Made by a program: the position numbers and the translations under genes
Origin: a virus
Virus record (IMG/VR): IMGVR_UViG_3300020467_000004
Location: 1-64,000 of that record
DNA length: 64,000 nt
Reading direction: 5' to 3' (one strand)
Shown: one piece after another, positions 1 through 64,000 of the stretch
How positions within the stretch are numbered: the first letter of the stretch is position 1
Layout of the letters: every line of letters begins with the position of its first letter
Notes under the pieces: model-generated
Databases searched by the model: none
Seen by the model: the letters and a program-made list of their open reading frames with translations, nothing else
Told to the model about the DNA's origin: nothing

Positions 1-1
1 C

Positions 2-91
2 GCGCTGCATGATTGTCGGCATGAATTTAAAACAGCTTCAACTATTGTTAGAGAGTTACTAGCCGCTATTAAGGAGAAAGGCGATGTATGA
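2..91 (+). CDS. 3' end of an upstream gene (partial)
   Basis: The frame starting at base 2 is open to a TGA at 89-91 and gives 29 residues ending in EKGDV. It overlaps the DHFR start at 84 by 8 nt, the same stop/start overlap style seen between the next genes, so it is probably the real C-terminus of a gene that begins outside the window. The fragment (AALHDC-like start, then a basic helix) is too short to assign. In phages a thymidylate synthase often precedes DHFR, but nothing here proves that. Confidence 0.5.
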   Translation, partial: ALHDCRHEFKTASTIVRELLAAIKEKGDV

Positions 92-668
92 TAACGCTAT
101 CGGTATATTGGCTTGTGATGCCAAGTGGGGGATAGGACGTGATAACAGTATCCCGTGGTATTGTCCGGAAGACTTTAAACATTTCAAAGAAACGACGTAT
201 AAACAAATTGTCATTATGGGTCGTAAGACCTTTGAAAGTATAGGGAAGCCATTGCCGGGACGTGTTACTATTGTTCTCACTAGAAACATGCAACTGACTG
301 CACAAGGTGTTATTGTTACCTCAAGTCCTGAAAATGCAATGTGGACAGCTAGAGCCCTAGCAGACTCTATCGATACAGGCGGAGAGCGTACTAAGATATT
401 CATCTGCGGTGGGGCTGAGATCTATAAGGCCATGCACCGTTGGGTTGATCGTTACATTGTCACGCGCATATCCCATGCTAAAGTATCGCATTTTGATTGT
501 GATGCGTTCTTTGACACCTCTCTTCTTGATAATTACCGTATTGAGAAAATCAGCGAATTAGAGAAATCTAAGAACCCAGGTATTGGGTTTCAGATTCTTC
601 ATTTTGTTGATACCGAAAATCCTGATACGGACACGCGCATTACATTGGAGCGTCACTATGCCCGCTAA
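84..668 (+). CDS. folA: Dihydrofolate reductase
   Basis: 194 residues; reduces dihydrofolate to tetrahydrofolate with NADPH, regenerating the cofactor consumed by thymidylate synthase. Seen: N-terminal IGILACDAKWGIG, the substrate-loop pattern IPW followed by an acidic residue in CPEDFKHFK, the cofactor motif IMGRKTFESIGKPLPGR, and the later GGAEIYKAM nucleotide-binding segment. Length is slightly above the usual ~160-190. The ATG at 84 has an AAGGAGAAAG Shine-Dalgarno (SD) upstream. It overlaps the next gene (658) by 11 nt, so the cassette is probably one transcript with the dUTPase and thymidylate kinase and serves dTMP supply. Assignment is secure. Confidence 0.96.
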   Translation: MYDNAIGILACDAKWGIGRDNSIPWYCPEDFKHFKETTYKQIVIMGRKTFESIGKPLPGRVTIVLTRNMQLTAQGVIVTSSPENAMWTARALADSIDTGGERTKIFICGGAEIYKAMHRWVDRYIVTRISHAKVSHFDCDAFFDTSLLDNYRIEKISELEKSKNPGIGFQILHFVDTENPDTDTRITLERHYAR

Positions 669-936
669 ACAAGTGATTCTAACCCCTATACAGATCGCCT
701 ATGACTGTGACGTTTGTGGTAATCCGGTAAAGTCTCTTAGAGATACTACTAATGTTTCAGAATGGTGGGGTGGTGTTGAAAGTAAAAAAGTACCGCATCA
801 GTGTAGTGTATGTGGAAAGACCTACACCTTTAATGTTGATATAACTCAAGTATTATGGTCTTCTGACCCCAACGGATATACCATCGAGCAGATTAACGAA
901 TACATCTTACCCAGTAAGGATAAAGATAATGAATAG
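658..936 (+). CDS. Small zinc-ribbon protein, unknown function
   Basis: 92 residues from the ATG at 658 (SD GGAG at 646-649), overlapping the DHFR end by 11 nt and the next gene by 8 nt. A longer in-frame start at 583 would lie deep inside DHFR and is less likely. Two CxxC pairs (CDVC and CSVC, about 40 residues apart) suggest a single zinc ribbon. The Trp-rich stretch NVSEWWGGV lies between them. No enzyme motif is visible. Position between DHFR and dUTPase suggests co-expression with nucleotide metabolism, but no role can be named. Confidence 0.8.
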   Translation: MPAKQVILTPIQIAYDCDVCGNPVKSLRDTTNVSEWWGGVESKKVPHQCSVCGKTYTFNVDITQVLWSSDPNGYTIEQINEYILPSKDKDNE

Positions 937-1651
937 AGAACAATTAATAAATGCATTAACTGACATGCTTCAAAAGCAACATGAAGTTAATGTGGTGATG
1001 AATAAGACGGAAGACTGGACGGCACTTGAACGTTCTTGGTATCGCGCAATGTGGACTGAGGCGTCTGAGATTGTTACTGAATGGGTCGATTGGGAATGGT
1101 GGAAGAAAGGCGCGGTAAGTATTAGACAAGCGCAACTTGAAGTCATTGACATCTGGCATTTCTACCTATCGCATCTTCTACAGCGTCGTGATGAAGAAGA
1201 ATCATTTCAAGACGTTGCTATCGTTCTAACAGATAGTATTTTAAATGAAGGACCGTTTGGAGAACCGCTAACTTTCCCAGAAGGTGTTGAAGAGCTCTGC
1301 GTTGATGTTGAGCGTTTTATTAACGATACGATTGAATTTCGTGAACCTGATATCACTTATTTCATGCGTATTATGGAAGATCTAGGACTGAGTTTTGAAG
1401 CGTTGTATACTTGGTATATTGGTAAAAATCAACTTAATCATTTTAGGCAGAAAAACGGCGATAAGGAAGGTACTTATAGCCGCAACTGGCGCGTTTCTAG
1501 CACTGGTGAATCTACTGCTGATAATGCCATCTTAGAGGCTATTGTTTTAACCGCGATCGAGTTAAACACCCCTAGTGATGTAGTAGCAGACTATATCCGT
1601 ACTGCCCTGGAAGCAGCATGGGAAGATCACATTACTTATTCAAAGGTGTAA
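929..1651 (+). CDS. All-alpha dUTPase / MazG-like NTP pyrophosphohydrolase
   Basis: 240 residues. Dimeric dUTPases hydrolyse dUTP (often dUDP) to dUMP, keeping uracil out of DNA and supplying thymidylate synthase. The diagnostic ExxE...ExxD metal-binding pattern is visible: E44/E47 in TEASEIV and E71/D74 in LEVIDIWHF. The WVDWEWWKK segment between helices matches the Trp-rich substrate-side pattern of dimeric dUTPases of phages and trypanosomatids. It overlaps the preceding gene by 8 nt and is followed after 1 nt by thymidylate kinase, which fits the pathway dUTP to dUMP to dTMP to dTDP. A related dCTPase/MazG specificity cannot be excluded. Confidence 0.85.
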   Translation: MNREQLINALTDMLQKQHEVNVVMNKTEDWTALERSWYRAMWTEASEIVTEWVDWEWWKKGAVSIRQAQLEVIDIWHFYLSHLLQRRDEEESFQDVAIVLTDSILNEGPFGEPLTFPEGVEELCVDVERFINDTIEFREPDITYFMRIMEDLGLSFEALYTWYIGKNQLNHFRQKNGDKEGTYSRNWRVSSTGESTADNAILEAIVLTAIELNTPSDVVADYIRTALEAAWEDHITYSKV

Positions 1652-1652
1652 T

Positions 1653-2297
1653 ATGTCAGGTAAACTTATTGTTGTAGAAGGAATAGAAGGTGCGGGTAAG
1701 ACAACGGTAGTGGAAAGACTGGTGAGTTGGCTTCGTGAAGTACATGGTGTAGAAGTTAATAACTATCGTGAACCTGGCGATACTGTCATCGGTGAAGCTG
1801 TTCGTACGCTGATTAAACACCCGGATAGTAATATCTCAGTACAGACTCAATCTGAGTTACTGTGGCTATCACGCCGTTGTCTATTAGAAGAGATAATTAA
1901 ACCATTACTGGCTAAGGGTACGTGGGTTGTTTTAGACCGTTACTGGTTATCTACTATTGTATACCAGCACGACTATTATAACACACGTCCGCTCAATGAG
2001 TTGATTGCTGAAATACTTGATGAGTATGCTATTCCTGATTTTCTTATCTATTTAAATGTAGATCCTCATGTGGCGAAGAATCGCTGCATGCATGGTGAAG
2101 GCAGGGGCCAAGTAGCCGATAAAAATGACGACCAGCCTATTGAGGTATTTAAACAATGGGCGGGACGTTACAACGCTACTGTGGCAACGTATAATAGCTT
2201 AAAACCAGTGAGCGCCTATACGCTAACCATCGATGCGAATCAGTCACCTAAAGATGTTTGCGATGATGTTATCTTTAGTGTAAACGAATTGATCTAG
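1653..2297 (+). CDS. tmk: Thymidylate kinase
   Basis: 214 residues; phosphorylates dTMP to dTDP. P-loop GIEGAGKTT at residues 10-18, then REPGDT (the dTMP-contact Arg/Glu pair), the DRY-type motif LDRYWLSTIVYQ, and a LID region GEGRGQVADKNDD with Arg and acidic residues. Length is typical of bacterial Tmk (~205-215). The start ATG is 1 nt after the dUTPase stop, with SD AAAGGTG, indicating translational coupling. With DHFR and dUTPase it makes a compact dTTP-supply operon. Assignment is secure. Confidence 0.95.
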   Translation: MSGKLIVVEGIEGAGKTTVVERLVSWLREVHGVEVNNYREPGDTVIGEAVRTLIKHPDSNISVQTQSELLWLSRRCLLEEIIKPLLAKGTWVVLDRYWLSTIVYQHDYYNTRPLNELIAEILDEYAIPDFLIYLNVDPHVAKNRCMHGEGRGQVADKNDDQPIEVFKQWAGRYNATVATYNSLKPVSAYTLTIDANQSPKDVCDDVIFSVNELI

Positions 2298-2298
2298 C

Positions 2299-2628
2299 GT
2301 GGCTATCTTTCAATGTACCCGGTGTGGTGTGGCGGAAAACTCCGCACTGGGTATTTACAATCGCCGCCATAGAAACTCACGGTTCTTTAGCAACGTTGAA
2401 GACGGCGAGGCGTTGTGCTGTATGTGTGCACCTTCAATGTATAAAAACGGCAGCCCTACTAAGTATACGGGTCAGTGGCATGGTTGTTTTGAGCGTCATT
2501 ATCTACCTAAAGGCTCTTGCTTTACTAATAGGAATGGTAACTTAGAACACACTGAGACAGGACTTATAGGGACGGCGCTTTATAAAGCGCTAGGTAAGTC
2601 GACTCCTTACTCGTCTGAAACCGACTAA
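2299..2628 (+). CDS. Cys-rich zinc-binding-like protein
   Basis: 109 residues from a GTG one base after the tmk stop. An N-terminal CTRC and a later CCMC pair form a probable zinc site within the first ~45 residues; the rest is rich in Gly, Tyr and His and has no catalytic motif I recognise. The tight spacing to tmk makes it the last gene of the nucleotide cassette. A gap with a candidate promoter follows. A different-frame reading (2324-2545) lacks an SD and is judged a shadow. Function unknown. Confidence 0.75.
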   Translation: MAIFQCTRCGVAENSALGIYNRRHRNSRFFSNVEDGEALCCMCAPSMYKNGSPTKYTGQWHGCFERHYLPKGSCFTNRNGNLEHTETGLIGTALYKALGKSTPYSSETD

Positions 2629-2637
2629 GTTATACCT

Positions 2638-2646
2638 CTACATTAC
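2638..2646 (+). promoter_or_regulatory. Candidate phage promoter, CTACATTAC motif
   Basis: In the 75-nt gap after the Cys-rich gene the sequence reads ACCTCTACATTAC. The core CTACATTAC recurs on the plus strand in gaps at 7876-7884, 40375-40383 and 56761-56769, with variants at 5041 and 53304. It resembles, from memory, the TATATTAC-type early promoters of phiKZ. It would drive the gene at 2704 and the lysis cassette. Pattern-based inference only. Confidence 0.35.
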
Positions 2647-2703
2647 TACTATGCAGTACAGACTGTACAACAAGCCCTTTAATAGTATATAAATGGAATC
2701 GGT

Positions 2704-3039
2704 ATGGAAATAACATTTAAAATATCAGCAATCAGCAAAGGTCAGGTAGTCGTTGCTAACGAGCACCGCTTATGTGTTAACGATATTCATGAGAATAAAG
2801 ATTGGATTTCTAAAATTGCCAATCTGACAATTCTGGTAATGCAGAAGAATATTGAATCTTCACTACCTGAAGCCCAGATCCGAAAAGATCTTAACGACTT
2901 ACGGGATTCGATTAAAGATAACATCGAAGAGCAGCGTTATTTCTGCGAAGAAAACAACACCATGTTGAATCATATCAAACAACAGTATACTGCTGGGTTC
3001 ACCAGCGCTGTAGTTGAGCTATGGTTTAAAGAAAACTGA
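2704..3039 (+). CDS. Hypothetical protein, unknown function
   Basis: 111 residues. The N-terminal third looks beta-rich (EITFKISAIS, VVVANEHRLC); the middle is strongly helical and charged (RKDLNDLRDSIKDNIEEQRYF), probably a short coiled coil; the C-terminus ends in VELWFKEN. No membrane segment, no metal site. It stands alone between a candidate promoter and the lysis cassette. The SD is weak (GGAATCGGT before the ATG). I do not recognise the family. Confidence 0.7.
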   Translation: MEITFKISAISKGQVVVANEHRLCVNDIHENKDWISKIANLTILVMQKNIESSLPEAQIRKDLNDLRDSIKDNIEEQRYFCEENNTMLNHIKQQYTAGFTSAVVELWFKEN

Positions 3040-3069
3040 TTAAATAATAGACTGTTTATAGGAGGGGTC

Positions 3070-3086
3070 AGAAGACTCTTCTTATG
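3070..3086 (+). terminator. Weak hairpin before the holin-like gene
   Basis: A 5-bp stem AGAAG/CTTCT with loop ACT is followed by TTATGAAC. This partly resembles the hairpin-plus-TTATGCCGT terminator of this genome but is short. It lies between the 2704 gene and the lysis cassette. Low confidence. Confidence 0.25.
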
Positions 3087-3138
3087 AACAGTGTTATGCT
3101 GTATTTATTTTTTTAACACATTAGGTGAGGATAGAGGG

Positions 3139-3519
3139 ATGTCTAATATAGATATTGATAAGTTTAATGCGGTGCAGGATAGCTTGTCTAAAGAAGATGC
3201 TAAGGGTGGTAAAACCCGTCCACGCATTACATGGTTGATGGCTATATTGTTTACTGCCTTCTACATCACCTATATGGTATCTATGGTCATGGGTGTAGTA
3301 AAGGGGCAGATTGAATTACCTGGATGGGAAGCTATTACCGCGCTTTTAGGTTTACCGGCTTTTGTATTACGTAGTTACTTTAACAACCGTACGCAAGATA
3401 AGAAGACCCGCGCTGCTGCTGGGCTGGGAATAAACCCTAATACACCCTCTACATTAGATAAGGTAATTGGAGCACTTGCCGCTAAATATCTAAAGGTAGA
3501 TATTGATAAATCCACATAA
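3139..3519 (+). CDS. Holin-like small membrane protein
   Basis: 126 residues from the ATG at 3139 (SD GGTGAGG/GAGGG directly upstream; a longer frame from 3091 has no SD). After a charged ~30-residue N-terminus come a hydrophobic segment (WLMAILFTAFYITYMVSMVMGVV) and a second, weaker one (AITALLGLPAFVLRSYF), followed by a basic, Lys/Arg-rich tail. Holins permeabilise the inner membrane and time lysis. The position 11 nt upstream of an i-spanin/o-spanin pair is classic for a holin. It could also be an antiholin, since further small membrane proteins follow at 4325 and 4597. Confidence 0.65.
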   Translation: MSNIDIDKFNAVQDSLSKEDAKGGKTRPRITWLMAILFTAFYITYMVSMVMGVVKGQIELPGWEAITALLGLPAFVLRSYFNNRTQDKKTRAAAGLGINPNTPSTLDKVIGALAAKYLKVDIDKST

Positions 3520-3530
3520 AGGAAAAGACT

Positions 3531-3965
3531 ATGTTACTTGGATATAAAATAGCCGGTTTTAGTATTGTTGCTCTTTTAGGTGTAATTGGATTTATTAGCT
3601 ACAAACATGTTGTTTTAGAAAGAGACTACGCGTTACAAAGTGCAACGATTGTAGAGTTAGAACAACATAACGCCACTTTAACCAGTGTCAATGAACGACA
3701 ATTAAAAACAATAGACCAACTCACTACGCTTACCCAAAGACAGGCTGATTTGTTGGTAGAATATGGAGAACAAAACAATGATGCCTTCGCTCGCGCCAAC
3801 CGTCTGGAAAACACTCTCAACACTCTCAGACAAACCGAAGCCGTTAAAGCTTTGGAAGAACCTTATGCGCGGGGTAACGCTGCTTCTATGCGTGTTGGTG
3901 AGCTCCTGCGCACTATCGCCGGAACCTCAGGTCGTGAAGGTGAAAACCATCCCGATACTCCCTAA
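3531..3965 (+). CDS. Inner-membrane spanin (Rz-like)
   Basis: 144 residues. One N-terminal transmembrane helix (residues ~6-23, IAGFSIVALLGVIGFISY), then a long periplasmic coiled coil (~28-100) with regular Leu/Ile heptads, and a C-terminal region ending in RVGELLRTIAG. This is the i-spanin architecture: anchored in the inner membrane and binding the o-spanin lipoprotein to fuse the two membranes at lysis. SD AAAGGAAA precedes the ATG. The o-spanin gene begins inside it in another frame, the overlapping Rz/Rz1 arrangement. Family call rests on topology and gene pair, not sequence identity. Confidence 0.8.
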   Translation: MLLGYKIAGFSIVALLGVIGFISYKHVVLERDYALQSATIVELEQHNATLTSVNERQLKTIDQLTTLTQRQADLLVEYGEQNNDAFARANRLENTLNTLRQTEAVKALEEPYARGNAASMRVGELLRTIAGTSGREGENHPDTP

Positions 3966-4335
3966 GACTACCCTACCTGCAGCTGTACCTCGACCTGACA
4001 TCACTATGCCTGAAGTCATTACATTAACTGCTCAAGATGCAATGTTCTACAAGTATGTCTGCGATGAGTTTAAAGATGCGGGTCAGGAGGATGCGTATAC
4101 CGTAGAGGAAGTCTATGAGCGCTATCCCGGTATGACTAGAGAAAGTGCGTGTAACTGGGCTATCTATGGTTATACCGTTCAAGGATGGTTCATGTTAGAA
4201 AGTCAACTGATACAATTAGGTTTGTACAGTGAGCAGTTGCGAAACAGAATCACTTATCTTGAAAATGTGATTAAAGAACTAGAACGTTCTGCTGATATGC
4301 AACAAAAAGCGGTAATGGAGTTAAATGATGAGTAA
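3865..4335 (+). CDS. Outer-membrane spanin lipoprotein (Rz1-like)
   Basis: 156 residues from the ATG at 3865, which has SD TTGGAAG upstream. An upstream in-frame ATG at 3763 would bury the signal peptide 35 residues in, so it is rejected. The start gives a compact signal MRGVTLLLCVLVSSC with lipobox VSSC; Cys15 would be the lipidated residue. A Pro-rich stretch (KTTLPAAVPRPDITMP) follows, as in Rz1 proteins, then an acidic domain and a C-terminal coiled coil. It overlaps the i-spanin by 101 nt in a different frame. It is longer than lambda Rz1 (60 residues) but plausible for a large phage. Confidence 0.8.
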   Translation: MRGVTLLLCVLVSSCALSPEPQVVKVKTIPILPKTTLPAAVPRPDITMPEVITLTAQDAMFYKYVCDEFKDAGQEDAYTVEEVYERYPGMTRESACNWAIYGYTVQGWFMLESQLIQLGLYSEQLRNRITYLENVIKELERSADMQQKAVMELNDE

Positions 4336-4600
4336 CGAGATTCAACCTGAGAGGAGGCGCTTAGATAACAGGATACACGAGATAGCCTATTTGCTAATGA
4401 AACTACGCATAGCACAGGTAGCGTGTTTGGTGTTTATCTGTTATCTGGTATGGGACTTTCATTCTTTTTATAAAAGTAATTTTGATCAATTTGAAGAATG
4501 GCAGATGGTGTCAGTGGTAGCTTATATGGGTGGTTTCTTAGGTGCCCTTAAGCTGATGTTTGAAAATATTAAATTAAAGGTCTCCAAGGATGATATATGA
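4325..4600 (+). CDS. Small two-helix membrane protein, lysis cassette
   Basis: 91 residues (tandem ATGs at 4325 and 4328). A charged N-terminus is followed by two hydrophobic segments (VACLVFICYLVW and VSVVAYMGGFLGALKLMF) joined by a short acidic loop, and a basic tail. It overlaps the o-spanin end by 11 nt and the next gene by 4 nt (ATGA). Two-TM topology and location suit a second holin, antiholin or pinholin-like protein, but there is no direct evidence. Family not recognised. Confidence 0.7.
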   Translation: MMSNEIQPERRRLDNRIHEIAYLLMKLRIAQVACLVFICYLVWDFHSFYKSNFDQFEEWQMVSVVAYMGGFLGALKLMFENIKLKVSKDDI

Positions 4601-4986
4601 CTTTTCAACACCTTACCTTTATTAGCATTGGTTTAATTATTATCTTAAACGCGTATACAGTGTTAGATGGCGAGTATCTATTTAGAGTCAGTCGCTGCAA
4701 GCGCTGTCGTTCTTTAGATGCTAGGATCATTACGTGGTATGACCGTTTAGCCATGCTATTAAAGGATTCCAGCACGGCAATAGGGGTCGGGTTATTCTAT
4801 TTAGCCAGCGGTGTTTTTACGACATGGTTGTTTAGTTACATACTAACGCTACTTGCTATCAGTGTCGTTAGGGCCTGTGATAGTGAACTTGCTGCTGAGA
4901 TAAGTATGCATGTCGCATTCAAGCTCTTGGTCAGCCCTTACGCGGCTGTATGGCTTCTACCTTTGCTAGTGTATTTAGATCATTAA
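4597..4986 (+). CDS. Multi-pass membrane protein, lysis cassette
   Basis: 129 residues, starting in an ATGA overlap with the preceding gene. Hydrophobic segments at about 7-20, 60-82, 84-95 and 108-126 predict three or four membrane helices; a basic loop with RCKRCRSLDAR lies after the first. No enzymatic motif. It is the last gene before a strong hairpin terminator, so it shares the lysis transcript. Holin/antiholin or envelope-modifying roles are possible; function unknown. Confidence 0.7.
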   Translation: MTFQHLTFISIGLIIILNAYTVLDGEYLFRVSRCKRCRSLDARIITWYDRLAMLLKDSSTAIGVGLFYLASGVFTTWLFSYILTLLAISVVRACDSELAAEISMHVAFKLLVSPYAAVWLLPLLVYLDH

Positions 4987-4992
4987 ACTATA

Positions 4993-5026
4993 AAGAGGAT
5001 GCGTAATAGCATCCTCTTATGCCGTC
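4993..5026 (+). terminator. Hairpin terminator with TTATGCCGTC tail
   Basis: Perfect 10-bp stem AAGAGGATGC / GCATCCTCTT with a 6-nt loop, immediately followed by TTATGCCGTC in place of a long T tract. It lies just after the stop of the 4597 gene. The same tail follows hairpins at many other gene ends in this window. Confidence 0.8.
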
Positions 5027-5039
5027 GCAGCTACTTTTA

Positions 5040-5053
5040 GACCTACATCATTT
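5040..5053 (+). promoter_or_regulatory. Variant of the CCTACATTAC promoter motif
   Basis: GACCTACATCATTT occurs in the gap after the terminator at 4993-5026 and before the 38-residue membrane protein gene. It matches CCTACATTAC at 8 of 10 positions. It would restart transcription after the terminator. Confidence 0.25.
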
Positions 5054-5087
5054 AAAGGAGATTAACCTATTACTAAAGGAAACTATC

Positions 5088-5204
5088 ATGGACTTCTCAT
5101 TATTAGATTTCATTTTCTACATTGCCTTTATGTCTATTCTGGTTGCGCTTCTGTATCGCGATGCGATTATCCCTACAGTCATGAACTGGTTTAAACGAAA
5201 GTAG
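5088..5204 (+). CDS. 38-residue single-pass membrane protein
   Basis: The ATG at 5088 has SD AAAGGA at 5075-5080. The longer reading from 5019 starts inside the terminator region and is rejected. The product is one hydrophobic helix (LLDFIFYIAFMSILVALLY) with a basic C-terminus (NWFKRK), i.e. positive-inside anchoring. The stop codon is embedded in the following hairpin terminator, giving a short monocistronic unit. Such peptides often modulate lysis or membrane enzymes; no specific role can be assigned. Confidence 0.6.
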   Translation: MDFSLLDFIFYIAFMSILVALLYRDAIIPTVMNWFKRK

Positions 5205-5236
5205 GTATCGTCTAGATACCTACCCCGCCCTTTTAT
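5201..5236 (+). terminator. Hairpin terminator overlapping the stop codon
   Basis: Perfect 9-bp stem GTAGGTATC / GATACCTAC, loop GTCTA, containing the TAG stop of the 38-residue gene. CCCGCCCTTTTATAAG follows, so here the tail is T-rich rather than TTATGCCGT. Confidence 0.7.
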
Positions 5237-5268
5237 AAGAAACATTACATTATTAAATAAGGACAGTT

Positions 5269-6225
5269 ATGTTTATAATTGTTATTAAGCAAGAGTTTAG
5301 AAATCAGATTCAAACGCGTTACATCACAACAGATCAGCTAAAGACCACCGCTAATAAAAAGCACCCTTCTATGGTGCAGCTTGAGATAGATGGTAACAAT
5401 GTTAATATCTTAGATCTTGACGGTGATGTGAACATTAGCATCTACACGGCTACCGGGATGAAGTTAAATGAAATAACCTACACGGATAATACTTCATCTG
5501 GACTACCAGAATCAATCCACTTCTCACCGGATGATCCTTATCTAGATAAACCATTTGAAGGTAAAGACCAACCCTTCCCTGAACCGCTTAAATACATAGA
5601 GACACTTCAAGAGACATTAAACTCATGTCTGTTAAGTCGTTGGGATGAACCCCATGCATTCTTTAGGGGGTCTTATTCCCTAGATGTACCTATGTTGCGT
5701 AAAATAGTTGCTTCAGTATTTATCGAAGGTGTGGATAGAACCAGTCAGCATTTAACTACAGCGAAGTGTCTATTAGCTAACGTGACGAAACTGATTAAGC
5801 TACTGCAAGATATAAAAGAAGGAAGGCGAGAAAGTCACTTAATATTAAACGATGGATACTGGATCAACCCCGCCATACATGCTAGGGTTAAATTCCCACC
5901 GTGGTTAACTCACAATCTTGGTACGCTTATTAAGTTAGAGCAGGATAAATTATCGGCAATTACTTCTGATAAGTTAAACGGCATTAGTGTATATACGGCT
6001 GATATAGAGTTTATCAAACGTGCATCTTTATCTGATAGAGATCGCATCTTCTATGGCGGTATGTGGTTTATTGACAAAACTAGCAATTTTAATGATAACA
6101 CGTTTAAGTCAATAGTAGACGATCATCAAAAAGCAGTAATGGCTGATAATGATAAAATTCTAACACAGTTAATTGAGTTAGATGAGATTAAAACTAATTT
6201 GAAATCTTACATCAACAACAATTAA
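5269..6225 (+). CDS. Hypothetical protein, 318 residues
   Basis: Acidic-to-neutral soluble protein with a beta-rich first ~75 residues (VQLEIDGNNVNILDLDGDVNI) and a helical remainder. No transmembrane segment, metal motif or P-loop. The ATG has SD ATAAGGA upstream. The gene stands alone between two hairpins and ends convergently with the hydrolase gene; stop TAA runs straight into the shared terminator cassette. The N-terminal IDGN/DLDGDV pattern could be a small beta-barrel. I do not recognise it. Confidence 0.75.
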   Translation: MFIIVIKQEFRNQIQTRYITTDQLKTTANKKHPSMVQLEIDGNNVNILDLDGDVNISIYTATGMKLNEITYTDNTSSGLPESIHFSPDDPYLDKPFEGKDQPFPEPLKYIETLQETLNSCLLSRWDEPHAFFRGSYSLDVPMLRKIVASVFIEGVDRTSQHLTTAKCLLANVTKLIKLLQDIKEGRRESHLILNDGYWINPAIHARVKFPPWLTHNLGTLIKLEQDKLSAITSDKLNGISVYTADIEFIKRASLSDRDRIFYGGMWFIDKTSNFNDNTFKSIVDDHQKAVMADNDKILTQLIELDEIKTNLKSYINNN

Positions 6226-6257
6226 CGGCATAGGTGAGAGGGTTATCCCTCTCACCT
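6225..6257 (-). terminator. Bidirectional hairpin terminator between convergent genes
   Basis: Perfect 11-bp stem AGGTGAGAGGG / CCCTCTCACCT with loop TTAT. Reading the minus strand, the hairpin is followed by TATGCCGTTA, whose last bases are the complement of the forward gene's TAA. Reading plus, CTTTACTCTTC follows. It can end both convergent transcripts. Confidence 0.8.
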
Positions 6258-6259
6258 CT

Positions 6260-7114
6260 TTACTCTTCTTTTTTGCTTTGAATATGCGAATAGAGACGAG
6301 AACGCCCACTGCAATAATTACCTTGATTTATCCCCGTCAGATAATGACGATTCAACAGATGACCTCCTAGGTCCCTCACATACTGCTCTCCACAGATACG
6401 TGCTTGATAATGCTTAGCACCTATACGGTATACGTAATCCTTTTCATTACCAAAATGCTCTACCATGGGAACCTGAGGAAACTCATCGTGCGCTCCTGCT
6501 ATAGTAAAGAATTCTACATTGTTTAATTCAAATCCGTAGCTCTGTAGTATCTTAGCCACATTAGATAAGATGATAGCACCCTGAGAGTGTCCTATTATTC
6601 TAATAGGCTTACCTGATAATACGGGATAGAATAAATGCTGAGCCATAACCCGTGCGATGGGCGTCAGGCTGTCTGTAGCCCTCCCTATAACGCTTTCTAC
6701 CAAATCACGATACATTCCCTTGCTCGGGTTGTAAAGGCCCATTACAGGGCGATTGAGGAGCTTAGATAGTCCATGGAGATTTACATCGAAAACTTCTTGA
6801 TTCGTCATGATACCGTTAATGAAATACCAGTGCTCATCATGTTTATTAAAATCCACAATAGGCATGACCTCGCCTTTATAAACAGGCATAGCAAAGAAGC
6901 GATCTAAGATCTTTGTTCTGCTGTCCCCGGTAACTACAATAGCCAAAGCTAACTTAACCTTACTACGGCGCTCTACCTCTTTAGTGATAGCAGTACCCTC
7001 ATTGCCGAATTCTGGCACGGGCTGACCTACTGATGAGTTGATATACTTGAGATAGGGTAACTCACTAATAAGCAAGATAGTCTCTTTAATAATGTTTGCA
7101 ATTAACTTAAACAC
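6260..7114 (-). CDS. Alpha/beta-hydrolase (lipase/esterase-like)
   Basis: 284 residues if it starts at the GTG at 7114, which has SD AAAAGGA seven bases upstream; the longer reading from 7225 adds an implausible Cys-rich leader. The nucleophile elbow GHSQGA (Ser about residue 177) is clear, preceded by a predicted beta strand PIRIIG and followed by a helix. Upstream, WYFINGIMTN may supply the oxyanion strand. His candidates are in GGHLLNRHY near the end; the acid may be in AGAHDEF. Last gene of the fibre/baseplate operon, so a virion-associated esterase acting on surface glycans or lipids is plausible. A lysis role is the alternative. Confidence 0.7.
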   Translation of the reverse strand: MFKLIANIIKETILLISELPYLKYINSSVGQPVPEFGNEGTAITKEVERRSKVKLALAIVVTGDSRTKILDRFFAMPVYKGEVMPIVDFNKHDEHWYFINGIMTNQEVFDVNLHGLSKLLNRPVMGLYNPSKGMYRDLVESVIGRATDSLTPIARVMAQHLFYPVLSGKPIRIIGHSQGAIILSNVAKILQSYGFELNNVEFFTIAGAHDEFPQVPMVEHFGNEKDYVYRIGAKHYQARICGEQYVRDLGGHLLNRHYLTGINQGNYCSGRSRLYSHIQSKKEE

Positions 7115-7168
7115 AATAACGTCCTTTTGATAACAAATACAACAATACATACGATTGTTACACCGTGA

Positions 7169-7204
7169 CGGCATAAATGGGACCCTATAAAAGAGCCCCA
7201 TTTT
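7169..7204 (-). terminator. Hairpin terminator with TTATGCCGTC tail
   Basis: On the minus strand an outer stem AAATGGG/CCCATTT encloses a 15-nt loop and is followed by TTATGCCGTC. It follows the stop of the 7215-7745 gene. Weaker stem than the others, but it carries the conserved tail. Confidence 0.55.
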
Positions 7205-7214
7205 AATAAAGTGA

Positions 7215-7745
7215 TTACTGTTCAATGTTTGTCAAATAGACTTTGTTATTCTCAACATCAACGAGTAACTCAAATTGACCTTTCCCTGTTAAGCTTACCG
7301 ACGCATCCTCGGTCGTTGCATCTAGATGGAAAACTGTTCCACCGACAGATGATACAACATTGACTTCACCAGCCGTGTCCCACACATTGTCAATTTTAAC
7401 GATCGCGTTTTGTGCGATGTCTTCCATATCTAACGTGACCGTTCCCGTACCTGATCCAATTCGTTTAACAACATGGTAGACTGCAAAACCAGATAGGGTG
7501 ACGTCGCCGTCTGTGTTAACGACGTTAAATGTACCGTGGGGGTCGATCGCACTAAAGTGAGCTTCTAGGATTCCATCGTAAGACGAACCGATGGTGAACA
7601 TGTTTCCTTCATCGTCTTTCGAGTAAAGGATCTGATCTTTAACGTTAATGGCAATACCTGCCACATTAATTAATTCAGGTTCAGGTACTGCACCGGGGGT
7701 CGTACTGTAAGGAAAACCTATTGGCCCTAAGCGGAATGTTGCCAT
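7215..7745 (-). CDS. Short tail fibre / virion accessory protein
   Basis: 176 residues. The first ~75 residues carry the module shared with the genes at 9154 and 19675: a start FRLGPIGFPYSTTPGAVP, then IAINVKDQILYSKDDEGN and a DGILEAHFSAIDPHGT end. In many phages this pattern marks the virion-attachment part of fibres. The rest is beta-rich and ends in VENNKVYLTNIEQ. Likely a short fibre or fibre-tip component, transcribed with the larger fibre genes. Exact role unknown. Confidence 0.7.
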   Translation of the reverse strand: MATFRLGPIGFPYSTTPGAVPEPELINVAGIAINVKDQILYSKDDEGNMFTIGSSYDGILEAHFSAIDPHGTFNVVNTDGDVTLSGFAVYHVVKRIGSGTGTVTLDMEDIAQNAIVKIDNVWDTAGEVNVVSSVGGTVFHLDATTEDASVSLTGKGQFELLVDVENNKVYLTNIEQ

Positions 7746-7874
7746 TGCATACTCCTGGATGTAACATTTGTAGTAAGATTATTTAAATAAATTGCCTTAC
7801 ACCAGGTAAAGCTAATGGGGTGTTTACGAAACATAGTCACAAGATATAGCTCCTATGCCCTATAGAATTACATA

Positions 7875-7884
7875 CCTACATTAC
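7875..7884 (+). promoter_or_regulatory. Candidate promoter CCTACATTAC before the HNH gene
   Basis: Exact CCTACATTAC in the 172-nt divergent gap between the minus-strand fibre gene and the plus-strand HNH endonuclease gene, about 34 nt before the likely start codon. One of three exact intergenic copies, all on the plus strand (also 40374 and 56760). The remainder of the gap is AT-rich with no other structure I can support. Confidence 0.4.
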
Positions 7885-7917
7885 CTAAATAGTGTACGAT
7901 ATTAAAAGGTGGTAAAT

Positions 7918-9057
7918 GTGGGAAGAGGTATAGATTTAACGGGACGGAAGTTCGGTAAATTAACCGTAGTAGATCAGGCTCCCAATAAGGAAGGTCAGAG
8001 GGGCAATTGGTGGAATTGCTTATGTGATTGTGGGAATGCGAAAGTTGCTTCGGCTAAAAGTCTAAATGCAGGCGATACCCAAAGCTGCGGTTGTCTAAAT
8101 AAGAACGATCTAATAGGTAAGGTCTATGGGAGGTTAACCGTCAAAGCAGAAGGGGTTGAAAAGAAAGGTGATAAACGCACATGGGTTTGTGAATGTAGCT
8201 GTGGATCAACTAGTATCGTTACGACGAGTGATTTAGTAACCGGTCATACGCGCAGTTGTGGATGTCTACAGAAGGAGCGGGCGAAAGAAGCGAATAAGAC
8301 GCACGGCTATTCGCGTAGACGTCACCCCCTCTACGCACGGTGGTTAGGTATGAGGAATCGATGTAATAATCCAAATGATGACTATTACGACAACTATGGA
8401 GGTAAAGGTGTAAAGGTCTGTAAGCGATGGGACTCATTTACTAACTTTCTGGAAGATATGGGTGAGTGTCCGGAAGGTCATACGTTGGACCGACGTGATA
8501 ACGATGGTGATTATACACCTGAAAACTGTCGTTGGGCTAGTCCGTCTGAGCAGTCTAGAAATAAAAGCGATACATTGTGGGTTAATTATCAAGGTAACAA
8601 GGTGAGGCTAGTAGAGTTATCTGAAAAATTCGATGTTCCTTTCAAGCTTTTGTACCAACGATTATACACACATGGATGGTCTTTAGAACGGTCTCTTAAA
8701 CCTTGGATAATTACTAGGCGTGGAACTGGAATGCTAGTAGCAGTCAATATCAAATCTAGGAGGTTAGTGTTAGGTAAAAAACTAAGAGGATTAGCAGTGA
8801 AATGCGAGCTGTCTAAAAAGCAGTTAAGTGAAGGAACTATTGACTATTCTATCATACAGGAAACATGGCTAGCAAAGTCTCTCGAAGATCCTACACCTTG
8901 GAATGATTTCAGGGGATGTAGCGGGATACCAGAGGACGTTATCTTAAAGCAAGCTAATGAACCGGATATTATCTTTTCTAACGCGAGAGAGGCTTACAGG
9001 TACCTTGAGCGGAGTTCTCTGTTAGATGAGGAGTATACATTAAAAGTATTTGAATAA
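7918..9057 (+). CDS. HNH homing-type endonuclease with zinc-ribbon repeats
   Basis: 379 residues from the GTG at 7918 (SD AAAGGTGG; an in-frame GTG at 7909 overlaps that SD). Two tandem modules of the form LTGxKFGxLTVV...CxCG...SCGC (about residues 5-60 and 62-120) look like DNA-binding zinc ribbons. The HNH core follows: HPLYARWLGMRNRC, NYGGKGVKVCKRW, LDRRDNDGDYTPENCRWA. A C-terminal NUMOD-like segment ends in IIFSNAREAYRYL. Free-standing homing endonucleases cut cognate sites and spread into relatives. It is alone on the plus strand inside a minus-strand fibre operon, with its own promoter motif and terminator, which supports a recent selfish insertion. Confidence 0.88.
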   Translation: MGRGIDLTGRKFGKLTVVDQAPNKEGQRGNWWNCLCDCGNAKVASAKSLNAGDTQSCGCLNKNDLIGKVYGRLTVKAEGVEKKGDKRTWVCECSCGSTSIVTTSDLVTGHTRSCGCLQKERAKEANKTHGYSRRRHPLYARWLGMRNRCNNPNDDYYDNYGGKGVKVCKRWDSFTNFLEDMGECPEGHTLDRRDNDGDYTPENCRWASPSEQSRNKSDTLWVNYQGNKVRLVELSEKFDVPFKLLYQRLYTHGWSLERSLKPWIITRRGTGMLVAVNIKSRRLVLGKKLRGLAVKCELSKKQLSEGTIDYSIIQETWLAKSLEDPTPWNDFRGCSGIPEDVILKQANEPDIIFSNAREAYRYLERSSLLDEEYTLKVFE

Positions 9058-9092
9058 CGGCATAAAACCATGGGGCTTTACAACCCCATGGT
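9056..9092 (-). terminator. Bidirectional hairpin terminator after the HNH gene
   Basis: Stem ACCATGGGG / CCCCATGGT with an 8-nt loop. On the minus strand it is followed by TTTTATGCCGTTA, overlapping the complement of the HNH stop codon TAA. On the plus strand GACTATGTTTCTTTTTTTAC follows 8 nt later. It separates the HNH gene from the convergent fibre gene. Confidence 0.75.
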
Positions 9093-9153
9093 CATGCTGA
9101 CTATGTTTCTTTTTTTACTTCAAACTACATTTCTGTAGTAATCAAGATAGGCA

Positions 9154-10146
9154 TCAGAAACTGCGACCATAATCAAGATTAGCAGCTAGGTCTGCAACCA
9201 GGCCGTTAGCATGGCTAATTGCCTGTAGGCGTGCATCGTTAACTGCTTTAGATGAAGCTACGTTAGTTTCAGATACAGAGTCAATTGCACTAGAGATAGC
9301 AGACTTGTCTACTTTAAGTGCAAGACCAGCATCAGCGTATGCTTTAGCGTCAGTCAATGCAAGTAGAATTGCATTTGAAGAAGCAACGTTTGTTGAGCTG
9401 TTAGACGTGATTGAATCAGAGATAGACGTTTTGTCTACTTTGGTATCCAAACCATCGTTAAGCTGAGTGATGCTTGCTTTAGTTGCAAGTGAAGACGTAA
9501 TAGCAGCGATATCGCTGTCGTTGTCTGTCAATGCAGCAGCAAGTTCTTGAAGTGTATCAAGCGCGGCTGGTGGAGCGCCGCCAAGGATGTCAGACTTAAC
9601 TGCATCAGCGTAAGCAATCGCTGCTGCTTCAGCATCAACCGCACGTTGGTGGGCAGTATACGCAGCCATAGATGATGCGTATTGAGTAGAGTTTTGTTCT
9701 ACAACTGAGTCGCTGATACCGTAGTTTTCAACGTTACCTAGACCAACGTCAGCTTTAGTTAGGTTAGAAGTGTCTTGTTGCGCTTGAGCAATGTTAGACT
9801 CAGCAGTTTCAAGACGTTGACCGATTTTCAACAAGGTGTCTAAGTCAGCAGCTAGTGTGCCACCTTTAAGACCATTGATTTGGCTATCGGTGTAGGTATT
9901 AGCTTGAGCGATCGCGTTAGCTTGTGCAGCGGCGATGTCAGCTGTGTAGTCACGACCTAGCGTGATTACATTACCTTCGTGGTCTTTAGTGAAGATCTTG
10001 CGATCTACTAAGTTAAGTGCAATTGCACCTTCTTCCAAGTCAGCAGCTAGCGGCGCTGCGCCTGAGGTGATTGAACGGTCAAATTGAATCTGACCAAGAT
10101 CAATGGCTACGTTTTCCGCGCCTGAAGTCGAGTTGACTGTACTCAT
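9154..10146 (-). CDS. Tail fibre protein with C-terminal repeats
   Basis: 330 residues. The N-terminal ~70 residues carry the shared attachment-type module (IQFDRSITSGAAPL, IALNLVDRKIFTKDHEGN). The C-terminal half repeats a unit with KVDK...SI...NVASS...A at least twice (about residues 235-270 and 275-312), with a related earlier copy (GISDS...YASS). Such xxVASSxAV repeats are typical trimeric fibre shaft sequences. Ala/Asp-rich composition fits a coiled-coil shaft. Presumably assembles on the baseplate for host recognition. No cysteine residues were noticed. Confidence 0.8.
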   Translation of the reverse strand: MSTVNSTSGAENVAIDLGQIQFDRSITSGAAPLAADLEEGAIALNLVDRKIFTKDHEGNVITLGRDYTADIAAAQANAIAQANTYTDSQINGLKGGTLAADLDTLLKIGQRLETAESNIAQAQQDTSNLTKADVGLGNVENYGISDSVVEQNSTQYASSMAAYTAHQRAVDAEAAAIAYADAVKSDILGGAPPAALDTLQELAAALTDNDSDIAAITSSLATKASITQLNDGLDTKVDKTSISDSITSNSSTNVASSNAILLALTDAKAYADAGLALKVDKSAISSAIDSVSETNVASSKAVNDARLQAISHANGLVADLAANLDYGRSF

Positions 10147-10224
10147 AGGGTGAAACTCCTAGATGGGATGGGTCCCGGATTAAAAATACGATAACAATCG
10201 TGTCATAGTATCTTAGTAAATGGA

Positions 10225-10248
10225 GGGGTAGATTTTAACACCTACCCC
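10225..10248 (-). terminator. Possible hairpin terminator
   Basis: Stem GGGGTAG / CTACCCC with a 10-nt loop in the 115-nt gap between two minus-strand genes. It lacks the TTATGC tail, so it may be an attenuator or RNA-processing structure instead. Confidence 0.45.
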
Positions 10249-10261
10249 GAAAAGTTAGCAT

Positions 10262-10915
10262 TTAAATGCTTACGCCAAAGAACGCAACACGTGCATCCCA
10301 TGCAGTGAAATAGAAGGTTTCCCATTCTTCTTTCGTTGCAAGGACTACTGTGTTACCATTCTCATTCTTAAATGGAATTGGCTGCCACTCAGCACCTGCC
10401 GCTTCGCGTCGTTCAATCAAACGATCGATAGACGTCCAACCGTTTTGATCGTTTTCAGTAACGCTACAGATGGTACCATTAAACTCAAACGCATTTAGTT
10501 TACGCCATGTCGCGTACTTAGCATCACCGTTGAAATAGTCTAAGACATTTTCAATGATAGGCATGGGTGGGAATGAGACATATTCTTGCTCGGGTTGTTT
10601 AAAATCAGCCTGAGCTTCTGTCAGCGTTGCATTAGACTCGCGAATCGCTTTGTTCTTACTAGCAATTACATCGTTCTGCTTGTCAATAGCGATGCAACGT
10701 TGCGCCCAGGAGTCTTGAAGATGTCCTTTATAATTCTCAAGAGCTACTAGCAACGTGTCCTCTTTGACATTGTTACTCATTAATTTGTAAATGTAATTTA
10801 AATCGTAACTGAGTTTACTAAACTCATATACAGCTTCTACTACATTGCCGTCATCATCCGTTGTCTCGGGGGCAAGGATCCATTGACTAAGATCCGGTTT
10901 ATTAGGACGCAACAT
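10262..10915 (-). CDS. Tail fibre assembly/chaperone-like protein
   Basis: 217 residues; start codon overlaps the upstream fibre stop (TAATG). N-terminus is Pro/Trp-containing and acidic, the middle is helical (residues ~70-105), and the C-terminal ~80 residues (IDRLIERREAAGAEWQPIPF, VVLATKEEWETFY) resemble the C-terminal helical region of phage fibre-associated proteins of the DUF4376 type. Placement directly after three large fibre genes is the usual place for a fibre assembly chaperone. It may instead be a minor structural protein. Confidence 0.5.
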   Translation of the reverse strand: MLRPNKPDLSQWILAPETTDDDGNVVEAVYEFSKLSYDLNYIYKLMSNNVKEDTLLVALENYKGHLQDSWAQRCIAIDKQNDVIASKNKAIRESNATLTEAQADFKQPEQEYVSFPPMPIIENVLDYFNGDAKYATWRKLNAFEFNGTICSVTENDQNGWTSIDRLIERREAAGAEWQPIPFKNENGNTVVLATKEEWETFYFTAWDARVAFFGVSI

Positions 10916-13758
10916 TAGCGTTTCTCCTTAGGTAAAAAACCAAGCGGTCTAGGTAATCTAACTAATCCACGCAGGGTACGTTTCATGTTAAGATCATTAA
11001 TGAAAGAAATGTTAGGGTAATACTGGATAGTATTATCATCACCATAACGCGAGTAAGCGTCTACCCTAAACGTGGGATGGATTGTATTTACACCACCTTT
11101 GTAAACAGAACCATCCTCGTGGTTTATGTAGTAATCGTGGAATGACGTATGATCCCACGTCGCATCTGGCGTGCCTGTCATAATCATGACAATATTATTA
11201 ATTGCTTCATTACTAGAATTAATAATAACAAACTTATCACCAATGGACAGTCCATGCGTGACGCTACCGCTTAGATCGACAGTAGCGGTATTAGTGCTAT
11301 CGACCGTTCTATCCTGTATAAGTTCCTTGAACGTTACATGACCATATACCAGACCAGTAACAGTATCTACATTTAAGAAAGGTAACAATTTCACACCATC
11401 TGATCTTCCATACCAAGGGATTGATAACTCAGTATGACGTATCGCATCTTCTGACCAACTACTAGAGATGAGTTCACCAAACTCATCATCTAACGTAAAG
11501 GTTGCTCGCTCTAGCTTATGTTTGACGTATGCAGCCTGGTTAGTTTCTTTACCAAGTTTACCTGTCAGATTGTAAATAAGCGGAGCGTTATTATCAGAAA
11601 CAGTTGCAAAGACATCACCAATTTTAATCGTAGCTAAAGATCCCGCACGTTGATGGTGGGTAGGTTCTAAAACTTTACCCAAATGCTGATAATCTACAAA
11701 TACTATCATATCAGCTGGCGGGTTATACGGTGCACTGTTTTCCGCGCCGTTAAAGTCTAAACGGAAAGATGTATCATGCACCCACGTGTCGCCAAAGTTT
11801 TGAGTACGCTTAACTCGATCACCTAATTTCAATGATTTTCTAGTCAATTCGACTGTCTGCATCGTCCCATCAGGTAACATAGGGTTCCAGTTTAAACCTA
11901 CTACTGCATTTAGATTCATAGAATCATAATAGTCCGCCAACACATCCGGTCTTGCCATTACATCCAGTGTAGGAAGCTGTGCAAGCGAGTATTTTGTTCT
12001 CTTACTAAATAAGACAATAACCTCATCGCCTACTTCCCATGATGTTGTTAACGATGTAGGGTTATTGCCGGTAAGCGCTCTAGAACTAGACGTGTAGCTC
12101 GCCCCTTCAAATATCAACGGGTTGGTGTATGAGTTAGTAGGGTAAAAAAGCGTAGGTTCCGTGGTGTTGTTAAACTTCACAGCCGGACTATATTCGCCCT
12201 TGGTGACGTTATACAACCAACACCCGCCTACTAAATCCCCACCATCTCTAGGTAATGTCATGTTAAGATCTGGAAGTGTTTCAGAAACGGCATCGATGGT
12301 AGTTCTAAATATCTCCAACGACTTGATATATTCCCACCCACGAGTTCGATTGCCTAGTAGATCTTTACCAAACGCGTTAGCATCTATATTGATACCTTGG
12401 GCGTCTGTGCGAAGATCCTGCATCTGCCAGTCGTAGATGTTATCGTGCGTATACCCTAATGGATGACCAGAGAATCCATGTTGAATATTACCACCATACC
12501 CACCGTCTATCAGTGACCCGCCATCACTATTGTATTGGAAACAATCAGCAATAGACTCCGCCCTCTTCAAAACAGCGCTTTGTGAATAAAAATCCCCACC
12601 ATTAGCTGTTGCATGAAGTTTAGTACCTAATGGATTAAAGGCGGGGTGATAAGCACCCTGGTTAAGGCGTGTAACTTTTGCAATAGGCATCCAAAATATA
12701 CTACCTATTGCATTGTTAGATGTGAACTTAGGATTGGTAATGGCAAGACCCGGGTCAACATTACCTACTCGTTCTTGGGAATTAATCTGGTAAAAATGAC
12801 GACCAGAATTCACCTCAACGACCGGAATTGATGAGCCTTGGGCACTCAGCCTTACAAGAGAAACGTCACCGCTAGTCCTTACATAGGACGTTGCCGCATC
12901 ATCATAACCGCTTGTAAAGCGCCAATCATCACCAATTGATGGTACTGAACGTATACGATACTGCCATTGATAAACACGGTCGCCGTCCAAATATACGTTA
13001 TTATCAGGGTCGTTGATAAACTTTGTTTTGTGCTCTTCGCTCATCTTATCCCATGTAAACCCACGGCCCCACGTCACGGTATCCCACGAACCAAAAGCAC
13101 TATAGCTCTGAGGCATTACACCATCGGTGTAATTCTTTGTTCCGCTAGTATTGCCGTTATATTGGACATTACCTAAAGGAAAAACAGCAGGTATCTGACC
13201 TCCCTCATTCCCTATTTCTACTAGGAATACTTCCATCCCTACTAGATCTTCACGAGATACCATATCTACTGGTTTAAAGTAGGTAACATCTGACAATAGC
13301 ATACCTGATGGTGCGTCGCTTACAGTAATGTAAATATTATTATTGTTTATTACATGGTCGCCAGGTTTATAATCGCGAGATGTAGTCGTACTTGCCTCTA
13401 CTTCGGCCATCGGAGCCGGTGGAAGGTAGATAGAGTTTCGAGATGACGCGCCAGTTAAATTTTGAACGATTCTAAGGCCGTCTATATTGTAGACAGGGTG
13501 CTCCGTCTCACTATCCCCACGGTTATTACCATCGCTTGTGCTTCTACCCATTCTAAATGCATTGGGTAACCCGCCGTTAATTGTGCACCATATTCCTGTA
13601 TTTACAGCAACATTATTAACATCTTCCTCGTAGTGCATCCCTGGATGTATAAATCCAGAAACTGCAAACGTACGTCTTCGCATTTCACGTAAAGATTCAA
13701 ACTCTGAAACAGTCATGCCTTTACCCGATGAAGGTAACAGTTCTGCTAAGTTTATCAT
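10915..13758 (-). CDS. Large tail fibre / receptor-binding protein, paralogue 1
   Basis: 947 residues from the ATG at 13758 (SD CTGGAG), which aligns with the starts of the two paralogues; an ORF from 13803 adds 15 residues. Conserved blocks shared with the genes at 13803 and 16741: an early PG-containing SGFIHPGMHY, the SREDLVGMEVFLVEI block, YQWQYRIRSVPS, IAKVTRLNQGAYHP, a GCWLYN block, and a C-terminal LGFLPKEKR-type end. Between them lie divergent regions. Beta-rich, no membrane segment. Likely a host-recognition fibre. Its nucleotide sequence differs more from the other two than they do from each other. Confidence 0.78.
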   Translation of the reverse strand: MINLAELLPSSGKGMTVSEFESLREMRRRTFAVSGFIHPGMHYEEDVNNVAVNTGIWCTINGGLPNAFRMGRSTSDGNNRGDSETEHPVYNIDGLRIVQNLTGASSRNSIYLPPAPMAEVEASTTTSRDYKPGDHVINNNNIYITVSDAPSGMLLSDVTYFKPVDMVSREDLVGMEVFLVEIGNEGGQIPAVFPLGNVQYNGNTSGTKNYTDGVMPQSYSAFGSWDTVTWGRGFTWDKMSEEHKTKFINDPDNNVYLDGDRVYQWQYRIRSVPSIGDDWRFTSGYDDAATSYVRTSGDVSLVRLSAQGSSIPVVEVNSGRHFYQINSQERVGNVDPGLAITNPKFTSNNAIGSIFWMPIAKVTRLNQGAYHPAFNPLGTKLHATANGGDFYSQSAVLKRAESIADCFQYNSDGGSLIDGGYGGNIQHGFSGHPLGYTHDNIYDWQMQDLRTDAQGINIDANAFGKDLLGNRTRGWEYIKSLEIFRTTIDAVSETLPDLNMTLPRDGGDLVGGCWLYNVTKGEYSPAVKFNNTTEPTLFYPTNSYTNPLIFEGASYTSSSRALTGNNPTSLTTSWEVGDEVIVLFSKRTKYSLAQLPTLDVMARPDVLADYYDSMNLNAVVGLNWNPMLPDGTMQTVELTRKSLKLGDRVKRTQNFGDTWVHDTSFRLDFNGAENSAPYNPPADMIVFVDYQHLGKVLEPTHHQRAGSLATIKIGDVFATVSDNNAPLIYNLTGKLGKETNQAAYVKHKLERATFTLDDEFGELISSSWSEDAIRHTELSIPWYGRSDGVKLLPFLNVDTVTGLVYGHVTFKELIQDRTVDSTNTATVDLSGSVTHGLSIGDKFVIINSSNEAINNIVMIMTGTPDATWDHTSFHDYYINHEDGSVYKGGVNTIHPTFRVDAYSRYGDDNTIQYYPNISFINDLNMKRTLRGLVRLPRPLGFLPKEKR

Positions 13759-13802
13759 TTTTAAATTACTCCAGGTATTGGGGGCCGTGACCCCCATATC
13801 CA

Positions 13803-16703
13803 TTATCTACGGTAGGTTTTAGGTAAGAAACCGATAGGTTTTGTCCCTAACACTACACCATACGCTACTGTATTACCATTGAGGTCTTTATCAAAAGCAA
13901 CGTTTGAAGTCGAATGCCCTTCAAACTCACCATCATCACCATGTCTGGTGATAGGTGCTAGTTCAAACTGCCCTACAAAAGAACCATCTTCACGATAGAT
14001 ATTACCATCATCGTAATTAACACGATGTAGATCAAAACTGGCTTCACCCCATGTTTGATTGGTTATTGTTTGTCGTGTCGCCAAGACCAACCCCTCGATG
14101 AAACTATTTCGATTGTTAATCAGTTTAAAATGCTCACCAATCTCCAAATTAACAGTTTGTGGTGTAGACAAATCTATTATGGTAACTGGTTTATCACCTG
14201 TTTCGTAATACAGCTGTTTGAACGTCAATTGTGGATAGATCAAGTTATTCTTGGTTTGGTGTCCCAAGCTCACGTGGAATTTAACACCGTTAGACGGGTC
14301 TAACGAATCCAGCTCCGCATGTGCAAGATCTTGAGTCCACGTACCATCTAACACGTAACCATCACGTGTATGTAGTAGACCTATGCGTTCTCGACGATAT
14401 CTTAAAGGATCAGAACCATCACCCACTGGAACCTGACCGGTAAGTGAGTAATTAACTAAACCCCCCTTCTTAATATCTGCTGAAGTTGTAGCCCAAATAC
14501 CACTTATAGCAGCATTGGCGAAAGGTAATCTTCGAGTACTGCCATTAAAAAGAGATGCTCTTTTAACCACAGATGCCGACGATCGGTATTGTAGAAGTTG
14601 AATTTGGTTTTCAGGGACCACGTGCATAGAGCTGTTTGAAAAACCAATATAACGTCCTAGATAAGAAGTACTAGTAAGCCAGTTTTCACCTAGATTATCA
14701 GTAATTAGTAGACTACTAGATGTACGTTCTATCTTTCTACGACCTTTATATTCTTTAGATGTATTATCTGGTATGGAAGGAATCCAATCCATACAGGGTA
14801 CGGTTGTGACGCCGTATGATAATAATAAATCTAAAAGCTTCTGCGGTGTTGCTATTACATCAGTGGTGATATGTCGTTGCATAGAAACATCGGACTCTTT
14901 AAAGGATATAACGATTACCTCGTCATTTACCTCCCAACCATCTGTTATAAAATGGTTAACATTACCACTTGAACCCCACTGTCCTAAGATTGTCTGAGGG
15001 TCTATTGATTTATCAATAGACCAGTACGAATTAGAATTATCGTAACGAATACCTGGCTGAAGAAGGTCTTTAGTAACGTTATATAACCAACAACCGGTTC
15101 TAAATTCGTTATCAGGAGCGTCAAGTAATGTTATTTGAGCATTGCTATCTACAGTCTCAATTGTAGATTTAAATACATTCATTAACTTCAACGGCTCCCA
15201 ACCCCTGACCTTGCCGAATACATAATCGTAGGCTAGGTCTTCTACGTCAATACCCGCGCCGATGGCAGGTAAGCGTAAATCGTCAACCATATCTGCACGT
15301 ATTATATCATGCACGTATTGAAGAGGGTGACCACTCTTACCAGACACATGTGTTCCAGAATTAGGGTAGATGCCTTCTTCCTGGGGACCTGTAGCTATTT
15401 TAAAACAATCCGCTATTGATTCTGGTAAATACACCCCATCAATATACCACGGGTTATCTGAATTTTCAGTTTGTTTTCTGAACGTTGCCGTGCCCAATGG
15501 GTTATAAACAGGATGATAACCACCCTGGTTAAGACGTGTAACTTTTGCAATTGGTAAGAAGTAACAAGCCCCTTCACTCATTCCGGCTGATGAAAAGCTA
15601 TTAAGTGACCATATTCCAGGTGCTTTCTCAGAATAAGAATTTCTAGGAGTTAACACACGTCTACCCCCAGTCAACCTATATTGAGTAGTATATAGAGAAT
15701 AACCTTGAAATTGCAAAACCCCACCGACATCATAGTCTGCAGCACTGATAAAAGTAGCGGTATACGCATCTTCTACCGTAGACCATTTCCACTGTTGACC
15801 TAACGATGGTACTGAACGTATACGATACTGCCACTGGTAATATCTACCATCTTCTTCGTAGATGTTATTATCAGGATCGGCCATCCACACATTTCGCTCT
15901 TCTGCAGTAAGATCACTCCAACGGACACCAAAACCAGGTCCATTTACTCGGGTAACATCGACACCCTCGTGGGTAAATTGATCCACTGGCCAGCTTTCCT
16001 GCCAGCTTCCGAATTTTGAATAATCTTCATGCATTAAATCATTTTGAAGATCAAATCCGTTCCAATCTTTTTCACCATTTTGAACATTACCATAAGGGTA
16101 AACTACATTAACTTTACCCTGTTTCAGCTCTACTAGGAATACTTCCATTCCTACTAGATCTTCACGAGATACCATATCGCGGGTTTCAAAAAGTGTAGTG
16201 TTTGTTAAACTAGAACCAGCAGTTGACCCGTCAGGGTGAATGCAGACGTAGATGTTGTTGCCTACAACAACATGGTCACCCTGCTGGTAGTCCTTAGTAG
16301 TCGTTGTACTTAACTCGGGTGTGGCCATAGGTGCAGGTGGTAGTAGAATACGGTTAGTGTCGTATTTAACCTCATCGTAACTCTCATGATAGCTTGTATC
16401 ATGGTTAGTGCCTCTAAGGTGGACTACAATACCGTCAATGTTAAAAATAGGATAATCCGATTCACTAACACCGCCACCGCCTGTTTGAAAAGTACTACGC
16501 CCCATGTATAGGCTGTCATATACAGATGAAGAGAAAGTAAACAGACCCTCACCCATTACATAATCAGTATTATCCCAATGGCGTCCTGGCTCTATGTAAC
16601 CGCTAGAGGCAAAAATACCTCTGTTATGTTCACGGTTAGCTTCAAACTGTGCCTTAGATAGTGATCTAAGCACACCTGGAACTCTATTAGCTATATCTGT
16701 CAT
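13803..16703 (-). CDS. Large tail fibre / receptor-binding protein, paralogue 2
   Basis: 966 residues. The ATG at 16703 has SD GGAG and aligns with paralogue 3 (MTDIANRVPG versus MTNLANRLPD), so the extended start at 16778 is rejected. It shares the full block order of paralogues 1 and 3 and ends in GFLPKTYRR. A 68-bp stretch (16216-16283) is identical to 19187-19254 in paralogue 3, implying recent duplication or gene conversion. Three tandem copies could let one virion carry several binding specificities, or be alternative subunits of one fibre. Specific receptor unknown. Confidence 0.78.
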   Translation of the reverse strand: MTDIANRVPGVLRSLSKAQFEANREHNRGIFASSGYIEPGRHWDNTDYVMGEGLFTFSSSVYDSLYMGRSTFQTGGGGVSESDYPIFNIDGIVVHLRGTNHDTSYHESYDEVKYDTNRILLPPAPMATPELSTTTTKDYQQGDHVVVGNNIYVCIHPDGSTAGSSLTNTTLFETRDMVSREDLVGMEVFLVELKQGKVNVVYPYGNVQNGEKDWNGFDLQNDLMHEDYSKFGSWQESWPVDQFTHEGVDVTRVNGPGFGVRWSDLTAEERNVWMADPDNNIYEEDGRYYQWQYRIRSVPSLGQQWKWSTVEDAYTATFISAADYDVGGVLQFQGYSLYTTQYRLTGGRRVLTPRNSYSEKAPGIWSLNSFSSAGMSEGACYFLPIAKVTRLNQGGYHPVYNPLGTATFRKQTENSDNPWYIDGVYLPESIADCFKIATGPQEEGIYPNSGTHVSGKSGHPLQYVHDIIRADMVDDLRLPAIGAGIDVEDLAYDYVFGKVRGWEPLKLMNVFKSTIETVDSNAQITLLDAPDNEFRTGCWLYNVTKDLLQPGIRYDNSNSYWSIDKSIDPQTILGQWGSSGNVNHFITDGWEVNDEVIVISFKESDVSMQRHITTDVIATPQKLLDLLLSYGVTTVPCMDWIPSIPDNTSKEYKGRRKIERTSSSLLITDNLGENWLTSTSYLGRYIGFSNSSMHVVPENQIQLLQYRSSASVVKRASLFNGSTRRLPFANAAISGIWATTSADIKKGGLVNYSLTGQVPVGDGSDPLRYRRERIGLLHTRDGYVLDGTWTQDLAHAELDSLDPSNGVKFHVSLGHQTKNNLIYPQLTFKQLYYETGDKPVTIIDLSTPQTVNLEIGEHFKLINNRNSFIEGLVLATRQTITNQTWGEASFDLHRVNYDDGNIYREDGSFVGQFELAPITRHGDDGEFEGHSTSNVAFDKDLNGNTVAYGVVLGTKPIGFLPKTYRR
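16216..16283. repeat. 68-bp identical repeat within fibre paralogue 2 (copy A)
   Basis: Direct repeat, identical base for base by eye to 19187-19254. It encodes the start of the block GDHVVVGNNIYVCIHPDGS. Flanking sequence diverges at once, which points to local gene conversion or selection on this segment rather than uniform conservation. Confidence 0.85.
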
Positions 16704-16740
16704 TGCTAATTCTCCGTTAAGGGGCGTTAGCCCCTTATAA

Positions 16741-19644
16741 TTAAACGATTGATTTACGACGTTTATGTCTAGGTACAAAACCGAGAATTTCGTCAGTTCT
16801 AAAAGATCCGTATGTGATTATATTCCCATTAAGATCCTCACCTAACCTTAGGTGTTGTGCGTTAGATAGTATACTATCATCGCCACTCTTTGAAACAGGG
16901 TCAACGGCTGCTATATCCCAAAAATATCCATCCTTCCTATAAACACGCCCATCATCGATACCGATCTGCCACCCATCGAAGTGCGCTGCAGGAACAGTAA
17001 CATTAGTATCGCGTAGTGCAACTAATGGCACGTTAGCTATCCCAGATGTAGACGAATTTACCATCATGAAGCGCTCACCCTTCGTTACATTGACTGTAAC
17101 GTTCGATTCACTTAGGTCGATAACTGTTAACACGTCATCACGGTACACGTTACGAACTTCTTTAAAGAAACCCTGCCCGTATATCGTACCAGCGTTACGG
17201 TCGTAGGTTAAAAATGGCGAAAACTTCACGCCGTCTTCATCAGTATCTCTGATAGTAATGTCCGTATGGAATATAGACCCATAAAGACCAGACTCCGGGT
17301 AGTCGAAATTGAAGGCGTCATTATACCCCATTCCATTTCTGATCAGTTCGTATGAAATCGATTGAGGGTTTGTGTCTCCAGTTGTGATTTTACCGGTTAG
17401 GTTATAGCAAAGCGACCCCCCCTCTTCTACCTTATATATTCCTGTATAATGTACAGCTCCATACTCGCCATCTAACAACCCTAAACCGGTACCCGTATGA
17501 TATAGCGATGAGGCGGGAGTGTTATACATCAACATCAAGACATCAGTCGCTGGATTTACAATAGTTGCTGCATTAGCGGGGGATCTAAACCCCTGCAGGT
17601 AGCTAGAATAACCATTTAATGTCCAATAGCTACCTGCATTGTCGCTCTTCAGCATAGGTAGTGCGTTTTGAACATGACGTCTAGCTTTACAAACAACCCC
17701 ATCATTACCATTAGAACCTAGCATTTCAGGTATCCAACTCATGCCAACTACCCGATCTACGTTAAAATACTCGAACGTCTCTACTAGTTTCTCAGGTGTG
17801 CAGATTAAGTCAATCTTTTCTAAACGATTACCATAGTGACGAATTCGCTTGAAATTAATAGCAACAACCTCATCGCCTACTTCCCAGCTGTTGATATGGG
17901 ATCCGTCGCTATAATAACCATAAGGCTGGTCTAATATTTCGGGATTTACTTCGACATGGTTCGTGAAGAACAGCTCGTTTCCATTACCATCAACATTGGC
18001 AGTAAAACTAAATACTTCACCTTTAGTTTTATTATACAGCCAACATCCTCCTATATATGCGGTAGGTTCAACGCCGTCGTGGTCGGGTAACACGTTGATA
18101 TCTAATGTAAGTCTATTGACGCCCTTAGTAGAGATTACGCCTTGGGTGATTTTCATCATCATAGACCTCTCCCACCCTCGGTGATGTGTGCTAAGTAGTT
18201 TTCTAGCAAACTCATCTGCAGTGATGTCTATGCCGTGTGCTGACATACGGAGATCTTTAACCTGCCAATCGTAGATGTTATCGTGACGATAGTCCTGGGG
18301 ATGTCCACTGCGGGCGCTAATTTTAAACCCAGAATGTTCGTATATACCTTCAGATTGAGCAGTTGGTCCGATTTTAAAACAATCCGCTACCGATTTAGGC
18401 TGGAATGTATTAATATTTTCCCAACGGTTATCACCGTTTATATCCTGACGTCGAAAAGTACGCGTACCTGTGGGGTTGTAAAATGGGTGGTAACCTCCCA
18501 TATTCAAACGCGTTACTCTTGCTAAACCTACGTGATAAACTCTACCATTGGCAGACAATTTCTGTTGTTCGACAGTCACGTATTCTGAATTACTTGCTGC
18601 AACACCTAGAGTGGTTTCTTTAGGGAATGAAAAATGCTGCGTAGTCAGCATGTAGTTAAATGGGTAACCTTCGTCCACTGTAAGAAAGTAAGGACCTGCT
18701 TCTTCTAACTTACCTTGCGGAGCATAATAGCGGTGAGTTGGGTTTTCAGGTACAAAGTCTCTACCATCAGCGATAGCTGAAACAGTTGTATCCCAAGCGC
18801 ACGCATTTTTCCAAAATCCACCGCGAGATGGTACTGAACGGAGGCGATACTGCCACTGGTAATACTTGCCATCCTCAACATAGATGTTGTTAACTGGATC
18901 ACTAGCCCACCAGTTACGTTCTTCTGGCGTCATGGTGGACCATTTCATACCACGACCTATGGTAGCAGTATCCCCAGTGTAAAATGCGCTGTATGTTTGT
19001 GGCATTACTGAAGAATATAAAGTCTGACGCTTCCACGTTGTCGGTGTATAATGAACGTTACCGTAAGGATATACGGCATCTACATCATCTTTGCTCAGCT
19101 CTACTAGGAATACTTCCATCCCTACTAGATCTTCACGAGATACTACATCCCTTACTTCGTAATACGTATCGTCCGTAAGCGCGACGCCAGCAGTTGACCC
19201 GTCAGGGTGAATGCAGACGTAGATGTTGTTGCCTACAACAACATGGTCACCCTGTTTATAATCTTGGGTAGTGATAGTACTAGCTTCAGGATAGGCCATT
19301 GGCGCAGGCGGCAATAGGACATGATTGTTTTCTTCTGTAGACCAATTTATACCGCAAAGATGGATTATTATCCCATCCACATGGTAAATGGTGTTCTCAC
19401 TATCACCATCACCATAGCCATCCGCGTAGGGTCTACCTAATCTAATAGCCTGGGTTATGTTATTAGATGTCCATAGACCACCACCGTTAGACCTGGTCAG
19501 CGTGGGTTCAATACCTAAAGATTTACCTGGCTCTATGTAGCCTGACGCAGCGTACTTGTCGCGGTTGATGTCACGTCGTGCATTAAATGCAGCGGCCGAC
19601 AGAGGTGGTTGACTATCGGGGAGCCGATTGGCTAAGTTAGTCAT
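16741..19644 (-). CDS. Large tail fibre / receptor-binding protein, paralogue 3
   Basis: 967 residues; the first-transcribed of the three tandem large fibres. Blocks as in the others: SGYIEPGKSL, GDHVVVGNNIYVCIHPDGS, SREDLVGMEVFLVEL, VYPYGNVHY, YQWQYRLRSVPS, VARVTRLN-type, GGCWLYNKTKGE, and C-terminal LGFVPRHKRR. The region after ~residue 240 differs strongly from the paralogues. SD AGGAGTATCTACTC precedes the ATG. Predicted trimeric beta-structured host-binding fibre. Confidence 0.78.
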   Translation of the reverse strand: MTNLANRLPDSQPPLSAAAFNARRDINRDKYAASGYIEPGKSLGIEPTLTRSNGGGLWTSNNITQAIRLGRPYADGYGDGDSENTIYHVDGIIIHLCGINWSTEENNHVLLPPAPMAYPEASTITTQDYKQGDHVVVGNNIYVCIHPDGSTAGVALTDDTYYEVRDVVSREDLVGMEVFLVELSKDDVDAVYPYGNVHYTPTTWKRQTLYSSVMPQTYSAFYTGDTATIGRGMKWSTMTPEERNWWASDPVNNIYVEDGKYYQWQYRLRSVPSRGGFWKNACAWDTTVSAIADGRDFVPENPTHRYYAPQGKLEEAGPYFLTVDEGYPFNYMLTTQHFSFPKETTLGVAASNSEYVTVEQQKLSANGRVYHVGLARVTRLNMGGYHPFYNPTGTRTFRRQDINGDNRWENINTFQPKSVADCFKIGPTAQSEGIYEHSGFKISARSGHPQDYRHDNIYDWQVKDLRMSAHGIDITADEFARKLLSTHHRGWERSMMMKITQGVISTKGVNRLTLDINVLPDHDGVEPTAYIGGCWLYNKTKGEVFSFTANVDGNGNELFFTNHVEVNPEILDQPYGYYSDGSHINSWEVGDEVVAINFKRIRHYGNRLEKIDLICTPEKLVETFEYFNVDRVVGMSWIPEMLGSNGNDGVVCKARRHVQNALPMLKSDNAGSYWTLNGYSSYLQGFRSPANAATIVNPATDVLMLMYNTPASSLYHTGTGLGLLDGEYGAVHYTGIYKVEEGGSLCYNLTGKITTGDTNPQSISYELIRNGMGYNDAFNFDYPESGLYGSIFHTDITIRDTDEDGVKFSPFLTYDRNAGTIYGQGFFKEVRNVYRDDVLTVIDLSESNVTVNVTKGERFMMVNSSTSGIANVPLVALRDTNVTVPAAHFDGWQIGIDDGRVYRKDGYFWDIAAVDPVSKSGDDSILSNAQHLRLGEDLNGNIITYGSFRTDEILGFVPRHKRRKSIV
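19187..19254. repeat. 68-bp identical repeat within fibre paralogue 3 (copy B)
   Basis: Identical to 16216-16283 in the neighbouring paralogue. A further ~45-bp near-identical stretch, with a few mismatches, is shared by all three genes around 13218, 16132 and 19099 (coding the SREDLVGMEVF block). Confidence 0.85.
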
Positions 19645-19674
19645 GAGTAGATACTCCTAATTAAAAAAATCTTA

Positions 19675-20265
19675 TTAGACGTATTGGACTTTAACAGTCC
19701 AAAGATCCGCCTGTGCTTTTGTTAGAATGGCCATGAACGTTTGCTCATGTATACGTAAATCCGTCGCGCTACGTGAACCATCTATTAGCCAATCGCCCGC
19801 GTTTAGCGCAACGGTTATTTCACCGGCACTATCCGCTAAACGGGCAATTTCAAACTGGTCACCAACAGCATACATAGAGGCATCTATCGTGTAGGTAACG
19901 TTAGCTGCCGCTGCATAATCCATGCGAGTCATGATACGTGGAGTGTTAAGTGTGCGAGAACCTGAATTGTAGTAATACAGAGGTTTTAAGTTCTCATTAG
20001 GTACATTACTTAAACCCACATCAGCCTTGGTAGTCCCATGGGGATTCCTTGCTTGAAAGTGAGCAGCCAATATGGCATCGTAGTTCTGACCTAGCTTAAC
20101 AATGTTACCATCGTTGTCCTTGGTATAAAGAATTAAATCCTTTAAATTAGCCGCCAATTCACCCTCGTCCAACAACGGTGCGGTTGGCACTGCGTTGGGG
20201 GTAATCGAGCGACGTATTTTCAATGGATTCAAAGTCGTGCCACCGGGGGTGGTTACTGAGCCCAT
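19675..20265 (-). CDS. Short tail fibre / fibre-adaptor protein
   Basis: 196 residues. N-terminal ~80 residues carry the shared module (LKIRRSITPNAVPTAPL, ELAANLKDLILYTKDNDGN, AHFQARNPHGTTKADVGLSN). The KADVGLSNVPN element is a widespread tail-fibre motif and is also present in the 9154 gene as KADVGLGNVEN. The C-terminal ~100 residues are a beta-rich domain ending LWTVKVQYV. It lies just upstream of the large fibres, so it may attach or cap them. Confidence 0.72.
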   Translation of the reverse strand: MGSVTTPGGTTLNPLKIRRSITPNAVPTAPLLDEGELAANLKDLILYTKDNDGNIVKLGQNYDAILAAHFQARNPHGTTKADVGLSNVPNENLKPLYYYNSGSRTLNTPRIMTRMDYAAAANVTYTIDASMYAVGDQFEIARLADSAGEITVALNAGDWLIDGSRSATDLRIHEQTFMAILTKAQADLWTVKVQYV

Positions 20266-20277
20266 ATTAACGTCTCC

Positions 20278-20703
20278 TTATATTCCCGATGGGATTTCAA
20301 TTTGGGTTGCCGGTGCGAAGATAGCTTCCAAGTCTGCCTCGCTATACAACCCTAGTGATTCAATAACCGGACGTAGACGAGGGTCGTTTAGATCAATAAA
20401 CTCTCGCGTTCGGATGTTGGTTAGATACTTATAAAGCGTCATGTCTGGCGGTGTGGCGCGTGTTCCTTCATGCGCCATAGCGTAAATAGTCTCTAATTTA
20501 TCATCTATGTCTAGACGATCTAAGAGAGAGGCAACCGATATAATGTACGTATCGGACTCCACTGCTTCCAAACTTTCTTCTCGATAAACAACAACCTTGG
20601 CCGTGGCATCAGAAAACGTGTGTCTTAAATGATCACCGTCGGCTGGCTGTTCACCAGGTCGACTTAGGTTTTCAGTCGACACTATTGTTTTAACACCACT
20701 CAC
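20278..20703 (-). CDS. Hypothetical tail/baseplate-operon protein
   Basis: 141 residues from a GTG at 20703 overlapping the upstream stop (GTGA on the minus strand) with SD GGAGACGAG; the longer frame from 20754 runs inside the upstream gene. The first half is beta/loop, the second helical (SVASLLDRLDIDDKLETIYAMAHEGTR; DPRLRPVIESLGLYSEADLE). No known motif. Expression and position indicate a baseplate or fibre-related structural or assembly protein. Confidence 0.7.
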   Translation of the reverse strand: MSGVKTIVSTENLSRPGEQPADGDHLRHTFSDATAKVVVYREESLEAVESDTYIISVASLLDRLDIDDKLETIYAMAHEGTRATPPDMTLYKYLTNIRTREFIDLNDPRLRPVIESLGLYSEADLEAIFAPATQIEIPSGI

Positions 20704-21284
20704 ATCTCGTCTCCTAAAAGATAATCGCAGCTTAGTGTTTGACTTGACCCCCAACTGTATAAGTTAGCGTATTCAATCTTAAGCTGTGTTTCAAAGTGAA
20801 CACCGCCTTTGAAAAAGTTTTGTCGGTATTCATCTGTAATAGCTTCCCTTCCTTTATAAAAGAAAAAACCATTAGCTGAATCCTGACCTGAACCCCGCAT
20901 CCAATAACCCCAGAGTAGATGTCGATAGCTCCAGCTGTTAGTATAAGTAACACTCTGCTCACCATCAACGGTGATGCGTATACGCATGGGTTGGTTCATT
21001 CCGTGCAGTGCACTTAAAATCCCCTTCCCATCAAGCTGTAAGTAGAGTTTAAACTCTCCTGCACCACCTCTATCTGTCCTAAAGCTATCACGTGATAATG
21101 TGGCGTTATGTTCCGTATCTGGTGTTAGTGTACGGTATTGCTCCTGAGATGCATTGTCTTCTCGACCAAAGACATTAGTAGCAAAAATCACATCACGTAA
21201 ACCGAAAGCTGGATAATAAAAACGTTCTATTATCTCTTCGCCGTCGTCGGATACAGGTAGTAGTGTATATAAATCATAAGGCAT
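20700..21284 (-). CDS. Hypothetical structural protein, baseplate region
   Basis: 194 residues from the ATG at 21284 (SD AAAGG); an in-frame GTG at 21293 lies closer to the SD and is less likely. Beta-rich composition with repeated aromatic residues (SWSYRHLLWGYWM, FFFYKG). Overlaps the next gene by 4 nt. Contains RGGAGEFKLYLQLDGKG, suggestive of a beta-sandwich. Context suggests a baseplate/tail component; family not recognised. Confidence 0.7.
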   Translation of the reverse strand: MPYDLYTLLPVSDDGEEIIERFYYPAFGLRDVIFATNVFGREDNASQEQYRTLTPDTEHNATLSRDSFRTDRGGAGEFKLYLQLDGKGILSALHGMNQPMRIRITVDGEQSVTYTNSWSYRHLLWGYWMRGSGQDSANGFFFYKGREAITDEYRQNFFKGGVHFETQLKIEYANLYSWGSSQTLSCDYLLGDEM

Positions 21285-21369
21285 GTTTGACACCTTTTTA
21301 TATTAACAACATTAAGACGATAAACTGCCTCTAATGTACACGTACTACTGTAGACTCATAGGATATTTT

Positions 21370-22458
21370 TTAGAAGCTCTCTGGACGGTCAACGTAGTTG
21401 CGCCATTCTGTATTAACTTCTTCGATCTCTTGAAGAAGATTCTTGGTTTCAGTCTCAGCGAGACGTAATTCTTTATCCGTAAGGTCTGGGTTCTTACCCC
21501 ACAACCAACCTGTTCTGTATGTTTCCCCATTAAGACAAGAAGTTGTCATTCGTGTTACGCAAAGATGGACGTCATCCCAATTTTGCTCATTATCGTCAAG
21601 TTCGATATACAATGCATTACGCAGTGGGTTAAGGTATTCAAAATAGTATTTGATACGCTCACCCGATAGCTCTGAGCCATGTAGATGTATTAACGTTACA
21701 TCATTCTCTATCTCTTTGTAAGACAGGGAGTAACGCGCCACTCCTTTAGCTGAGATTATCTCAAACTCAACAACGTTGATAGCATTTTGATCGATAGAAC
21801 GATCAATCAACAGACGCAACGCACCCGTGTAATCCCCAGGATAGAAAGCCGCTTCATCTTGAGTGATCAATTTAGTACGACCCACATCAGACGTTTTCTT
21901 GGCAAGTTGTTTAAGGATTTGCGTGACAAATGCCTCGTTAGACACGTCTACAGCGTCTTTAACGTTACCAATACTTTCTACCAGTTCACTTAAGCCAACT
22001 AGGTCGTACCCGCTGTGCTTGTGGTCTTCTGGTGGATAAGCCGTCTTCTTGTTTTTTATATCATCCCAGTAGACTGTCATGTCAGACACACTTAACGTGG
22101 ATAATACTTCATGGATAGCTGCCGCTTCTGAAGCATAACGCTCACCTACGGTTTGGTAGCTAAGGATCAATTCGTTAACGGTTAGGTTCTCGTTTAACAA
22201 CGCAACGCCCGTCACAACTTCATGACCGGTATCCATGGTGGCTTCTTGATACAAGTAAACTAACTTATAATCATCGCCAGGTACAAGAGGGTTGCCGCCT
22301 TTAGGGGTAAGGGTAAAACCTTGCGCGTAGAAAGGGGTATGGGTGGGCACGATGATCTGTTTACTCACCGTGTCTAAGGTGACAATTTCACCTGAGATTG
22401 CGTTGGTTGATGCCACCGCTGTAGGATCAAAGGGGTACTTTTGTAATTCAGGTAACAT
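21370..22458 (-). CDS. Baseplate-like structural protein, paralogue of 23162 gene
   Basis: 362 residues. The N-terminal ~175 residues align with those of the gene at 23162: a YPFDPTAVASTN start versus YDYDPTGQAASN, then IIVPTHTPFYAQGFTLT versus IIIPNISPFYKEGFILT, a G-DY-L-Y segment, and YPPEDHKHSG versus YPPSAHVVDG. The C-terminal parts diverge. This N-terminal style (P-D-PTG-A-SN...PFY) is familiar from structural proteins of giant myoviruses. Likely tail or baseplate. Start ATG at 22458, SD AAGGAG. Confidence 0.75.
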   Translation of the reverse strand: MLPELQKYPFDPTAVASTNAISGEIVTLDTVSKQIIVPTHTPFYAQGFTLTPKGGNPLVPGDDYKLVYLYQEATMDTGHEVVTGVALLNENLTVNELILSYQTVGERYASEAAAIHEVLSTLSVSDMTVYWDDIKNKKTAYPPEDHKHSGYDLVGLSELVESIGNVKDAVDVSNEAFVTQILKQLAKKTSDVGRTKLITQDEAAFYPGDYTGALRLLIDRSIDQNAINVVEFEIISAKGVARYSLSYKEIENDVTLIHLHGSELSGERIKYYFEYLNPLRNALYIELDDNEQNWDDVHLCVTRMTTSCLNGETYRTGWLWGKNPDLTDKELRLAETETKNLLQEIEEVNTEWRNYVDRPESF

Positions 22459-22474
22459 AACCCGCTCCTTAGTG

Positions 22475-22510
22475 AGATTGCATAAATGGGTAGGGATTTA
22501 CCCTACCCAT
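22475..22510 (-). terminator. Hairpin terminator with TTTATGC tail
   Basis: Perfect 10-bp stem ATGGGTAGGG / CCCTACCCAT with a 5-nt loop, then TTTATGCAATC on the minus strand. It follows the 22532 gene's stop. The tail keeps TTTATGC but not CGT. Internal position in the operon suggests partial termination or processing. Confidence 0.7.
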
Positions 22511-22531
22511 CGATGTGTTTATGATCAGTGA

Positions 22532-23116
22532 TTATACCGCACCAGCGATAACAATCCATTTTGATTCCGCCTTCATCCAACGTAACCAAACCCAACCGTA
22601 ATCTGATGAAATTGTCAATGGGTCATCATCAGCCACATCTTCAATCGGCCCAGCGATATTAATAGCGTTGTTACTGGCGCGACCGTAGCGATCTTTAATG
22701 ATAATCTCTGAACCATCAAGAATCGCCCCATTAGAAGGAAGTGTACGCGTTAATACGTCATCACGTACATCTGCTAACCAGGTAGACCACGGCGTTAAAT
22801 CACCATCAGGAGCCAGGTCGTTTACCATGGTACGGGCAACGCGGCCTTCCTCGTAAAGGATGTTAAACGCCTGTGCGTCAATAACAGCCTGGTTAACTTC
22901 ATCGCGGGCATTAGCGGAATCGTGGGCGGCTGTAATAGCAGCTTCGGTTAAACTATATATGTCTGCTTTTTGAATCTCCTGCAACGCTTTAGCATTGTAG
23001 AACATATCTTCGGACGTACGTGATCCTGCAGCAAGTTTACTGAGTCGTTCGTACTGACCATTGACCAACTCTCTAACAGTCGGTATTTCATTAGTCGTAG
23101 TATCATTATCGGCCAT
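22532..23116 (-). CDS. Hypothetical helical structural protein
   Basis: 194 residues from the ATG at 23116 (SD GAGGTG), rather than a GTG at 23125. Residues ~20-95 are strongly helical (QYERLSKLAAGSRTSEDMFYNAKALQ... TEAAITAAHDSANARDEV) and the C-terminal ~60 residues beta-like, ending in YGWVWLRWMKAESKWIVIAGAV. Lies between the two paralogous baseplate-like genes, so probably part of the same structure. No known motif. Confidence 0.7.
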   Translation of the reverse strand: MADNDTTTNEIPTVRELVNGQYERLSKLAAGSRTSEDMFYNAKALQEIQKADIYSLTEAAITAAHDSANARDEVNQAVIDAQAFNILYEEGRVARTMVNDLAPDGDLTPWSTWLADVRDDVLTRTLPSNGAILDGSEIIIKDRYGRASNNAINIAGPIEDVADDDPLTISSDYGWVWLRWMKAESKWIVIAGAV

Positions 23117-23161
23117 TAGGGGCACCTCAAACAGAAATTAGGAGTGAATAAGATGGTCGTT

Positions 23162-24283
23162 TTAAATGTGCTTAAATAGCCCGGGATAAAACGAGTTTAA
23201 ACTTAGCTTGGTCAGGCGACTTTCTATACGATCCAAACCTAAGATTTTCTCAACAAGCGTAGCTTCACCAGTCACATCATTGGCAAAATAGACCACGTAG
23301 CCTTGGTTGTAAATCTGCGGTACGGTCGTCCCAATAGTGATTGAGCGGATAACCACATGGTGGTTGCTCCACGTATCACCTTTACCTAAATAAATAGTGG
23401 GATAGTTATCAACGTCATAGGTGAAAAATGCGTCCAGGACGTGACGGTGACCTTGGTAAGTCGCTTTAGTATCTTCCCAGCTAGCACCTGCTACCGTTTG
23501 ATAACGGCTACCAACTAAACCTGAAAGGTAATAGATAGTAGGTTCGTCTTCGCTTAATACTGCAACTTCAACAGTAACACGCAATGCATTATTAAGCTTA
23601 GGCAGGCGAATAGCCACAGAGCCTACTTGGTTAGCGAAGCTATATCCATTAGCAGGCGCAGGTTTGTGAGACCGGTTAACCACAGCCATTTGGCTGAGTC
23701 GATCTTCCAAACCTAAGATTTGATCGATAGCATGAGTATGGTTAGCTTTATACTCACCGCTAATAGCCGCTCGAATATCCTCAAGGGCTGCAATGACGTG
23801 ATTAAGATCCGTCAAATCTTCACCATCCACTACGTGAGCAGATGGGGGGTAGAATTCTGGCAACCCGATGATATCTTCCATTGTGCGGGTGTCCGCAAAG
23901 GCCGATAGGGTTCCAATTTCTTCAAGCAGTTCACGGCCTTCTTGGCTATGAGGACCACCCATGACCTGATAGCTTTCAATGGTGAAGTTACCATTAAGAG
24001 AACGATCTAGTATGGTTACACTTCCGTAAGCGTCACCACCTAAGTTATCTTCAGGTTTAGTGTACTGATGGGTAAAGATATAATCCTTACCTAGTTTCAA
24101 AGGGTCAGCACTATCCTCATGGGTGAGTATAAAACCTTCTTTGTAAAAGGGAGATATGTTCGGAATAATAATGTGGTAATTGTCCCCATTATCCGCCGTT
24201 AAGACATGTTCCTCGTCTCGCCTTAGATTAGAAGCAGCCTGACCCGTCGGGTCGTAGTCGTAGAGGTAGCTTTGATCTGACAT
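23162..24283 (-). CDS. Baseplate-like structural protein, paralogue of 21370 gene
   Basis: 373 residues; first gene of the minus-strand tail operon. N-terminal half shared with the 21370 gene (see there). The C-terminal half is distinct and beta-rich with Tyr and His (TYQGHRHVLDAFFTYDVDNYP). SD AAGGAG precedes the ATG. The presence of two divergent copies separated by one gene suggests an ancient duplication creating two non-identical positions in a baseplate or tail. Confidence 0.75.
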   Translation of the reverse strand: MSDQSYLYDYDPTGQAASNLRRDEEHVLTADNGDNYHIIIPNISPFYKEGFILTHEDSADPLKLGKDYIFTHQYTKPEDNLGGDAYGSVTILDRSLNGNFTIESYQVMGGPHSQEGRELLEEIGTLSAFADTRTMEDIIGLPEFYPPSAHVVDGEDLTDLNHVIAALEDIRAAISGEYKANHTHAIDQILGLEDRLSQMAVVNRSHKPAPANGYSFANQVGSVAIRLPKLNNALRVTVEVAVLSEDEPTIYYLSGLVGSRYQTVAGASWEDTKATYQGHRHVLDAFFTYDVDNYPTIYLGKGDTWSNHHVVIRSITIGTTVPQIYNQGYVVYFANDVTGEATLVEKILGLDRIESRLTKLSLNSFYPGLFKHI

Positions 24284-24331
24284 TCTGACTGACTCCTTTG
24301 GTCAATATAGGTAAATATAATTAATAAAATA

Positions 24332-24362
24332 CATGGGGTTCACATAATATTTAACCCCCGTG
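24332..24362. promoter_or_regulatory. Inverted repeat in a divergent promoter region
   Basis: Between the minus-strand tail operon and the plus-strand 24412 gene lies an imperfect inverted repeat, about CATGGGGTT ... AACCCCCGTG, with a 12-nt AT-rich spacer. Being in a divergent gap it cannot terminate either coding transcript usefully; it may be an operator or 5'-UTR hairpin. Low confidence. Confidence 0.3.
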
Positions 24363-24411
24363 TAGGTAAACTATGATTAGACCATTAAGATATCTATAAA
24401 GGAGACAGGTT

Positions 24412-25611
24412 GTGTATACCTTATCACGTGCCTTTGTACAGCAGGGTCGGCAATGGGAGTCGGTAGACGTCTCCAATCTGACCTTTGTAGAATTGTTTCA
24501 AAGTTATAAAAATGTAATCTTCGTTTTAATCGTCGGTGGCGAAGAGCGCGCAGTGCTGTTAAACGATCTAGATAAGTCGCTACGCTATAATAAAACAACA
24601 GTAAGCGATTGGTTAGTAGATAACACTAAAACCCTACCATGGCTACCTACAGTTCCAAATATAGACCATCCTAAGTCGGTGTTCTATGCTGACGTCTTCG
24701 ACCATGAGTTTACGGTCAAACGTTCTGACCATACTAAACATATTGACAGTCCTAACATAGGAAAGATGGGGCCCGATGCATTAATCACCCATGAGGGTAT
24801 TGATTACGTGCAGTTAGCCAAACACAGCCTCTTTACTGTTAACGGCTACGTGCATCGTGTCAGTGCTTCCAGTCAAGGTCTATATGTATTGCGTGCTGGT
24901 GAAACACTAGAGCGTACAGACAGCAACCATTTTGGTCTGATTAACTTCTCTCAACTTGGTGAGATTCAAACCCACCCCATTAAAGAAGAGCAAGTTAAAG
25001 TGGATATCCGTATCCCTGCTCATGAACAAGTGATGGTGACGTTGCCTGACGTGGACTTTAGTACTAAAACAGTTTTACTTTGCATTGGTGGTTATTTGGT
25101 TATGCTAGATGACACCTATCAGGTGGTGGGTGATCACACGTTGAAGATAAGCTTTAAGCATTATCCACTTATTCGCCGTGTATTGCTATCGCGTGAAGAT
25201 ATTCAGTTAGATGATCTCATTAACCCCATTGGTAACATCCAGGTTAAAGACATCCAATCTAGCTCTTTTATTCGTCGCTATTTAAGTCATCCCTTTAGCT
25301 TTATTATCACCATTGATAACGATAACATTGCATTAAGGGAAGAGCGCTTACAGGAGACGGGCCTACCTGGTAAGTTTAGATCAGCAGAAATCCCCCAAGG
25401 TATCTTGATGGATAACGAAGGACTTATTGCTGAGTATAGTCTGATAGGCTCACCTGATGACTATTTAGTAAGTGCACGGGTCAAAGAAGAGAAACAACTT
25501 CTATTAGACACAGTTATGGATTTACCTATAGCTGCAACACCCATGCGGTTTCCCACGTCTAGACGTGATAGACAACCACCACGTTTAGTAAATCTGTATA
25601 CTGTACTGTAA
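24412..25611 (+). CDS. Probable virion structural protein
   Basis: 399 residues from a GTG with strong SD AAAGGAGA. Mixed alpha/beta, no membrane helices or catalytic motif. A central beta-rich section (KVDIRIPAHEQVMVTLPDVDF, VLLCIGGYLVML, HTLKISFKHYPLIRRVLLSRED) and a C-terminal half with SFIRRYLSHPFSFIITID. Stands alone as a plus-strand unit between the minus-strand tail operon and the Rad50-like gene, ended by a bidirectional terminator. Family not recognised; location among tail genes suggests a virion role. Confidence 0.65.
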   Translation: MYTLSRAFVQQGRQWESVDVSNLTFVELFQSYKNVIFVLIVGGEERAVLLNDLDKSLRYNKTTVSDWLVDNTKTLPWLPTVPNIDHPKSVFYADVFDHEFTVKRSDHTKHIDSPNIGKMGPDALITHEGIDYVQLAKHSLFTVNGYVHRVSASSQGLYVLRAGETLERTDSNHFGLINFSQLGEIQTHPIKEEQVKVDIRIPAHEQVMVTLPDVDFSTKTVLLCIGGYLVMLDDTYQVVGDHTLKISFKHYPLIRRVLLSREDIQLDDLINPIGNIQVKDIQSSSFIRRYLSHPFSFIITIDNDNIALREERLQETGLPGKFRSAEIPQGILMDNEGLIAEYSLIGSPDDYLVSARVKEEKQLLLDTVMDLPIAATPMRFPTSRRDRQPPRLVNLYTVL

Positions 25612-25660
25612 ACGGCATAAGCTAACCACCCGGCCTCACGGCTAGGTGGTTAGGCTTTAT
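25612..25660. terminator. Bidirectional terminator cassette
   Basis: Stem CTAACCACC / GGTGGTTAG with a GC-rich loop. The left end reads ACGGCATAA (minus-strand tail TTATGCCGT) and the right end GGCTTTATGC (plus-strand tail). It sits between convergent genes, abutting the forward stop and overlapping the reverse stop. Same layout as at 29757 and 42410. Confidence 0.8.
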
Positions 25661-28155
25661 GCTGCAAAGCTCACATGTTCATTGTAAACAGACGGTAAAG
25701 TTACATTTTGGTCATCTAAGACACATACCTCTGCATTTGTAAATCCTCCACTGAAGCTAGCGAAATGATTAACAAGAAATAACTGAGATGCTTGTCCTGT
25801 CTCAACCAACAACTTAATGTATCCCATTAAACGATTACGATGCACTGCATCAAACGTACGACCAGTCTCATCTAGAAGCATGGGGTACTCGTGTAAGTCC
25901 ATGAAATGCATAACCGTTACCATGAAGGCAAAGTCAATCATCTCCATCTGACCCTCAGACCCCAAGCTGATATCACTAACAGGATGATCATCATCACCTA
26001 CTAGGAATGGGAACTTATAATCTAATGTTCCTGCCTGGTTAGCGCACGGCATGACTTGTAAACGGTGTCCCCACACCTTACCAATGATGGTATTCATCTG
26101 ATCTAATAGACACTTAATGAACCCTGTCATTTGGTCTGCAATGATACCCGTTGATGGTGAAAGCATATGTTGAAGATCCTGCCAACCCTGTGTTTCTTTG
26201 GTCAGCTGTTCTTGTGATTCTTTTAACTCAGCAATCATTTGCTCAAGGGTATTCTTTTGACCTAGTGTCGTGTTAAGTGTAGAAAGAGTTTGTTGACGCT
26301 CTCGCAATACATTGTCTATTACCGATTGACGCTGCGCTTCGATAAGTTGATCCCGTAAAGATTCTAAATCTACCAAAGCATCGCTTACGATTTTCTGGTC
26401 TTCAAAGAATCGTTCAAATATCCCTTTACCCTGCTTCAAACGAGTAATCTCACGATCTACGTCAGCAATGTGACCTATAACCACACTGAGACGTCTCTCA
26501 AGCTCCTCTATGCGCTTTTCTACCTCTAAACCATCTAAGCCCTTACTTTCATGAAACTTCTTAATAGAGGCGTCGATAAAGGCTATCTCTGAATCAATGA
26601 TTTGTTCGTCACGATACATCATGACGTAGTCTTTAAAGCTCTCGTAAGTATGGAGAATTTGAAGAGGTGAAGTATCGTAATGCTTATCACGCTTAACTTG
26701 ACTCCATAATGGATTTGCTCTTGGGTAGCTTTCCATGATGGCCTGTAGGCGATTAAGATCACGAACGTATTGCTGATAGGCGTTAATCTTCTCAACAATG
26801 GTTTCATTTTCTCTTTCTTTACTTTCCAAAGCATTAGTTAAGTGTTCTACCTGTATCTTAGATTCCTTTAACTCATTATCAGAAACACCTGGACGCCATA
26901 TGTAGTTACACTTAGGACACTCCATTTCCTTGGCTTGCTCCATGTGGTGTATACGGCTCTGTAAGCCATCTATCCGACGTCTTAGACTTAAACGCTCACG
27001 GTCCATCTCTTTAACGTAGAGTACTGCTTCCTGATAAGCTGCTTTATCGTACTGCGGTTTCATCTGACTAGGCATATCAACAACCCAATCCCTTAAAGGA
27101 ACAAAGACAGAATCAACTTCTTTATACAAAGCGGCAGCATCTTGCTTAGGAACTTCCCAGGGGTGATTGTAAGCGATTAAACTTTTCTTCTTTTCTAACA
27201 CTTTACGTTTTTCTAGAAGATCATCTAAACTGTTAGCCCCTAATTCACTCATTTGACTTAACATGGTCTGTAGGTCATTAAGGGTTTCTGTGTAGTTATC
27301 CCTTTTTGCAGTGTGACTTGCGTGGTCAAGTTGAAGTTTAACAATGCGATTATCAAAATCCACAACTGAAGTAAACTTCTCTTTAATCCAAGTTTGTAAG
27401 TCGGTCTTTAGAACACGTTTTGCCAAACGCAATACATTGTCACGACGTTGTTGGATATCTTGTTTGACAGACTCTGGACTACGCGTAGAGGTTCGTCTAT
27501 CCGTCAATAATGCTTCGATGTCTTTATGACATTCGTCTACACGTTCCTGTAAGTTAGTAGACGCTTCTAACGACACTAACCTGGCCTGTTGCTGTGCCAC
27601 TTTCTCTTTAACGTGTTTAAGCGCACCCTGGTTGTCCCTGGCTGCTATTCTCACCGCGTCGTAGAGACTATACGCATAGCTCATGTCAGTGGTACTTAGA
27701 TTAGCTATCCACTCACGTCGTTTAGCAGGTGCCATTTTAGTAAAGCGCAATTTGCCAGTCAAGACCGCATGTAGAGACGACGTATAACCCAGCTCACGCT
27801 CTACTAGATCTTTCTGTACCAAAGCCGTACCACCTGGATTTAACTCTACACCGTTTCTTATAAAAGAATGTTTAGCGCCACGGCTAATCTCAGAGCGTAG
27901 GATAAAGTCCTCACCTTTAAATTGAATGTGAAGTTCCTTATACCCACCTTTATCAAAATCACTAGGGTTGGCAGGTAGCGGTGTTAATTCACTTAGTAGA
28001 CTTGATTTACCTGAACCGTTTGTTCCCAGCAGAAGCTGCATGGGAGTTGAAAAATCGATACAGATATAAGGTATCTCGCTCAATGCAAAACGTCTATACT
28101 TACTCAGTATAAGTTTTTGTATCTTCACGCTACGTTTCCTTTTTTCATTATCCAT
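25657..28155 (-). CDS. Rad50/SbcC/T4 gp46-like ATPase
   Basis: 832 residues. Walker A GTNGSGKSS at residues 44-52; two long coiled-coil arms flanking a zinc-hook CPKC; near the C-terminus the ABC signature as LGSEGQ, Walker B YPMLLDET (with catalytic Glu) and the H-loop His in LVNHF. This is the SMC-type ATPase that works with an Mre11/gp47 nuclease in DNA-end resection and recombination-dependent replication. No gp47-like nuclease is adjacent; it may be elsewhere. It overlaps the upstream gene by 31 nt, so they are likely co-translated. Longer than T4 gp46 (560 residues), close to SbcC-type arms. Confidence 0.9.
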   Translation of the reverse strand: MDNEKRKRSVKIQKLILSKYRRFALSEIPYICIDFSTPMQLLLGTNGSGKSSLLSELTPLPANPSDFDKGGYKELHIQFKGEDFILRSEISRGAKHSFIRNGVELNPGGTALVQKDLVERELGYTSSLHAVLTGKLRFTKMAPAKRREWIANLSTTDMSYAYSLYDAVRIAARDNQGALKHVKEKVAQQQARLVSLEASTNLQERVDECHKDIEALLTDRRTSTRSPESVKQDIQQRRDNVLRLAKRVLKTDLQTWIKEKFTSVVDFDNRIVKLQLDHASHTAKRDNYTETLNDLQTMLSQMSELGANSLDDLLEKRKVLEKKKSLIAYNHPWEVPKQDAAALYKEVDSVFVPLRDWVVDMPSQMKPQYDKAAYQEAVLYVKEMDRERLSLRRRIDGLQSRIHHMEQAKEMECPKCNYIWRPGVSDNELKESKIQVEHLTNALESKERENETIVEKINAYQQYVRDLNRLQAIMESYPRANPLWSQVKRDKHYDTSPLQILHTYESFKDYVMMYRDEQIIDSEIAFIDASIKKFHESKGLDGLEVEKRIEELERRLSVVIGHIADVDREITRLKQGKGIFERFFEDQKIVSDALVDLESLRDQLIEAQRQSVIDNVLRERQQTLSTLNTTLGQKNTLEQMIAELKESQEQLTKETQGWQDLQHMLSPSTGIIADQMTGFIKCLLDQMNTIIGKVWGHRLQVMPCANQAGTLDYKFPFLVGDDDHPVSDISLGSEGQMEMIDFAFMVTVMHFMDLHEYPMLLDETGRTFDAVHRNRLMGYIKLLVETGQASQLFLVNHFASFSGGFTNAEVCVLDDQNVTLPSVYNEHVSFAA

Positions 28156-28634
28156 GCGTTATAAAAACCCAGCATGGATTTAAAATCCATCGTTGCAAGT
28201 TTAGTTGCATTATCTAAGTGGAACACAACCTGCGACTTCCCGCACTGTACTTTACTTGGATGAATGGTATAAATATTAAAAATGAATCCTGCTTGGGTTA
28301 GTAATTCACCCGCTTGGCGACTAGGGAACCATGTACCGAAATCTTTTATCTCCATACCTACCCTAAGCCCATGGTACATCCTAAGACCTTCATCACTAGG
28401 CTCAGGCATCGCAGGCATTTGATCTTTATAATAGTTAACTGCCTTAGTTAGGCTAGTGTCGTACACCGATGCAGTAAAAGGACCGTACGATTCACCGTCA
28501 ATGATTTTCTCACATCGACAAATAATGATATCTTTAGATTGATCCCGTGCGATGGGCTTAAGTGCGTTTGGTTCTTTACGTAGCTTATTTGCTTGTTTGT
28601 TCTTTGCTATAAAACGTCTGTGTATCATGCCCAT
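28125..28634 (-). CDS. Hypothetical protein upstream of Rad50-like gene
   Basis: 169 residues; basic N-terminus (RRFIAKNKQANKLRKE) suggests nucleic-acid contact. Then DIIICRCEKIIDGESYGPF and a segment DFGTWFPSRQAGELLTQAGF resembling a helical DNA-binding or adaptor element. The gene precedes and overlaps the Rad50-like gene by 31 nt, so a recombination or repair partner is possible. No nuclease motif seen, so it is not an obvious gp47. Function unknown. Confidence 0.65.
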   Translation of the reverse strand: MGMIHRRFIAKNKQANKLRKEPNALKPIARDQSKDIIICRCEKIIDGESYGPFTASVYDTSLTKAVNYYKDQMPAMPEPSDEGLRMYHGLRVGMEIKDFGTWFPSRQAGELLTQAGFIFNIYTIHPSKVQCGKSQVVFHLDNATKLATMDFKSMLGFYNAWIMKKGNVA

Positions 28635-28742
28635 GGTGGCGTTCTCCCTATCTCAAAAGATAGTGTTATTCTGTTTAAATTGACAGTCGGTAATTACTGT
28701 TAGTGTCTTAATGTTGTGATTGGTATCTTTAACACGAGGTAA

Positions 28743-29756
28743 ATGATGACCTTACAAACTCGATTACGCGTAATCTCTATTGGCATAGTTGCTGAGAATA
28801 AAGAACGCGATAACCCCGAAGTCTTAATAACCCCAATAGAAATACTTCCTTTTCAATTAGGAGAGGTTAAAGAAGACAAAACAACGTTCTTTAGTAAAGG
28901 GCTTGATGGTTTTGGTAAAGAATGGTCAGCACAAGTAGATGTAGATAAAACGATCAAAGCCACATGGTTAAGTCTAGAGACTAACCGTGAAACGCCCCCT
29001 GACCTTATGCGTGGCGAGCAAGTGTTATTGTGGCAATATGCTGACACTGATAAATACTTCTACACTAGCATGGGGAGAGACGATCCACTGCGACGTTTAG
29101 AAACTGTTGTCTATCGTTGGTCGAATGAGCCAGATGTCACTAAAGACATAGAGGCGCTGACTGATGAAAACAGCTATCGCCTTACTATCTCCACGCATGA
29201 TTCTAAGATTGAGTTAGTTACTAATAAAAACAACGGTGAGCCTTTTGCTTACCAATGTCTATTAGATACTAAGAACGGTAAATTTACCTTTACCGACGAT
29301 GTTGATAACTATCTATTCCTAGACAGCGCTAATACTCACATCAAAGCCCATAACAAAGACACCACGTTCTTTGAACTTAATAAGAAAGACATCAATGGCT
29401 ACGCGCCACAAGACATGACCTTTACGGTTGACCGCGATGTCTCTATTACAGTGGGCCGACACATGACCTTTGATATTGGTGGTAACTACAGTACCACGGT
29501 AGGGGGTAGTGAAACTGTAGATGTTAAAGGGTCTATCTCTATTAAATCAGGAGGTCCTCTCACTGTTAATAACCCGTCTACTAAATACACCACACCCAAT
29601 ACTGAATTTACAGGTAATGTAAAAATAGGGGGTGCGCTAAATGTAAGTGGTGGTATCACTGGCGAGGGTACCATCAAAGGTAAGAGCGGTGACTTTAAAG
29701 ACTTTAAAGCCTCCAATCCTATCAATGCTAAAACCGTCTATGCTCCTGATGGCTAA
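28743..29756 (+). CDS. Baseplate central spike (gp5/gpV/VgrG-like)
   Basis: 337 residues. Early residues (1-120) look like an OB-type domain (VLITPIEILPFQLGEV; GEQVLLWQYADTDKYFY). From ~220 comes a repeated, alternating beta pattern typical of a triple-stranded beta-helix needle: DVSITVGRHMTFDIGGNYS, TTVGGSETVDVKGSISIKSGG, then NVKIGGALNVSGGITGEG. The C-terminus ends in YAPDG. Such trimers pierce the outer membrane when a contractile tail fires. No lysozyme domain is visible, unlike T4 gp5. Starts ATGATG after AACACGAGG. Confidence 0.82.
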   Translation: MMTLQTRLRVISIGIVAENKERDNPEVLITPIEILPFQLGEVKEDKTTFFSKGLDGFGKEWSAQVDVDKTIKATWLSLETNRETPPDLMRGEQVLLWQYADTDKYFYTSMGRDDPLRRLETVVYRWSNEPDVTKDIEALTDENSYRLTISTHDSKIELVTNKNNGEPFAYQCLLDTKNGKFTFTDDVDNYLFLDSANTHIKAHNKDTTFFELNKKDINGYAPQDMTFTVDRDVSITVGRHMTFDIGGNYSTTVGGSETVDVKGSISIKSGGPLTVNNPSTKYTTPNTEFTGNVKIGGALNVSGGITGEGTIKGKSGDFKDFKASNPINAKTVYAPDG

Positions 29757-29806
29757 CGGCATAACCTACCTCTACCCGTCTAAAGGTAGAGGTAGGGTCT
29801 TTATGC
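29757..29806. terminator. Bidirectional terminator cassette (copy 1)
   Basis: 12-bp stem CCTACCTCTACC / GGTAGAGGTAGG with 8-nt loop. Left flank TAACGGCATAA (contains the forward stop), right flank GTCTTTATGCG (overlaps the reverse stop). Except for the loop it is the exact inverted copy of the cassette at 42409-42460. Confidence 0.85.
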
Positions 29807-30427
29807 GTCCTGCTCATTTAGCCTTGCTTGTTGTTGTACAACAATGGCTTCTAGTGCTAACATCCTTTCTTTATATGCTTGTGCTTTTTCCTCAGCAGCA
29901 ATACGACGTTGTCTCTCCGTATCTCCTACCGCTCTTTTATTTACACGAACACGTTCAAGTTCCAGATGTTGATCCATGCTAACTGACCCGGTTGTCGATG
30001 CAGAGTATTCATTTACTACCGCATCAACACCTACAGTTGCTAATACTGTTTCTTTTAACAATAACTTAACACCGTCTAACGGTTGACTACTAGGTAACGA
30101 ACCTAAATCAACTGAAACAATACGACGAGTATAAGGCACTGTGTTTACATTAGGCATGCCTGTAATGTAATTAGCAGGTAACGTAATGCTGGTCCCCGTA
30201 GCGCTTGTTAGCGTGACTATCAATATATCATTGTCAACTGCATCATTATACGTGTCAATGGTTAAGCCGTTAGCAATAAATACATCTTGCAATACATCTA
30301 CACCCTGAGCCAGTAGCGTCGGGATGGTAATAAGACGAGTAACTTGATATTCCACGCCGGTTAAAGCAACAAACGGATTAGCTAGCGTGAAGAGTCCTTT
30401 ATCATTAACTCTGATCAAGCTGCTCAT
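29801..30427 (-). CDS. Probable structural protein with coiled-coil C-terminus
   Basis: 208 residues. First ~150 residues are beta-rich and Thr/Val-rich (ALTGVEYQVTRLITIP, ILIVTLTSATGTSITLP), the last ~50 a basic helix with coiled-coil character (RQRRIAAEEKAQAYKERMLALEAIVVQQQARL). The start overlaps the upstream gene by 23 nt. Convergent to the spike gene and likely part of the tail. Family not recognised. Confidence 0.65.
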   Translation of the reverse strand: MSSLIRVNDKGLFTLANPFVALTGVEYQVTRLITIPTLLAQGVDVLQDVFIANGLTIDTYNDAVDNDILIVTLTSATGTSITLPANYITGMPNVNTVPYTRRIVSVDLGSLPSSQPLDGVKLLLKETVLATVGVDAVVNEYSASTTGSVSMDQHLELERVRVNKRAVGDTERQRRIAAEEKAQAYKERMLALEAIVVQQQARLNEQDA

Positions 30428-31721
30428 TATAATACTCCTTGAAACTTTGTTTCTGTACTACTAGATAGTTAACGTCATTATACGAACTGATAAGGAAATC
30501 TACCCCATCGCGTGTAATGCGTGAGATGTCGGTATCTAGCTGTGTGAATTCATTGACTGTCTCAGCAGCGGTTAACATTCTATGAAAGAGGATAACCCAA
30601 TCCTGTGTTTCAGGCGATAGACGATTAAAGTCTGTTTCTTGTGCCGATAGGGCGGTGTAGTCTGGGAACTTTTCTTCAAATTTGAAAATCCCATCACTGT
30701 TACCTATTTCACCAACCGCTGTGAAAGCAATGGTTTTATAAGCAGCATGGCTAACGGTCAAGTTAGCATCAACGTGCTCAAGTGGATAGTTAGCTAACGC
30801 TGGTAAAGACAATCCCATTGCTTCCTGGTAGTTAACCGATGGCGAATAGGTACCTGCAAGTCCCGTTTGCTCTTCAATGGCCACACGATGCCACATAGGG
30901 ACGATAATGAACTCTGTCGGCCTAAATAAGGTAGGGAATACATCGTACCATTCTACTGAATCGTAATCGCTATCTTCTAAGATAGATTTTGCAATGGCAT
31001 CAGCAATGGCATCGGGGTTGTTACCTGCTATACCATATTGAACGACGTACCATGTTAACTTTTTCGTTGTTGACGAGTGTTTATCATTCCACGTCACTTC
31101 ATATGGCGTTAGTGCGGTATAAGGTGCGTCTTGGGATATCTCATTAGCCATCCCCAACATACGTGGTAGGTCTTCTGTCAACACATCCGATATCTCAGTA
31201 TAAGGACGATGTAAATCGTTAAGCTCCTCAACTGGTTTAATCGGTATTAGTGCATATTCGTCATATTGACGAATAAACGTACGATTAGAAAACCACAACG
31301 TAAAGGTCGTACCGTTTGCTGTCCAGTTAATATAACTGGGATAGTAGTAACCTGCATCAGAGGCTACCATGGCTCCTGATACAAACAAACCAACGGAAAT
31401 AGACGGATAGTCGTTACCTATGAATTGGTTAAGTACTGCGTTGTTTGACGTAAGTTCACCATTTCTCGCCTTGGTGTCGATATAATCGATTAAGTTTAAT
31501 AGGACATTGCCTACTTCATTACCTACGTCCATCTGCTCGCCGTTGTCGTCCAATGTAGACATCAACGCAATGCGCAAGTTAGGATAGGTGCTAGAACTGT
31601 ATTCACGGTTATCTGGTGAATAGGAACGGGCGTGTGATGACATTTCACCAACCGGGGAGAGGGTATTCTTATCATTGTTTATCAAATCATTGATAATGAC
31701 AAACCCTTTAACTGTACTCAT
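30405..31721 (-). CDS. Probable virion structural protein
   Basis: 438 residues, soluble, acidic, rich in Tyr, Asn and Thr. A region with FVSGAMVASDAGYYYPSYINW and later WYVVQYGIAGNNPDAIADAIAKS suggests a large alpha/beta structural protein. It overlaps the 29801 gene and forms a two-gene minus-strand unit next to the spike. No enzymatic motif. The divergent partner at 31776 is separated by only 54 nt. Confidence 0.65.
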   Translation of the reverse strand: MSTVKGFVIINDLINNDKNTLSPVGEMSSHARSYSPDNREYSSSTYPNLRIALMSTLDDNGEQMDVGNEVGNVLLNLIDYIDTKARNGELTSNNAVLNQFIGNDYPSISVGLFVSGAMVASDAGYYYPSYINWTANGTTFTLWFSNRTFIRQYDEYALIPIKPVEELNDLHRPYTEISDVLTEDLPRMLGMANEISQDAPYTALTPYEVTWNDKHSSTTKKLTWYVVQYGIAGNNPDAIADAIAKSILEDSDYDSVEWYDVFPTLFRPTEFIIVPMWHRVAIEEQTGLAGTYSPSVNYQEAMGLSLPALANYPLEHVDANLTVSHAAYKTIAFTAVGEIGNSDGIFKFEEKFPDYTALSAQETDFNRLSPETQDWVILFHRMLTAAETVNEFTQLDTDISRITRDGVDFLISSYNDVNYLVVQKQSFKEYYNEQLDQS

Positions 31722-31775
31722 TATAAATCGACTCCAAATTAATCATCGTATTCAACTAAGGTAGGGAGCAACACA

Positions 31776-32264
31776 TTGACACTATTCATTGCTTTTATTA
31801 AAGCCCTGCCCCAATTTCTACCGTTTCTACTCACATTATTAAAGGGGGAGAAGGCCAACATGTCCGGACATAAAGATCCCTCTAAGGGTCGAATGCTAAT
31901 GCTTCTACTGGTTGTATCGCTAGTAGGAACAGGCATCCTGTATTTTGATGCGCGTGGTATTGAACTTGATCTTGCGGGTAAAGAAAAAGAAATAGACGCC
32001 CTTAATAAAAAGGTCACGTCATTAAACCAAGAGATAGATCAAATGAAAAGGGACGGAGTACCCAGTCCTTCTCAAAATGCTATATTGCAAAAGCATGCTA
32101 ACGACGCTATTCAATTTAAAGCAACGATCACTCATTTAGAAACACGCCTTGCTCAATGTAAGGCTAACGCCGCTACGGTCACACCACCTCCTATTGTTCA
32201 ACCCTCAACGGGAGCCAATAGGCGTAGTATCTTGGATAAACTAAATCAAATAGGGAAAGACTAA
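31776..32264 (+). CDS. i-spanin-like membrane protein (second spanin pair)
   Basis: 162 residues from a TTG with SD GGGAG, or 134 residues from an ATG at 31860 with SD GGGGGAGAAG. The short form has one N-in transmembrane helix (MLMLLLVVSLVGTGILYF) then a heptad coiled coil (EKEIDALNKKVTSLNQEI) and a basic C-terminus, exactly i-spanin topology. The long form adds an earlier hydrophobic stretch (LFIAFIKALPQFLPFLL). A lipoprotein gene follows with TAATG coupling. Two good starts may make two products, as lambda holin does; alternatively only one is used. An unrelated coiled-coil membrane protein is possible. Confidence 0.65.
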   Translation: MTLFIAFIKALPQFLPFLLTLLKGEKANMSGHKDPSKGRMLMLLLVVSLVGTGILYFDARGIELDLAGKEKEIDALNKKVTSLNQEIDQMKRDGVPSPSQNAILQKHANDAIQFKATITHLETRLAQCKANAATVTPPPIVQPSTGANRRSILDKLNQIGKD

Positions 32265-32734
32265 TGCTTCGTCCTATCATCATTGCAACCACCATATTGT
32301 TGGGAAGTTGTGTTAGCTCTAACCAGCCAGAAACCCCACCTCAGAATCATCCACTCGTAGATCCAATAGATCCACCCCCTACGATGGATACCTTTATATG
32401 GAACTGGGACGCTATTGATAAAGAGCATCCTGCTAAGCGCTACCTCAACGCGTTGAAGCGCTACCATGAGCGTCTAGAGCTTTACATCGTGCAGCTAGAG
32501 CGTGCATTGGAAGATAAAAGACACGAGGGTCCCTGTAGTCGTTTTATACCTTTTCCTGTTCCAGCTATTAAACCCTTACCGGAGTCCGTAGACTTATCTA
32601 CGTATAGTAACGAGGAAGAGGCATTTAATGCATTTGGGGAATATACACGTGAGCTTTACAACTATGCTTACAATCTCCGTGAGATTTACTTAGACGATGT
32701 TAAGCGTTTTAATCAACAGTGTGAAGTTAAGTAG
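32264..32734 (+). CDS. o-spanin-like lipoprotein (second spanin pair)
   Basis: 156 residues; start overlaps the preceding stop by 1 nt. N-terminus MLRPIIIATTILLGSCVSS has a textbook signal peptide and lipobox LGSC (Cys16). A Pro-rich segment follows (PETPPQNHPLVDPIDPPP), then helical coiled-coil-like regions (KRYHERLELYIVQLERALED). This matches the o-spanin layout and it is paired with an i-spanin-like gene. It is the same length (156) as the o-spanin at 3865 but I see no clear sequence identity between them. A superinfection-exclusion lipoprotein is the main alternative. Confidence 0.65.
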   Translation: MLRPIIIATTILLGSCVSSNQPETPPQNHPLVDPIDPPPTMDTFIWNWDAIDKEHPAKRYLNALKRYHERLELYIVQLERALEDKRHEGPCSRFIPFPVPAIKPLPESVDLSTYSNEEEAFNAFGEYTRELYNYAYNLREIYLDDVKRFNQQCEVK

Positions 32735-32786
32735 GGGTTTACAGGCCTGGCTTATTTTTATAGAGACTTAAATTAAAAGTAATAAT

Positions 32787-32802
32787 GGAATGTAACCGAT
32801 GA
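32787..32802 (+). promoter_or_regulatory. Shared 16-nt translation-start sequence
   Basis: GGAATGTAACCGATGA spans the SD and start codon of the RNase H gene. The same 16 nt occur at the start of the 52996 gene (52984-52999). The proteins are unrelated, so the match is in the ribosome-binding region itself, suggesting a common translational control or recent shuffling. Confidence 0.5.
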
Positions 32803-34157
32803 GTAAACAAGAACCATCTTTAAGCGCCACGTTTTATAGCGACGGTGGGTGCAGAGGCCATAGCAGCGGTAAAGGTTACGCAGGATGGGGCTACCATGGC
32901 GAGATAGGCGACTATGTCTACGACGGTTGGGGTAGTATCAAAGAGTTAACAACTAACAATGTAGCTGAACTAGCGGCTGTAAAAGAAGTTGTTGATATCG
33001 CCAATCAAAACGATGTCAATGAACTTCTGGTTATCTCTGACTCACGTTATGTTGTTGACGGCATCAATGACCGTTATGAGAAATGGGAAGCTAACAACTG
33101 GTTACGTCACGATGGTGAGCCAGTTAAGAATCGGGATTATTGGGAAGCATTAGCTAACGCCCGAGCGGAATTCACAGGTAAAGGTAATCAGATTACTTTT
33201 AAATGGACAAGAGCACACGTCGGCACCAAAGGCAATGAGATTGCTGATAAGAACGCAACTAAAGGCGTTATGTTATCTACCAACGGCCACCATGTCTCTT
33301 TTCATGAATGTGTAGAGAAAGCAAAATACGGCAAAGATAAAGTTCCACCGTATAACCGACTCTTTAATCATAACTTCTGGTATTTCAACACTAACACCAT
33401 TAATCAAACCGAAACTGGTCATCATGTTTATTATTGTGGTAATCATGAGATTATCGGCAAGCCTGAATCTGATGCAGGTCATAGCGTTCTTTATTTAAAA
33501 GAACCTGATAGTGTACTAGAGAAGTTACGTGATCACCAGAACCGTTATGTGGAAGAAGGCGAGCAGTTAATGTTCACTGGACACTTAACCGATATCTTCT
33601 CGTCTAAGAATTACGGTGAACTAGTTAACAATGGTACAATTCATACCAGTCGTAAACCTAAGACGCGTAACATTCTTACTTTTAACAAACAACCGCTGAC
33701 TAGTGAAGTAAGGCCTGTAGGTCGTAGCTTTTACTTGCTTGATGTAATGAGTAACTTAGAAGAACGTTTGAAGAAAGTTATTGATGGTGAACTGCCTGAT
33801 AAATGGCGTTTGACTGATGTTACTGACAAATTCTATAGCCGTGTAACTAAAGGCAAAGGTAAAACCGAACGTGAAGTCTTTGAGTTTAGTAAAGAGCTTC
33901 CTACCGGCATTAAGTCTATTAACCTAGATGTTGAACACGGCGTGGGCCTTACGACAGGATTCACTGAAGTAACATTAACATTCGGCATTGATATCCCATC
34001 AAGGAATGCGTTGGCGGCGCTATCGAAAGAGATTAAACGCATTAGTATCTTAACTTGGCCAGCATCTAAGACATCCTTTAACTATGGATTCATTTTAGAA
34101 ACTGAGGACGATATTGGTATTTGGGCCTGCGGCTATTCCAATACGCGTATCATCTAA
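32799..34157 (+). CDS. Ribonuclease HI with long C-terminal extension
   Basis: 452 residues. N-terminal ~160 residues are a complete RNase HI: D15 in FYSDGGCRG, E57 in NNVAELAA, D81 in VISDSRYV, H140 in RAHVGTKGN and D150 in EIADKNA, spaced as in E. coli (10, 48, 70, 124, 134). It cleaves RNA in RNA-DNA hybrids, e.g. replication primers. The ~290-residue C-terminal part is beta-rich, without a motif I recognise, and ends GIWACGYSNTRII. RNase HI proteins are normally ~155 residues, so this is a fusion. Followed closely by the 34171 gene and then the recombinase, in keeping with replication/recombination. Confidence 0.9.
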   Translation: MSKQEPSLSATFYSDGGCRGHSSGKGYAGWGYHGEIGDYVYDGWGSIKELTTNNVAELAAVKEVVDIANQNDVNELLVISDSRYVVDGINDRYEKWEANNWLRHDGEPVKNRDYWEALANARAEFTGKGNQITFKWTRAHVGTKGNEIADKNATKGVMLSTNGHHVSFHECVEKAKYGKDKVPPYNRLFNHNFWYFNTNTINQTETGHHVYYCGNHEIIGKPESDAGHSVLYLKEPDSVLEKLRDHQNRYVEEGEQLMFTGHLTDIFSSKNYGELVNNGTIHTSRKPKTRNILTFNKQPLTSEVRPVGRSFYLLDVMSNLEERLKKVIDGELPDKWRLTDVTDKFYSRVTKGKGKTEREVFEFSKELPTGIKSINLDVEHGVGLTTGFTEVTLTFGIDIPSRNALAALSKEIKRISILTWPASKTSFNYGFILETEDDIGIWACGYSNTRII

Positions 34158-34170
34158 CAGGAGGTGACGT

Positions 34171-34602
34171 ATGTCTGTATCCACCGCATTATGCAAACGC
34201 TTCATGCCGGATATGATGAAACGTCTTTTCTACATTACCACATTGTTTACCTTTCTGGTTCGTAGGAGTCATCGAGAAGTTAACTATAGTCGTCTTTATG
34301 GTGTCTGTTTAGATTGGACACCTAATGATGAAACGTTTAATTTACCGGCTTTGTTTACTGAGACAATATGGAGAGATACTCCATTAGGCCAAAAGATATC
34401 TGAAGAAGTAGTAACGCATAACCAGATATCTATGGATGACATAGAACGCTCAGTACCAGATTGGCTTAAGTACGGCTACAATAGCGACCTCATGCAGGAA
34501 GACACGTTGCTGGTGTACCGTGTAGTATTAATGGAGTTAAATGATCCGTCGGTTAGGCGGGTGAGTGATGCGGAATTTGAGAGGTATATTGCAGGGCATT
34601 GA
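34171..34602 (+). CDS. Hypothetical protein, 143 residues
   Basis: Start has SD AGGAGGTGACGT. N-terminus is basic and slightly hydrophobic (MMKRLFYITTLFTFLVRRSHRE), not a clean signal or membrane helix; the rest is acidic and alpha/beta. Transcribed with RNase H. Its stop lies within a hairpin terminator. A copy of CTACATTAC at 34230-34238 lies inside the coding region. Function unknown. Confidence 0.7.
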   Translation: MSVSTALCKRFMPDMMKRLFYITTLFTFLVRRSHREVNYSRLYGVCLDWTPNDETFNLPALFTETIWRDTPLGQKISEEVVTHNQISMDDIERSVPDWLKYGYNSDLMQEDTLLVYRVVLMELNDPSVRRVSDAEFERYIAGH

Positions 34603-34620
34603 TGCCCTGCTTTATGCCGT
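34591..34620 (+). terminator. Hairpin terminator with TTTATGCCGT tail
   Basis: Perfect 8-bp stem GCAGGGCA / TGCCCTGC, loop TTGA that includes the TGA stop, then TTTATGCCGTG. Clear example of a stop codon built into the terminator loop. Confidence 0.8.
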
Positions 34621-34686
34621 GTGTGTTTAAATCGACAGATGTCTTTCATTATTTGAGATGATCTTTACTAACTATAAGGCCCCATT

Positions 34687-36153
34687 ATGGCAAATCCAAG
34701 TGACTTCTTTGTCAGTGTACCAAAAATAAGACCAATGCTAAACGTTGGCAGTCTATTTGACGTCCAGTCAGGTAGTTATCAGGTTGGCGAGCATGGCGAG
34801 CATATACTCAACGGCGGCTACCCTCACTTTCTTGGCATCTGTGGTCGTGCCAACACATATAAGACCACTGTCATGAATCACTTCAACTTAAGCGCCACCG
34901 AGCGCTATGGTGATGTGTTCAACAAGGCAGGACAACAATCAGTCTGTCTAGTTTACGATAGTGAATCATCGTTAACTCCAGCTCGTATTGAACACTTAGG
35001 TAATTTCTATCCTGGATTAAAAGGATGGGATGTAGAAGAGACTGGTGCGGTTCTAGTGACCGATAACAACGGGATGAGTGGTAACCACTACTTCCACCAG
35101 ATTAAAGAGTTTGCTAAAGCAAAGGTTAAAGATAAGAAAGCTATCCTCACCACACCGTTTATCGGTAAAGACGGAAAGCACCTTACTATGCTAAGACCTA
35201 CCATGGCAGGGATTGACTCTATCTCCAACATGAACATTGATTCGGTTGATGCGATTTACGATAAGAATCAGATTGGTGATTCTAAAATGAACATGGAGGC
35301 AGCTCGCGTAGGTGCCGCTAAGAGTCAAATGGTAATTCAGATACCTAAGCTGGTATCTAGTAGTGGTTTTTACATGACCATGACAGCTCACCTAGGTGAT
35401 GAAATCTTAGATGACCCATATGCTCCATCTAAGAAGAAACTACAGTTCCTTAAACAGGGTACTAAGCTTAAAAGATGTCCTGAGAATTTCACATTCTTAA
35501 CTAACATCCTTTACAACTGCATGAGCGCTACACCGCTTCAGAATAAAGCAGATAAGACACCTCTATTTCCTCGTGACAGCGATGACCGCACACCAGGTGA
35601 TATGGATCTACAATTAATCACTATTCAAGTATTGCGTTCTAAAAGTGGTGCGACTGGTTTACCGTTTGAGATCATTGCCTCACAGCGTGACGGTCTACAC
35701 ATGGGACTTAGTGAATTCCGTTACATCAAAGAGCGTAAGTTTGGCTTAGATGGTAACGACCTTAAATACGCATTGAGTATTTATCCAGATCGCTTGCTAC
35801 AGCGCACTACCGTGCGTGGTCTGATAGATAATGACCCTAAGCTTAAACGTGCTTTGGAGATTACCTGCGAACTTTGCATGATTAGCCAGCTATGGAAAGG
35901 GATGGGTGATATTGTTTTAGAGCCAGAATATCTCTTTAAGGCTATCAACGACCTAGGTGTGAGTTGGGATGTTATTCTTGGCGATACGCGTGGGTACTGG
36001 CTACCTAAAGAGCTAGAAGAACATGAAGACAAGTACTTCCTTTCTACAATAGACCTTTGTCTTCTAGCTCGCAAGCAGTACTATCCTTACTGGTGGGACG
36101 ACTACTGTAAGAGTAAGGGTATGGAAAATACGCTTAAGAAACAATTTGCCTAA
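34687..36153 (+). CDS. UvsX-like RecA-family recombinase
   Basis: 488 residues. Walker A GRANTYKTT at residues 53-61 has an aromatic residue before the Lys, as in T4 UvsX (GPSKSFKS), rather than RecA's GxxxxGK. Then LVYDSESSLTPARIEHLG resembles the UvsX segment FYDSEFGITPAYL. MTMTAHLGDEI may hold the Walker B-side strand. These recombinases polymerise on ssDNA and drive strand exchange for recombination-dependent replication and repair. Longer than T4 UvsX (391). Neighbours RNase H and, further away, a gp46-like ATPase support the role. A DnaB-like or other RecA-fold ATPase is less likely. Confidence 0.78.
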   Translation: MANPSDFFVSVPKIRPMLNVGSLFDVQSGSYQVGEHGEHILNGGYPHFLGICGRANTYKTTVMNHFNLSATERYGDVFNKAGQQSVCLVYDSESSLTPARIEHLGNFYPGLKGWDVEETGAVLVTDNNGMSGNHYFHQIKEFAKAKVKDKKAILTTPFIGKDGKHLTMLRPTMAGIDSISNMNIDSVDAIYDKNQIGDSKMNMEAARVGAAKSQMVIQIPKLVSSSGFYMTMTAHLGDEILDDPYAPSKKKLQFLKQGTKLKRCPENFTFLTNILYNCMSATPLQNKADKTPLFPRDSDDRTPGDMDLQLITIQVLRSKSGATGLPFEIIASQRDGLHMGLSEFRYIKERKFGLDGNDLKYALSIYPDRLLQRTTVRGLIDNDPKLKRALEITCELCMISQLWKGMGDIVLEPEYLFKAINDLGVSWDVILGDTRGYWLPKELEEHEDKYFLSTIDLCLLARKQYYPYWWDDYCKSKGMENTLKKQFA

Positions 36154-36162
36154 GGAGTCGGT

Positions 36163-36465
36163 ATGAAACGTTTTTGGCTATTTGCAGGCACCGGTCAACC
36201 TAAAGGCGGGATGGGTGATTTTCAAACAGGCGCTCAACAACCTAAAGCACTTTTAACGTGGTTAGAAAAGAACGCAACTAATGAAACCATACAAGGTATA
36301 CCTTTTGTTTGGTTTGAAATTGTTGACGTTACCACTAACACGGTTAAAGTACGAGGTCACCGCGCGTTCACTAGCGACTCGGCTATTGAAAAGGGTGTAG
36401 ACTATTATAACTACGATACGAGCAAAGGACGATGGACCAAGTTGAAGAACAAGCCCTCTTCATAG
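36163..36465 (+). CDS. Hypothetical protein, 100 residues
   Basis: Small alpha/beta protein (MKRFWLFAGTGQPKGGMGDF; PFVWFEIVDVTTNTVKVRGHRAF). SD AAGGAG precedes the ATG, 9 nt after the recombinase stop. Overlaps the SLOG gene by 34 nt. The GTGQPKGGMGDF turn is not a P-loop. Length and Trp/Gly content suggest a small beta-fold. Function unknown. Confidence 0.7.
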   Translation: MKRFWLFAGTGQPKGGMGDFQTGAQQPKALLTWLEKNATNETIQGIPFVWFEIVDVTTNTVKVRGHRAFTSDSAIEKGVDYYNYDTSKGRWTKLKNKPSS

Positions 36466-36809
36466 GGGGTTCACGCGGATTCGTTAGTTATCATCTCTTA
36501 TGTAGAACCATTGCTTACTTGGTTAAGATAGGTGTCCTCAAAGACACCTTCACCATAGTAAGTGGTGGGGCTAGGGGAGCTGATACGTTAGCTAGGGAAT
36601 ATGCTGAGATTAATGGTCTTAAGTTTATTGAATTTAAGGCACGGTGGGATCTGTATGGGAAATCAGCAGGCTTTAAGCGTAATAAAACAATGGTTGATGT
36701 TTCTGATATTTGCCTTTTCTTTTGGGATGGGGTGAGTAAAGGTACTAAGCATGCGTTTGACTATGCCTATAAGCAAAATCCTGACAATACGTTTATTGTA
36801 CTATACTAG
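36432..36809 (+). CDS. SLOG-superfamily protein (YspA/DUF2493-like)
   Basis: 125 residues. Rossmann-like SLOG features: FIGGSRGF after the first strand, TIVSGGARGADTLAREYA (the SGGARGAD nucleotide-binding loop), KARWDLYGKSAGFKRNKTMV and FFWDGVSKGTKHAFDYA. This is the pattern of the DUF2493/YspA family of small phage and bacterial proteins thought to bind or process nucleotide-derived ligands. SLOG domains also act as sensors in anti-phage defence, so a phage copy might scavenge a nucleotide signal. That last idea is inference. Confidence 0.85.
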   Translation: MDQVEEQALFIGGSRGFVSYHLLCRTIAYLVKIGVLKDTFTIVSGGARGADTLAREYAEINGLKFIEFKARWDLYGKSAGFKRNKTMVDVSDICLFFWDGVSKGTKHAFDYAYKQNPDNTFIVLY

Positions 36810-36817
36810 AGGCGACT

Positions 36818-37231
36818 ATGAATACTATATTTGACCTAAGTGAAGAAGGTCGTATTAACGCTATTAATTTCCTTTCTATGTTAGGTGTTAAATTCGACCA
36901 CGACGACACGTATAAAGTAGTAGAAGAAGCTAACGCCCGCGCTATCCCCGAGCTGTTTGAAAAGGCAGTACGGTGTGAGAGTTACTGCGACTATCTAATT
37001 ATCAAAGCCATGTTCTTAAGAGCCGGTGCCGGTGAATGGCCATGGCATAGTGGTTATAAGAACCCTGCCAGCGATATCCACGAATGTCCCTATTATGGAT
37101 GGGAACATGCTGGTTTCATGAAACATATTTTTAAGCCAAGCGAAGTGCAAGTTATCAGCTTGGGTGAATTAATTTCAATTGTGATGCGTGATAAAGGATC
37201 TACCCATGCAGTTACGTTACAACCTACTTGA
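36818..37231 (+). CDS. Hypothetical protein, 137 residues
   Basis: Starts ATG with SD GAGGCG, 9 nt after the SLOG gene. Mostly helical at the N-terminus (EEGRINAINFLSMLGVKF), with a Trp/His/Cys-containing middle (GEWPWHSGYKNPASDIHECPYYGWEHAGF). The two Cys and several His could bind metal but no known motif fits. Part of the long plus-strand operon 34687-39927. Confidence 0.7.
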   Translation: MNTIFDLSEEGRINAINFLSMLGVKFDHDDTYKVVEEANARAIPELFEKAVRCESYCDYLIIKAMFLRAGAGEWPWHSGYKNPASDIHECPYYGWEHAGFMKHIFKPSEVQVISLGELISIVMRDKGSTHAVTLQPT

Positions 37232-37245
37232 TAGAGGGTAGTGAT

Positions 37246-37566
37246 ATGGCATTACACGATGAAGTCTATTACTACTTGTCCAGAAAAAACAAAGCTATAG
37301 CTGAAGCTTTTCGACAACAATATAATCCTACAGATGCTCATCCGCGAAGCCGTACTCACCTAACACGTCTTAATTGTTTCTGGCACATGCATCTAGGTAC
37401 TGTTACTAATACAGATACTGTCGAGATAAGAAGCTACCTTAACGATAATGTAAGTCAAGACCAATGGATTATTGACTTTGTTCAATACGTTGTCCCGTTT
37501 GTCATAGAACACCAATTATTATTAAATCATCAAATCTACGACGACCTACCGCCGTGGCATGAATAG
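37246..37566 (+). CDS. Hypothetical protein, 106 residues
   Basis: ATG at 37246 with SD GAGGGTAG; a TTG at 37228 overlapping the previous stop is a weaker start. Helical, rich in His, Tyr and Asn (HMHLGTVTNTDTVEIRSYLND; IVYYYL-type N-terminus). Ends DDLPPWHE. No membrane segment or motif. Operon member; function unknown. Confidence 0.68.
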   Translation: MALHDEVYYYLSRKNKAIAEAFRQQYNPTDAHPRSRTHLTRLNCFWHMHLGTVTNTDTVEIRSYLNDNVSQDQWIIDFVQYVVPFVIEHQLLLNHQIYDDLPPWHE

Positions 37567-37577
37567 GAAATTCTGTT

Positions 37578-38033
37578 ATGCGAGCCAAATACTGCCATCA
37601 CCATGTGCGTATCAAGCAGCAGCTTTTAGATTCTACATGTGATAGAACATACAGAGATGTACTAGAAGACCAATGTCGTATCGCGCTTATGCGATATCTT
37701 TTAGGAAAGGGCGACTTAGCCTTTGATCAACTAGGAGCCGAAGAACTGTGTCGCCGTGTTGAAACTATATCAAAACACGAATTAGACGCATTGAGCATCC
37801 AGGGTTTCTTCTCAGCCTTTGACAACGGTCACCGCGAAGCCAGCGCGTTATTATGCTGTGCTGTTGCTATTGAAATGGGTGAAGAGGATGTAACGTTCCT
37901 TTACGAACTACTAATGGATGAGAAGCAGTGTGTCTTTGCTCAACTACCTGGGGTGGTTAAACGCAGTCAATGGTCTCGTAGTTTAAGTGAGTTTCTTAGC
38001 CAAAACATACCGTTACTTAAAGCATCGGTATGA
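37578..38033 (+). CDS. Hypothetical helical protein, 151 residues
   Basis: Start with SD AGGAAA. All-helical composition with many Leu and Cys (CRIALMRYLLGKGDLAFDQL; ASALLCCAVAIEMGEEDVTFLYELL). N-terminal KYCHHHVRIK could be a metal-binding cluster. Immediately precedes the RNAP beta C-terminal gene. No recognised family. Confidence 0.68.
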   Translation: MRAKYCHHHVRIKQQLLDSTCDRTYRDVLEDQCRIALMRYLLGKGDLAFDQLGAEELCRRVETISKHELDALSIQGFFSAFDNGHREASALLCCAVAIEMGEEDVTFLYELLMDEKQCVFAQLPGVVKRSQWSRSLSEFLSQNIPLLKASV

Positions 38034-38066
38034 GACCAACTACCGTATCATTAAGAGAAAGACATT

Positions 38067-38735
38067 ATGGCTAATCGTAAAAAAGCAGAAGCATTTATCC
38101 TTGAATATATGGATAAGATCTTACCAGGGGGTGAGAATAAAGCCTTATACGAGGAAATGTTTAAGGGAATGAGTGATCGTGCTTTTGCAGCGTTAATGCA
38201 GAAGATTAAAGATGGATTTGTACTTCCTATCATCGCACCTAACCTCAACGAAGCTAAGCTAGATACCACACGTAATGTTAAGATTGCTAAAGCGCTTGGG
38301 CATAGCTTCTTTGAACGTATTGTACTGACTGATACTGATACGGGCGAAACCTATACGACACCTCATGAGTACATGGTGGTTGACATGCCTGTACGACGTC
38401 AGTCTCAGTTGTTAGATAAGAAAATGTCTACACCTGCTAACAATAACGTAGTTGACGAGCTGACAGGTCAAGCAACCGGTATCTCTAAAGGGTCTGCATT
38501 ATCGTTCCCTGAACTTGGTGTACTTCTATCTATCGGGGTGGATAGCGCTATTGAAGAGTTAATTAAACTTCGTGGTGGGGATGAGGTAGCTTTTAATGAG
38601 ATGAATCGTCAGATCCTAGAAACAGGTGAAGCAGACATTGAAAGTATCAAAGCCCTAGGTTCTAAAGTAAAATCAACTGAAACATTAAGTGCTATATTGA
38701 CAGGCATGCATTTAAGGAATAACCTAAATGAATGA
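38067..38735 (+). CDS. RNA polymerase beta subunit, C-terminal fragment
   Basis: 222 residues that read as the C-terminal ~200 residues of bacterial RpoB. [21 protein letters not shown] corresponds to E. coli [37 protein letters not shown] to [36 protein letters not shown] (F147, E149) to [21 protein letters not shown]; LRGGD to VKSDD. In cellular RNAP this part clamps onto beta' and forms the switch/anchor region. It should assemble with the 1323-residue beta body at 58828, which stops just before it. A separate gene for this piece is unusual. Overlaps the next gene by 8 nt. Confidence 0.8.
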   Translation: [222 protein letters not shown]

Positions 38736-39201
38736 TAAAGAATTGATGCTAGATGTTATTAGCAGTTTGAACAATATAACGTCTAGTACACTGGCTAACT
38801 TAACAAAAAAGAAAAGTCAATCAGCTATTGCTAAGCTTTACGAGATAAACAGTCGTTTTAATTTCACACGTGTCTTTGAGAAAGAAGACGTAAAAAAGAT
38901 TTGGGACATTATTCGTAATGACAATGAGTCATTGGTCACACTGGAACGAATTATTACGCAGTGGCGTTTAAGTAGCTTTGAGAACGATGATGCGCTTAAG
39001 CGTGTTAATGCGTTAATAGCAACCAGCGTTGTCCATGCTAATGCTGCTGGAAGTCTCACTGACGACGCGTATAGAGAACCGGTACCAGACCATGTGGTTA
39101 TAGAAACGTTATATACCGGTAACTTATGGTTGACGGTATTGTTTCTAATGCAGATGTGTCCTGATATTCTAGCGTTGTTTTCTGAATTAAGTAAGGGATA
39201 G
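38728..39201 (+). CDS. Hypothetical helical protein, 157 residues
   Basis: Overlaps the RNAP beta C-terminal gene by 8 nt, so probably co-translated with it. Helical, basic first half (LTKKKSQSAIAKLYEINSRFNF), a middle with TRVFEKEDVKKIWDIIRND, and a hydrophobic C-terminal stretch (NLWLTVLFLMQMCPDILALF) that could be a membrane or buried helix. It may be an accessory transcription protein by position only. Confidence 0.68.
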   Translation: MNDKELMLDVISSLNNITSSTLANLTKKKSQSAIAKLYEINSRFNFTRVFEKEDVKKIWDIIRNDNESLVTLERIITQWRLSSFENDDALKRVNALIATSVVHANAAGSLTDDAYREPVPDHVVIETLYTGNLWLTVLFLMQMCPDILALFSELSKG

Positions 39202-39204
39202 GTA

Positions 39205-39927
39205 ATGAGTAACCAGACTGTTTATGTAGAACTTAATACGCTGATGGATACTCGCCTTGCTTGTGTAGAAAGTATCTACGATGCAAATACAGCACAGGAG
39301 TTATTAAAAGGCGCGTATGATAAGCGTGTAAGCGATGATTGGTCGGCCATTCTACCTAAGCTGTCTACAAAGGCTATTGAGGATCTTTATACTCACCATG
39401 ACATTACTATACTAGCCCGTGCAATGATGACTAACATGGTTAGCGTGTTAAAGGACTTCATTGCTGAGGTTAACAAAGGTACGTCAGGCAATCCCTTAGC
39501 CGACCCGGTATCCATCCATATCAACACGGCCCCCTATAACCTACCAGAGTCTCACTGTCAGGTTATTGTCAATAGCATTGCTCACCACGTTGGTATTACG
39601 GATATAAAGACTATTAACGTCCCTCGCCATATTACCACGCCAGCATTCTTCCAAGGCACTTACAAGACAGTGTTTATGTATGACTTTATACCGTGGTTCA
39701 CCATGCATCATAACGCCCTACGTAAACAGCATCTATCTGAGATGGTGTGGTATGTCCCTAAGTTAAAGGCATTTGGCGAGGCGGCACAAAACATGGAAGC
39801 GTCCCTTGACGAGACAGCCACCATGTTCTTTAAGAAAATGAATGTATGGGACGCAGCCACCATTGCATTAACAGGGTATATGAATCTGCAGTTTCTAGAT
39901 ATAAAAGCATTTAACATGTATACCTAG
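39205..39927 (+). CDS. Hypothetical protein, 240 residues
   Basis: SD AAGGGATAGG, 3 nt after the previous stop. Alpha/beta with several His (THHDITILAR, NSIAHHVGITDIK, HITTPAF, WFTMHHNALRKQH), which might reflect metal binding but no known motif fits. Last gene of the operon begun at 34687. Its TAG stop shares the palindrome CTAG with the stop of the convergent 39924 gene. Function unknown. Confidence 0.68.
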   Translation: MSNQTVYVELNTLMDTRLACVESIYDANTAQELLKGAYDKRVSDDWSAILPKLSTKAIEDLYTHHDITILARAMMTNMVSVLKDFIAEVNKGTSGNPLADPVSIHINTAPYNLPESHCQVIVNSIAHHVGITDIKTINVPRHITTPAFFQGTYKTVFMYDFIPWFTMHHNALRKQHLSEMVWYVPKLKAFGEAAQNMEASLDETATMFFKKMNVWDAATIALTGYMNLQFLDIKAFNMYT

Positions 39928-40340
39928 TCAAACTTCTTCATAAACTCCTCGTAGTTAAGATCGCTAACACCTACGTCTAGCTCACCTTCAACCAATGTTG
40001 GTTCAGGTAATGCATTATCAGGCAGGGTGTTAATGACTTTCTCATGTCTCCCTGCTTCAGCTTGAAACGGATTGTTGCCGCCTGTCTTCGCCATAATCTT
40101 CGCTGCCATAATTGCAGCGGCATTGTCTTGCTCGCTTTGTTTGGAATCTTGTTCCATACGCTTCATAGCAAGGGCGGTGGTATCGGCACCGTTAACCAAT
40201 TCAAGCAACACACGACGATCTCGGTTATTATTAGGCATGCCGTCTTTAGTCATGTCTTCTAGAATCGCCATTCGCGTGCGCTGTGTTAGGGACAGGACCT
40301 CATCTTCTGTGCGGTCCTTCATTGTATCAAGTAAAGACAT
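39924..40340 (-). CDS. Hypothetical protein (possible small packaging/virion protein)
   Basis: 138 residues, acidic, largely helical (MSLLDTMKDRTEDEVLSLT; RDRRVLLELVNGADTTALAMKRMEQD). The N-terminal half, with RTRMAILEDMT and RRVLLELVNG, faintly recalls small terminase-like proteins of some large podoviruses and myoviruses, from memory only. The C-terminus ends in NYEEFMKKFD. Isolated on the minus strand between plus-strand genes, and divergent from the 40421 gene across an inverted-repeat promoter region. Confidence 0.6.
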   Translation of the reverse strand: MSLLDTMKDRTEDEVLSLTQRTRMAILEDMTKDGMPNNNRDRRVLLELVNGADTTALAMKRMEQDSKQSEQDNAAAIMAAKIMAKTGGNNPFQAEAGRHEKVINTLPDNALPEPTLVEGELDVGVSDLNYEEFMKKFD

Positions 40341-40372
40341 AGAAGCCTCCCTAGGATTCGTATAAATTATTC

Positions 40373-40391
40373 ACCTACATTACATAGGTGA
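40373..40391. promoter_or_regulatory. Inverted repeat CACCTA-N7-TAGGTG with promoter motif
   Basis: In the 80-nt divergent gap the promoter-like CCTACATTAC (40374-40383) forms part of a palindrome: CACCTA, spacer CATTACA, TAGGTG. Other copies of the motif are not palindromic. This could be an operator for both genes or a 5'-UTR hairpin of the 40421 gene. Confidence 0.4.
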
Positions 40392-40420
40392 GTTGTAATA
40401 ACTATAGCAATGAGGTAAAT

Positions 40421-40951
40421 ATGAAAGCACCCTCTCGCTGGTATAGGCTTAAACTGTGGCTACGAATAGTCCTATTCAGGACGCAGTTTAAAACCATGCG
40501 TAATAGTATGAACGCTAAAGTTCTTGGTGGTTTGGTCTCACTGTACACATCTCGTGACTTCGCTTTCTACCGTCCTAAAGACGGCAAAGCTATTACGATG
40601 ATAGTATGGCACCGCAACGCTGAGCAAATGTTAGAGTTCATAAACATTGTTAAAGACGCCGTTGAAAAGAATGCAGAGATACCTGCTGAAGCAATGGCAT
40701 TAACGAGTAGACGCACCACCTTAACCTTGGACGCCTGGCTGGTAGATGACGAGCAATACGACATCGATATCCAACGGTTTTGGGAAGCATTGAGTGAAGC
40801 AGTTACTCCTATCCACGACATTCTAATGGTCATGGAAAAAGAAAATACCGCTCGCTACAGTTATTATTCTCGACGGATGATGCGTTTATTTCAAGACATA
40901 GGACAAATGCTGGAGGCACTTGAAAAAGTGATTTTAAACGATTATGTTTGA
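40421..40951 (+). CDS. Hypothetical helical protein, 176 residues
   Basis: ATG at 40421 with SD GAGGT; a GTG at 40388 lies in the palindrome and is rejected. Strongly basic N-terminus (SRWYRLKLWLRIVLFRTQFKTMRNS) and an otherwise helical body with charged repeats (EAVTPIHDILMVMEKENTARYSYYSRRMMRLFQD). Overlaps the next gene by 8 nt. It may associate with nucleic acid or membrane through the N-terminus; function unknown. Confidence 0.68.
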   Translation: MKAPSRWYRLKLWLRIVLFRTQFKTMRNSMNAKVLGGLVSLYTSRDFAFYRPKDGKAITMIVWHRNAEQMLEFINIVKDAVEKNAEIPAEAMALTSRRTTLTLDAWLVDDEQYDIDIQRFWEALSEAVTPIHDILMVMEKENTARYSYYSRRMMRLFQDIGQMLEALEKVILNDYV

Positions 40952-41339
40952 CGACAGATATAGCGTGAATGAAATACTACAAGATTCTAATAAAAAGACA
41001 CTATCGGCTAGAGGCGCGTTGAGTCGATTGTTTCGAGTAATCTTGGATGATTTTAATATCACCCCAATGGGATGGAACCGCCGTATGGATACGTATCTCA
41101 ACGATCCAGTCAATGGTCTACCTCGATCTGGTAAGCCTAGACACACGGCACGTGGCAATATTAATAAACAAATGGCATCTGACCCGATGACCATTAAAAC
41201 GTTTCTTAAGATGATGCGATTCTTAGGTGCGACTCGTATACGCTTTAGCGTAGAACTTACTATTCGCAAGAAGGTAACGCAACACAGTGTTGAACTGCAG
41301 TTCTCGGAACATCAAGAACCAGATGAACATGAAAAATAA
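40944..41339 (+). CDS. Hypothetical protein, 131 residues
   Basis: Coupled to the preceding gene by an 8-nt overlap. Basic N-terminal two thirds (KKTLSARGALSRLFRVILDDF; SGKPRHTARGNINKQM) suggest nucleic-acid contact; the C-terminal part is a beta pair (TRIRFSVELTIRKK; HSVELQFSEH). The RGNINKQMAS segment recalls phage MuA-like or DNA-arm proteins only vaguely. Function unknown. Confidence 0.68.
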   Translation: MFDDRYSVNEILQDSNKKTLSARGALSRLFRVILDDFNITPMGWNRRMDTYLNDPVNGLPRSGKPRHTARGNINKQMASDPMTIKTFLKMMRFLGATRIRFSVELTIRKKVTQHSVELQFSEHQEPDEHEK

Positions 41340-41376
41340 ACAATAAGCTACGCCCTTAAAAAACTATAACGATGCG

Positions 41377-41430
41377 TCGACCTATCTGCTTGCAGGTAGG
41401 CTCGACCATTGTATTCACTTTCTTTTTTTG
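41377..41430 (+). terminator. Hairpin terminator with T tract
   Basis: Interrupted stem TCGACCTATCTG / CAGGTAGG-C-TCGA, with one G-T pair and one bulge, followed after ~20 nt by CTTTCTTTTTTTGC. The T tract before the next SD suggests ordinary intrinsic termination, unlike the TTATGCCGT type. Confidence 0.55.
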
Positions 41431-41448
41431 CATTGAAGGAGACCTTGT

Positions 41449-42414
41449 ATGAGTCTTTTTACTACCGCAACAAAATCGTTACCTAAGGTTGTTGATCTAT
41501 TCTCCCCCTCTGATAGTTCATCATCTACCCCTAGCTCTAAATCTCTAGTAGATGCTGTGAGCTCTCCTGATAATGTTTCATCTAAATCTATAGACAGTGC
41601 AGTTAAGCGTGTTGCTAGCAAAGCACCTGCTGCGCCTACTAGTTCAGGTCTGTCTTCTGCTACGGGTAAGAACATTTCTATTTCTAACTTAAGTGCTACT
41701 GCAGTTAAGAACTTACAAGGATTCTTGCAAGAAGATAGCACTGTAGGTCAAAAGACGGTTAAATTACTAGATGGAACTATTGTAAAGGGGATAGCAACGG
41801 AGCTTAGCGAGGCAAAAGCGTTTCAAGATATGGTAACTCAGATACACGGTATGTGTAGCGGTACCAGCATTGAAGATAGAACAACGGCGCGAGCTGTCAA
41901 CGATACGCTGCTTTTAGAGGCCCTATTACTAGGACTAGCAGGTTTAATCGACTGTCTAGCAGAAGTAGTAGGGTTAGACTTCAGTGCAACACGTATTGCC
42001 AAGCAGGGCATTGTAGCTGCTAAACGTGGGGATGCGGCTAGTCTTGCTTCTTTATCTAAGTTAGTAGGTTCAGCTAAGCTTAAAGCCAATAACCCTAATC
42101 TTGTTAATACTCTGCTAAAGAATTACAGTCTTGCAGGTGATAACAACCCGAATAACCATCAACGCGCCGGAGCGACGTTAGTTGAACAAATTAAGACCAT
42201 CGACACTAGCTGGATGCGTAGCGACGCCAGCGGAGATAACGTTAAAGATATTAGTTCTTTGCGTGGTATATCTGACGATGCTAAAACGGTATTGTCGACA
42301 CAAAGTGAAACATCTACGGCTATCATGATTGCCAACGACACGCCTCAGGAAGATCAATCTATACTGATGCGTCGTTTCAATCCCACTAGCCTAGCTAATA
42401 GCCTTAACGCATAA
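41449..42414 (+). CDS. Probable structural protein with Ser-rich N-terminus
   Basis: 321 residues. Residues ~18-75 are Ser/Ala/Pro-rich and low complexity (SDSSSSTPSSKS; VASKAPAAPTSSG), followed by a mostly helical domain with an Ala/Gly/Leu-rich central stretch (LLLEALLLGLAGLIDCLAEVVG). SD GAAGGAGA. Low-complexity linkers are common in tail and head proteins. It is transcribed alone and convergent with the 624-residue tail gene, ended by the second terminator cassette. Confidence 0.65.
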   Translation: MSLFTTATKSLPKVVDLFSPSDSSSSTPSSKSLVDAVSSPDNVSSKSIDSAVKRVASKAPAAPTSSGLSSATGKNISISNLSATAVKNLQGFLQEDSTVGQKTVKLLDGTIVKGIATELSEAKAFQDMVTQIHGMCSGTSIEDRTTARAVNDTLLLEALLLGLAGLIDCLAEVVGLDFSATRIAKQGIVAAKRGDAASLASLSKLVGSAKLKANNPNLVNTLLKNYSLAGDNNPNNHQRAGATLVEQIKTIDTSWMRSDASGDNVKDISSLRGISDDAKTVLSTQSETSTAIMIANDTPQEDQSILMRRFNPTSLANSLNA

Positions 42415-42460
42415 AGACCCTACCTCTACCTATCATGGGTAGAGGTAGGTTATGCCGTTA
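42409..42460. terminator. Bidirectional terminator cassette (copy 2, inverted)
   Basis: 12-bp stem CCTACCTCTACC / GGTAGAGGTAGG with loop TATCATG; left flank CGCATAAAGAC, right flank TTATGCCGTTA. Its reverse complement equals the cassette at 29757 apart from the loop. It abuts or includes the stop codons of both convergent genes. Confidence 0.85.
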
Positions 42461-44332
42461 TCCACGACCTGTATTACGAGCAACCGCCGCCAGTATTCTA
42501 CCGGGAACAGTTGCTGAAACATGCTGCGCATAGAACGCAGGAGATGTCCATTTCTCAAACTCTTGTGTAGCTTGAACAAATCGACGCTTCAGCTTCTGAA
42601 CAGGATAGAACTGCTCGGTTAACCCTAGACCACCTAAGATACCCATATAGTCACTAAAGGATGAATCATCATCAAAGAGACCTGGACTATCATTAAGTGG
42701 CATGTGCATGACTGTTGATAGGTCTTTAACAGATATTGTAACATCTATACCCGTAGGTAGATGATCAACTGACCAACCTATATTACCCACACCACGTGTA
42801 ATAGATACACTGTCGATGATTGATAATCTAGATTGCTGTCGACCTTTAACAAACAGATCACAAAGGAACGGACTGGTATACGACTGCGCACCTGTTGATA
42901 ACGGTAACGCGCCTGCAAGGATCATAGCCAACGGTACGTAGATGTTAGTAAAGATACTCATCTTGTTACCGTAGGGTGCTCTTAGCTCTAGCGTGTAAGA
43001 CTCACTGGGTAATTCAGCAACGGAATCCTGCCAGTGTTCCGGGATATCTACAAAGGCACGACCACCTAGAGCAGCTAAACCTGATAAACCTACACCATCA
43101 GCAACACCAGTAATAACGTCTTTAGCACCGCCTATAATGCCTTCTATGGCTCCAGAGATAACACCATCGCCGATATTACCATCTAAGGTAGAAAACCTCG
43201 CAGAACGCGCTGAGGACGACATACCGTTGATCTTATTGGCAATGTCAGACTCACCAGTTGTGTTAGAGAAAGATTCATTGATAGAGCGATCAGGATTAAC
43301 CTTAAAACTCACCCAATGTGAACCATCCGATAACTCACTAGAAAGATGTTCAAAAAACCCAGATTCCCAAGAACCAATAGGATCTTGTTTCTCTTTATCC
43401 GCATCCGCACCCTGAGCCATGGACGTAGAGTGATAACGCGCCATGTAGTCTTTTAATGAAGAACCTGCTGGAATAGGGCCAATGTCTTGCTCGGTCATAC
43501 GTCTTGCTGCAGTAGCTAACCCTTCGCTGGTTGTTGCATTTTGAAGCGCAGCCTGCTGTAGGACAATCTGTCGATTACGAATACGTTGAGCACGGTTAGC
43601 AATCGCATATATGTCAACACCTCCATCTCCACGAAAAACATCCGGCAATAGCTTATTAAACGCTTCTATCTCTTTAGATGTTAACCCCGCCTCGTAGTTA
43701 GGTTCTGCCTTTCCATCCGCGTTAACGGTATAAGAGTCAATATCAGCAGCGCCTATCAAACCCATGTTTACCGCTAAGTTATTAACGATAGTATTAACCG
43801 CGCCCCAGTATAGAGGCATCGTAGGTTTGAGGTAGTAGTATTTACTATATGGCTTATCATCTAAAAAACGATAAATACGTCCAGCAACCACAAAAGGAAG
43901 TAAGGGGATAGCAAATAGAAATCCAGCTACCTTACCAATGTTGTACAAAACCCCAGTCGATTCGCCTGTACGAGCCAACGTCCCCATTGAACTATCAAAG
44001 AAGTTAGTAAAGAACGTTGTTAACGAATTGTACTCCGCTACCCCAAAACGCATATGTAGCGTAATTGAGTTATCGTCTATCGCCTCGCTATAATAGCGCC
44101 CCATACCCTTAGAGGGGCTAAATGGTGCTTTTGCTTTTATATCCGCATGGCGAGTAAACTGAGGGGGGTTATTAATTGTGTAGTTACCACCTAATGTGGT
44201 ATCTGTGTATTTTGTTGACGCCATTGAAAACACGCGACGTTTTTTATCAACATCGTCAATGTCTGACTTGCGTAAAAGGAACGCTTGCCTCAACCATGCT
44301 GTATCTTCCAAGACATCTGAAAGTATAGTCAT
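42458..44332 (-). CDS. Probable virion/tail structural protein, 624 residues
   Basis: Mixed protein with a hydrophobic pair of segments around residues 130-160 (VAGFLFAIPLLPFVVAGRIYRFL) and another Gly/Ala-rich stretch near 470-490 (VPLAMILAGALPL), so it may contact membrane or pack tightly in a tail. Early part includes TKYTDTTLGGNYTINNPPQFTRHADIK. Directly downstream of the tape measure gene on the same strand, where tail-assembly or distal-tail proteins commonly lie. No enzymatic motif. A tail-tube-end or DNA-ejection protein is possible. Confidence 0.68.
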   Translation of the reverse strand: MTILSDVLEDTAWLRQAFLLRKSDIDDVDKKRRVFSMASTKYTDTTLGGNYTINNPPQFTRHADIKAKAPFSPSKGMGRYYSEAIDDNSITLHMRFGVAEYNSLTTFFTNFFDSSMGTLARTGESTGVLYNIGKVAGFLFAIPLLPFVVAGRIYRFLDDKPYSKYYYLKPTMPLYWGAVNTIVNNLAVNMGLIGAADIDSYTVNADGKAEPNYEAGLTSKEIEAFNKLLPDVFRGDGGVDIYAIANRAQRIRNRQIVLQQAALQNATTSEGLATAARRMTEQDIGPIPAGSSLKDYMARYHSTSMAQGADADKEKQDPIGSWESGFFEHLSSELSDGSHWVSFKVNPDRSINESFSNTTGESDIANKINGMSSSARSARFSTLDGNIGDGVISGAIEGIIGGAKDVITGVADGVGLSGLAALGGRAFVDIPEHWQDSVAELPSESYTLELRAPYGNKMSIFTNIYVPLAMILAGALPLSTGAQSYTSPFLCDLFVKGRQQSRLSIIDSVSITRGVGNIGWSVDHLPTGIDVTISVKDLSTVMHMPLNDSPGLFDDDSSFSDYMGILGGLGLTEQFYPVQKLKRRFVQATQEFEKWTSPAFYAQHVSATVPGRILAAVARNTGRG

Positions 44333-44367
44333 AACGGTTTCCTATGATTAAATTTGTAATTAAGTAA

Positions 44368-44394
44368 TGATAGAACGGACATCCTTGTCCTATC
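44368..44394 (-). terminator. Small hairpin between tape measure and 624-residue gene
   Basis: Stem GGACA / TGTCC (4-nt loop) extended by GATA / TATC with unpaired bases between. No TTATGC tail. It may attenuate or be an RNA-processing site. Low confidence. Confidence 0.3.
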
Positions 44395-44399
44395 CTACA

Positions 44400-47300
44400 T
44401 TATCCGGTCTTACCCATACCAACAGGCGGTGTAGAGCGTTGACGCTGATTAAGCAGTTGTCTACGACGTGCCTCAGCTTGTCGCTGTTTAGCACGTTCAG
44501 CTGCAGCCTCACCACCGCTAACTGGTGCTTCAGACTTAGGAATGACTTCATCACCTTGCAAGTGTTTCCAAATGCGTTTAAGTGTATCATCCATAGACTG
44601 TTGAACATACAGTGACTCATTGAGAATGTTACCAATATAGCCAAGTTGCTCGTTTGCTAGCTCTGCGTGCATTTGCTGATGTGCATCTACAGCGTTTACG
44701 CGTTTATCAGAATACTGATTAACCGCGCTGATGTGATCATCTAGAACAACACGCTCTCTTTGCTCTTCTAAAAGAACAGCATTTTGATTACGTAAACGTT
44801 GTTGGTTGATAACTTCATCAAGATTGATAGTATAACCATTATAAGTGTTAACATCGTTCTTATAACGATTTGAATCTACTACGTCCTCTATACTTGAACG
44901 CTGCGTCGCACTATAGTCATCACCCTCACTCACCATCGTACGGTTATCAATGTTAGAATAGTAATTGTCACGGCGTCGTGCTACTTCTTCCTCACTGATA
45001 ATACGCGCACCATCTTCGGTGTGATGTTGAATAGCCGAAGTGTTGATTTGTGTAGATCGATCAACCACGGTATCTACACCTGGGTAATATGTATCCGCAT
45101 TAGCAGCCATCACACCACCCATAGTCACGCCTAACCCACCTAACGCTACCGCATTGTTAGGTATTGAAGGTCTACGTGTTGAGGTCTGGCTATTTGAACC
45201 GCTACCTAAAGCAAGTACTGAACCGCCTGACACAATAGCCGCTGCTTTAAGCTTACGCGTTAATGCATCTTGAGGTTCCTCAATGACTGTCTCAGGCATT
45301 GCCATTTCCTTATCTCTAGGTGGAGTATAAGAGGCAGGCGGTACTAAACCTGATGTAACCGGTTCAGGGCTATCCTTAGATGCTTCGACAGTTTCTTTCA
45401 ACTCACCACCATACTCCTGCATGACACGATTATACTGCGTGACAACGTCATCGCTAGTAGCTTCTTGATCAAAGTAAGGTGACGTATTACCAATAGCCGG
45501 TGAACTCTCTAGAAGTTCAAACGCTTTCTTAGTAAACGGTACGAGTTGATCTTCAGGTAAGTCATCATCTAGATCATCCACATCTAGATCTTCATCGATG
45601 CGATTAGCCAAAGTTGCATATGTTAGCAGCGTGGGTTTAAACGTACCTTCATACCAACGAACAAAGGCTTCTAAATTCTGAGGATTATTCTTATCCACAT
45701 TGAATCTTTCACCGTGCTCATCAATAAGGTCATTATAATCAACTTTAGGTAAAGTAGCCTCTCCCCTATCATTAAAGGTGATATCATCGAGCGACGCTTC
45801 TTCTAAAAGACGAATCGCACGAAGTTGACTTCCTTCCTCAGTGTTGATACCCATCTGCTTAAAACGCATATCCTCGATAGGGTCTGCATCGCTCCTACTG
45901 TTAAGATACTGAGCGCCTTTATAAGCACCCCATAACGCAGTTGCAGCCCAACCCACTGGACCTAGCGCTACACGACCGACCGACAACCCAACACGCGCTA
46001 GTGTCCCTAATGCTTTACCAGCACCACCTAGCATCGACGCGCCTTTACCGGCTACTGAAGCAACTTTAGAACCCATACCCGCTAAGGTGGATGCACCAGT
46101 TCCTACCATACCTGCAAGACCGGAGCCCGCTGCTAGTAACGCCTTACCTGGTGATTTAATAAAATTACCCACGGCACTTAGTCCTTTACCACCTAGGGAT
46201 TTAATCTTACTAAATATACCACGCTTGCCTGAGCTTGCTCTTGCTGCTTTACGCTGCGCTCTACGCTCTCTGCGATCAGCACGACTATCTCTGTCAAACT
46301 GATCACCTAGCGCATCGCCTGCGATCTCACTTGCAGCTTCTCCAGCAACATCACCAAAGAAACCACCCTCGTCATCCTCTCCACCAAATAAGTTAAGTCC
46401 TTTAATCTTATCGGTAAGTCCGCCTAAGAAACCGGCTACCCCACCTAACACCGCAGCACCAGGTGTTGATTTAGCAACCGCAGCTTTAGCTTTATCAGCA
46501 AGGCTTTCTTTATTACGCTGGTCTAAATAACTCCCATCACGTATACCGTCACCATCAGCATCACCTAAAACTTTCTCTTTCTTAAATGTACTGATGATTG
46601 TTTCTTTGAGACTTTCTATAGAGTCTTTCACTTGCATTGATGCGTCAGTTGCTTTATCAGAAACAACTGTATAAGCATCTTTACTAGACTCTACTAACGA
46701 TGATAGATTTTGGTTAAGTGTTGAATCGCTTTCTCTGATCTGCGTCTCTAATCCACCCGTCACGTCTCTGACACTCGACAAGACTTGCTTTGTTAACACG
46801 TCTGTCTTTTGTTGAGTACGCTCCATCAACGTATAAAGATGTTTATACTTGACATCCTTAGACGCTTTAGTTACCACACTGGTAGATCTATCATTTTCTC
46901 TAACAATATCCCCACCATCCGACAATGTAGTATCGGGTGTCTGATGCTCATCACGAATACTTATTAAGTTATTTCTATCATTCCTTAACCGATTAACGGT
47001 GTTGATATTTGACGTGTTTAAAACGTCTACAATTGACGCCTTTATTAGCTCAACTAACCCGCCTGTTGTCTCCCCAATGCTATTAGACAGTAAACTATTT
47101 GAATACTGACTTAGATACATTTCAGTAGGAGCAAGGCCACCTATGTTTACTTCGTCTCCATTTTGGGTGTAAGAACCATCCCTGTTTGCTATATTTTCTA
47201 ATACCGACATATAACTAGGTGCTATATTATCAGTAGATGACATATAGTAACCAGTATTACTTATAGTTCCAGGTCGTGAGGGGTCAGCGCTATACATTAA

Positions 47301-50300
47301 CTCGGTGTTTAAAGTTGATGTATTTTGCGTCTGTGGCGTTATGCTCTGATTATACAAGGTAGAAATCTTTGAAGAATCTACCCTACGTGAAATATCACCG
47401 CCAGTGGTAGTTAACGCATTGGTTGTTTGAGAAGCATCAGTATTAACGTTAGAGTTGTAATAACTATACTGACTACTATAACTATCACCACCACTAGGAC
47501 TAGGTGGATTATCCCCGCCAACATAACCTGCATCAGATGGTGGTGGTTGATCACCACCATACGTCCACGGACCGTATACGCTTGTTAAATCAGAATGGAT
47601 AATAACTTCATTAACTCGCATGCCTTCTCTATTAGTAAGGAACGCTTTTAAGTTATCCGTTATGCTGGTAAACATCCCACCAATGCGAGAAAATAACCCG
47701 CCTTGAGGCGTACCATCATCGTTGCTGCCAAATAAGAATCGTCCCGTGCGTTTGATCCCACCTTTGACAACATCTATACCCTTACCTAACACACCCATGC
47801 TCATTTCTAACGCGCGGTTAAGTAATGATTTAACTTCGATCTTGCGACCTTGCTCGTCTACCAGCCCTTTCTTGATATCTTCGACAGATAAGACAATATT
47901 ACCTTCGCTATCTACAACATCGCCGTCAATATCTTTAAATGAACGTATTGCCTCACCCGTACGGGCTGAGAAATACAATCCTTTCTCAAGCAGTATCTTC
48001 AACAGTCTAGGCGATTGTTCACCTTTAACATAAATATCACCATGTCGGTTTAATATGTTTTCAACTGTATCTTTTACATTACCTACGCCCTTAAGCGCAT
48101 ACTCACCTATGCCGAACAATCCTTTATAATAACTTTGGATAAATTCAACTGGGGCCTTTAAGACAGACATCGCACCATCAGCCAGTTTACTTACACCATC
48201 TCTGTTAAACAGACCTTTAGCGTAATCCTCTACTGATAATACAATCTCACCGGTATCGATATCTCTAACAGCACCTGTGATGTCTTTAGCACTTTGAATA
48301 ACCTTACCGGTCGCCTCATCGATGTATCTGCCTTTACGCAGTCGTTCACCTAACAGCGTTGGTATCTGCTGACCGGCTACGTATAAATCTCCAGGCAAGT
48401 CACTTAGTTTACCTTTGATAAACTTAGCACCACCCAGTACGGTATCCTTAGCCATACCTAACGCACTACCACCTAGGTTAAACATCCCGGAGTAGTATGA
48501 CTTGAGTCCAGACGCGGCACCGCTAACGGCTGATTTACCAAAATCTAAACCTTTGCCTAAAATACCACCTAGATCCATCTTACCACGTGGAGCCTGACTA
48601 CCATCTCCCGAACCTAGCGTGCCAATTTTCTCATACATCTGACTCATTATCAGTTTAATGTCTGTTAACGTGTCATCTGAGGTAACGGTACGTTCTTGAA
48701 TAGCAGTAAGGTATGGGATATACGGATCAACGTCTTGTGAGGTTGATTCTTCTTCCAGCGTTGTATCACGATTCATCCATGTATCAATACGTGCAATGAG
48801 TGAGGTTGTCAAGCCATTACCTTGTATTAAGGTGTCGTGAATAGCAGTCCATACATCCATGGTAGGTGTAGACTGATCATTTATATCTACCTCACGGGTA
48901 AATTCAGCTACGGCCTCGCGTACTTCCTTCTGACTTTCCGTATCCAACCCACGAATAGAATTATTCATGGTCTCTTGGATGCGGTCGGTGCTATCACTAA
49001 ACTGGCTATACTGCTGGCCGTTCAATACAGTCCGACTGCTATCAGACATACCTACAAACATTTGACTATCTGTCTGACCACCTTGTCTAGTTAAGTTTTG
49101 TTCTCTGACAGATGAAGAATCCCTACTAGAACTATCTCTACCAGTTAAAACTCGCTCGCTAGAACTATCAGAAAATGAAGTTGTGTTAGCATTACTTGAA
49201 ACAATCTCCTTACCTTCCAAGGTAGAGGTGATATCGGTACGGATCATCGACCATAACGCATCGCTGTCGACTTGGTCAGTAATGCCATCTTCAGCTTTAT
49301 TGATAAGTCCTGATTCACGCAGAGCATCCTTATCTCCCACTGAAACAGCTTGGTTAATACTCTCCTGTAAATTAGGAAGGTAGTTTTGAAGGTTCTTAAC
49401 CGCTTGGTTATCACGCAGAGCATTCTGACTAGCAGTAACAACATTACCCACCTTACCTTCTGCAGTAATGGCGTAACGGTCTTTAACAAACGATTGAATT
49501 TCTTCCACTGCATCATCGTTATCTACCATAGTAAAGGTAGATGGTTGATAGTAGCGTTCTGGGAAGAAACCTTTACCATTTCTAAGGTCAGTGAGAATCT
49601 GAATAGCAAAGACTTCTCGTGCTTCGGCACTAAGCTTATTATCCGGATCAATGCTGTTGATAACGTCGACGGTATTGCTACTTAGCCGCTCCCTATCAGT
49701 TGATGAGAACACTGCTTCTCTGATTCTATCGGCATTTTCAGATGCGCGAACAAAATCTTCACCTTCAACACTATACTCCATACGTTCAACGTTAGGATCT
49801 TGACTGTTAAAGATTTCTAACTGCTGAAGCATGCGAGAAAGGTAACCAGGAATAATCTCAACGATTGAGCGGCGTGTCATGATGTCAAAGCTGGTTGCTG
49901 TTAGTGCTTCCTGTTTAAGGTTATGCAACACATCACCATCGCTACCACGGACGCCGCCTATAACATCCTTTAAGAAGTTCTCTATACCTCCGCGAACACC
50001 TGTAGCTTCAGTCTGAGAAGACGCATAGCGGTTAAGTATCTCGGGTAGGTTATCTGCATTAAATTGAAGCTTATTAGATATCGTAGTTGCTTTGTCGCTA
50101 CGACCAATGGCACGTCCTGCAAGATCGCTAACTTTAGCACCGATGCGATTTGCTATACCGTCTCCTATTAGCCCGCCAGCAAGATCTGCTGCTTTCTGCC
50201 CGCCTGTTTGTTTAGGGCCAAATCCATCAAGTCCTTCCATAGACGATGCAGTTGCTAATAAGGTAGAGCCTTGGTTAAACCCTTCCTTAAAGTTATCAAC

Positions 50301-51221
50301 GTGTTGTTTAACTTTCTGACCCAGCGTACTTTTAACACGCTGACTAATTCCGGCAATGCGGGATCCAACATGATCCAACGCCTGACCGGCAAGGCGCGAG
50401 CGTGCTTCGTCGGCATATGTCTCAGACAGATTAACTTTAGCTTCATCAGGCAGTGCTGTGTTTTTAACAATAGCACCTAAAGCGTTAACTATGTCAGTAA
50501 ATCCAGCCCGGGATATATCTACTAGGTCACGTTGTGCAAAGAACTGTCGATAGTTAAGTTCTAACAAACGACGTTGGAATTGCGAGGTAATATTATCTTG
50601 ATAACTAACTAAGCGATTAAATGCATTGATCATTCGCTCATTAGCGGTCATGTTAGCATTATGGCGGGCATCTTGGCGTTCTTCAGAAATTGTATTTTGA
50701 AGAATATCCTGCGTCTGCTGTTCACGTTGAACTTCTACGCTAGCTGCCTGGGCCTGAAACATACGGTCAAGATCGCTATTGATTTGAGCAGTCTCAACCT
50801 CTTGTTTCGTAGGTGCTTCGCTAGTTGCCTCGCGTTTAACTTCAAGCATCTTTTCGACACGACTACCTATGCTATCGGGTAGTATTTTCTTAATTTTAGG
50901 AAGATGCTGTTGTGCATTTCGTTTGAATTCGTCGATAGATGGTTTGAGGGCTTGTGCAGATTCACTATAAACTGTGCGAATTTCACCTGTTAAATTATCG
51001 GCTACATCTAGGGCAGAACGATAACCTTTAGGTAAAGCATCTTTAATGACATCGCCAATAAAGCCTGGATCACTCATTGTGGTTTTAACACCACTAAGTG
51101 CGCTTTTAGCAAATATAGTGGCGGGGCTGCGATCATCATTTTGGGCTTCAAAATCGAAGTCCATCATATCGCCACCTAGATCATTATCTAGGTCGTCATT
51201 GAATTTAATATCATCGGCCAT
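44400..51221 (-). CDS. Tape measure-like giant tail protein, 2273 residues
   Basis: By far the largest gene here. Long helical/coiled N-terminal half, low-complexity Ser/Asp/Asn/Thr-rich linkers (e.g. SNANTTSFSDSSSERVLTGR), and a Gly/Ala-rich hydrophobic section near residues 1680-1770 (ALLAAGSGLAGMVGTGAS; VALGPVGWAATALWGAYKG), as in tape measure proteins. About residues 905-1020 and 1025-1140 form a tandem duplication (DLYVAGQQIPTLL... versus DIYVKGEQSPRLL..., both ending LSVED). A DADGDGIRDGS motif near residue 1555 resembles a calcium-binding EF-hand/dockerin loop. It would set tail length and may enter the cell with DNA. Ends MGKTG. Confidence 0.75.
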   Translation of the reverse strand: MADDIKFNDDLDNDLGGDMMDFDFEAQNDDRSPATIFAKSALSGVKTTMSDPGFIGDVIKDALPKGYRSALDVADNLTGEIRTVYSESAQALKPSIDEFKRNAQQHLPKIKKILPDSIGSRVEKMLEVKREATSEAPTKQEVETAQINSDLDRMFQAQAASVEVQREQQTQDILQNTISEERQDARHNANMTANERMINAFNRLVSYQDNITSQFQRRLLELNYRQFFAQRDLVDISRAGFTDIVNALGAIVKNTALPDEAKVNLSETYADEARSRLAGQALDHVGSRIAGISQRVKSTLGQKVKQHVDNFKEGFNQGSTLLATASSMEGLDGFGPKQTGGQKAADLAGGLIGDGIANRIGAKVSDLAGRAIGRSDKATTISNKLQFNADNLPEILNRYASSQTEATGVRGGIENFLKDVIGGVRGSDGDVLHNLKQEALTATSFDIMTRRSIVEIIPGYLSRMLQQLEIFNSQDPNVERMEYSVEGEDFVRASENADRIREAVFSSTDRERLSSNTVDVINSIDPDNKLSAEAREVFAIQILTDLRNGKGFFPERYYQPSTFTMVDNDDAVEEIQSFVKDRYAITAEGKVGNVVTASQNALRDNQAVKNLQNYLPNLQESINQAVSVGDKDALRESGLINKAEDGITDQVDSDALWSMIRTDITSTLEGKEIVSSNANTTSFSDSSSERVLTGRDSSSRDSSSVREQNLTRQGGQTDSQMFVGMSDSSRTVLNGQQYSQFSDSTDRIQETMNNSIRGLDTESQKEVREAVAEFTREVDINDQSTPTMDVWTAIHDTLIQGNGLTTSLIARIDTWMNRDTTLEEESTSQDVDPYIPYLTAIQERTVTSDDTLTDIKLIMSQMYEKIGTLGSGDGSQAPRGKMDLGGILGKGLDFGKSAVSGAASGLKSYYSGMFNLGGSALGMAKDTVLGGAKFIKGKLSDLPGDLYVAGQQIPTLLGERLRKGRYIDEATGKVIQSAKDITGAVRDIDTGEIVLSVEDYAKGLFNRDGVSKLADGAMSVLKAPVEFIQSYYKGLFGIGEYALKGVGNVKDTVENILNRHGDIYVKGEQSPRLLKILLEKGLYFSARTGEAIRSFKDIDGDVVDSEGNIVLSVEDIKKGLVDEQGRKIEVKSLLNRALEMSMGVLGKGIDVVKGGIKRTGRFLFGSNDDGTPQGGLFSRIGGMFTSITDNLKAFLTNREGMRVNEVIIHSDLTSVYGPWTYGGDQPPPSDAGYVGGDNPPSPSGGDSYSSQYSYYNSNVNTDASQTTNALTTTGGDISRRVDSSKISTLYNQSITPQTQNTSTLNTELMYSADPSRPGTISNTGYYMSSTDNIAPSYMSVLENIANRDGSYTQNGDEVNIGGLAPTEMYLSQYSNSLLSNSIGETTGGLVELIKASIVDVLNTSNINTVNRLRNDRNNLISIRDEHQTPDTTLSDGGDIVRENDRSTSVVTKASKDVKYKHLYTLMERTQQKTDVLTKQVLSSVRDVTGGLETQIRESDSTLNQNLSSLVESSKDAYTVVSDKATDASMQVKDSIESLKETIISTFKKEKVLGDADGDGIRDGSYLDQRNKESLADKAKAAVAKSTPGAAVLGGVAGFLGGLTDKIKGLNLFGGEDDEGGFFGDVAGEAASEIAGDALGDQFDRDSRADRRERRAQRKAARASSGKRGIFSKIKSLGGKGLSAVGNFIKSPGKALLAAGSGLAGMVGTGASTLAGMGSKVASVAGKGASMLGGAGKALGTLARVGLSVGRVALGPVGWAATALWGAYKGAQYLNSRSDADPIEDMRFKQMGINTEEGSQLRAIRLLEEASLDDITFNDRGEATLPKVDYNDLIDEHGERFNVDKNNPQNLEAFVRWYEGTFKPTLLTYATLANRIDEDLDVDDLDDDLPEDQLVPFTKKAFELLESSPAIGNTSPYFDQEATSDDVVTQYNRVMQEYGGELKETVEASKDSPEPVTSGLVPPASYTPPRDKEMAMPETVIEEPQDALTRKLKAAAIVSGGSVLALGSGSNSQTSTRRPSIPNNAVALGGLGVTMGGVMAANADTYYPGVDTVVDRSTQINTSAIQHHTEDGARIISEEEVARRRDNYYSNIDNRTMVSEGDDYSATQRSSIEDVVDSNRYKNDVNTYNGYTINLDEVINQQRLRNQNAVLLEEQRERVVLDDHISAVNQYSDKRVNAVDAHQQMHAELANEQLGYIGNILNESLYVQQSMDDTLKRIWKHLQGDEVIPKSEAPVSGGEAAAERAKQRQAEARRRQLLNQRQRSTPPVGMGKTG
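47790..48515 (-). repeat. Tandem ~115-residue internal duplication in the tape measure gene
   Basis: Unit 1 (about 48160-48515) and unit 2 (about 47790-48145), minus strand. Both run SYY-G-F-G, a helical linker, D-YV-G-Q/E-P-LL, then KG-Y--A/R-TG, DI-G-V-D--G-IVLSVED, and K-GL. Boundaries are approximate. Divergence indicates an old duplication. Confidence 0.75.
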
Positions 51222-51312
51222 AGCCTACCCCTAGTGTAATAAAATAAAAGTCTACGTTATATAGTGACGTATCATAGATTTAACGACTTACCACCCCTTA
51301 AGGAGGTCATCC

Positions 51313-52932
51313 GTGTCAGTCGACAAACTTCCCTTTAATATTGATTTATTATCCAGCGTAAGCTTTACACGCTCACTGCCGGAAATACGTTCGCTTGACA
51401 TATACGAACGTCAAGACCACCTTAACTTCCACCCTGAGGGACTTTACTCTACAGAGATTTTCGGACGGATGGGGGAACCAGCAAGAGATAATCAATTTGC
51501 TTTTATTGACATGAAAGTACCGGTGCTTCATCCGGTTATCTTTAAGACATTAACCACCATGCGTGCGCTATATAAGAACATCTTAAGCGGTAAGACGTAT
51601 GCTGTCTTTAATGAAAAGACCAGTGACTTTGAAGCCTCTAATGCGCAGGATGGTAAAACTGGTTATGCATTCTTTATGTCACATTTTAAGTCACTAGCAT
51701 TAAAGCGTAACCGTTCTAAAAAGCGTGATTTAAAAATAGACTTGATTGAGAAATATCAAGATAAAGCTACCGTCAAGCATCTGATTGTTATCCCTGCGGG
51801 TCTACGTGATTTAGAAAACAGTGACGGTGGGCGAGTTAAAGAAGATGAGATTAACGATCTCTATCGACGCGTGTTAAGTATCGCTAAAACCATCAGCGTT
51901 ACCCAAGGTAATTTAGAAGGGGAACTGTTTAACTCTGTACGCTGGAGTATGCAGGTTGCCTTTAACCAGATTTACGAAACGCTACGTACCATGATTGAAG
52001 GTAAGCGTGGCTTCATCCAAAGTAAATGGGGTCGCCGCAAGATCTTCAACGGAACACGTAATGTTATCTCGGCTATGACAACATCTGCTGTATCTAGCGA
52101 TGATCCTAAAATGCCAGATGTTCACGACACTATGGTAGGTTTGTTTCAAACATTGAAAGGGTGTTTACCTCTTTCTATGTATTGTATTCGTCAAGGGCTG
52201 ATTGGTCAGGTATTCAGTCAAAGTGATAGTGGTGTCAGGTTGATTGATCCTAAGACGTTGAAACTTGTCACGGTAGATGTTAAGCCTGCTACTATTGATA
52301 AGATGGTAAGTAGTGAAGGTCTTGAGCAGTTAATTAACCAGTTCCAAGATCGATTCTTTAGAAACCGTTATGCAAGTATAGACGATCATTACATCGGATT
52401 AATCTACGACAACGGGACTGAAGTTAAAATCTTTAACGATATTACTCAGCTGCCTGATGATAGAAAGATAGAAGATGTCAGACCGATTACCTGGGCTGAA
52501 TTACTCTATCTTAATTGCTATGAACGTTTTGATAAAGTCAAATGTGTTGTTACACGCTACCCTGTAACGGGCATTGGCTCTACGTATTATAGTAGAGTAT
52601 ATCTAAGAACGACCACCACCGGTCTTGTGCGTTATGTGTTAAATGATGTATGGGAACGTGATGAAGATAAGCTGTTAGCTAAAGAAATGCCTAACACCGA
52701 CCATAGTGATAGTTACATGGACAGCGCCATGGTTCATGGTTCTCGACTAGCTGGGCTTGGTGGGGACTATGATGGTGATATGATCTCTGTTAACTATTTA
52801 TACAGTAAAGCAGTAGATGATGTAGAACGCTATCTCAATAGTAAAGACGCTTATCTAGATCCACGTGGTGGTTTACAGCAAGCAAGTACGGATCTCATTG
52901 ATTGGGCACTGTTTAACCTTACACGCGCTTAA
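51313..52932 (+). CDS. RNA polymerase beta' subunit, N-terminal fragment
   Basis: 539 residues from a GTG with SD TAAGGAGG. SKWGRRKIFNGTRNVISA (residues 237-254) matches the beta' LLGKRVDYSGRSVI region; TRYPVTGIGSTYYSRV (R415, P417) matches NRAPTLHRLGIQAF; and GGDYDGDMISV with D485, D487, D489 is the absolutely conserved catalytic Mg motif NADFDGDQM. The chain then ends within ~50 residues, so the bridge helix, trigger loop and C-terminus of beta' must be on another polypeptide outside the window. Split beta' is known from phiKZ and AR9 RNAPs. Whether this is the virion or non-virion enzyme is not determinable. Divergent from the tape measure gene. Confidence 0.88.
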   Translation: MSVDKLPFNIDLLSSVSFTRSLPEIRSLDIYERQDHLNFHPEGLYSTEIFGRMGEPARDNQFAFIDMKVPVLHPVIFKTLTTMRALYKNILSGKTYAVFNEKTSDFEASNAQDGKTGYAFFMSHFKSLALKRNRSKKRDLKIDLIEKYQDKATVKHLIVIPAGLRDLENSDGGRVKEDEINDLYRRVLSIAKTISVTQGNLEGELFNSVRWSMQVAFNQIYETLRTMIEGKRGFIQSKWGRRKIFNGTRNVISAMTTSAVSSDDPKMPDVHDTMVGLFQTLKGCLPLSMYCIRQGLIGQVFSQSDSGVRLIDPKTLKLVTVDVKPATIDKMVSSEGLEQLINQFQDRFFRNRYASIDDHYIGLIYDNGTEVKIFNDITQLPDDRKIEDVRPITWAELLYLNCYERFDKVKCVVTRYPVTGIGSTYYSRVYLRTTTTGLVRYVLNDVWERDEDKLLAKEMPNTDHSDSYMDSAMVHGSRLAGLGGDYDGDMISVNYLYSKAVDDVERYLNSKDAYLDPRGGLQQASTDLIDWALFNLTRA

Positions 52933-52995
52933 GGTTTTACAGCTGTATACCTATTACATGAGTCTCTAAACCCTATTAACCGAGGAATGTAACCG

Positions 52996-53247
52996 ATGAA
53001 ATGCATAGCATGTCATAGTAACATGTCGCTCGCTTCAGGTCCTCATATGCCAAAGATCGCTATCTACACCTGCGAGTGTGGAGCCTTGGTGAAAAAAGGA
53101 CTGACGCAAGACACTGCTACTACGTGGATTCACCCCAGCGGTATGATTGAAACTGATCGCGCATGTAACGTTTCTATCAACGATCCAAACTGCGACCACC
53201 GTGATGATCAAATGGCTGGTTGGAAGTTTAGCGTTGTTAGCGCTTAA
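52996..53247 (+). CDS. Small zinc-binding-like protein, 83 residues
   Basis: CIAC near the N-terminus and CECG about 26 residues on form a zinc ribbon-like site; further Cys and His lie in the C-terminal half (RACNVSIND, NCDHRDD). Its leader GGAATGTAACCGATGA is identical to that of RNase H. Followed by a terminator with the TTATGCCGT tail. Possibly a small DNA- or RNA-binding early protein; no function recognised. Confidence 0.72.
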   Translation: MKCIACHSNMSLASGPHMPKIAIYTCECGALVKKGLTQDTATTWIHPSGMIETDRACNVSINDPNCDHRDDQMAGWKFSVVSA

Positions 53248-53251
53248 GAAG

Positions 53252-53289
53252 AGTAGGGTGGGGTAAGCTCCATCCTACTTATGCCGTGC
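53252..53289 (+). terminator. Hairpin terminator with TTATGCCGTG tail
   Basis: About 12-bp stem with G-T pairs: AGTAGGGTGGGG / CTCCATCCTACT, loop TAAG, then TTATGCCGTG. Another plus-strand member of the family. Confidence 0.75.
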
Positions 53290-53303
53290 TACTAATCTTT
53301 AAA

Positions 53304-53313
53304 CCTATATTAT
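53304..53313 (+). promoter_or_regulatory. Candidate promoter CCTATATTAT
   Basis: AAACCTATATTATCCC lies just after the terminator and ~45 nt before the 53358 gene. It differs from CCTACATTAC at two positions and matches, as remembered, the phiKZ early element TATATTAC even better. Would drive the 53358-54532 unit. Confidence 0.35.
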
Positions 53314-53357
53314 CCCTACGATAGCCCTTTATGAACTTATAAATAGGATTAATTCTA

Positions 53358-53657
53358 ATGGATGTAAAAACAGATTATAACACCATGCTTAATGACCTTT
53401 TAAGTCAAATTAAATCGTTAGGTGAAGATGATCGTTTTGAGAAAGTGAAATATCTTAACAATGATCTTGTGCACCGTCACTATCCGCTGATACATTCTCT
53501 CATTGAAAATGTATTTATTACAGAACGTGGTAGTCCTAACTACTCTGCCATTATTCATTTTGAAAATAATGGGATCAAAGTAGGACCTGGTGAGACTGAT
53601 GGGTTTGGCTGGGTAACCGGCTGCGTGCATACGGCAAAAGGCATCATTGTCTTTTAA
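53358..53657 (+). CDS. Small paralogous protein A, 99 residues
   Basis: Helical first half (YNTMLNDLLSQIKSLGEDD), beta-rich second half ending DGFGWVTGCVHTAKGIIVF. It aligns along its length with the next gene (YLNNDLVHRHYP versus YLDEDVVGSKYP; GFGWVTG versus QFGWYSG; HTAKGIIVF versus KTAKGRVIF). Such small tandem early genes in giant phages often target host proteins. No known family recognised. Confidence 0.75.
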   Translation: MDVKTDYNTMLNDLLSQIKSLGEDDRFEKVKYLNNDLVHRHYPLIHSLIENVFITERGSPNYSAIIHFENNGIKVGPGETDGFGWVTGCVHTAKGIIVF

Positions 53658-53674
53658 CTAAAAGGATATCAATA

Positions 53675-53977
53675 ATGTGTAGTGGTCAGGAACATCATTA
53701 TACTGAACTTAAAAAACAACTTGAAGCGTTAGAAGCTGATCCTAGCATTCGCCCTAGCGCTTATCTGGATGAAGATGTGGTGGGTAGTAAATACCCTGCG
53801 CTTATCTCGTCTGCTAGAAAACACATTACAGGGTTTACTGGAAAACCTCGTAAAGAGATAATTGCACTATTTAAACAATGGGGTTACGAGATAACCCCAT
53901 GTGGTTTCGATCAATTTGGCTGGTACAGTGGAATGATTAAGACCGCAAAAGGTCGTGTAATATTTACAGCAACATAG
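53675..53977 (+). CDS. Small paralogous protein B, 100 residues
   Basis: Tandem paralogue of the 53358 gene, 17 nt downstream, with AAAGGATATC as SD. Shares the pattern YL-DV/L-Y-I-F-G-P...FGW-G-TAKG-F. Cys content differs (CSGQEHH start). Duplication followed by divergence is clear at the protein level; DNA identity looks low, so the event is old. Confidence 0.75.
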   Translation: MCSGQEHHYTELKKQLEALEADPSIRPSAYLDEDVVGSKYPALISSARKHITGFTGKPRKEIIALFKQWGYEITPCGFDQFGWYSGMIKTAKGRVIFTAT

Positions 53978-54001
53978 ATAATTAGAAAGGAAACACGCGC
54001 T

Positions 54002-54532
54002 ATGCTAACATCAAGCCGTTATATGATGCCAGCAACGTTAAACGATGAAGAGAAACGTTTTAAAGAGGTATTCGCAGACTTAGTTAAAAAGGTAACCATC
54101 TGGGGACCTAATCAGCCAAGCATTGCTGAGTATATAATTGAAACTTTATATACCGAAACCACCACTACCATGACTAGTTATGATACGCAGCAAGGCGTGC
54201 CGCACTACATTAATGGTAAGTGTGTAATGCTATTCTGGTTACTTAAGTATTGTCGAAATAAAGGTATTGGTAATCACAATACCAAACTAATCATCAAGCG
54301 TACTGTTTCAATTAAAGAACTAAAACGCAACACCATTGCAGTCAATCTGTACGATACGGTCAATCACGATAATAGTATATTTAATTCTAATATCCATGCC
54401 TCTACATTAAGTATAGACAATGACCATGTTGAACTTACTGTTGATATTCTTACCTATGTGATAAAACGCATGGCTTATGAATATCATTTTGAAAATAATC
54501 AAATGACGCTATATAAGTTGGAAGGGGTATAA
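54002..54532 (+). CDS. Hypothetical protein, 176 residues
   Basis: SD AAAGGAAA. Alpha/beta, with a basic middle (WLLKYCRNKGIGNHNTKLIIKRTVSIKELKRN) and a C-terminal helix-rich segment. No recognised motif. Co-transcribed with the 53358/53675 pair, and its stop lies inside a hairpin terminator. Function unknown. Confidence 0.7.
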   Translation: MLTSSRYMMPATLNDEEKRFKEVFADLVKKVTIWGPNQPSIAEYIIETLYTETTTTMTSYDTQQGVPHYINGKCVMLFWLLKYCRNKGIGNHNTKLIIKRTVSIKELKRNTIAVNLYDTVNHDNSIFNSNIHASTLSIDNDHVELTVDILTYVIKRMAYEYHFENNQMTLYKLEGV

Positions 54533-54553
54533 GCCTCTTCCAACTATGCCGTC
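54517..54553 (+). terminator. Hairpin terminator with TATGCCGTC tail
   Basis: About 11-bp stem GTTGGAAGGGG / CCTCTTCCAAC, loop TATAAG, overlapping the stop codon of the 54002 gene, followed by TATGCCGTC. Confidence 0.8.
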
Positions 54554-54577
54554 GTTCTGCCCTTGAAGGAATACCTC

Positions 54578-55603
54578 ATGACACTAGATAATCCTAAATT
54601 AGAAAGACCTTTACCAACACAGTTGTTATCTGTTGTGTTACATGGTTACGATCAAATAGTAGAGTTTCTACTCGATGATAATCCGCCTGCTGATGACTTT
54701 GTTAAATACGCATTTCAACTTCAGCACGATATTGAGAAACACTCTAGATTAAAGGATCGGTTTGAAGACCAGAACATGGTAGACCTTGCGTTTAGTTTGT
54801 TAGAGCGCTTGGCTTATAAAAACACGGCGTACCATCAATTACTTCCTACCTATACGAATATTAAGAATAAAGAAATCTTTATACTTGTTAAAAGTTGGTT
54901 TAATGGGTCGATTGAAGATTATGGGGTCGAGTTGTTACGAAAAGTCGTGGCTGATAAACCCGATACGTTTAACAGTATTTTGATGATGCTTAACTTAGCC
55001 GGGATACCTATTATCAAACGTGTTGATAAGCTCTACTTCTACGGGGACTCTACGCTAATAGTAGATCTTGTAGATAGTGGTGAGGTTGCTGAAGAGTCGG
55101 TTGCTGCTGTTGAGGAAATGTTTGGCACCGAGATAGTGCTAAGTGGTGTTCGCCTATCGCCTGAGCTTATAAATGCAAGCAATGTGATTACTGGTGAAAG
55201 AACATTAGATGTGCTTAACTTTACGTATTTAATAAAAAATGCATTAGTTAACAAAGAGTACATGGACTCTGTTAGTAGTCCTAAGACACGCGTAGTTAAT
55301 TTAACGGCAATGCAGATCTTGTTGACGTTAACACGCGATGCGTTGAGGTACGACACCTATATGGATGTTAGTCGATTAATCACCCCGCTTATACCACGGT
55401 CTATAAATGACACGTTTTCAACACAAATCGATCTGATAAAAGAACAAACCGGCGTGCTAACCGTACGTGGGTCTACCCTACGCCATGATGATACCGTCAG
55501 CGTCATTGCTACCGCATTTAGCCTATTAGGGTTTGATGTGGAGCTTGAAACAAAAGATAACGGTAAGAAACTTATATCGTTTAACAACCCTAATCTAAAA
55601 TAG
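54578..55603 (+). CDS. Hypothetical protein, paralogue of the 55623 gene
   Basis: 341 residues from the ATG at 54578 (SD GAAGGA); a TTG at 54563 overlaps the SD. Helical N-terminal half, then a block LMMLNLAGIPIIKRVDKLYFY that corresponds to LRVLNTVGMVTTRLGDVYYFY in the 55623 product, and a C-terminal AFSLLGFDVELETKDNG matching AFELLGIEMDDKKSV. A winged-helix-like reading (helix, turn, YFY wing) is possible but unproven. No known enzyme motif. Early-type genes. Confidence 0.7.
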   Translation: MTLDNPKLERPLPTQLLSVVLHGYDQIVEFLLDDNPPADDFVKYAFQLQHDIEKHSRLKDRFEDQNMVDLAFSLLERLAYKNTAYHQLLPTYTNIKNKEIFILVKSWFNGSIEDYGVELLRKVVADKPDTFNSILMMLNLAGIPIIKRVDKLYFYGDSTLIVDLVDSGEVAEESVAAVEEMFGTEIVLSGVRLSPELINASNVITGERTLDVLNFTYLIKNALVNKEYMDSVSSPKTRVVNLTAMQILLTLTRDALRYDTYMDVSRLITPLIPRSINDTFSTQIDLIKEQTGVLTVRGSTLRHDDTVSVIATAFSLLGFDVELETKDNGKKLISFNNPNLK

Positions 55604-55622
55604 CCCTTAAGGAAATTAAACC

Positions 55623-56738
55623 ATGAGAACTTATAACGCTTTAAACATGCAACCCAGTGAATGGTCTAGTAAGCAAGCAACCACAACATCTGTTTGGGGA
55701 CGCAAAAATACACCACCTATTACCAGCGGTATACAAACCGAACAAATTATTGGTGATTACCACTACATTGTAGCTAACATCTTGGACGGCAGTATTAATG
55801 AGAAAGAAACGTTGCTTCGTTCTTTGATTCGTTTACGCGATGATGTTTTATATTGTAACGATAATCGAGATATAATGGAGCTACTTTCGGCGTATGAGAT
55901 TGGCATGGTCCTTATGCGTTGGATCAAACAAGTAGCTAAAGACACCACTACGGTTCAGTGCTTTGAAATGAATATTGCAAGTCTTGATAAACCTACAGGT
56001 TCTATCATCTCTATACTTGCAGATGCATGGATACATGGTACGGATAACTTTACTCATGACACCGTTGAGAGCGTATTAACTGCTGCGCCTAATGTACAGT
56101 TAAATGCATTACGTGTATTAAATACTGTTGGTATGGTTACAACACGTCTTGGTGATGTATATTACTTCTATAAGCCCGACAACACGTCGGGATTTAACCT
56201 TAAAGAAGAATATGCTAAGTATAGTGTGGAGAGGACGCATGGGGTATCTGTTGACGACCATATAGAAACAGAAGCACCTGGTGTCATTAGTGATGAACCA
56301 CTTAAAGACTTGTATCACTGTACGTTGAATCTACTTGATCATGATGTGGTAGATAGCGATGCGGTTAATGCATTAGTTATGAAATATTACACTAACAATT
56401 CTCAACGTAAAGCTAAACGTGAAGTCCTGGTGGCGGAGGGAATTATTCTTTCTACTATCGTTGAAGTAACTAACAAACAATGGGCAACAAACATGTTACA
56501 GTCAACATGCAAACAACTGCCTAAATACTTTAACTGTGAAGACGGTATATTTGGTCAGTTTAACTATTACCGTAGCATAAGCACAACGCAGATAGAAATC
56601 CCTAAGAGCGCTAAAACACGTGCAAAAGCCCGTGAGACCATCCTTGCTGCCTTTGAATTATTAGGCATTGAAATGGATGATAAGAAAAGTGTTTCAGATA
56701 CAATAGCTTATGTTGTACCTGGTCGTCAAGTTCTGTAG
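55623..56738 (+). CDS. Hypothetical protein, paralogue of the 54578 gene
   Basis: 371 residues; SD TTAAGGA, 19 nt after its paralogue. Shares the two blocks listed there, in the same order and similar spacing. Contains a long helical centre and a C-terminal region with basic residues (KSAKTRAKARET). The last gene before the long non-coding region, so it may form a unit with the origin candidate; that is speculation. Confidence 0.7.
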   Translation: MRTYNALNMQPSEWSSKQATTTSVWGRKNTPPITSGIQTEQIIGDYHYIVANILDGSINEKETLLRSLIRLRDDVLYCNDNRDIMELLSAYEIGMVLMRWIKQVAKDTTTVQCFEMNIASLDKPTGSIISILADAWIHGTDNFTHDTVESVLTAAPNVQLNALRVLNTVGMVTTRLGDVYYFYKPDNTSGFNLKEEYAKYSVERTHGVSVDDHIETEAPGVISDEPLKDLYHCTLNLLDHDVVDSDAVNALVMKYYTNNSQRKAKREVLVAEGIILSTIVEVTNKQWATNMLQSTCKQLPKYFNCEDGIFGQFNYYRSISTTQIEIPKSAKTRAKARETILAAFELLGIEMDDKKSVSDTIAYVVPGRQVL

Positions 56739-56759
56739 GTTGTAGCACGAACCACGTAA

Positions 56760-56769
56760 CCTACATTAC
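56760..56769 (+). promoter_or_regulatory. Exact CCTACATTAC motif upstream of the non-coding region
   Basis: Third exact intergenic plus-strand copy. Followed immediately by an AGAGGAGGGGG run and a hairpin terminator, so any transcript would be short (a small RNA of ~60 nt), or the motif serves another role. Confidence 0.3.
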
Positions 56770-56787
56770 GTAAAAGAGGAGGGGGTG

Positions 56788-56842
56788 TCGTAGAAGGGGG
56801 AGTCACGTCCCTTCTACCCTCTCTTCTTTTTTTGCCTTTAAA
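56788..56842 (+). terminator. Hairpin terminator with T tract
   Basis: Stem GTAGAAGGG / CCCTTCTAC with a 10-nt loop, then CCTCTCTTCTTTTTTTGCC. Ordinary intrinsic terminator after the 55623 gene. Confidence 0.7.
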
Positions 56843-57061
56843 AAGCACTGTACGCTGTTTTAAGCCGGTTAACCCATATAACCTATCCCATAGCCCTATC
56901 CCTCAACCGCGTGCGCTCACGCCCCGCTGCGCGCCCTGCCCGAAATTCGCCTACTGGCTGTGTGTTTTTAGTTTTCTGTTTTAATAAATTTGATTTTTAA
57001 TTTATAAAACTATTGTGTAGTTGTGTTGATTGTATTTCTTTAATTAGTTATATTTTCTTAT

Positions 57062-57151
57062 CTAAAATTATTAGTTACTTGTATTTATTACTAAAAATAG
57101 GTTACTTGTAATTTAGTCTATTTCTAAAATAATTATTACTTGTACTTTTAT
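57062..57151 (+). repeat. Three iteron-like direct repeats
   Basis: Units start at 57062, 57091 and 57124, each about 27 bp with CTAAAA, then 6-8 nt, then TTACTTGTA (57075-57083, 57102-57110, 57136-57144), and an AT-rich end. Nine of nine bases of TTACTTGTA are conserved in all three. Spacing of the cores is 27 and 34 bp. Confidence 0.65.
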
Positions 57152-57235
57152 AAAAATATAACTATAATTTGCTTGGGAATTATTTTGTAACATTCTAGTT
57201 TATTAGGTATGAGCGGAGCGTAGCGACAACCCCAT

Positions 57236-57267
57236 TCCCCCAAAGGGGGGATTATAAGAATCCCCCC
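57236..57267 (+). other. Mutually exclusive GC hairpins
   Basis: CCCCC-AAA-GGGGG can pair, or GGGGGGATT-ATAAG-AATCCCCCC (9-bp stem, 5-nt loop) can. They share the G run, so only one can form, as in attenuators. Two further runs of six or more G follow at 57286-57302. Confidence 0.55.
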
Positions 57268-57411
57268 GGGAGAGGATGGTAGAGATGGGGGGCCGTGGGG
57301 GGAAGAGAAGGAAACCCAAACGTCAAAAAGTGTCTGTGAAAAAATTGAGTAAACACACGGTAAATTTCATGCATCGTTATGAACCTGTCACATACACGTA
57401 AGGATAGCCAT

Positions 57412-57747
57412 ATGCGACGTACCGTCGAATGCGATGAATCTACACCGCTAGGTATCGGTGTGGCCATCGAACATCTCAACTATATCATCGATGCACTTAA
57501 TAACCACATCGGTAAAAAAACCGTGAAAGTGTATAACTTTATCGGCATCAGCTCACTTAAAGATTACCATCTATGCTACAACCATGCGGTTCGCTTATGT
57601 AATATTTTAAAAGCTAGGCAAAAGAAGTATGACCTTAGTGATGACACGCCTATTGAGACGGTCTATCTAGGGTTAATGTTAAGTGTGTTAAATAAGGCAC
57701 GCGACCTTAAAATAATTCACTTAATCCCAGCCAGAAGGACCCCATGA
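57412..57747 (+). CDS. Hypothetical protein, 111 residues
   Basis: ATG at 57412 with SD TAAGGA; a start at 57379 is further from an SD. Helical, with a basic N-terminus (MRRTVECDEST) and YHLCYNHAVRLCNILKARQKKYDL. The first gene after the non-coding region and the first of a four-gene unit ending in RNAP beta. No recognised family; could be a regulator or accessory of the polymerase. Confidence 0.65.
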   Translation: MRRTVECDESTPLGIGVAIEHLNYIIDALNNHIGKKTVKVYNFIGISSLKDYHLCYNHAVRLCNILKARQKKYDLSDDTPIETVYLGLMLSVLNKARDLKIIHLIPARRTP

Positions 57748-57751
57748 TCTC

Positions 57752-58348
57752 ATGAACCACTACACGTATCAGCATGTCGATGCAGTGAATTTCCATCGAC
57801 ACATAATCAAAGGTATCGACCGTATTATCGATCATGCCAACGCGCTTCACAAAGCTGTCCTGCCTTCTCTTAATGCCTATTATCCTGATCTAGATGGTTA
57901 TGTTAAAAAACTCATGCAGTTTGAAACCGATCTACCCCTCGAGGATGCTTTAGATACGATGCTAAATGTAGTAGATGATACCGCATATACGTTACAGGCA
58001 AGTCCGTTCCCTATCACAGACGCGCATGATAACTACCCACTGCTAGTTAATACCGTCACCGCGCACGATAAGCGTCAATGGGTATATCTGATGATTCCCT
58101 ATCCCTCTACCTTCATTGGTGGGGCATTAGCGAAAGAGAAGATGATGACCTTAGCGTTAGCGTATCGCCGTAGCAATACGTTCATACACACGTTTGCACC
58201 TATCGTCACCCCTCAAGATGGATTACCAGGCCCATCTAGCATCACGATCACCGAGAGCGATTTTAAGGCATATAAAGCATGCATGGATATCGTAGGTGAT
58301 TTAGGATACTTGAAACATTTTCAACATGTTCGAGTACAACCTGCATGA
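57752..58348 (+). CDS. Hypothetical protein, 198 residues
   Basis: ATG 4 nt after the previous stop; overlaps the next gene by 4 nt. N-terminal half helical and His-rich (FHRHIIKGIDRIIDHANALH); then beta strands (WVYLMIPYPSTFIGGALAKEKMM). No catalytic motif. Transcribed with RNAP beta, so a transcription-related role is possible but not shown. Confidence 0.68.
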   Translation: MNHYTYQHVDAVNFHRHIIKGIDRIIDHANALHKAVLPSLNAYYPDLDGYVKKLMQFETDLPLEDALDTMLNVVDDTAYTLQASPFPITDAHDNYPLLVNTVTAHDKRQWVYLMIPYPSTFIGGALAKEKMMTLALAYRRSNTFIHTFAPIVTPQDGLPGPSSITITESDFKAYKACMDIVGDLGYLKHFQHVRVQPA

Positions 58349-58815
58349 TAGGCGCGCTTATCCACCGCGACGTTATCCGCCATCATCGGGAGATGAGCCA
58401 CTATGCACTTAAACATGCAGGTGGTAACAAAGCGTTTAAACGTCGATTAATAAGTCATCTTGGTCAAATGCAATTACTTGCACCCTTACTCACCTCTATC
58501 ACCCTGAAGCAGCTACGCGGGTTGATAGAGGGAGATAGGGACCTTTATGCCTTTACTGAGAGACTCCCTAAACCAAATGCGGGGTTATGGGTCGAGCTCA
58601 CCACCGTTAAGATAGCTTCTGGTAATGCCGAGATTTATTATAAGTTAGATTTAACAACCAGTCGTTTGGATCCCTTTACGTTTATTGTTCTTAAACGTAA
58701 ATACGAGACCTTGTATCAGTATCAGGAAACGTTATTAGATCCAAAAACCCATTACATAACCCGTGCGATGATTAGACGTCAGCTTCATGCGTTTAATCCC
58801 ACATCCAGTGAATAA
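58345..58815 (+). CDS. Hypothetical protein, 156 residues
   Basis: Starts in an ATGA overlap. Basic and helical N-terminus (HRDVIRHHREMSHYALKHAGGNKAFKRRLISHLG) suggests nucleic-acid binding; the C-terminal half is alpha/beta (LWVELTTVKIASGNAEIYYKLDL). 12 nt upstream of RNAP beta. Could be an RNAP-associated factor. Family not recognised. Confidence 0.68.
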   Translation: MIGALIHRDVIRHHREMSHYALKHAGGNKAFKRRLISHLGQMQLLAPLLTSITLKQLRGLIEGDRDLYAFTERLPKPNAGLWVELTTVKIASGNAEIYYKLDLTTSRLDPFTFIVLKRKYETLYQYQETLLDPKTHYITRAMIRRQLHAFNPTSSE

Positions 58816-58827
58816 GAGGTTAGTCGC

Positions 58828-61800
58828 ATGTCTTTATACGACGCGTTCTATAGAGAAGTGGGTGTACGCACCCCTCAACAGCTTGTTAACCCCAAGACGG
58901 CCCCCATTAACACATTGACACTGCCACGTGACAGCATCATCCATTACCTACCTACCACGTCTACCGACATGGGGATAGATGCGCGTGATCCATTGTTATT
59001 AAACCATGACAGTGAAGTCTTCATTCACCACATCGAAGCGCTTAAAAGTGAATTAGGCACACCACGATTAAACCGAGGTGCCTATAAGCAACACGTGCAA
59101 AACTACCATAAGCGTTTTAGAAAGCACCGTTTACTGCGTCGCTTAGCTAGCGGTTTACGCGATCCACGTAGTTTAATAGTAAGCAACTACGCATCGTTAA
59201 CTAGCGTATATCAATATCGTCAACACGCACTCGCAACATACTACCGCTATTATAACCTACACACTACGCTTTATGCTGAGATCATCGCATTAGCTAAAGA
59301 GACCGACCGTCAGCACTTCATCCCGGTTACGTTACCAAAAGTATTACCTGAGCGTGATGATTTAGATCGTGCAATCGGTAAAGTTAAACCAGGTGATATG
59401 CCGCGTTCTTTATTAACCCAGTTTAAAGAGAATGCTGCATTGACGTATCTAGACCTTTACCTGTGGTTAAGCGGTGAGGCGGGCGTTACTTCATTAAGCC
59501 ATACACCGGTTGAAGTCTTAAAACGCATTAACCTGGTATTTATTGAGTCAGGCCAATTCAGTGTTTTATCGTTAAGTCATCTTGTCGAATGGATGGAGAC
59601 GGATAACGATTTAAATGACAAACTCCGTCGTTTCTATATGGCGATGTTTGAAAAGCGTACAGTAATGGCTGAAAGCGAAGCAGACGATGAAGTCGATAAT
59701 GCAATTTCTGGCGTACCAGTCGTACCCCCTATTGCTGAACGTAGAACCCAGGCTATTGTTAGCCAGGCTGATGAACTAGCAGATGCAGGTATCCTATCAG
59801 GGGCTGAATATCGCCGCATGGTGAAGCTAGCAGATCAGTTTACACGTATACCTAATCCATACGGCGAGGGTACGCTTGAACAGTTAGCTGCACCTGATAC
59901 TGCGGTGACCATGAGTCAACCTAAAGATACCCTACCTGAGATCAAAGGGGTGGTTGACAAGAGTATGTTAAATACCACCGTCAATGCATTTCATCGAGAA
60001 TACATTAAAAACGTCATGCCTAAAGACATTGCGGCTATGACACTAGGTATTCAGCAAGCAGGCGTAGCAGTAACAGACTACCAAGTTCAGCGTGTTGTTG
60101 ATGCGGTAGATAAATACGACATGTATACGGTTAAGCTAACGCCTGTTAAAGGTCAACCCTCAACGATTCGTTTTAAACTTCCTGTAGTCGAAGAAGATGG
60201 TACATTCCTAGCGGGCGGCGTGAAGATTCGTTATCGTACGCAGCGGGCAGACGTACCCTTGAGGAAGACATCTGCTTCAACGGTTGCGTTAACCAGCTAC
60301 TACGGTAAGACGTTCGTTGAGCGTTCAGGCAAAGTAGTTAACGACTATGGCAAATGGTTAGTTAAACATTTAACCCAAATGACACTGGCTGACAATAGTC
60401 CACTATCTAAAGTGGCGTTTGCTGACGTCATGGTAACCGATGTTGTATTACCACGTGGCTACACTGCCATTGCTAAGGAGATACGCACCTTTACCTTTAA
60501 GGAAGTATTGTTTACTTGGGATTATCCTAATCGTGGTGAAGTATTAGGTATTAACGACCTTAGCGCCTACGAGCAAGATAATCAAGTCGTTATCGGTAAA
60601 CAAGGCAAATACGTTTACACAATGGATCGTAGTGAGATGGTGTATCGTCATCACAACGACTCAATGCAACCTATCGGTGAGCTTTACGAAGTTATCAACA
60701 TTACTGATAGTCAGCCACCTATTGAAATGGCTAGCGTTAAAGTGTTTAGTAAACACATCCCAGTGGGTGTAGTGCTTGCCTTTAAACTCGGTATTGATAA
60801 GTTGATCAAACGCTTAGGGGTAGAGGTTAAACGTGTACCGGTAGGCACACGTGTTCAACTGGCTCCTCAGGAATACAAGATTGTATTTGCTGATGAAACC
60901 TTAGTCGTATCACGCGCTGATCGCGAAGCCAGTTTGATCTTAGGTGGGTTTGTTAGTTACAAGAACGCAATTAAGCAATATAACCTTGAGGATTTCAATC
61001 ATCCAGATGTCTACTTCAATGTGATTAATGAACAAGGTTTATCTGCCCGTTTCATCCAAGAGATGGAATTGATGGATACCATGTTCGTCGACCCTATCAC
61101 TGAGGAGATTCTAACTGAGATGGGTGAGCCAACTACATTTGAAGGGTTGTTGTTTAGAAGTGTAGAATTAGTAGCAACTGATCAACATCCTAAAGAGATG
61201 GATAGTGCGTTCATGCGGCTTCGTGGCTATGAGCGTTTCTCAGGTACGGTCTACAAGCAGATGGTTGAAGCGTTGCGAGAGTATCGTGCTAAGCCTATGT
61301 TGTCTAAAGCCTCAATAAACTTAAACCCTAAAGCGGTATGGTTGAATGTTTTGCAAGATGAATCGACGGAGTTGGTAGAAACCTCTAACCCTGTCCATAA
61401 TCTAAAAGAACACGAGACCCTTACCTTTGCAGGACAAGGTGGTCGTTCTACTAAAACCATGGTGCGTCGTTCACGGATGTTCCATAAGAACGATCTTGGT
61501 GTTATTTCAGAGTCGACCCCTGATAGTGCCAAGGTAGCTATCACCACGTATCTAACACCTGATGCTAAGATACGTAACTTGCGAGGTATGACAGACAGCT
61601 ATACTGAGGGGGATGGGCCTGCTAAATACGTAAGTAGTGTCTCGTTGTTATCGCCAGGTGCGGATAGAGATAGTTCTAAACGTACTAACATGACATCGGT
61701 TCAGCACTCATCAGGTATCCAAGCAGTTGGATATACTAGTACACCTGTCCGTACGGGTTATGAGAAAGTAATGGCACATCGTGTTGATGATCTATTTGCC

Positions 61801-62799
61801 TATACTGCAAAGCAGGATGGTAAGATTACAGACAAAGATGACCGCACAGTTACTATTACTTATAAGGATGGAACTGAAGTCACTAAACCTATTGGCACGC
61901 AATATGCGAAAGTGGCAGACGGTTCAGCCAAACACGTACTTAAATGTGATCTAGAAGTAGGACGCAGTGTTAAAGCAGGGGACGTCATTACGTACAATGA
62001 TGCATTCTTTGAACCCGACTTCTTTGATCCTAAACAGGTGAGCTATAAAGCAGGTGCAATGGCTAAAGTGGTACTGATGGAAACATCGGATACGTTAGAG
62101 GATGGGTCAGCGATTTCACCTCGTTTGTCTAAAGCGCTAGCAACACCTACGGTCAAAACTCGTGCTATTTTAGTACGCTTTGATCAACAAGTTATTAACC
62201 TTGTTAAAGTAGGCGATACGCTTGAGGCTGACGGTATTTTATGTACCATTGAGGATGGCCTTACGGATGACGGTGCGTTATTCGATGAAGAGACGTTAGC
62301 AAGTTTACAAGCGCTAGCGGCTAATAACCCAAAGGCCAAACTTAAAGGTGAAGTTGAAAACATCGAGGTCTTGTATAATGGCGATAAGTCAGATATGAGT
62401 CCTACGTTGCAAACCATCGCCAATCGTTCAGATAGACAACGCAGTCAACTGGCTAAGCAGTATAAAGATGGTCGTGCTACTAATGGTCGTGTTACCGAGC
62501 CTGTAATCATTGAGAAACAACGCATTGAGTTAGATCATGCATTAATCATTGTTACACTATCAACGCTAGCCTCTCACGAAGCTGGTGATAAATTGGTATT
62601 AGGTAATAACCTGAAATCGGTCACCTCTCGTGTATTGCAAGGTACACATGAGACCAAAAGCGGCACGCCTATCGACATGATTTTTGCATACCAGAGTATC
62701 TCTAACCGTATCGCTTTGGCTACAGAAATCATCGGAACAACCAACACAGTACTTGGTGTGATATCCAAGCAAGCACTGGCACTGTATGAGGGGGAGTAA
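58828..62799 (+). CDS. RNA polymerase beta subunit, main body
   Basis: 1323 residues. PVVEEDGTFLAGG (G458-G464) parallels the beta N-terminal MTENGTFIINGTERV; LGVISESTPDSAKVAITTYL (E895-P898) parallels the ICPIETPEGPNIGLI rifampicin-region motif; DRDSSKRTNMTSVQH (946-960) parallels RALMGANMQRQAV; GDKLVLGNNLKS has K1255 and K1263, spaced by 8 as in E. coli K1065/K1073; SGTPIDMIFAYQSISNR (1278-1294) parallels GTPVDIVLNPLGVPSR. The chain ends at the point where E. coli beta has ~230 more residues; that part matches the 38067 gene. N-terminal ~390 residues are unfamiliar. In characterised phiKZ/AR9-type RNAPs beta is, from memory, cut near the middle. Confidence 0.85.
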   Translation: MSLYDAFYREVGVRTPQQLVNPKTAPINTLTLPRDSIIHYLPTTSTDMGIDARDPLLLNHDSEVFIHHIEALKSELGTPRLNRGAYKQHVQNYHKRFRKHRLLRRLASGLRDPRSLIVSNYASLTSVYQYRQHALATYYRYYNLHTTLYAEIIALAKETDRQHFIPVTLPKVLPERDDLDRAIGKVKPGDMPRSLLTQFKENAALTYLDLYLWLSGEAGVTSLSHTPVEVLKRINLVFIESGQFSVLSLSHLVEWMETDNDLNDKLRRFYMAMFEKRTVMAESEADDEVDNAISGVPVVPPIAERRTQAIVSQADELADAGILSGAEYRRMVKLADQFTRIPNPYGEGTLEQLAAPDTAVTMSQPKDTLPEIKGVVDKSMLNTTVNAFHREYIKNVMPKDIAAMTLGIQQAGVAVTDYQVQRVVDAVDKYDMYTVKLTPVKGQPSTIRFKLPVVEEDGTFLAGGVKIRYRTQRADVPLRKTSASTVALTSYYGKTFVERSGKVVNDYGKWLVKHLTQMTLADNSPLSKVAFADVMVTDVVLPRGYTAIAKEIRTFTFKEVLFTWDYPNRGEVLGINDLSAYEQDNQVVIGKQGKYVYTMDRSEMVYRHHNDSMQPIGELYEVINITDSQPPIEMASVKVFSKHIPVGVVLAFKLGIDKLIKRLGVEVKRVPVGTRVQLAPQEYKIVFADETLVVSRADREASLILGGFVSYKNAIKQYNLEDFNHPDVYFNVINEQGLSARFIQEMELMDTMFVDPITEEILTEMGEPTTFEGLLFRSVELVATDQHPKEMDSAFMRLRGYERFSGTVYKQMVEALREYRAKPMLSKASINLNPKAVWLNVLQDESTELVETSNPVHNLKEHETLTFAGQGGRSTKTMVRRSRMFHKNDLGVISESTPDSAKVAITTYLTPDAKIRNLRGMTDSYTEGDGPAKYVSSVSLLSPGADRDSSKRTNMTSVQHSSGIQAVGYTSTPVRTGYEKVMAHRVDDLFAYTAKQDGKITDKDDRTVTITYKDGTEVTKPIGTQYAKVADGSAKHVLKCDLEVGRSVKAGDVITYNDAFFEPDFFDPKQVSYKAGAMAKVVLMETSDTLEDGSAISPRLSKALATPTVKTRAILVRFDQQVINLVKVGDTLEADGILCTIEDGLTDDGALFDEETLASLQALAANNPKAKLKGEVENIEVLYNGDKSDMSPTLQTIANRSDRQRSQLAKQYKDGRATNGRVTEPVIIEKQRIELDHALIIVTLSTLASHEAGDKLVLGNNLKSVTSRVLQGTHETKSGTPIDMIFAYQSISNRIALATEIIGTTNTVLGVISKQALALYEGE

Positions 62800-62815
62800 T
62801 TCTCCCCCATTGGGT
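62790..62815 (+). terminator. Hairpin around the RNAP beta stop codon
   Basis: Stem GGGGGAG / CTCCCCC with loop TAATT containing the TAA stop, then ATTGGGTTTCAC. No T tract or TTATGC tail, so partial terminator or mRNA end-protecting structure. Confidence 0.5.
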
Positions 62816-62847
62816 TTCACGTATAAATAACATGAATTAGGTGTAAC

Positions 62848-63042
62848 ATGAAAACAAACGATAAATTTCACGATAACGTTGTAGTGTTAGGTAGCGCTGC
62901 ACAGTTAGCGGTGAATGTCATTAAAGAGGTAGCGGGTAATGAGATTGCCGATACTGTTGAAAAACAACCTCTCTCTACCATGCTAGCGGATACGTGTGTT
63001 GCTAGCATTAACAGTCAATTAACTAAGAAGGGAGCAGTGTAA
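62848..63042 (+). CDS. Small protein, 64 residues
   Basis: ATG with SD AGGTG. Helical (NVVVLGSAAQLAVNVIKEVAGNEIADTVEKQ), weakly hydrophobic, no clear membrane segment. Its TAA overlaps the next ATG (TAATG), indicating translational coupling. No known family. Confidence 0.65.
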   Translation: MKTNDKFHDNVVVLGSAAQLAVNVIKEVAGNEIADTVEKQPLSTMLADTCVASINSQLTKKGAV

Positions 63043-64000
63043 TGTTACACCGTCATGTTTTAGATGCAAGTCTTTTAACGGCATCTGTTAATACCGATGC
63101 GGCTATATGCTTCACGCCTAAAGTAGGCACGCCGTTATCAGATCTAATTCAATCTGGTAGCACGTTAGTTGAGGCATCTGATGATGCAGTTGACTTAACA
63201 GAGTCTATTAGCTTTAACTCCATGTTAAAAGATTCAGGTGGCAGTATTCCTCATGATCTTGCCATGGAAGAAATCGTTAAACTCGCAAGCGATGCTGTGT
63301 CTACTATGCTTAACATTACTCGCAATGTAGTACGTCCTATCATCGTAGATCAAACAGAAATGCTAGATGTCTTCTTAGATGAAGAGTTGAAGCATGGTCA
63401 TCGCCATGAGATTCTACCTGTCTTCTTAGAAAACGCGTTTGCCAACCCCTCTATTACGTCATTGACTGACCGCTATGCGGAAACGCCAGTACGTGATGTT
63501 TTACGTGGTACTGCATTGTTTCCAGAACGCGATGGTGCAGAGTTACTTGAGTTAATCAAGACAGGCATTAGCCGTATCGATGCAGACATTGCAACGATTC
63601 TTGATGATCTCCCACCTGAGTTTTTGGTGAACCACTACAACCATACGTTCCGTGGCTTCCCTAAACCGCCAGAGTCAGGTCTAGATGAACAGGCGCAACA
63701 ACGTATTGATCGTGCCGGTGCGATGATCAGCTTCTTTATTGCTAAGCGTTTCCACGAAGAAACACCAGAAGGTGTTGAAGTAAGTGCTGCGGAGTTTGCT
63801 GAAGCGGTGGCTATTCAGATGTCTCAAGCGGGTCGTCGTATTTACCGTATCGTTTCACAACGTGAAGCATTCATTCGTCAACAACGTCTGATTCTGTCTA
63901 TGCCAACGGCAAGTCAAACTAACCGCCCAATCATTGTAGTAGGTGAGGTGTACAATCAGTACCTTAAAGAAGGCGGTAAGCCCGAGTGGTTGATGGGTGC
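63042..64000 (+). CDS. Large uncharacterised protein, 3'-truncated by the window
   Basis: Open from the ATG at 63042 (SD AAGGGAG) to the window end, at least 319 residues. Acidic N-terminus, then SDAVSTMLNITRNVVRPIIVDQTEMLDVF, a Pro-rich NHYNHTFRGFPKPPESG, and helical stretches (RAGAMISFFIAKRF; AAEFAEAVAIQMSQAGRRIYRIVSQREAFIRQQR). It shows no RNAP, helicase or nuclease motif. Coupled to the 62848 gene. A virion structural protein is the likeliest guess; function unknown. Confidence 0.8.
   Translation, partial: MLHRHVLDASLLTASVNTDAAICFTPKVGTPLSDLIQSGSTLVEASDDAVDLTESISFNSMLKDSGGSIPHDLAMEEIVKLASDAVSTMLNITRNVVRPIIVDQTEMLDVFLDEELKHGHRHEILPVFLENAFANPSITSLTDRYAETPVRDVLRGTALFPERDGAELLELIKTGISRIDADIATILDDLPPEFLVNHYNHTFRGFPKPPESGLDEQAQQRIDRAGAMISFFIAKRFHEETPEGVEVSAAEFAEAVAIQMSQAGRRIYRIVSQREAFIRQQRLILSMPTASQTNRPIIVVGEVYNQYLKEGGKPEWLMG

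Follow-up and report, generated by a model that had tools for sequence, protein, structure and literature searches.

A conserved iteron-bearing non-coding element in a Chimalliviridae phage genome is a candidate origin of replication

The window analysed here is the first 64,000 bp (1-64000) of the virus record IMGVR_UViG_3300020467_000004, which is 100,573 bp long. It carries a 673-base region in which no open reading frame is found, flanked on both sides, as the original prediction had said, by genes of the same direction. Upstream lies ORF 51313-52932, a phiKZ-type RNA polymerase beta subunit (phrog_2986, E 4e-189); downstream, 58828-62799 corresponds to the adjoining RNA polymerase gene, with matches in 295 phage records. 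These two genes directly adjoin in phages such as KpGz_1; in the window they are separated by about 5.9 kb (52996-58815) with nine ORFs that have no PHROG match. The features of the region are as follows:

56739..57411, + strand: the whole non-coding region, candidate origin or cis-regulatory DNA, the longest gap in G0, G1 and G5
56759..56776, + strand: early-promoter-like motif ACCTACATTAC + 6N + G, 17.3 bits, weaker than most
56790..56833, + strand: intrinsic-terminator-like hairpin with T7 at the end of the upstream operon; L013 has the same form in another sequence
56834..56960, no strand: C-rich spacer
56961..57207, no strand: AT-rich block, DUE-like
56972..57013, no strand: conserved AT box, an imperfect inverted repeat around TTTTAATAAATTTGATTTTTAATTTATAAAA
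57075..57083, + strand: iteron 1, TTACTTGTA
57102..57110, + strand: iteron 2, TTACTTGTA, 27 bp after iteron 1, a spacing kept in L013
57136..57144, + strand: iteron 3, TTACTTGTA, within a 35-bp unit missing from L013
57208..57324, + strand: hyperconserved G-run block, TATGAGCGGAGCGTAGCGACAACCCCATTCCCCCAAAGGGGGG...CCCAAACGT, found in this clade only
57208..57211, + strand: TATG, possible phiKZ-type late start site, conserved in all homologs
57245..57267, + strand: perfect 9-bp hairpin GGGGGGATT-5-AATCCCCCC, inside the G-run block
57378..57381, + strand: TATG in the conserved CATCGTTATGA, possible late start of the downstream gene, conserved in all homologs
57412..57747, + strand: first downstream gene, 111 aa, no family match, kept beside the region (57% and 75% identity in L013 and L015)

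The record covers part of the genome of a Chimalliviridae phage, about 190.5 kb in size. The contig L011/G001 (here G1; 190,650 bp) comes from the same species, is 98-99.5% identical to the record over most of the overlap, and has ends that overlap exactly by 144 bp; therefore, the genome is a circle of 190,506 bp. The relative G005 (G5; L015 in the alignments) also closes to a circle, of about 189.26 kb. We assign the phage to Chimalliviridae, slightly below 200 kb in size, because G1 encodes chimallin, PhuZ, DNA polymerases, a DnaB-like helicase and TerL. Two marks of the family are present: the chimallin (ChmA) gene (G1 58227-60095) matches phiKZ gp54 with E 1.7e-42, and both the virion and the non-virion multisubunit RNA polymerase sets are encoded (phrog_2986, 2987, 3015).

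The claim that the region is free of genes held, and no gap in the 100,573-bp record is longer. In G1, the counterpart is again the longest gap (641 bp vs 460 and 438 by ORF calling). The region is the only gene-free stretch above 300 bp in the window record, and not in the whole genome, where G1 has two more of 438-460 bp. The alternative that it is a physical genome end fails: in at least five other records the contig runs on across the region, two relatives circularise at unrelated points, and a near-identical contig forms a circle, so this is no end. The downstream gene starts at the ATG at 57412, a start kept in L015, and the next three downstream-encoded proteins are 54-75% identical between relatives. 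No family was matched by the proteins flanking the region. The product of 57412-57747 is the best modelled of these neighbours (pLDDT 86.5) and has no fold match at E<=0.001; the predicted structure of the product of the gene at 57752 is of poor quality. The region occurs in one copy per genome, and its G-run block was not found in sequences outside the clade; a mobile or plasmid-derived origin was rejected, as no DNA match was obtained in phages, plasmids or genome contigs. No tRNA was detected in the region.

We aligned the region from five records and compared its identity with that of fourfold codon sites in the neighbouring genes. The fourfold sites are saturated, with 32-52% identity to L015 and 28-41% to L013. 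The AT box, by comparison, is 100% identical in L012 and L015 and 93% in L013, the iteron zone 95% in L015 and 85% in L013 (one 35-bp unit being missing in the latter), and the G-run block 92% and 94% in L015 and L013. Altogether, a core of about 350 bp, from about 56972 to 57324, is mostly 85-100% identical, and the spacer and the tail around it drift; 3' of the G-run block, identity falls to 67% in L015 and 49% in L013. Because the core is conserved while the fourfold sites are saturated, a DNA stretch of about 350 bp is under selection, and as judged from these alignments the region is established as a strongly selected, non-coding and evidently cis-acting DNA element. G1 and G5 recently exchanged DNA at G1 163-172 kb, and part of the G1/G5 identity in the region could come from recombination; L013 is independent, which answers this doubt about the L015 values for the G-run block and the AT box.

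The AT-rich block has 17.6% GC in a 250-bp window, the next lowest value being 30.8%, and in G1 it has 15.5% over 200 bp, followed by 28.5%. In all four genomes compared (the window record G0, the complete G1 and G5 and the partial G4), it is by a wide margin the global minimum of both GC and nearest-neighbour duplex stability, a computed stability that makes it a candidate DNA-unwinding element. The three TTACTTGTA iterons claimed for this AT-rich DNA are indeed there, at 57075, 57102 and 57136 (+). TTACTTGTA is the sole 9-mer present three times within 80 bp, one coding repeat aside; when the AT block is shuffled with dinucleotides preserved, some 9-mer appears three times in 2.9% of the shuffles, so the count alone is modestly above chance and weakly significant. 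Conservation of the copies in the aligned relatives is the stronger evidence: L012 and L015 have three, and L013 has one exact copy and one with a single mismatch. The number of iterons varies by one 35-bp unit among relatives and the 27-bp spacing is constant; L013, lacking one unit, keeps the remainder of the element. The tandem direct repeats expected of an iteron origin are therefore found as three conserved, non-coding copies of 9 bp, two in L013. The iteron core, TAC-N2-GTA, is a near dyad. In 11 related records, TTACTTGTA occurs elsewhere at background frequency and clusters only at this region, and this background frequency rules it out as a genome-wide promoter motif.

Before the iterons, the original prediction had placed a GC-rich patch, and after them strong hairpins and G runs. 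The hairpins and G runs were confirmed, as the GGGGGGATT/AATCCCCCC hairpin and G6 runs; this hairpin is mutually exclusive with CCCCC-AAA-GGGGG just 5' of it, and four of the eight G/C runs of >=6 in the whole 190-kb G1 fall in one 60-bp stretch inside the G-run block. The patch before the iterons, the C-rich spacer, is real as well and is unconserved (45-47% identity to L013 and L015). A coding role of the G-run block was rejected, as the changes in open frames are mostly non-synonymous, the window frame has a stop and L015 has +1/-1 indels. A conserved RNA fold is likewise unsupported: the folds of the region differ from homolog to homolog (z about -1.1 for two of the three), no compensatory change was observed among the G-run blocks of the homologs, and neither an Rfam match nor a covarying structure was found in the region. 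It is the sequence rather than the structure that is kept.

Two motifs came out of a de novo motif search for transcription signals. ACCTAYATTAC resembles phiKZ-type early promoters, and its strand split is 13:0 in G1 (all on the + strand), 12:0 in G5 and 11:0 in G004; because it lies on one strand only, in the window record as well, early transcription is predicted to run one way round the circle. The copy at 56759 is absent from L013 and L015. Late promoters of phiKZ have TATG as their start motif (PMC5312081); here this motif shows an enrichment of about twofold before genes. TTATGCCGT was dropped as a late promoter, since it follows hairpins at gene ends.

We propose, at about even chances, that the region may be the origin of replication of this Chimalliviridae phage, the best reading of its sequence. 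The original prediction of an origin here gains from the stability minimum, the selected non-coding core and the iterons found in four genomes, and loses from skew. The cumulative skew check that it suggested was made with G-C and T-A at fourfold sites, after removing the gene-strand effect, and gave no extremum at the region in either of the two complete genomes, G1 and G5; because skew locates no origin convincingly in both genomes, this result is uninformative to mildly negative. The shortness of the iterons (9 bp) and their lack of helical phasing also count against an origin, as does the want of an obvious counterpart in phiKZ and G010. The upstream terminator-like hairpin, which isolates the region, and the analogous AT-rich non-coding block of G7 and G8 count in favour. 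Family and fold searches found no recognised initiator gene among the neighbours. A host-type origin using DnaA was rejected, as no DnaA-box cluster was seen: there is a single TTTTTCACA match, and the window total is below chance.

From this anatomy, we infer each functional step of a possible mechanism. A phage protein would bind the TTACTTGTA iterons, and this binding would melt the AT block next to them, where the DNA of the genome is at its least stable. On the other side, the G-run hairpin block might hold a second protein; alternatively, it could be the place where the DnaB-type helicase and the polymerases of the phage load or prime. More tentatively, and at somewhat less than an even chance, this may be the first located origin of a nucleus-forming phage, in which an iteron, unwinding-element and G-run arrangement would be used by a phage initiator inside the phage nucleus, with no part for host DnaA; other chimallivirus lineages would carry unrelated blocks of analogous make-up. 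In the literature searched, we found no mapped origin described for phiKZ-type phages or Chimalliviridae; a recent review does not cover the way in which nucleus-forming phages start DNA replication (PMC12908238), and for two giant phages the origins predicted by software had low reliability (PMC12390700). A single defined element of about 350 bp, conserved as DNA, offers a direct target for origin mapping and initiator capture.

Other functions need to be weighed against an origin. Possible, though rather unlikely, is that the region controls the downstream late virion-RNA-polymerase operon: a phage regulator would bind sites in the AT-rich DNA, late transcription would start from a TATG promoter at 57208, and the transcript would either carry a long, structured 5' leader or be a free non-coding RNA. 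This explanation stays alive because TATG is enriched before genes and two copies in the region are kept in all homologs; the downstream operon leads to the RNA polymerase gene 58828-62799, and phiKZ intergenic regions do yield non-coding RNAs (PMC8545117). However, the conserved core reaches more than 200 bp of AT-rich DNA 5' of the putative start, the differing folds and missing compensatory changes described above do not suit a structured leader, and other late genes have no comparable region. Packaging (a pac site) is an unlikely reading, as is protein binding for another purpose, for example genome partition or phage-nucleus anchoring. Hyperconserved iteron DNA in single copy per genome, without coding or RNA signal, would fit such a site, but TerL is 22 kb distant, the contigs of relatives end at points that bear no relation to the region, and headful packaging, without a certain packaging signal, was inferred for two giant Aeromonas phages (PMC12390700).

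An origin of another kind, primed by transcription in the manner of T7 or T4 oriF/oriG, would have the early virion RNA polymerase start at 56776 and its transcript prime in the AT block. In the window species, the early-type motif is indeed directed into the region; in L013 and L015 the motif is missing and the core is still kept, and the terminator-like hairpin intervenes between motif and AT block, making this version quite improbable. Scarcely credible is that the conservation is due to a small basic peptide of 41 aa (57276-57401, MVEMGGRGGKRRKPKR...). A Shine-Dalgarno-like GGAGAGG precedes it, and its frame is open in both the window and L012, as it is over a shorter length in L013; however, all four tail changes between the window and L012 alter an amino acid and the L015 frame is broken, and on these two grounds the peptide was rejected as the cause.

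The candidate origin resembles known systems in part. In ori-lambda, tandem iterons adjoin an AT-rich tract opened by the initiator (PMC7466680), and tandem iterons also stand beside an AT-rich tract here. Unlike lambda, where the iterons are 19-bp inverted repeats inside the initiator gene, those of the window are 9 bp long and intergenic, no O or P homolog was found near the region, and a G-run block is added. Iteron plasmid origins (Rep/DUE) share the direct repeats and the unwinding element, a candidate one here, whereas the region has no recognised Rep gene or DnaA boxes and its repeats are fewer and shorter. At the T7 primary origin and at T4 oriF/oriG, a phage promoter adjoins an AT-rich unwinding region. 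The window likewise has an early-promoter-like motif near AT-rich DNA, but the motif is unconserved and the terminator-like hairpin lies between the two.

A parallel within the phage family is in the outgroup pair G7 and G8 (G007 and G008), whose RNA polymerase is 44-45% identical to that of the window phage. Between their two RNA polymerase genes there are only small genes and no such region. Elsewhere in these genomes (G007 194475-195053(-) and G008 184977-185637(-)), in another place and an unrelated sequence, lies a comparable conserved AT-rich non-coding block, with 74% DNA identity over 615 bp between flanking proteins that are 44% identical; its order, terminator, AT block and G-run element, is that of the window region. 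No obvious counterpart was seen in phiKZ or G010. The gap between the RNA polymerase genes of phiKZ was rejected as one, as it is not AT-rich and resembles intron sequence.

Several minor observations were made in these genomes. A conserved non-coding stretch of about 440 bp between virion genes (G001 115138-115575, equal to G005 158922-159369) has hairpins and two TTATGCCGT signals. TATGCCGT has 36 sites in G001, for example at 3906, 38850, 86028(-) and 177572(-), and is also present in L015, G007 and G008. It stands after a hairpin at 33 of the 36 G001 sites (9% in a random control) and <=120 nt 3' of a same-strand stop codon at 30 of them, and some sites lie between convergent genes. In these phages it resembles a signal for 3' ends or termination that takes the place of the U-tract; we found no description of such a signal in the literature searched. 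The exchange between G001 and G005 appears as stretches of 100% identity within G001 163000-172000, the genomes being about 76% identical elsewhere, and it concerns large minus-strand genes, the counterpart of window 10915-19644. Finally, RNA polymerase genes of relatives, not those of the window, carry inserts of 1.3-2 kb (L012 11456-12754, L015 11435-13471 and L017/L018 about 13700-15240). The inserts sit at about residue 485/486, or 475/476 in the next gene, and are intron- or homing-endonuclease-like; those of L015, L017 and L018 contain ORFs.
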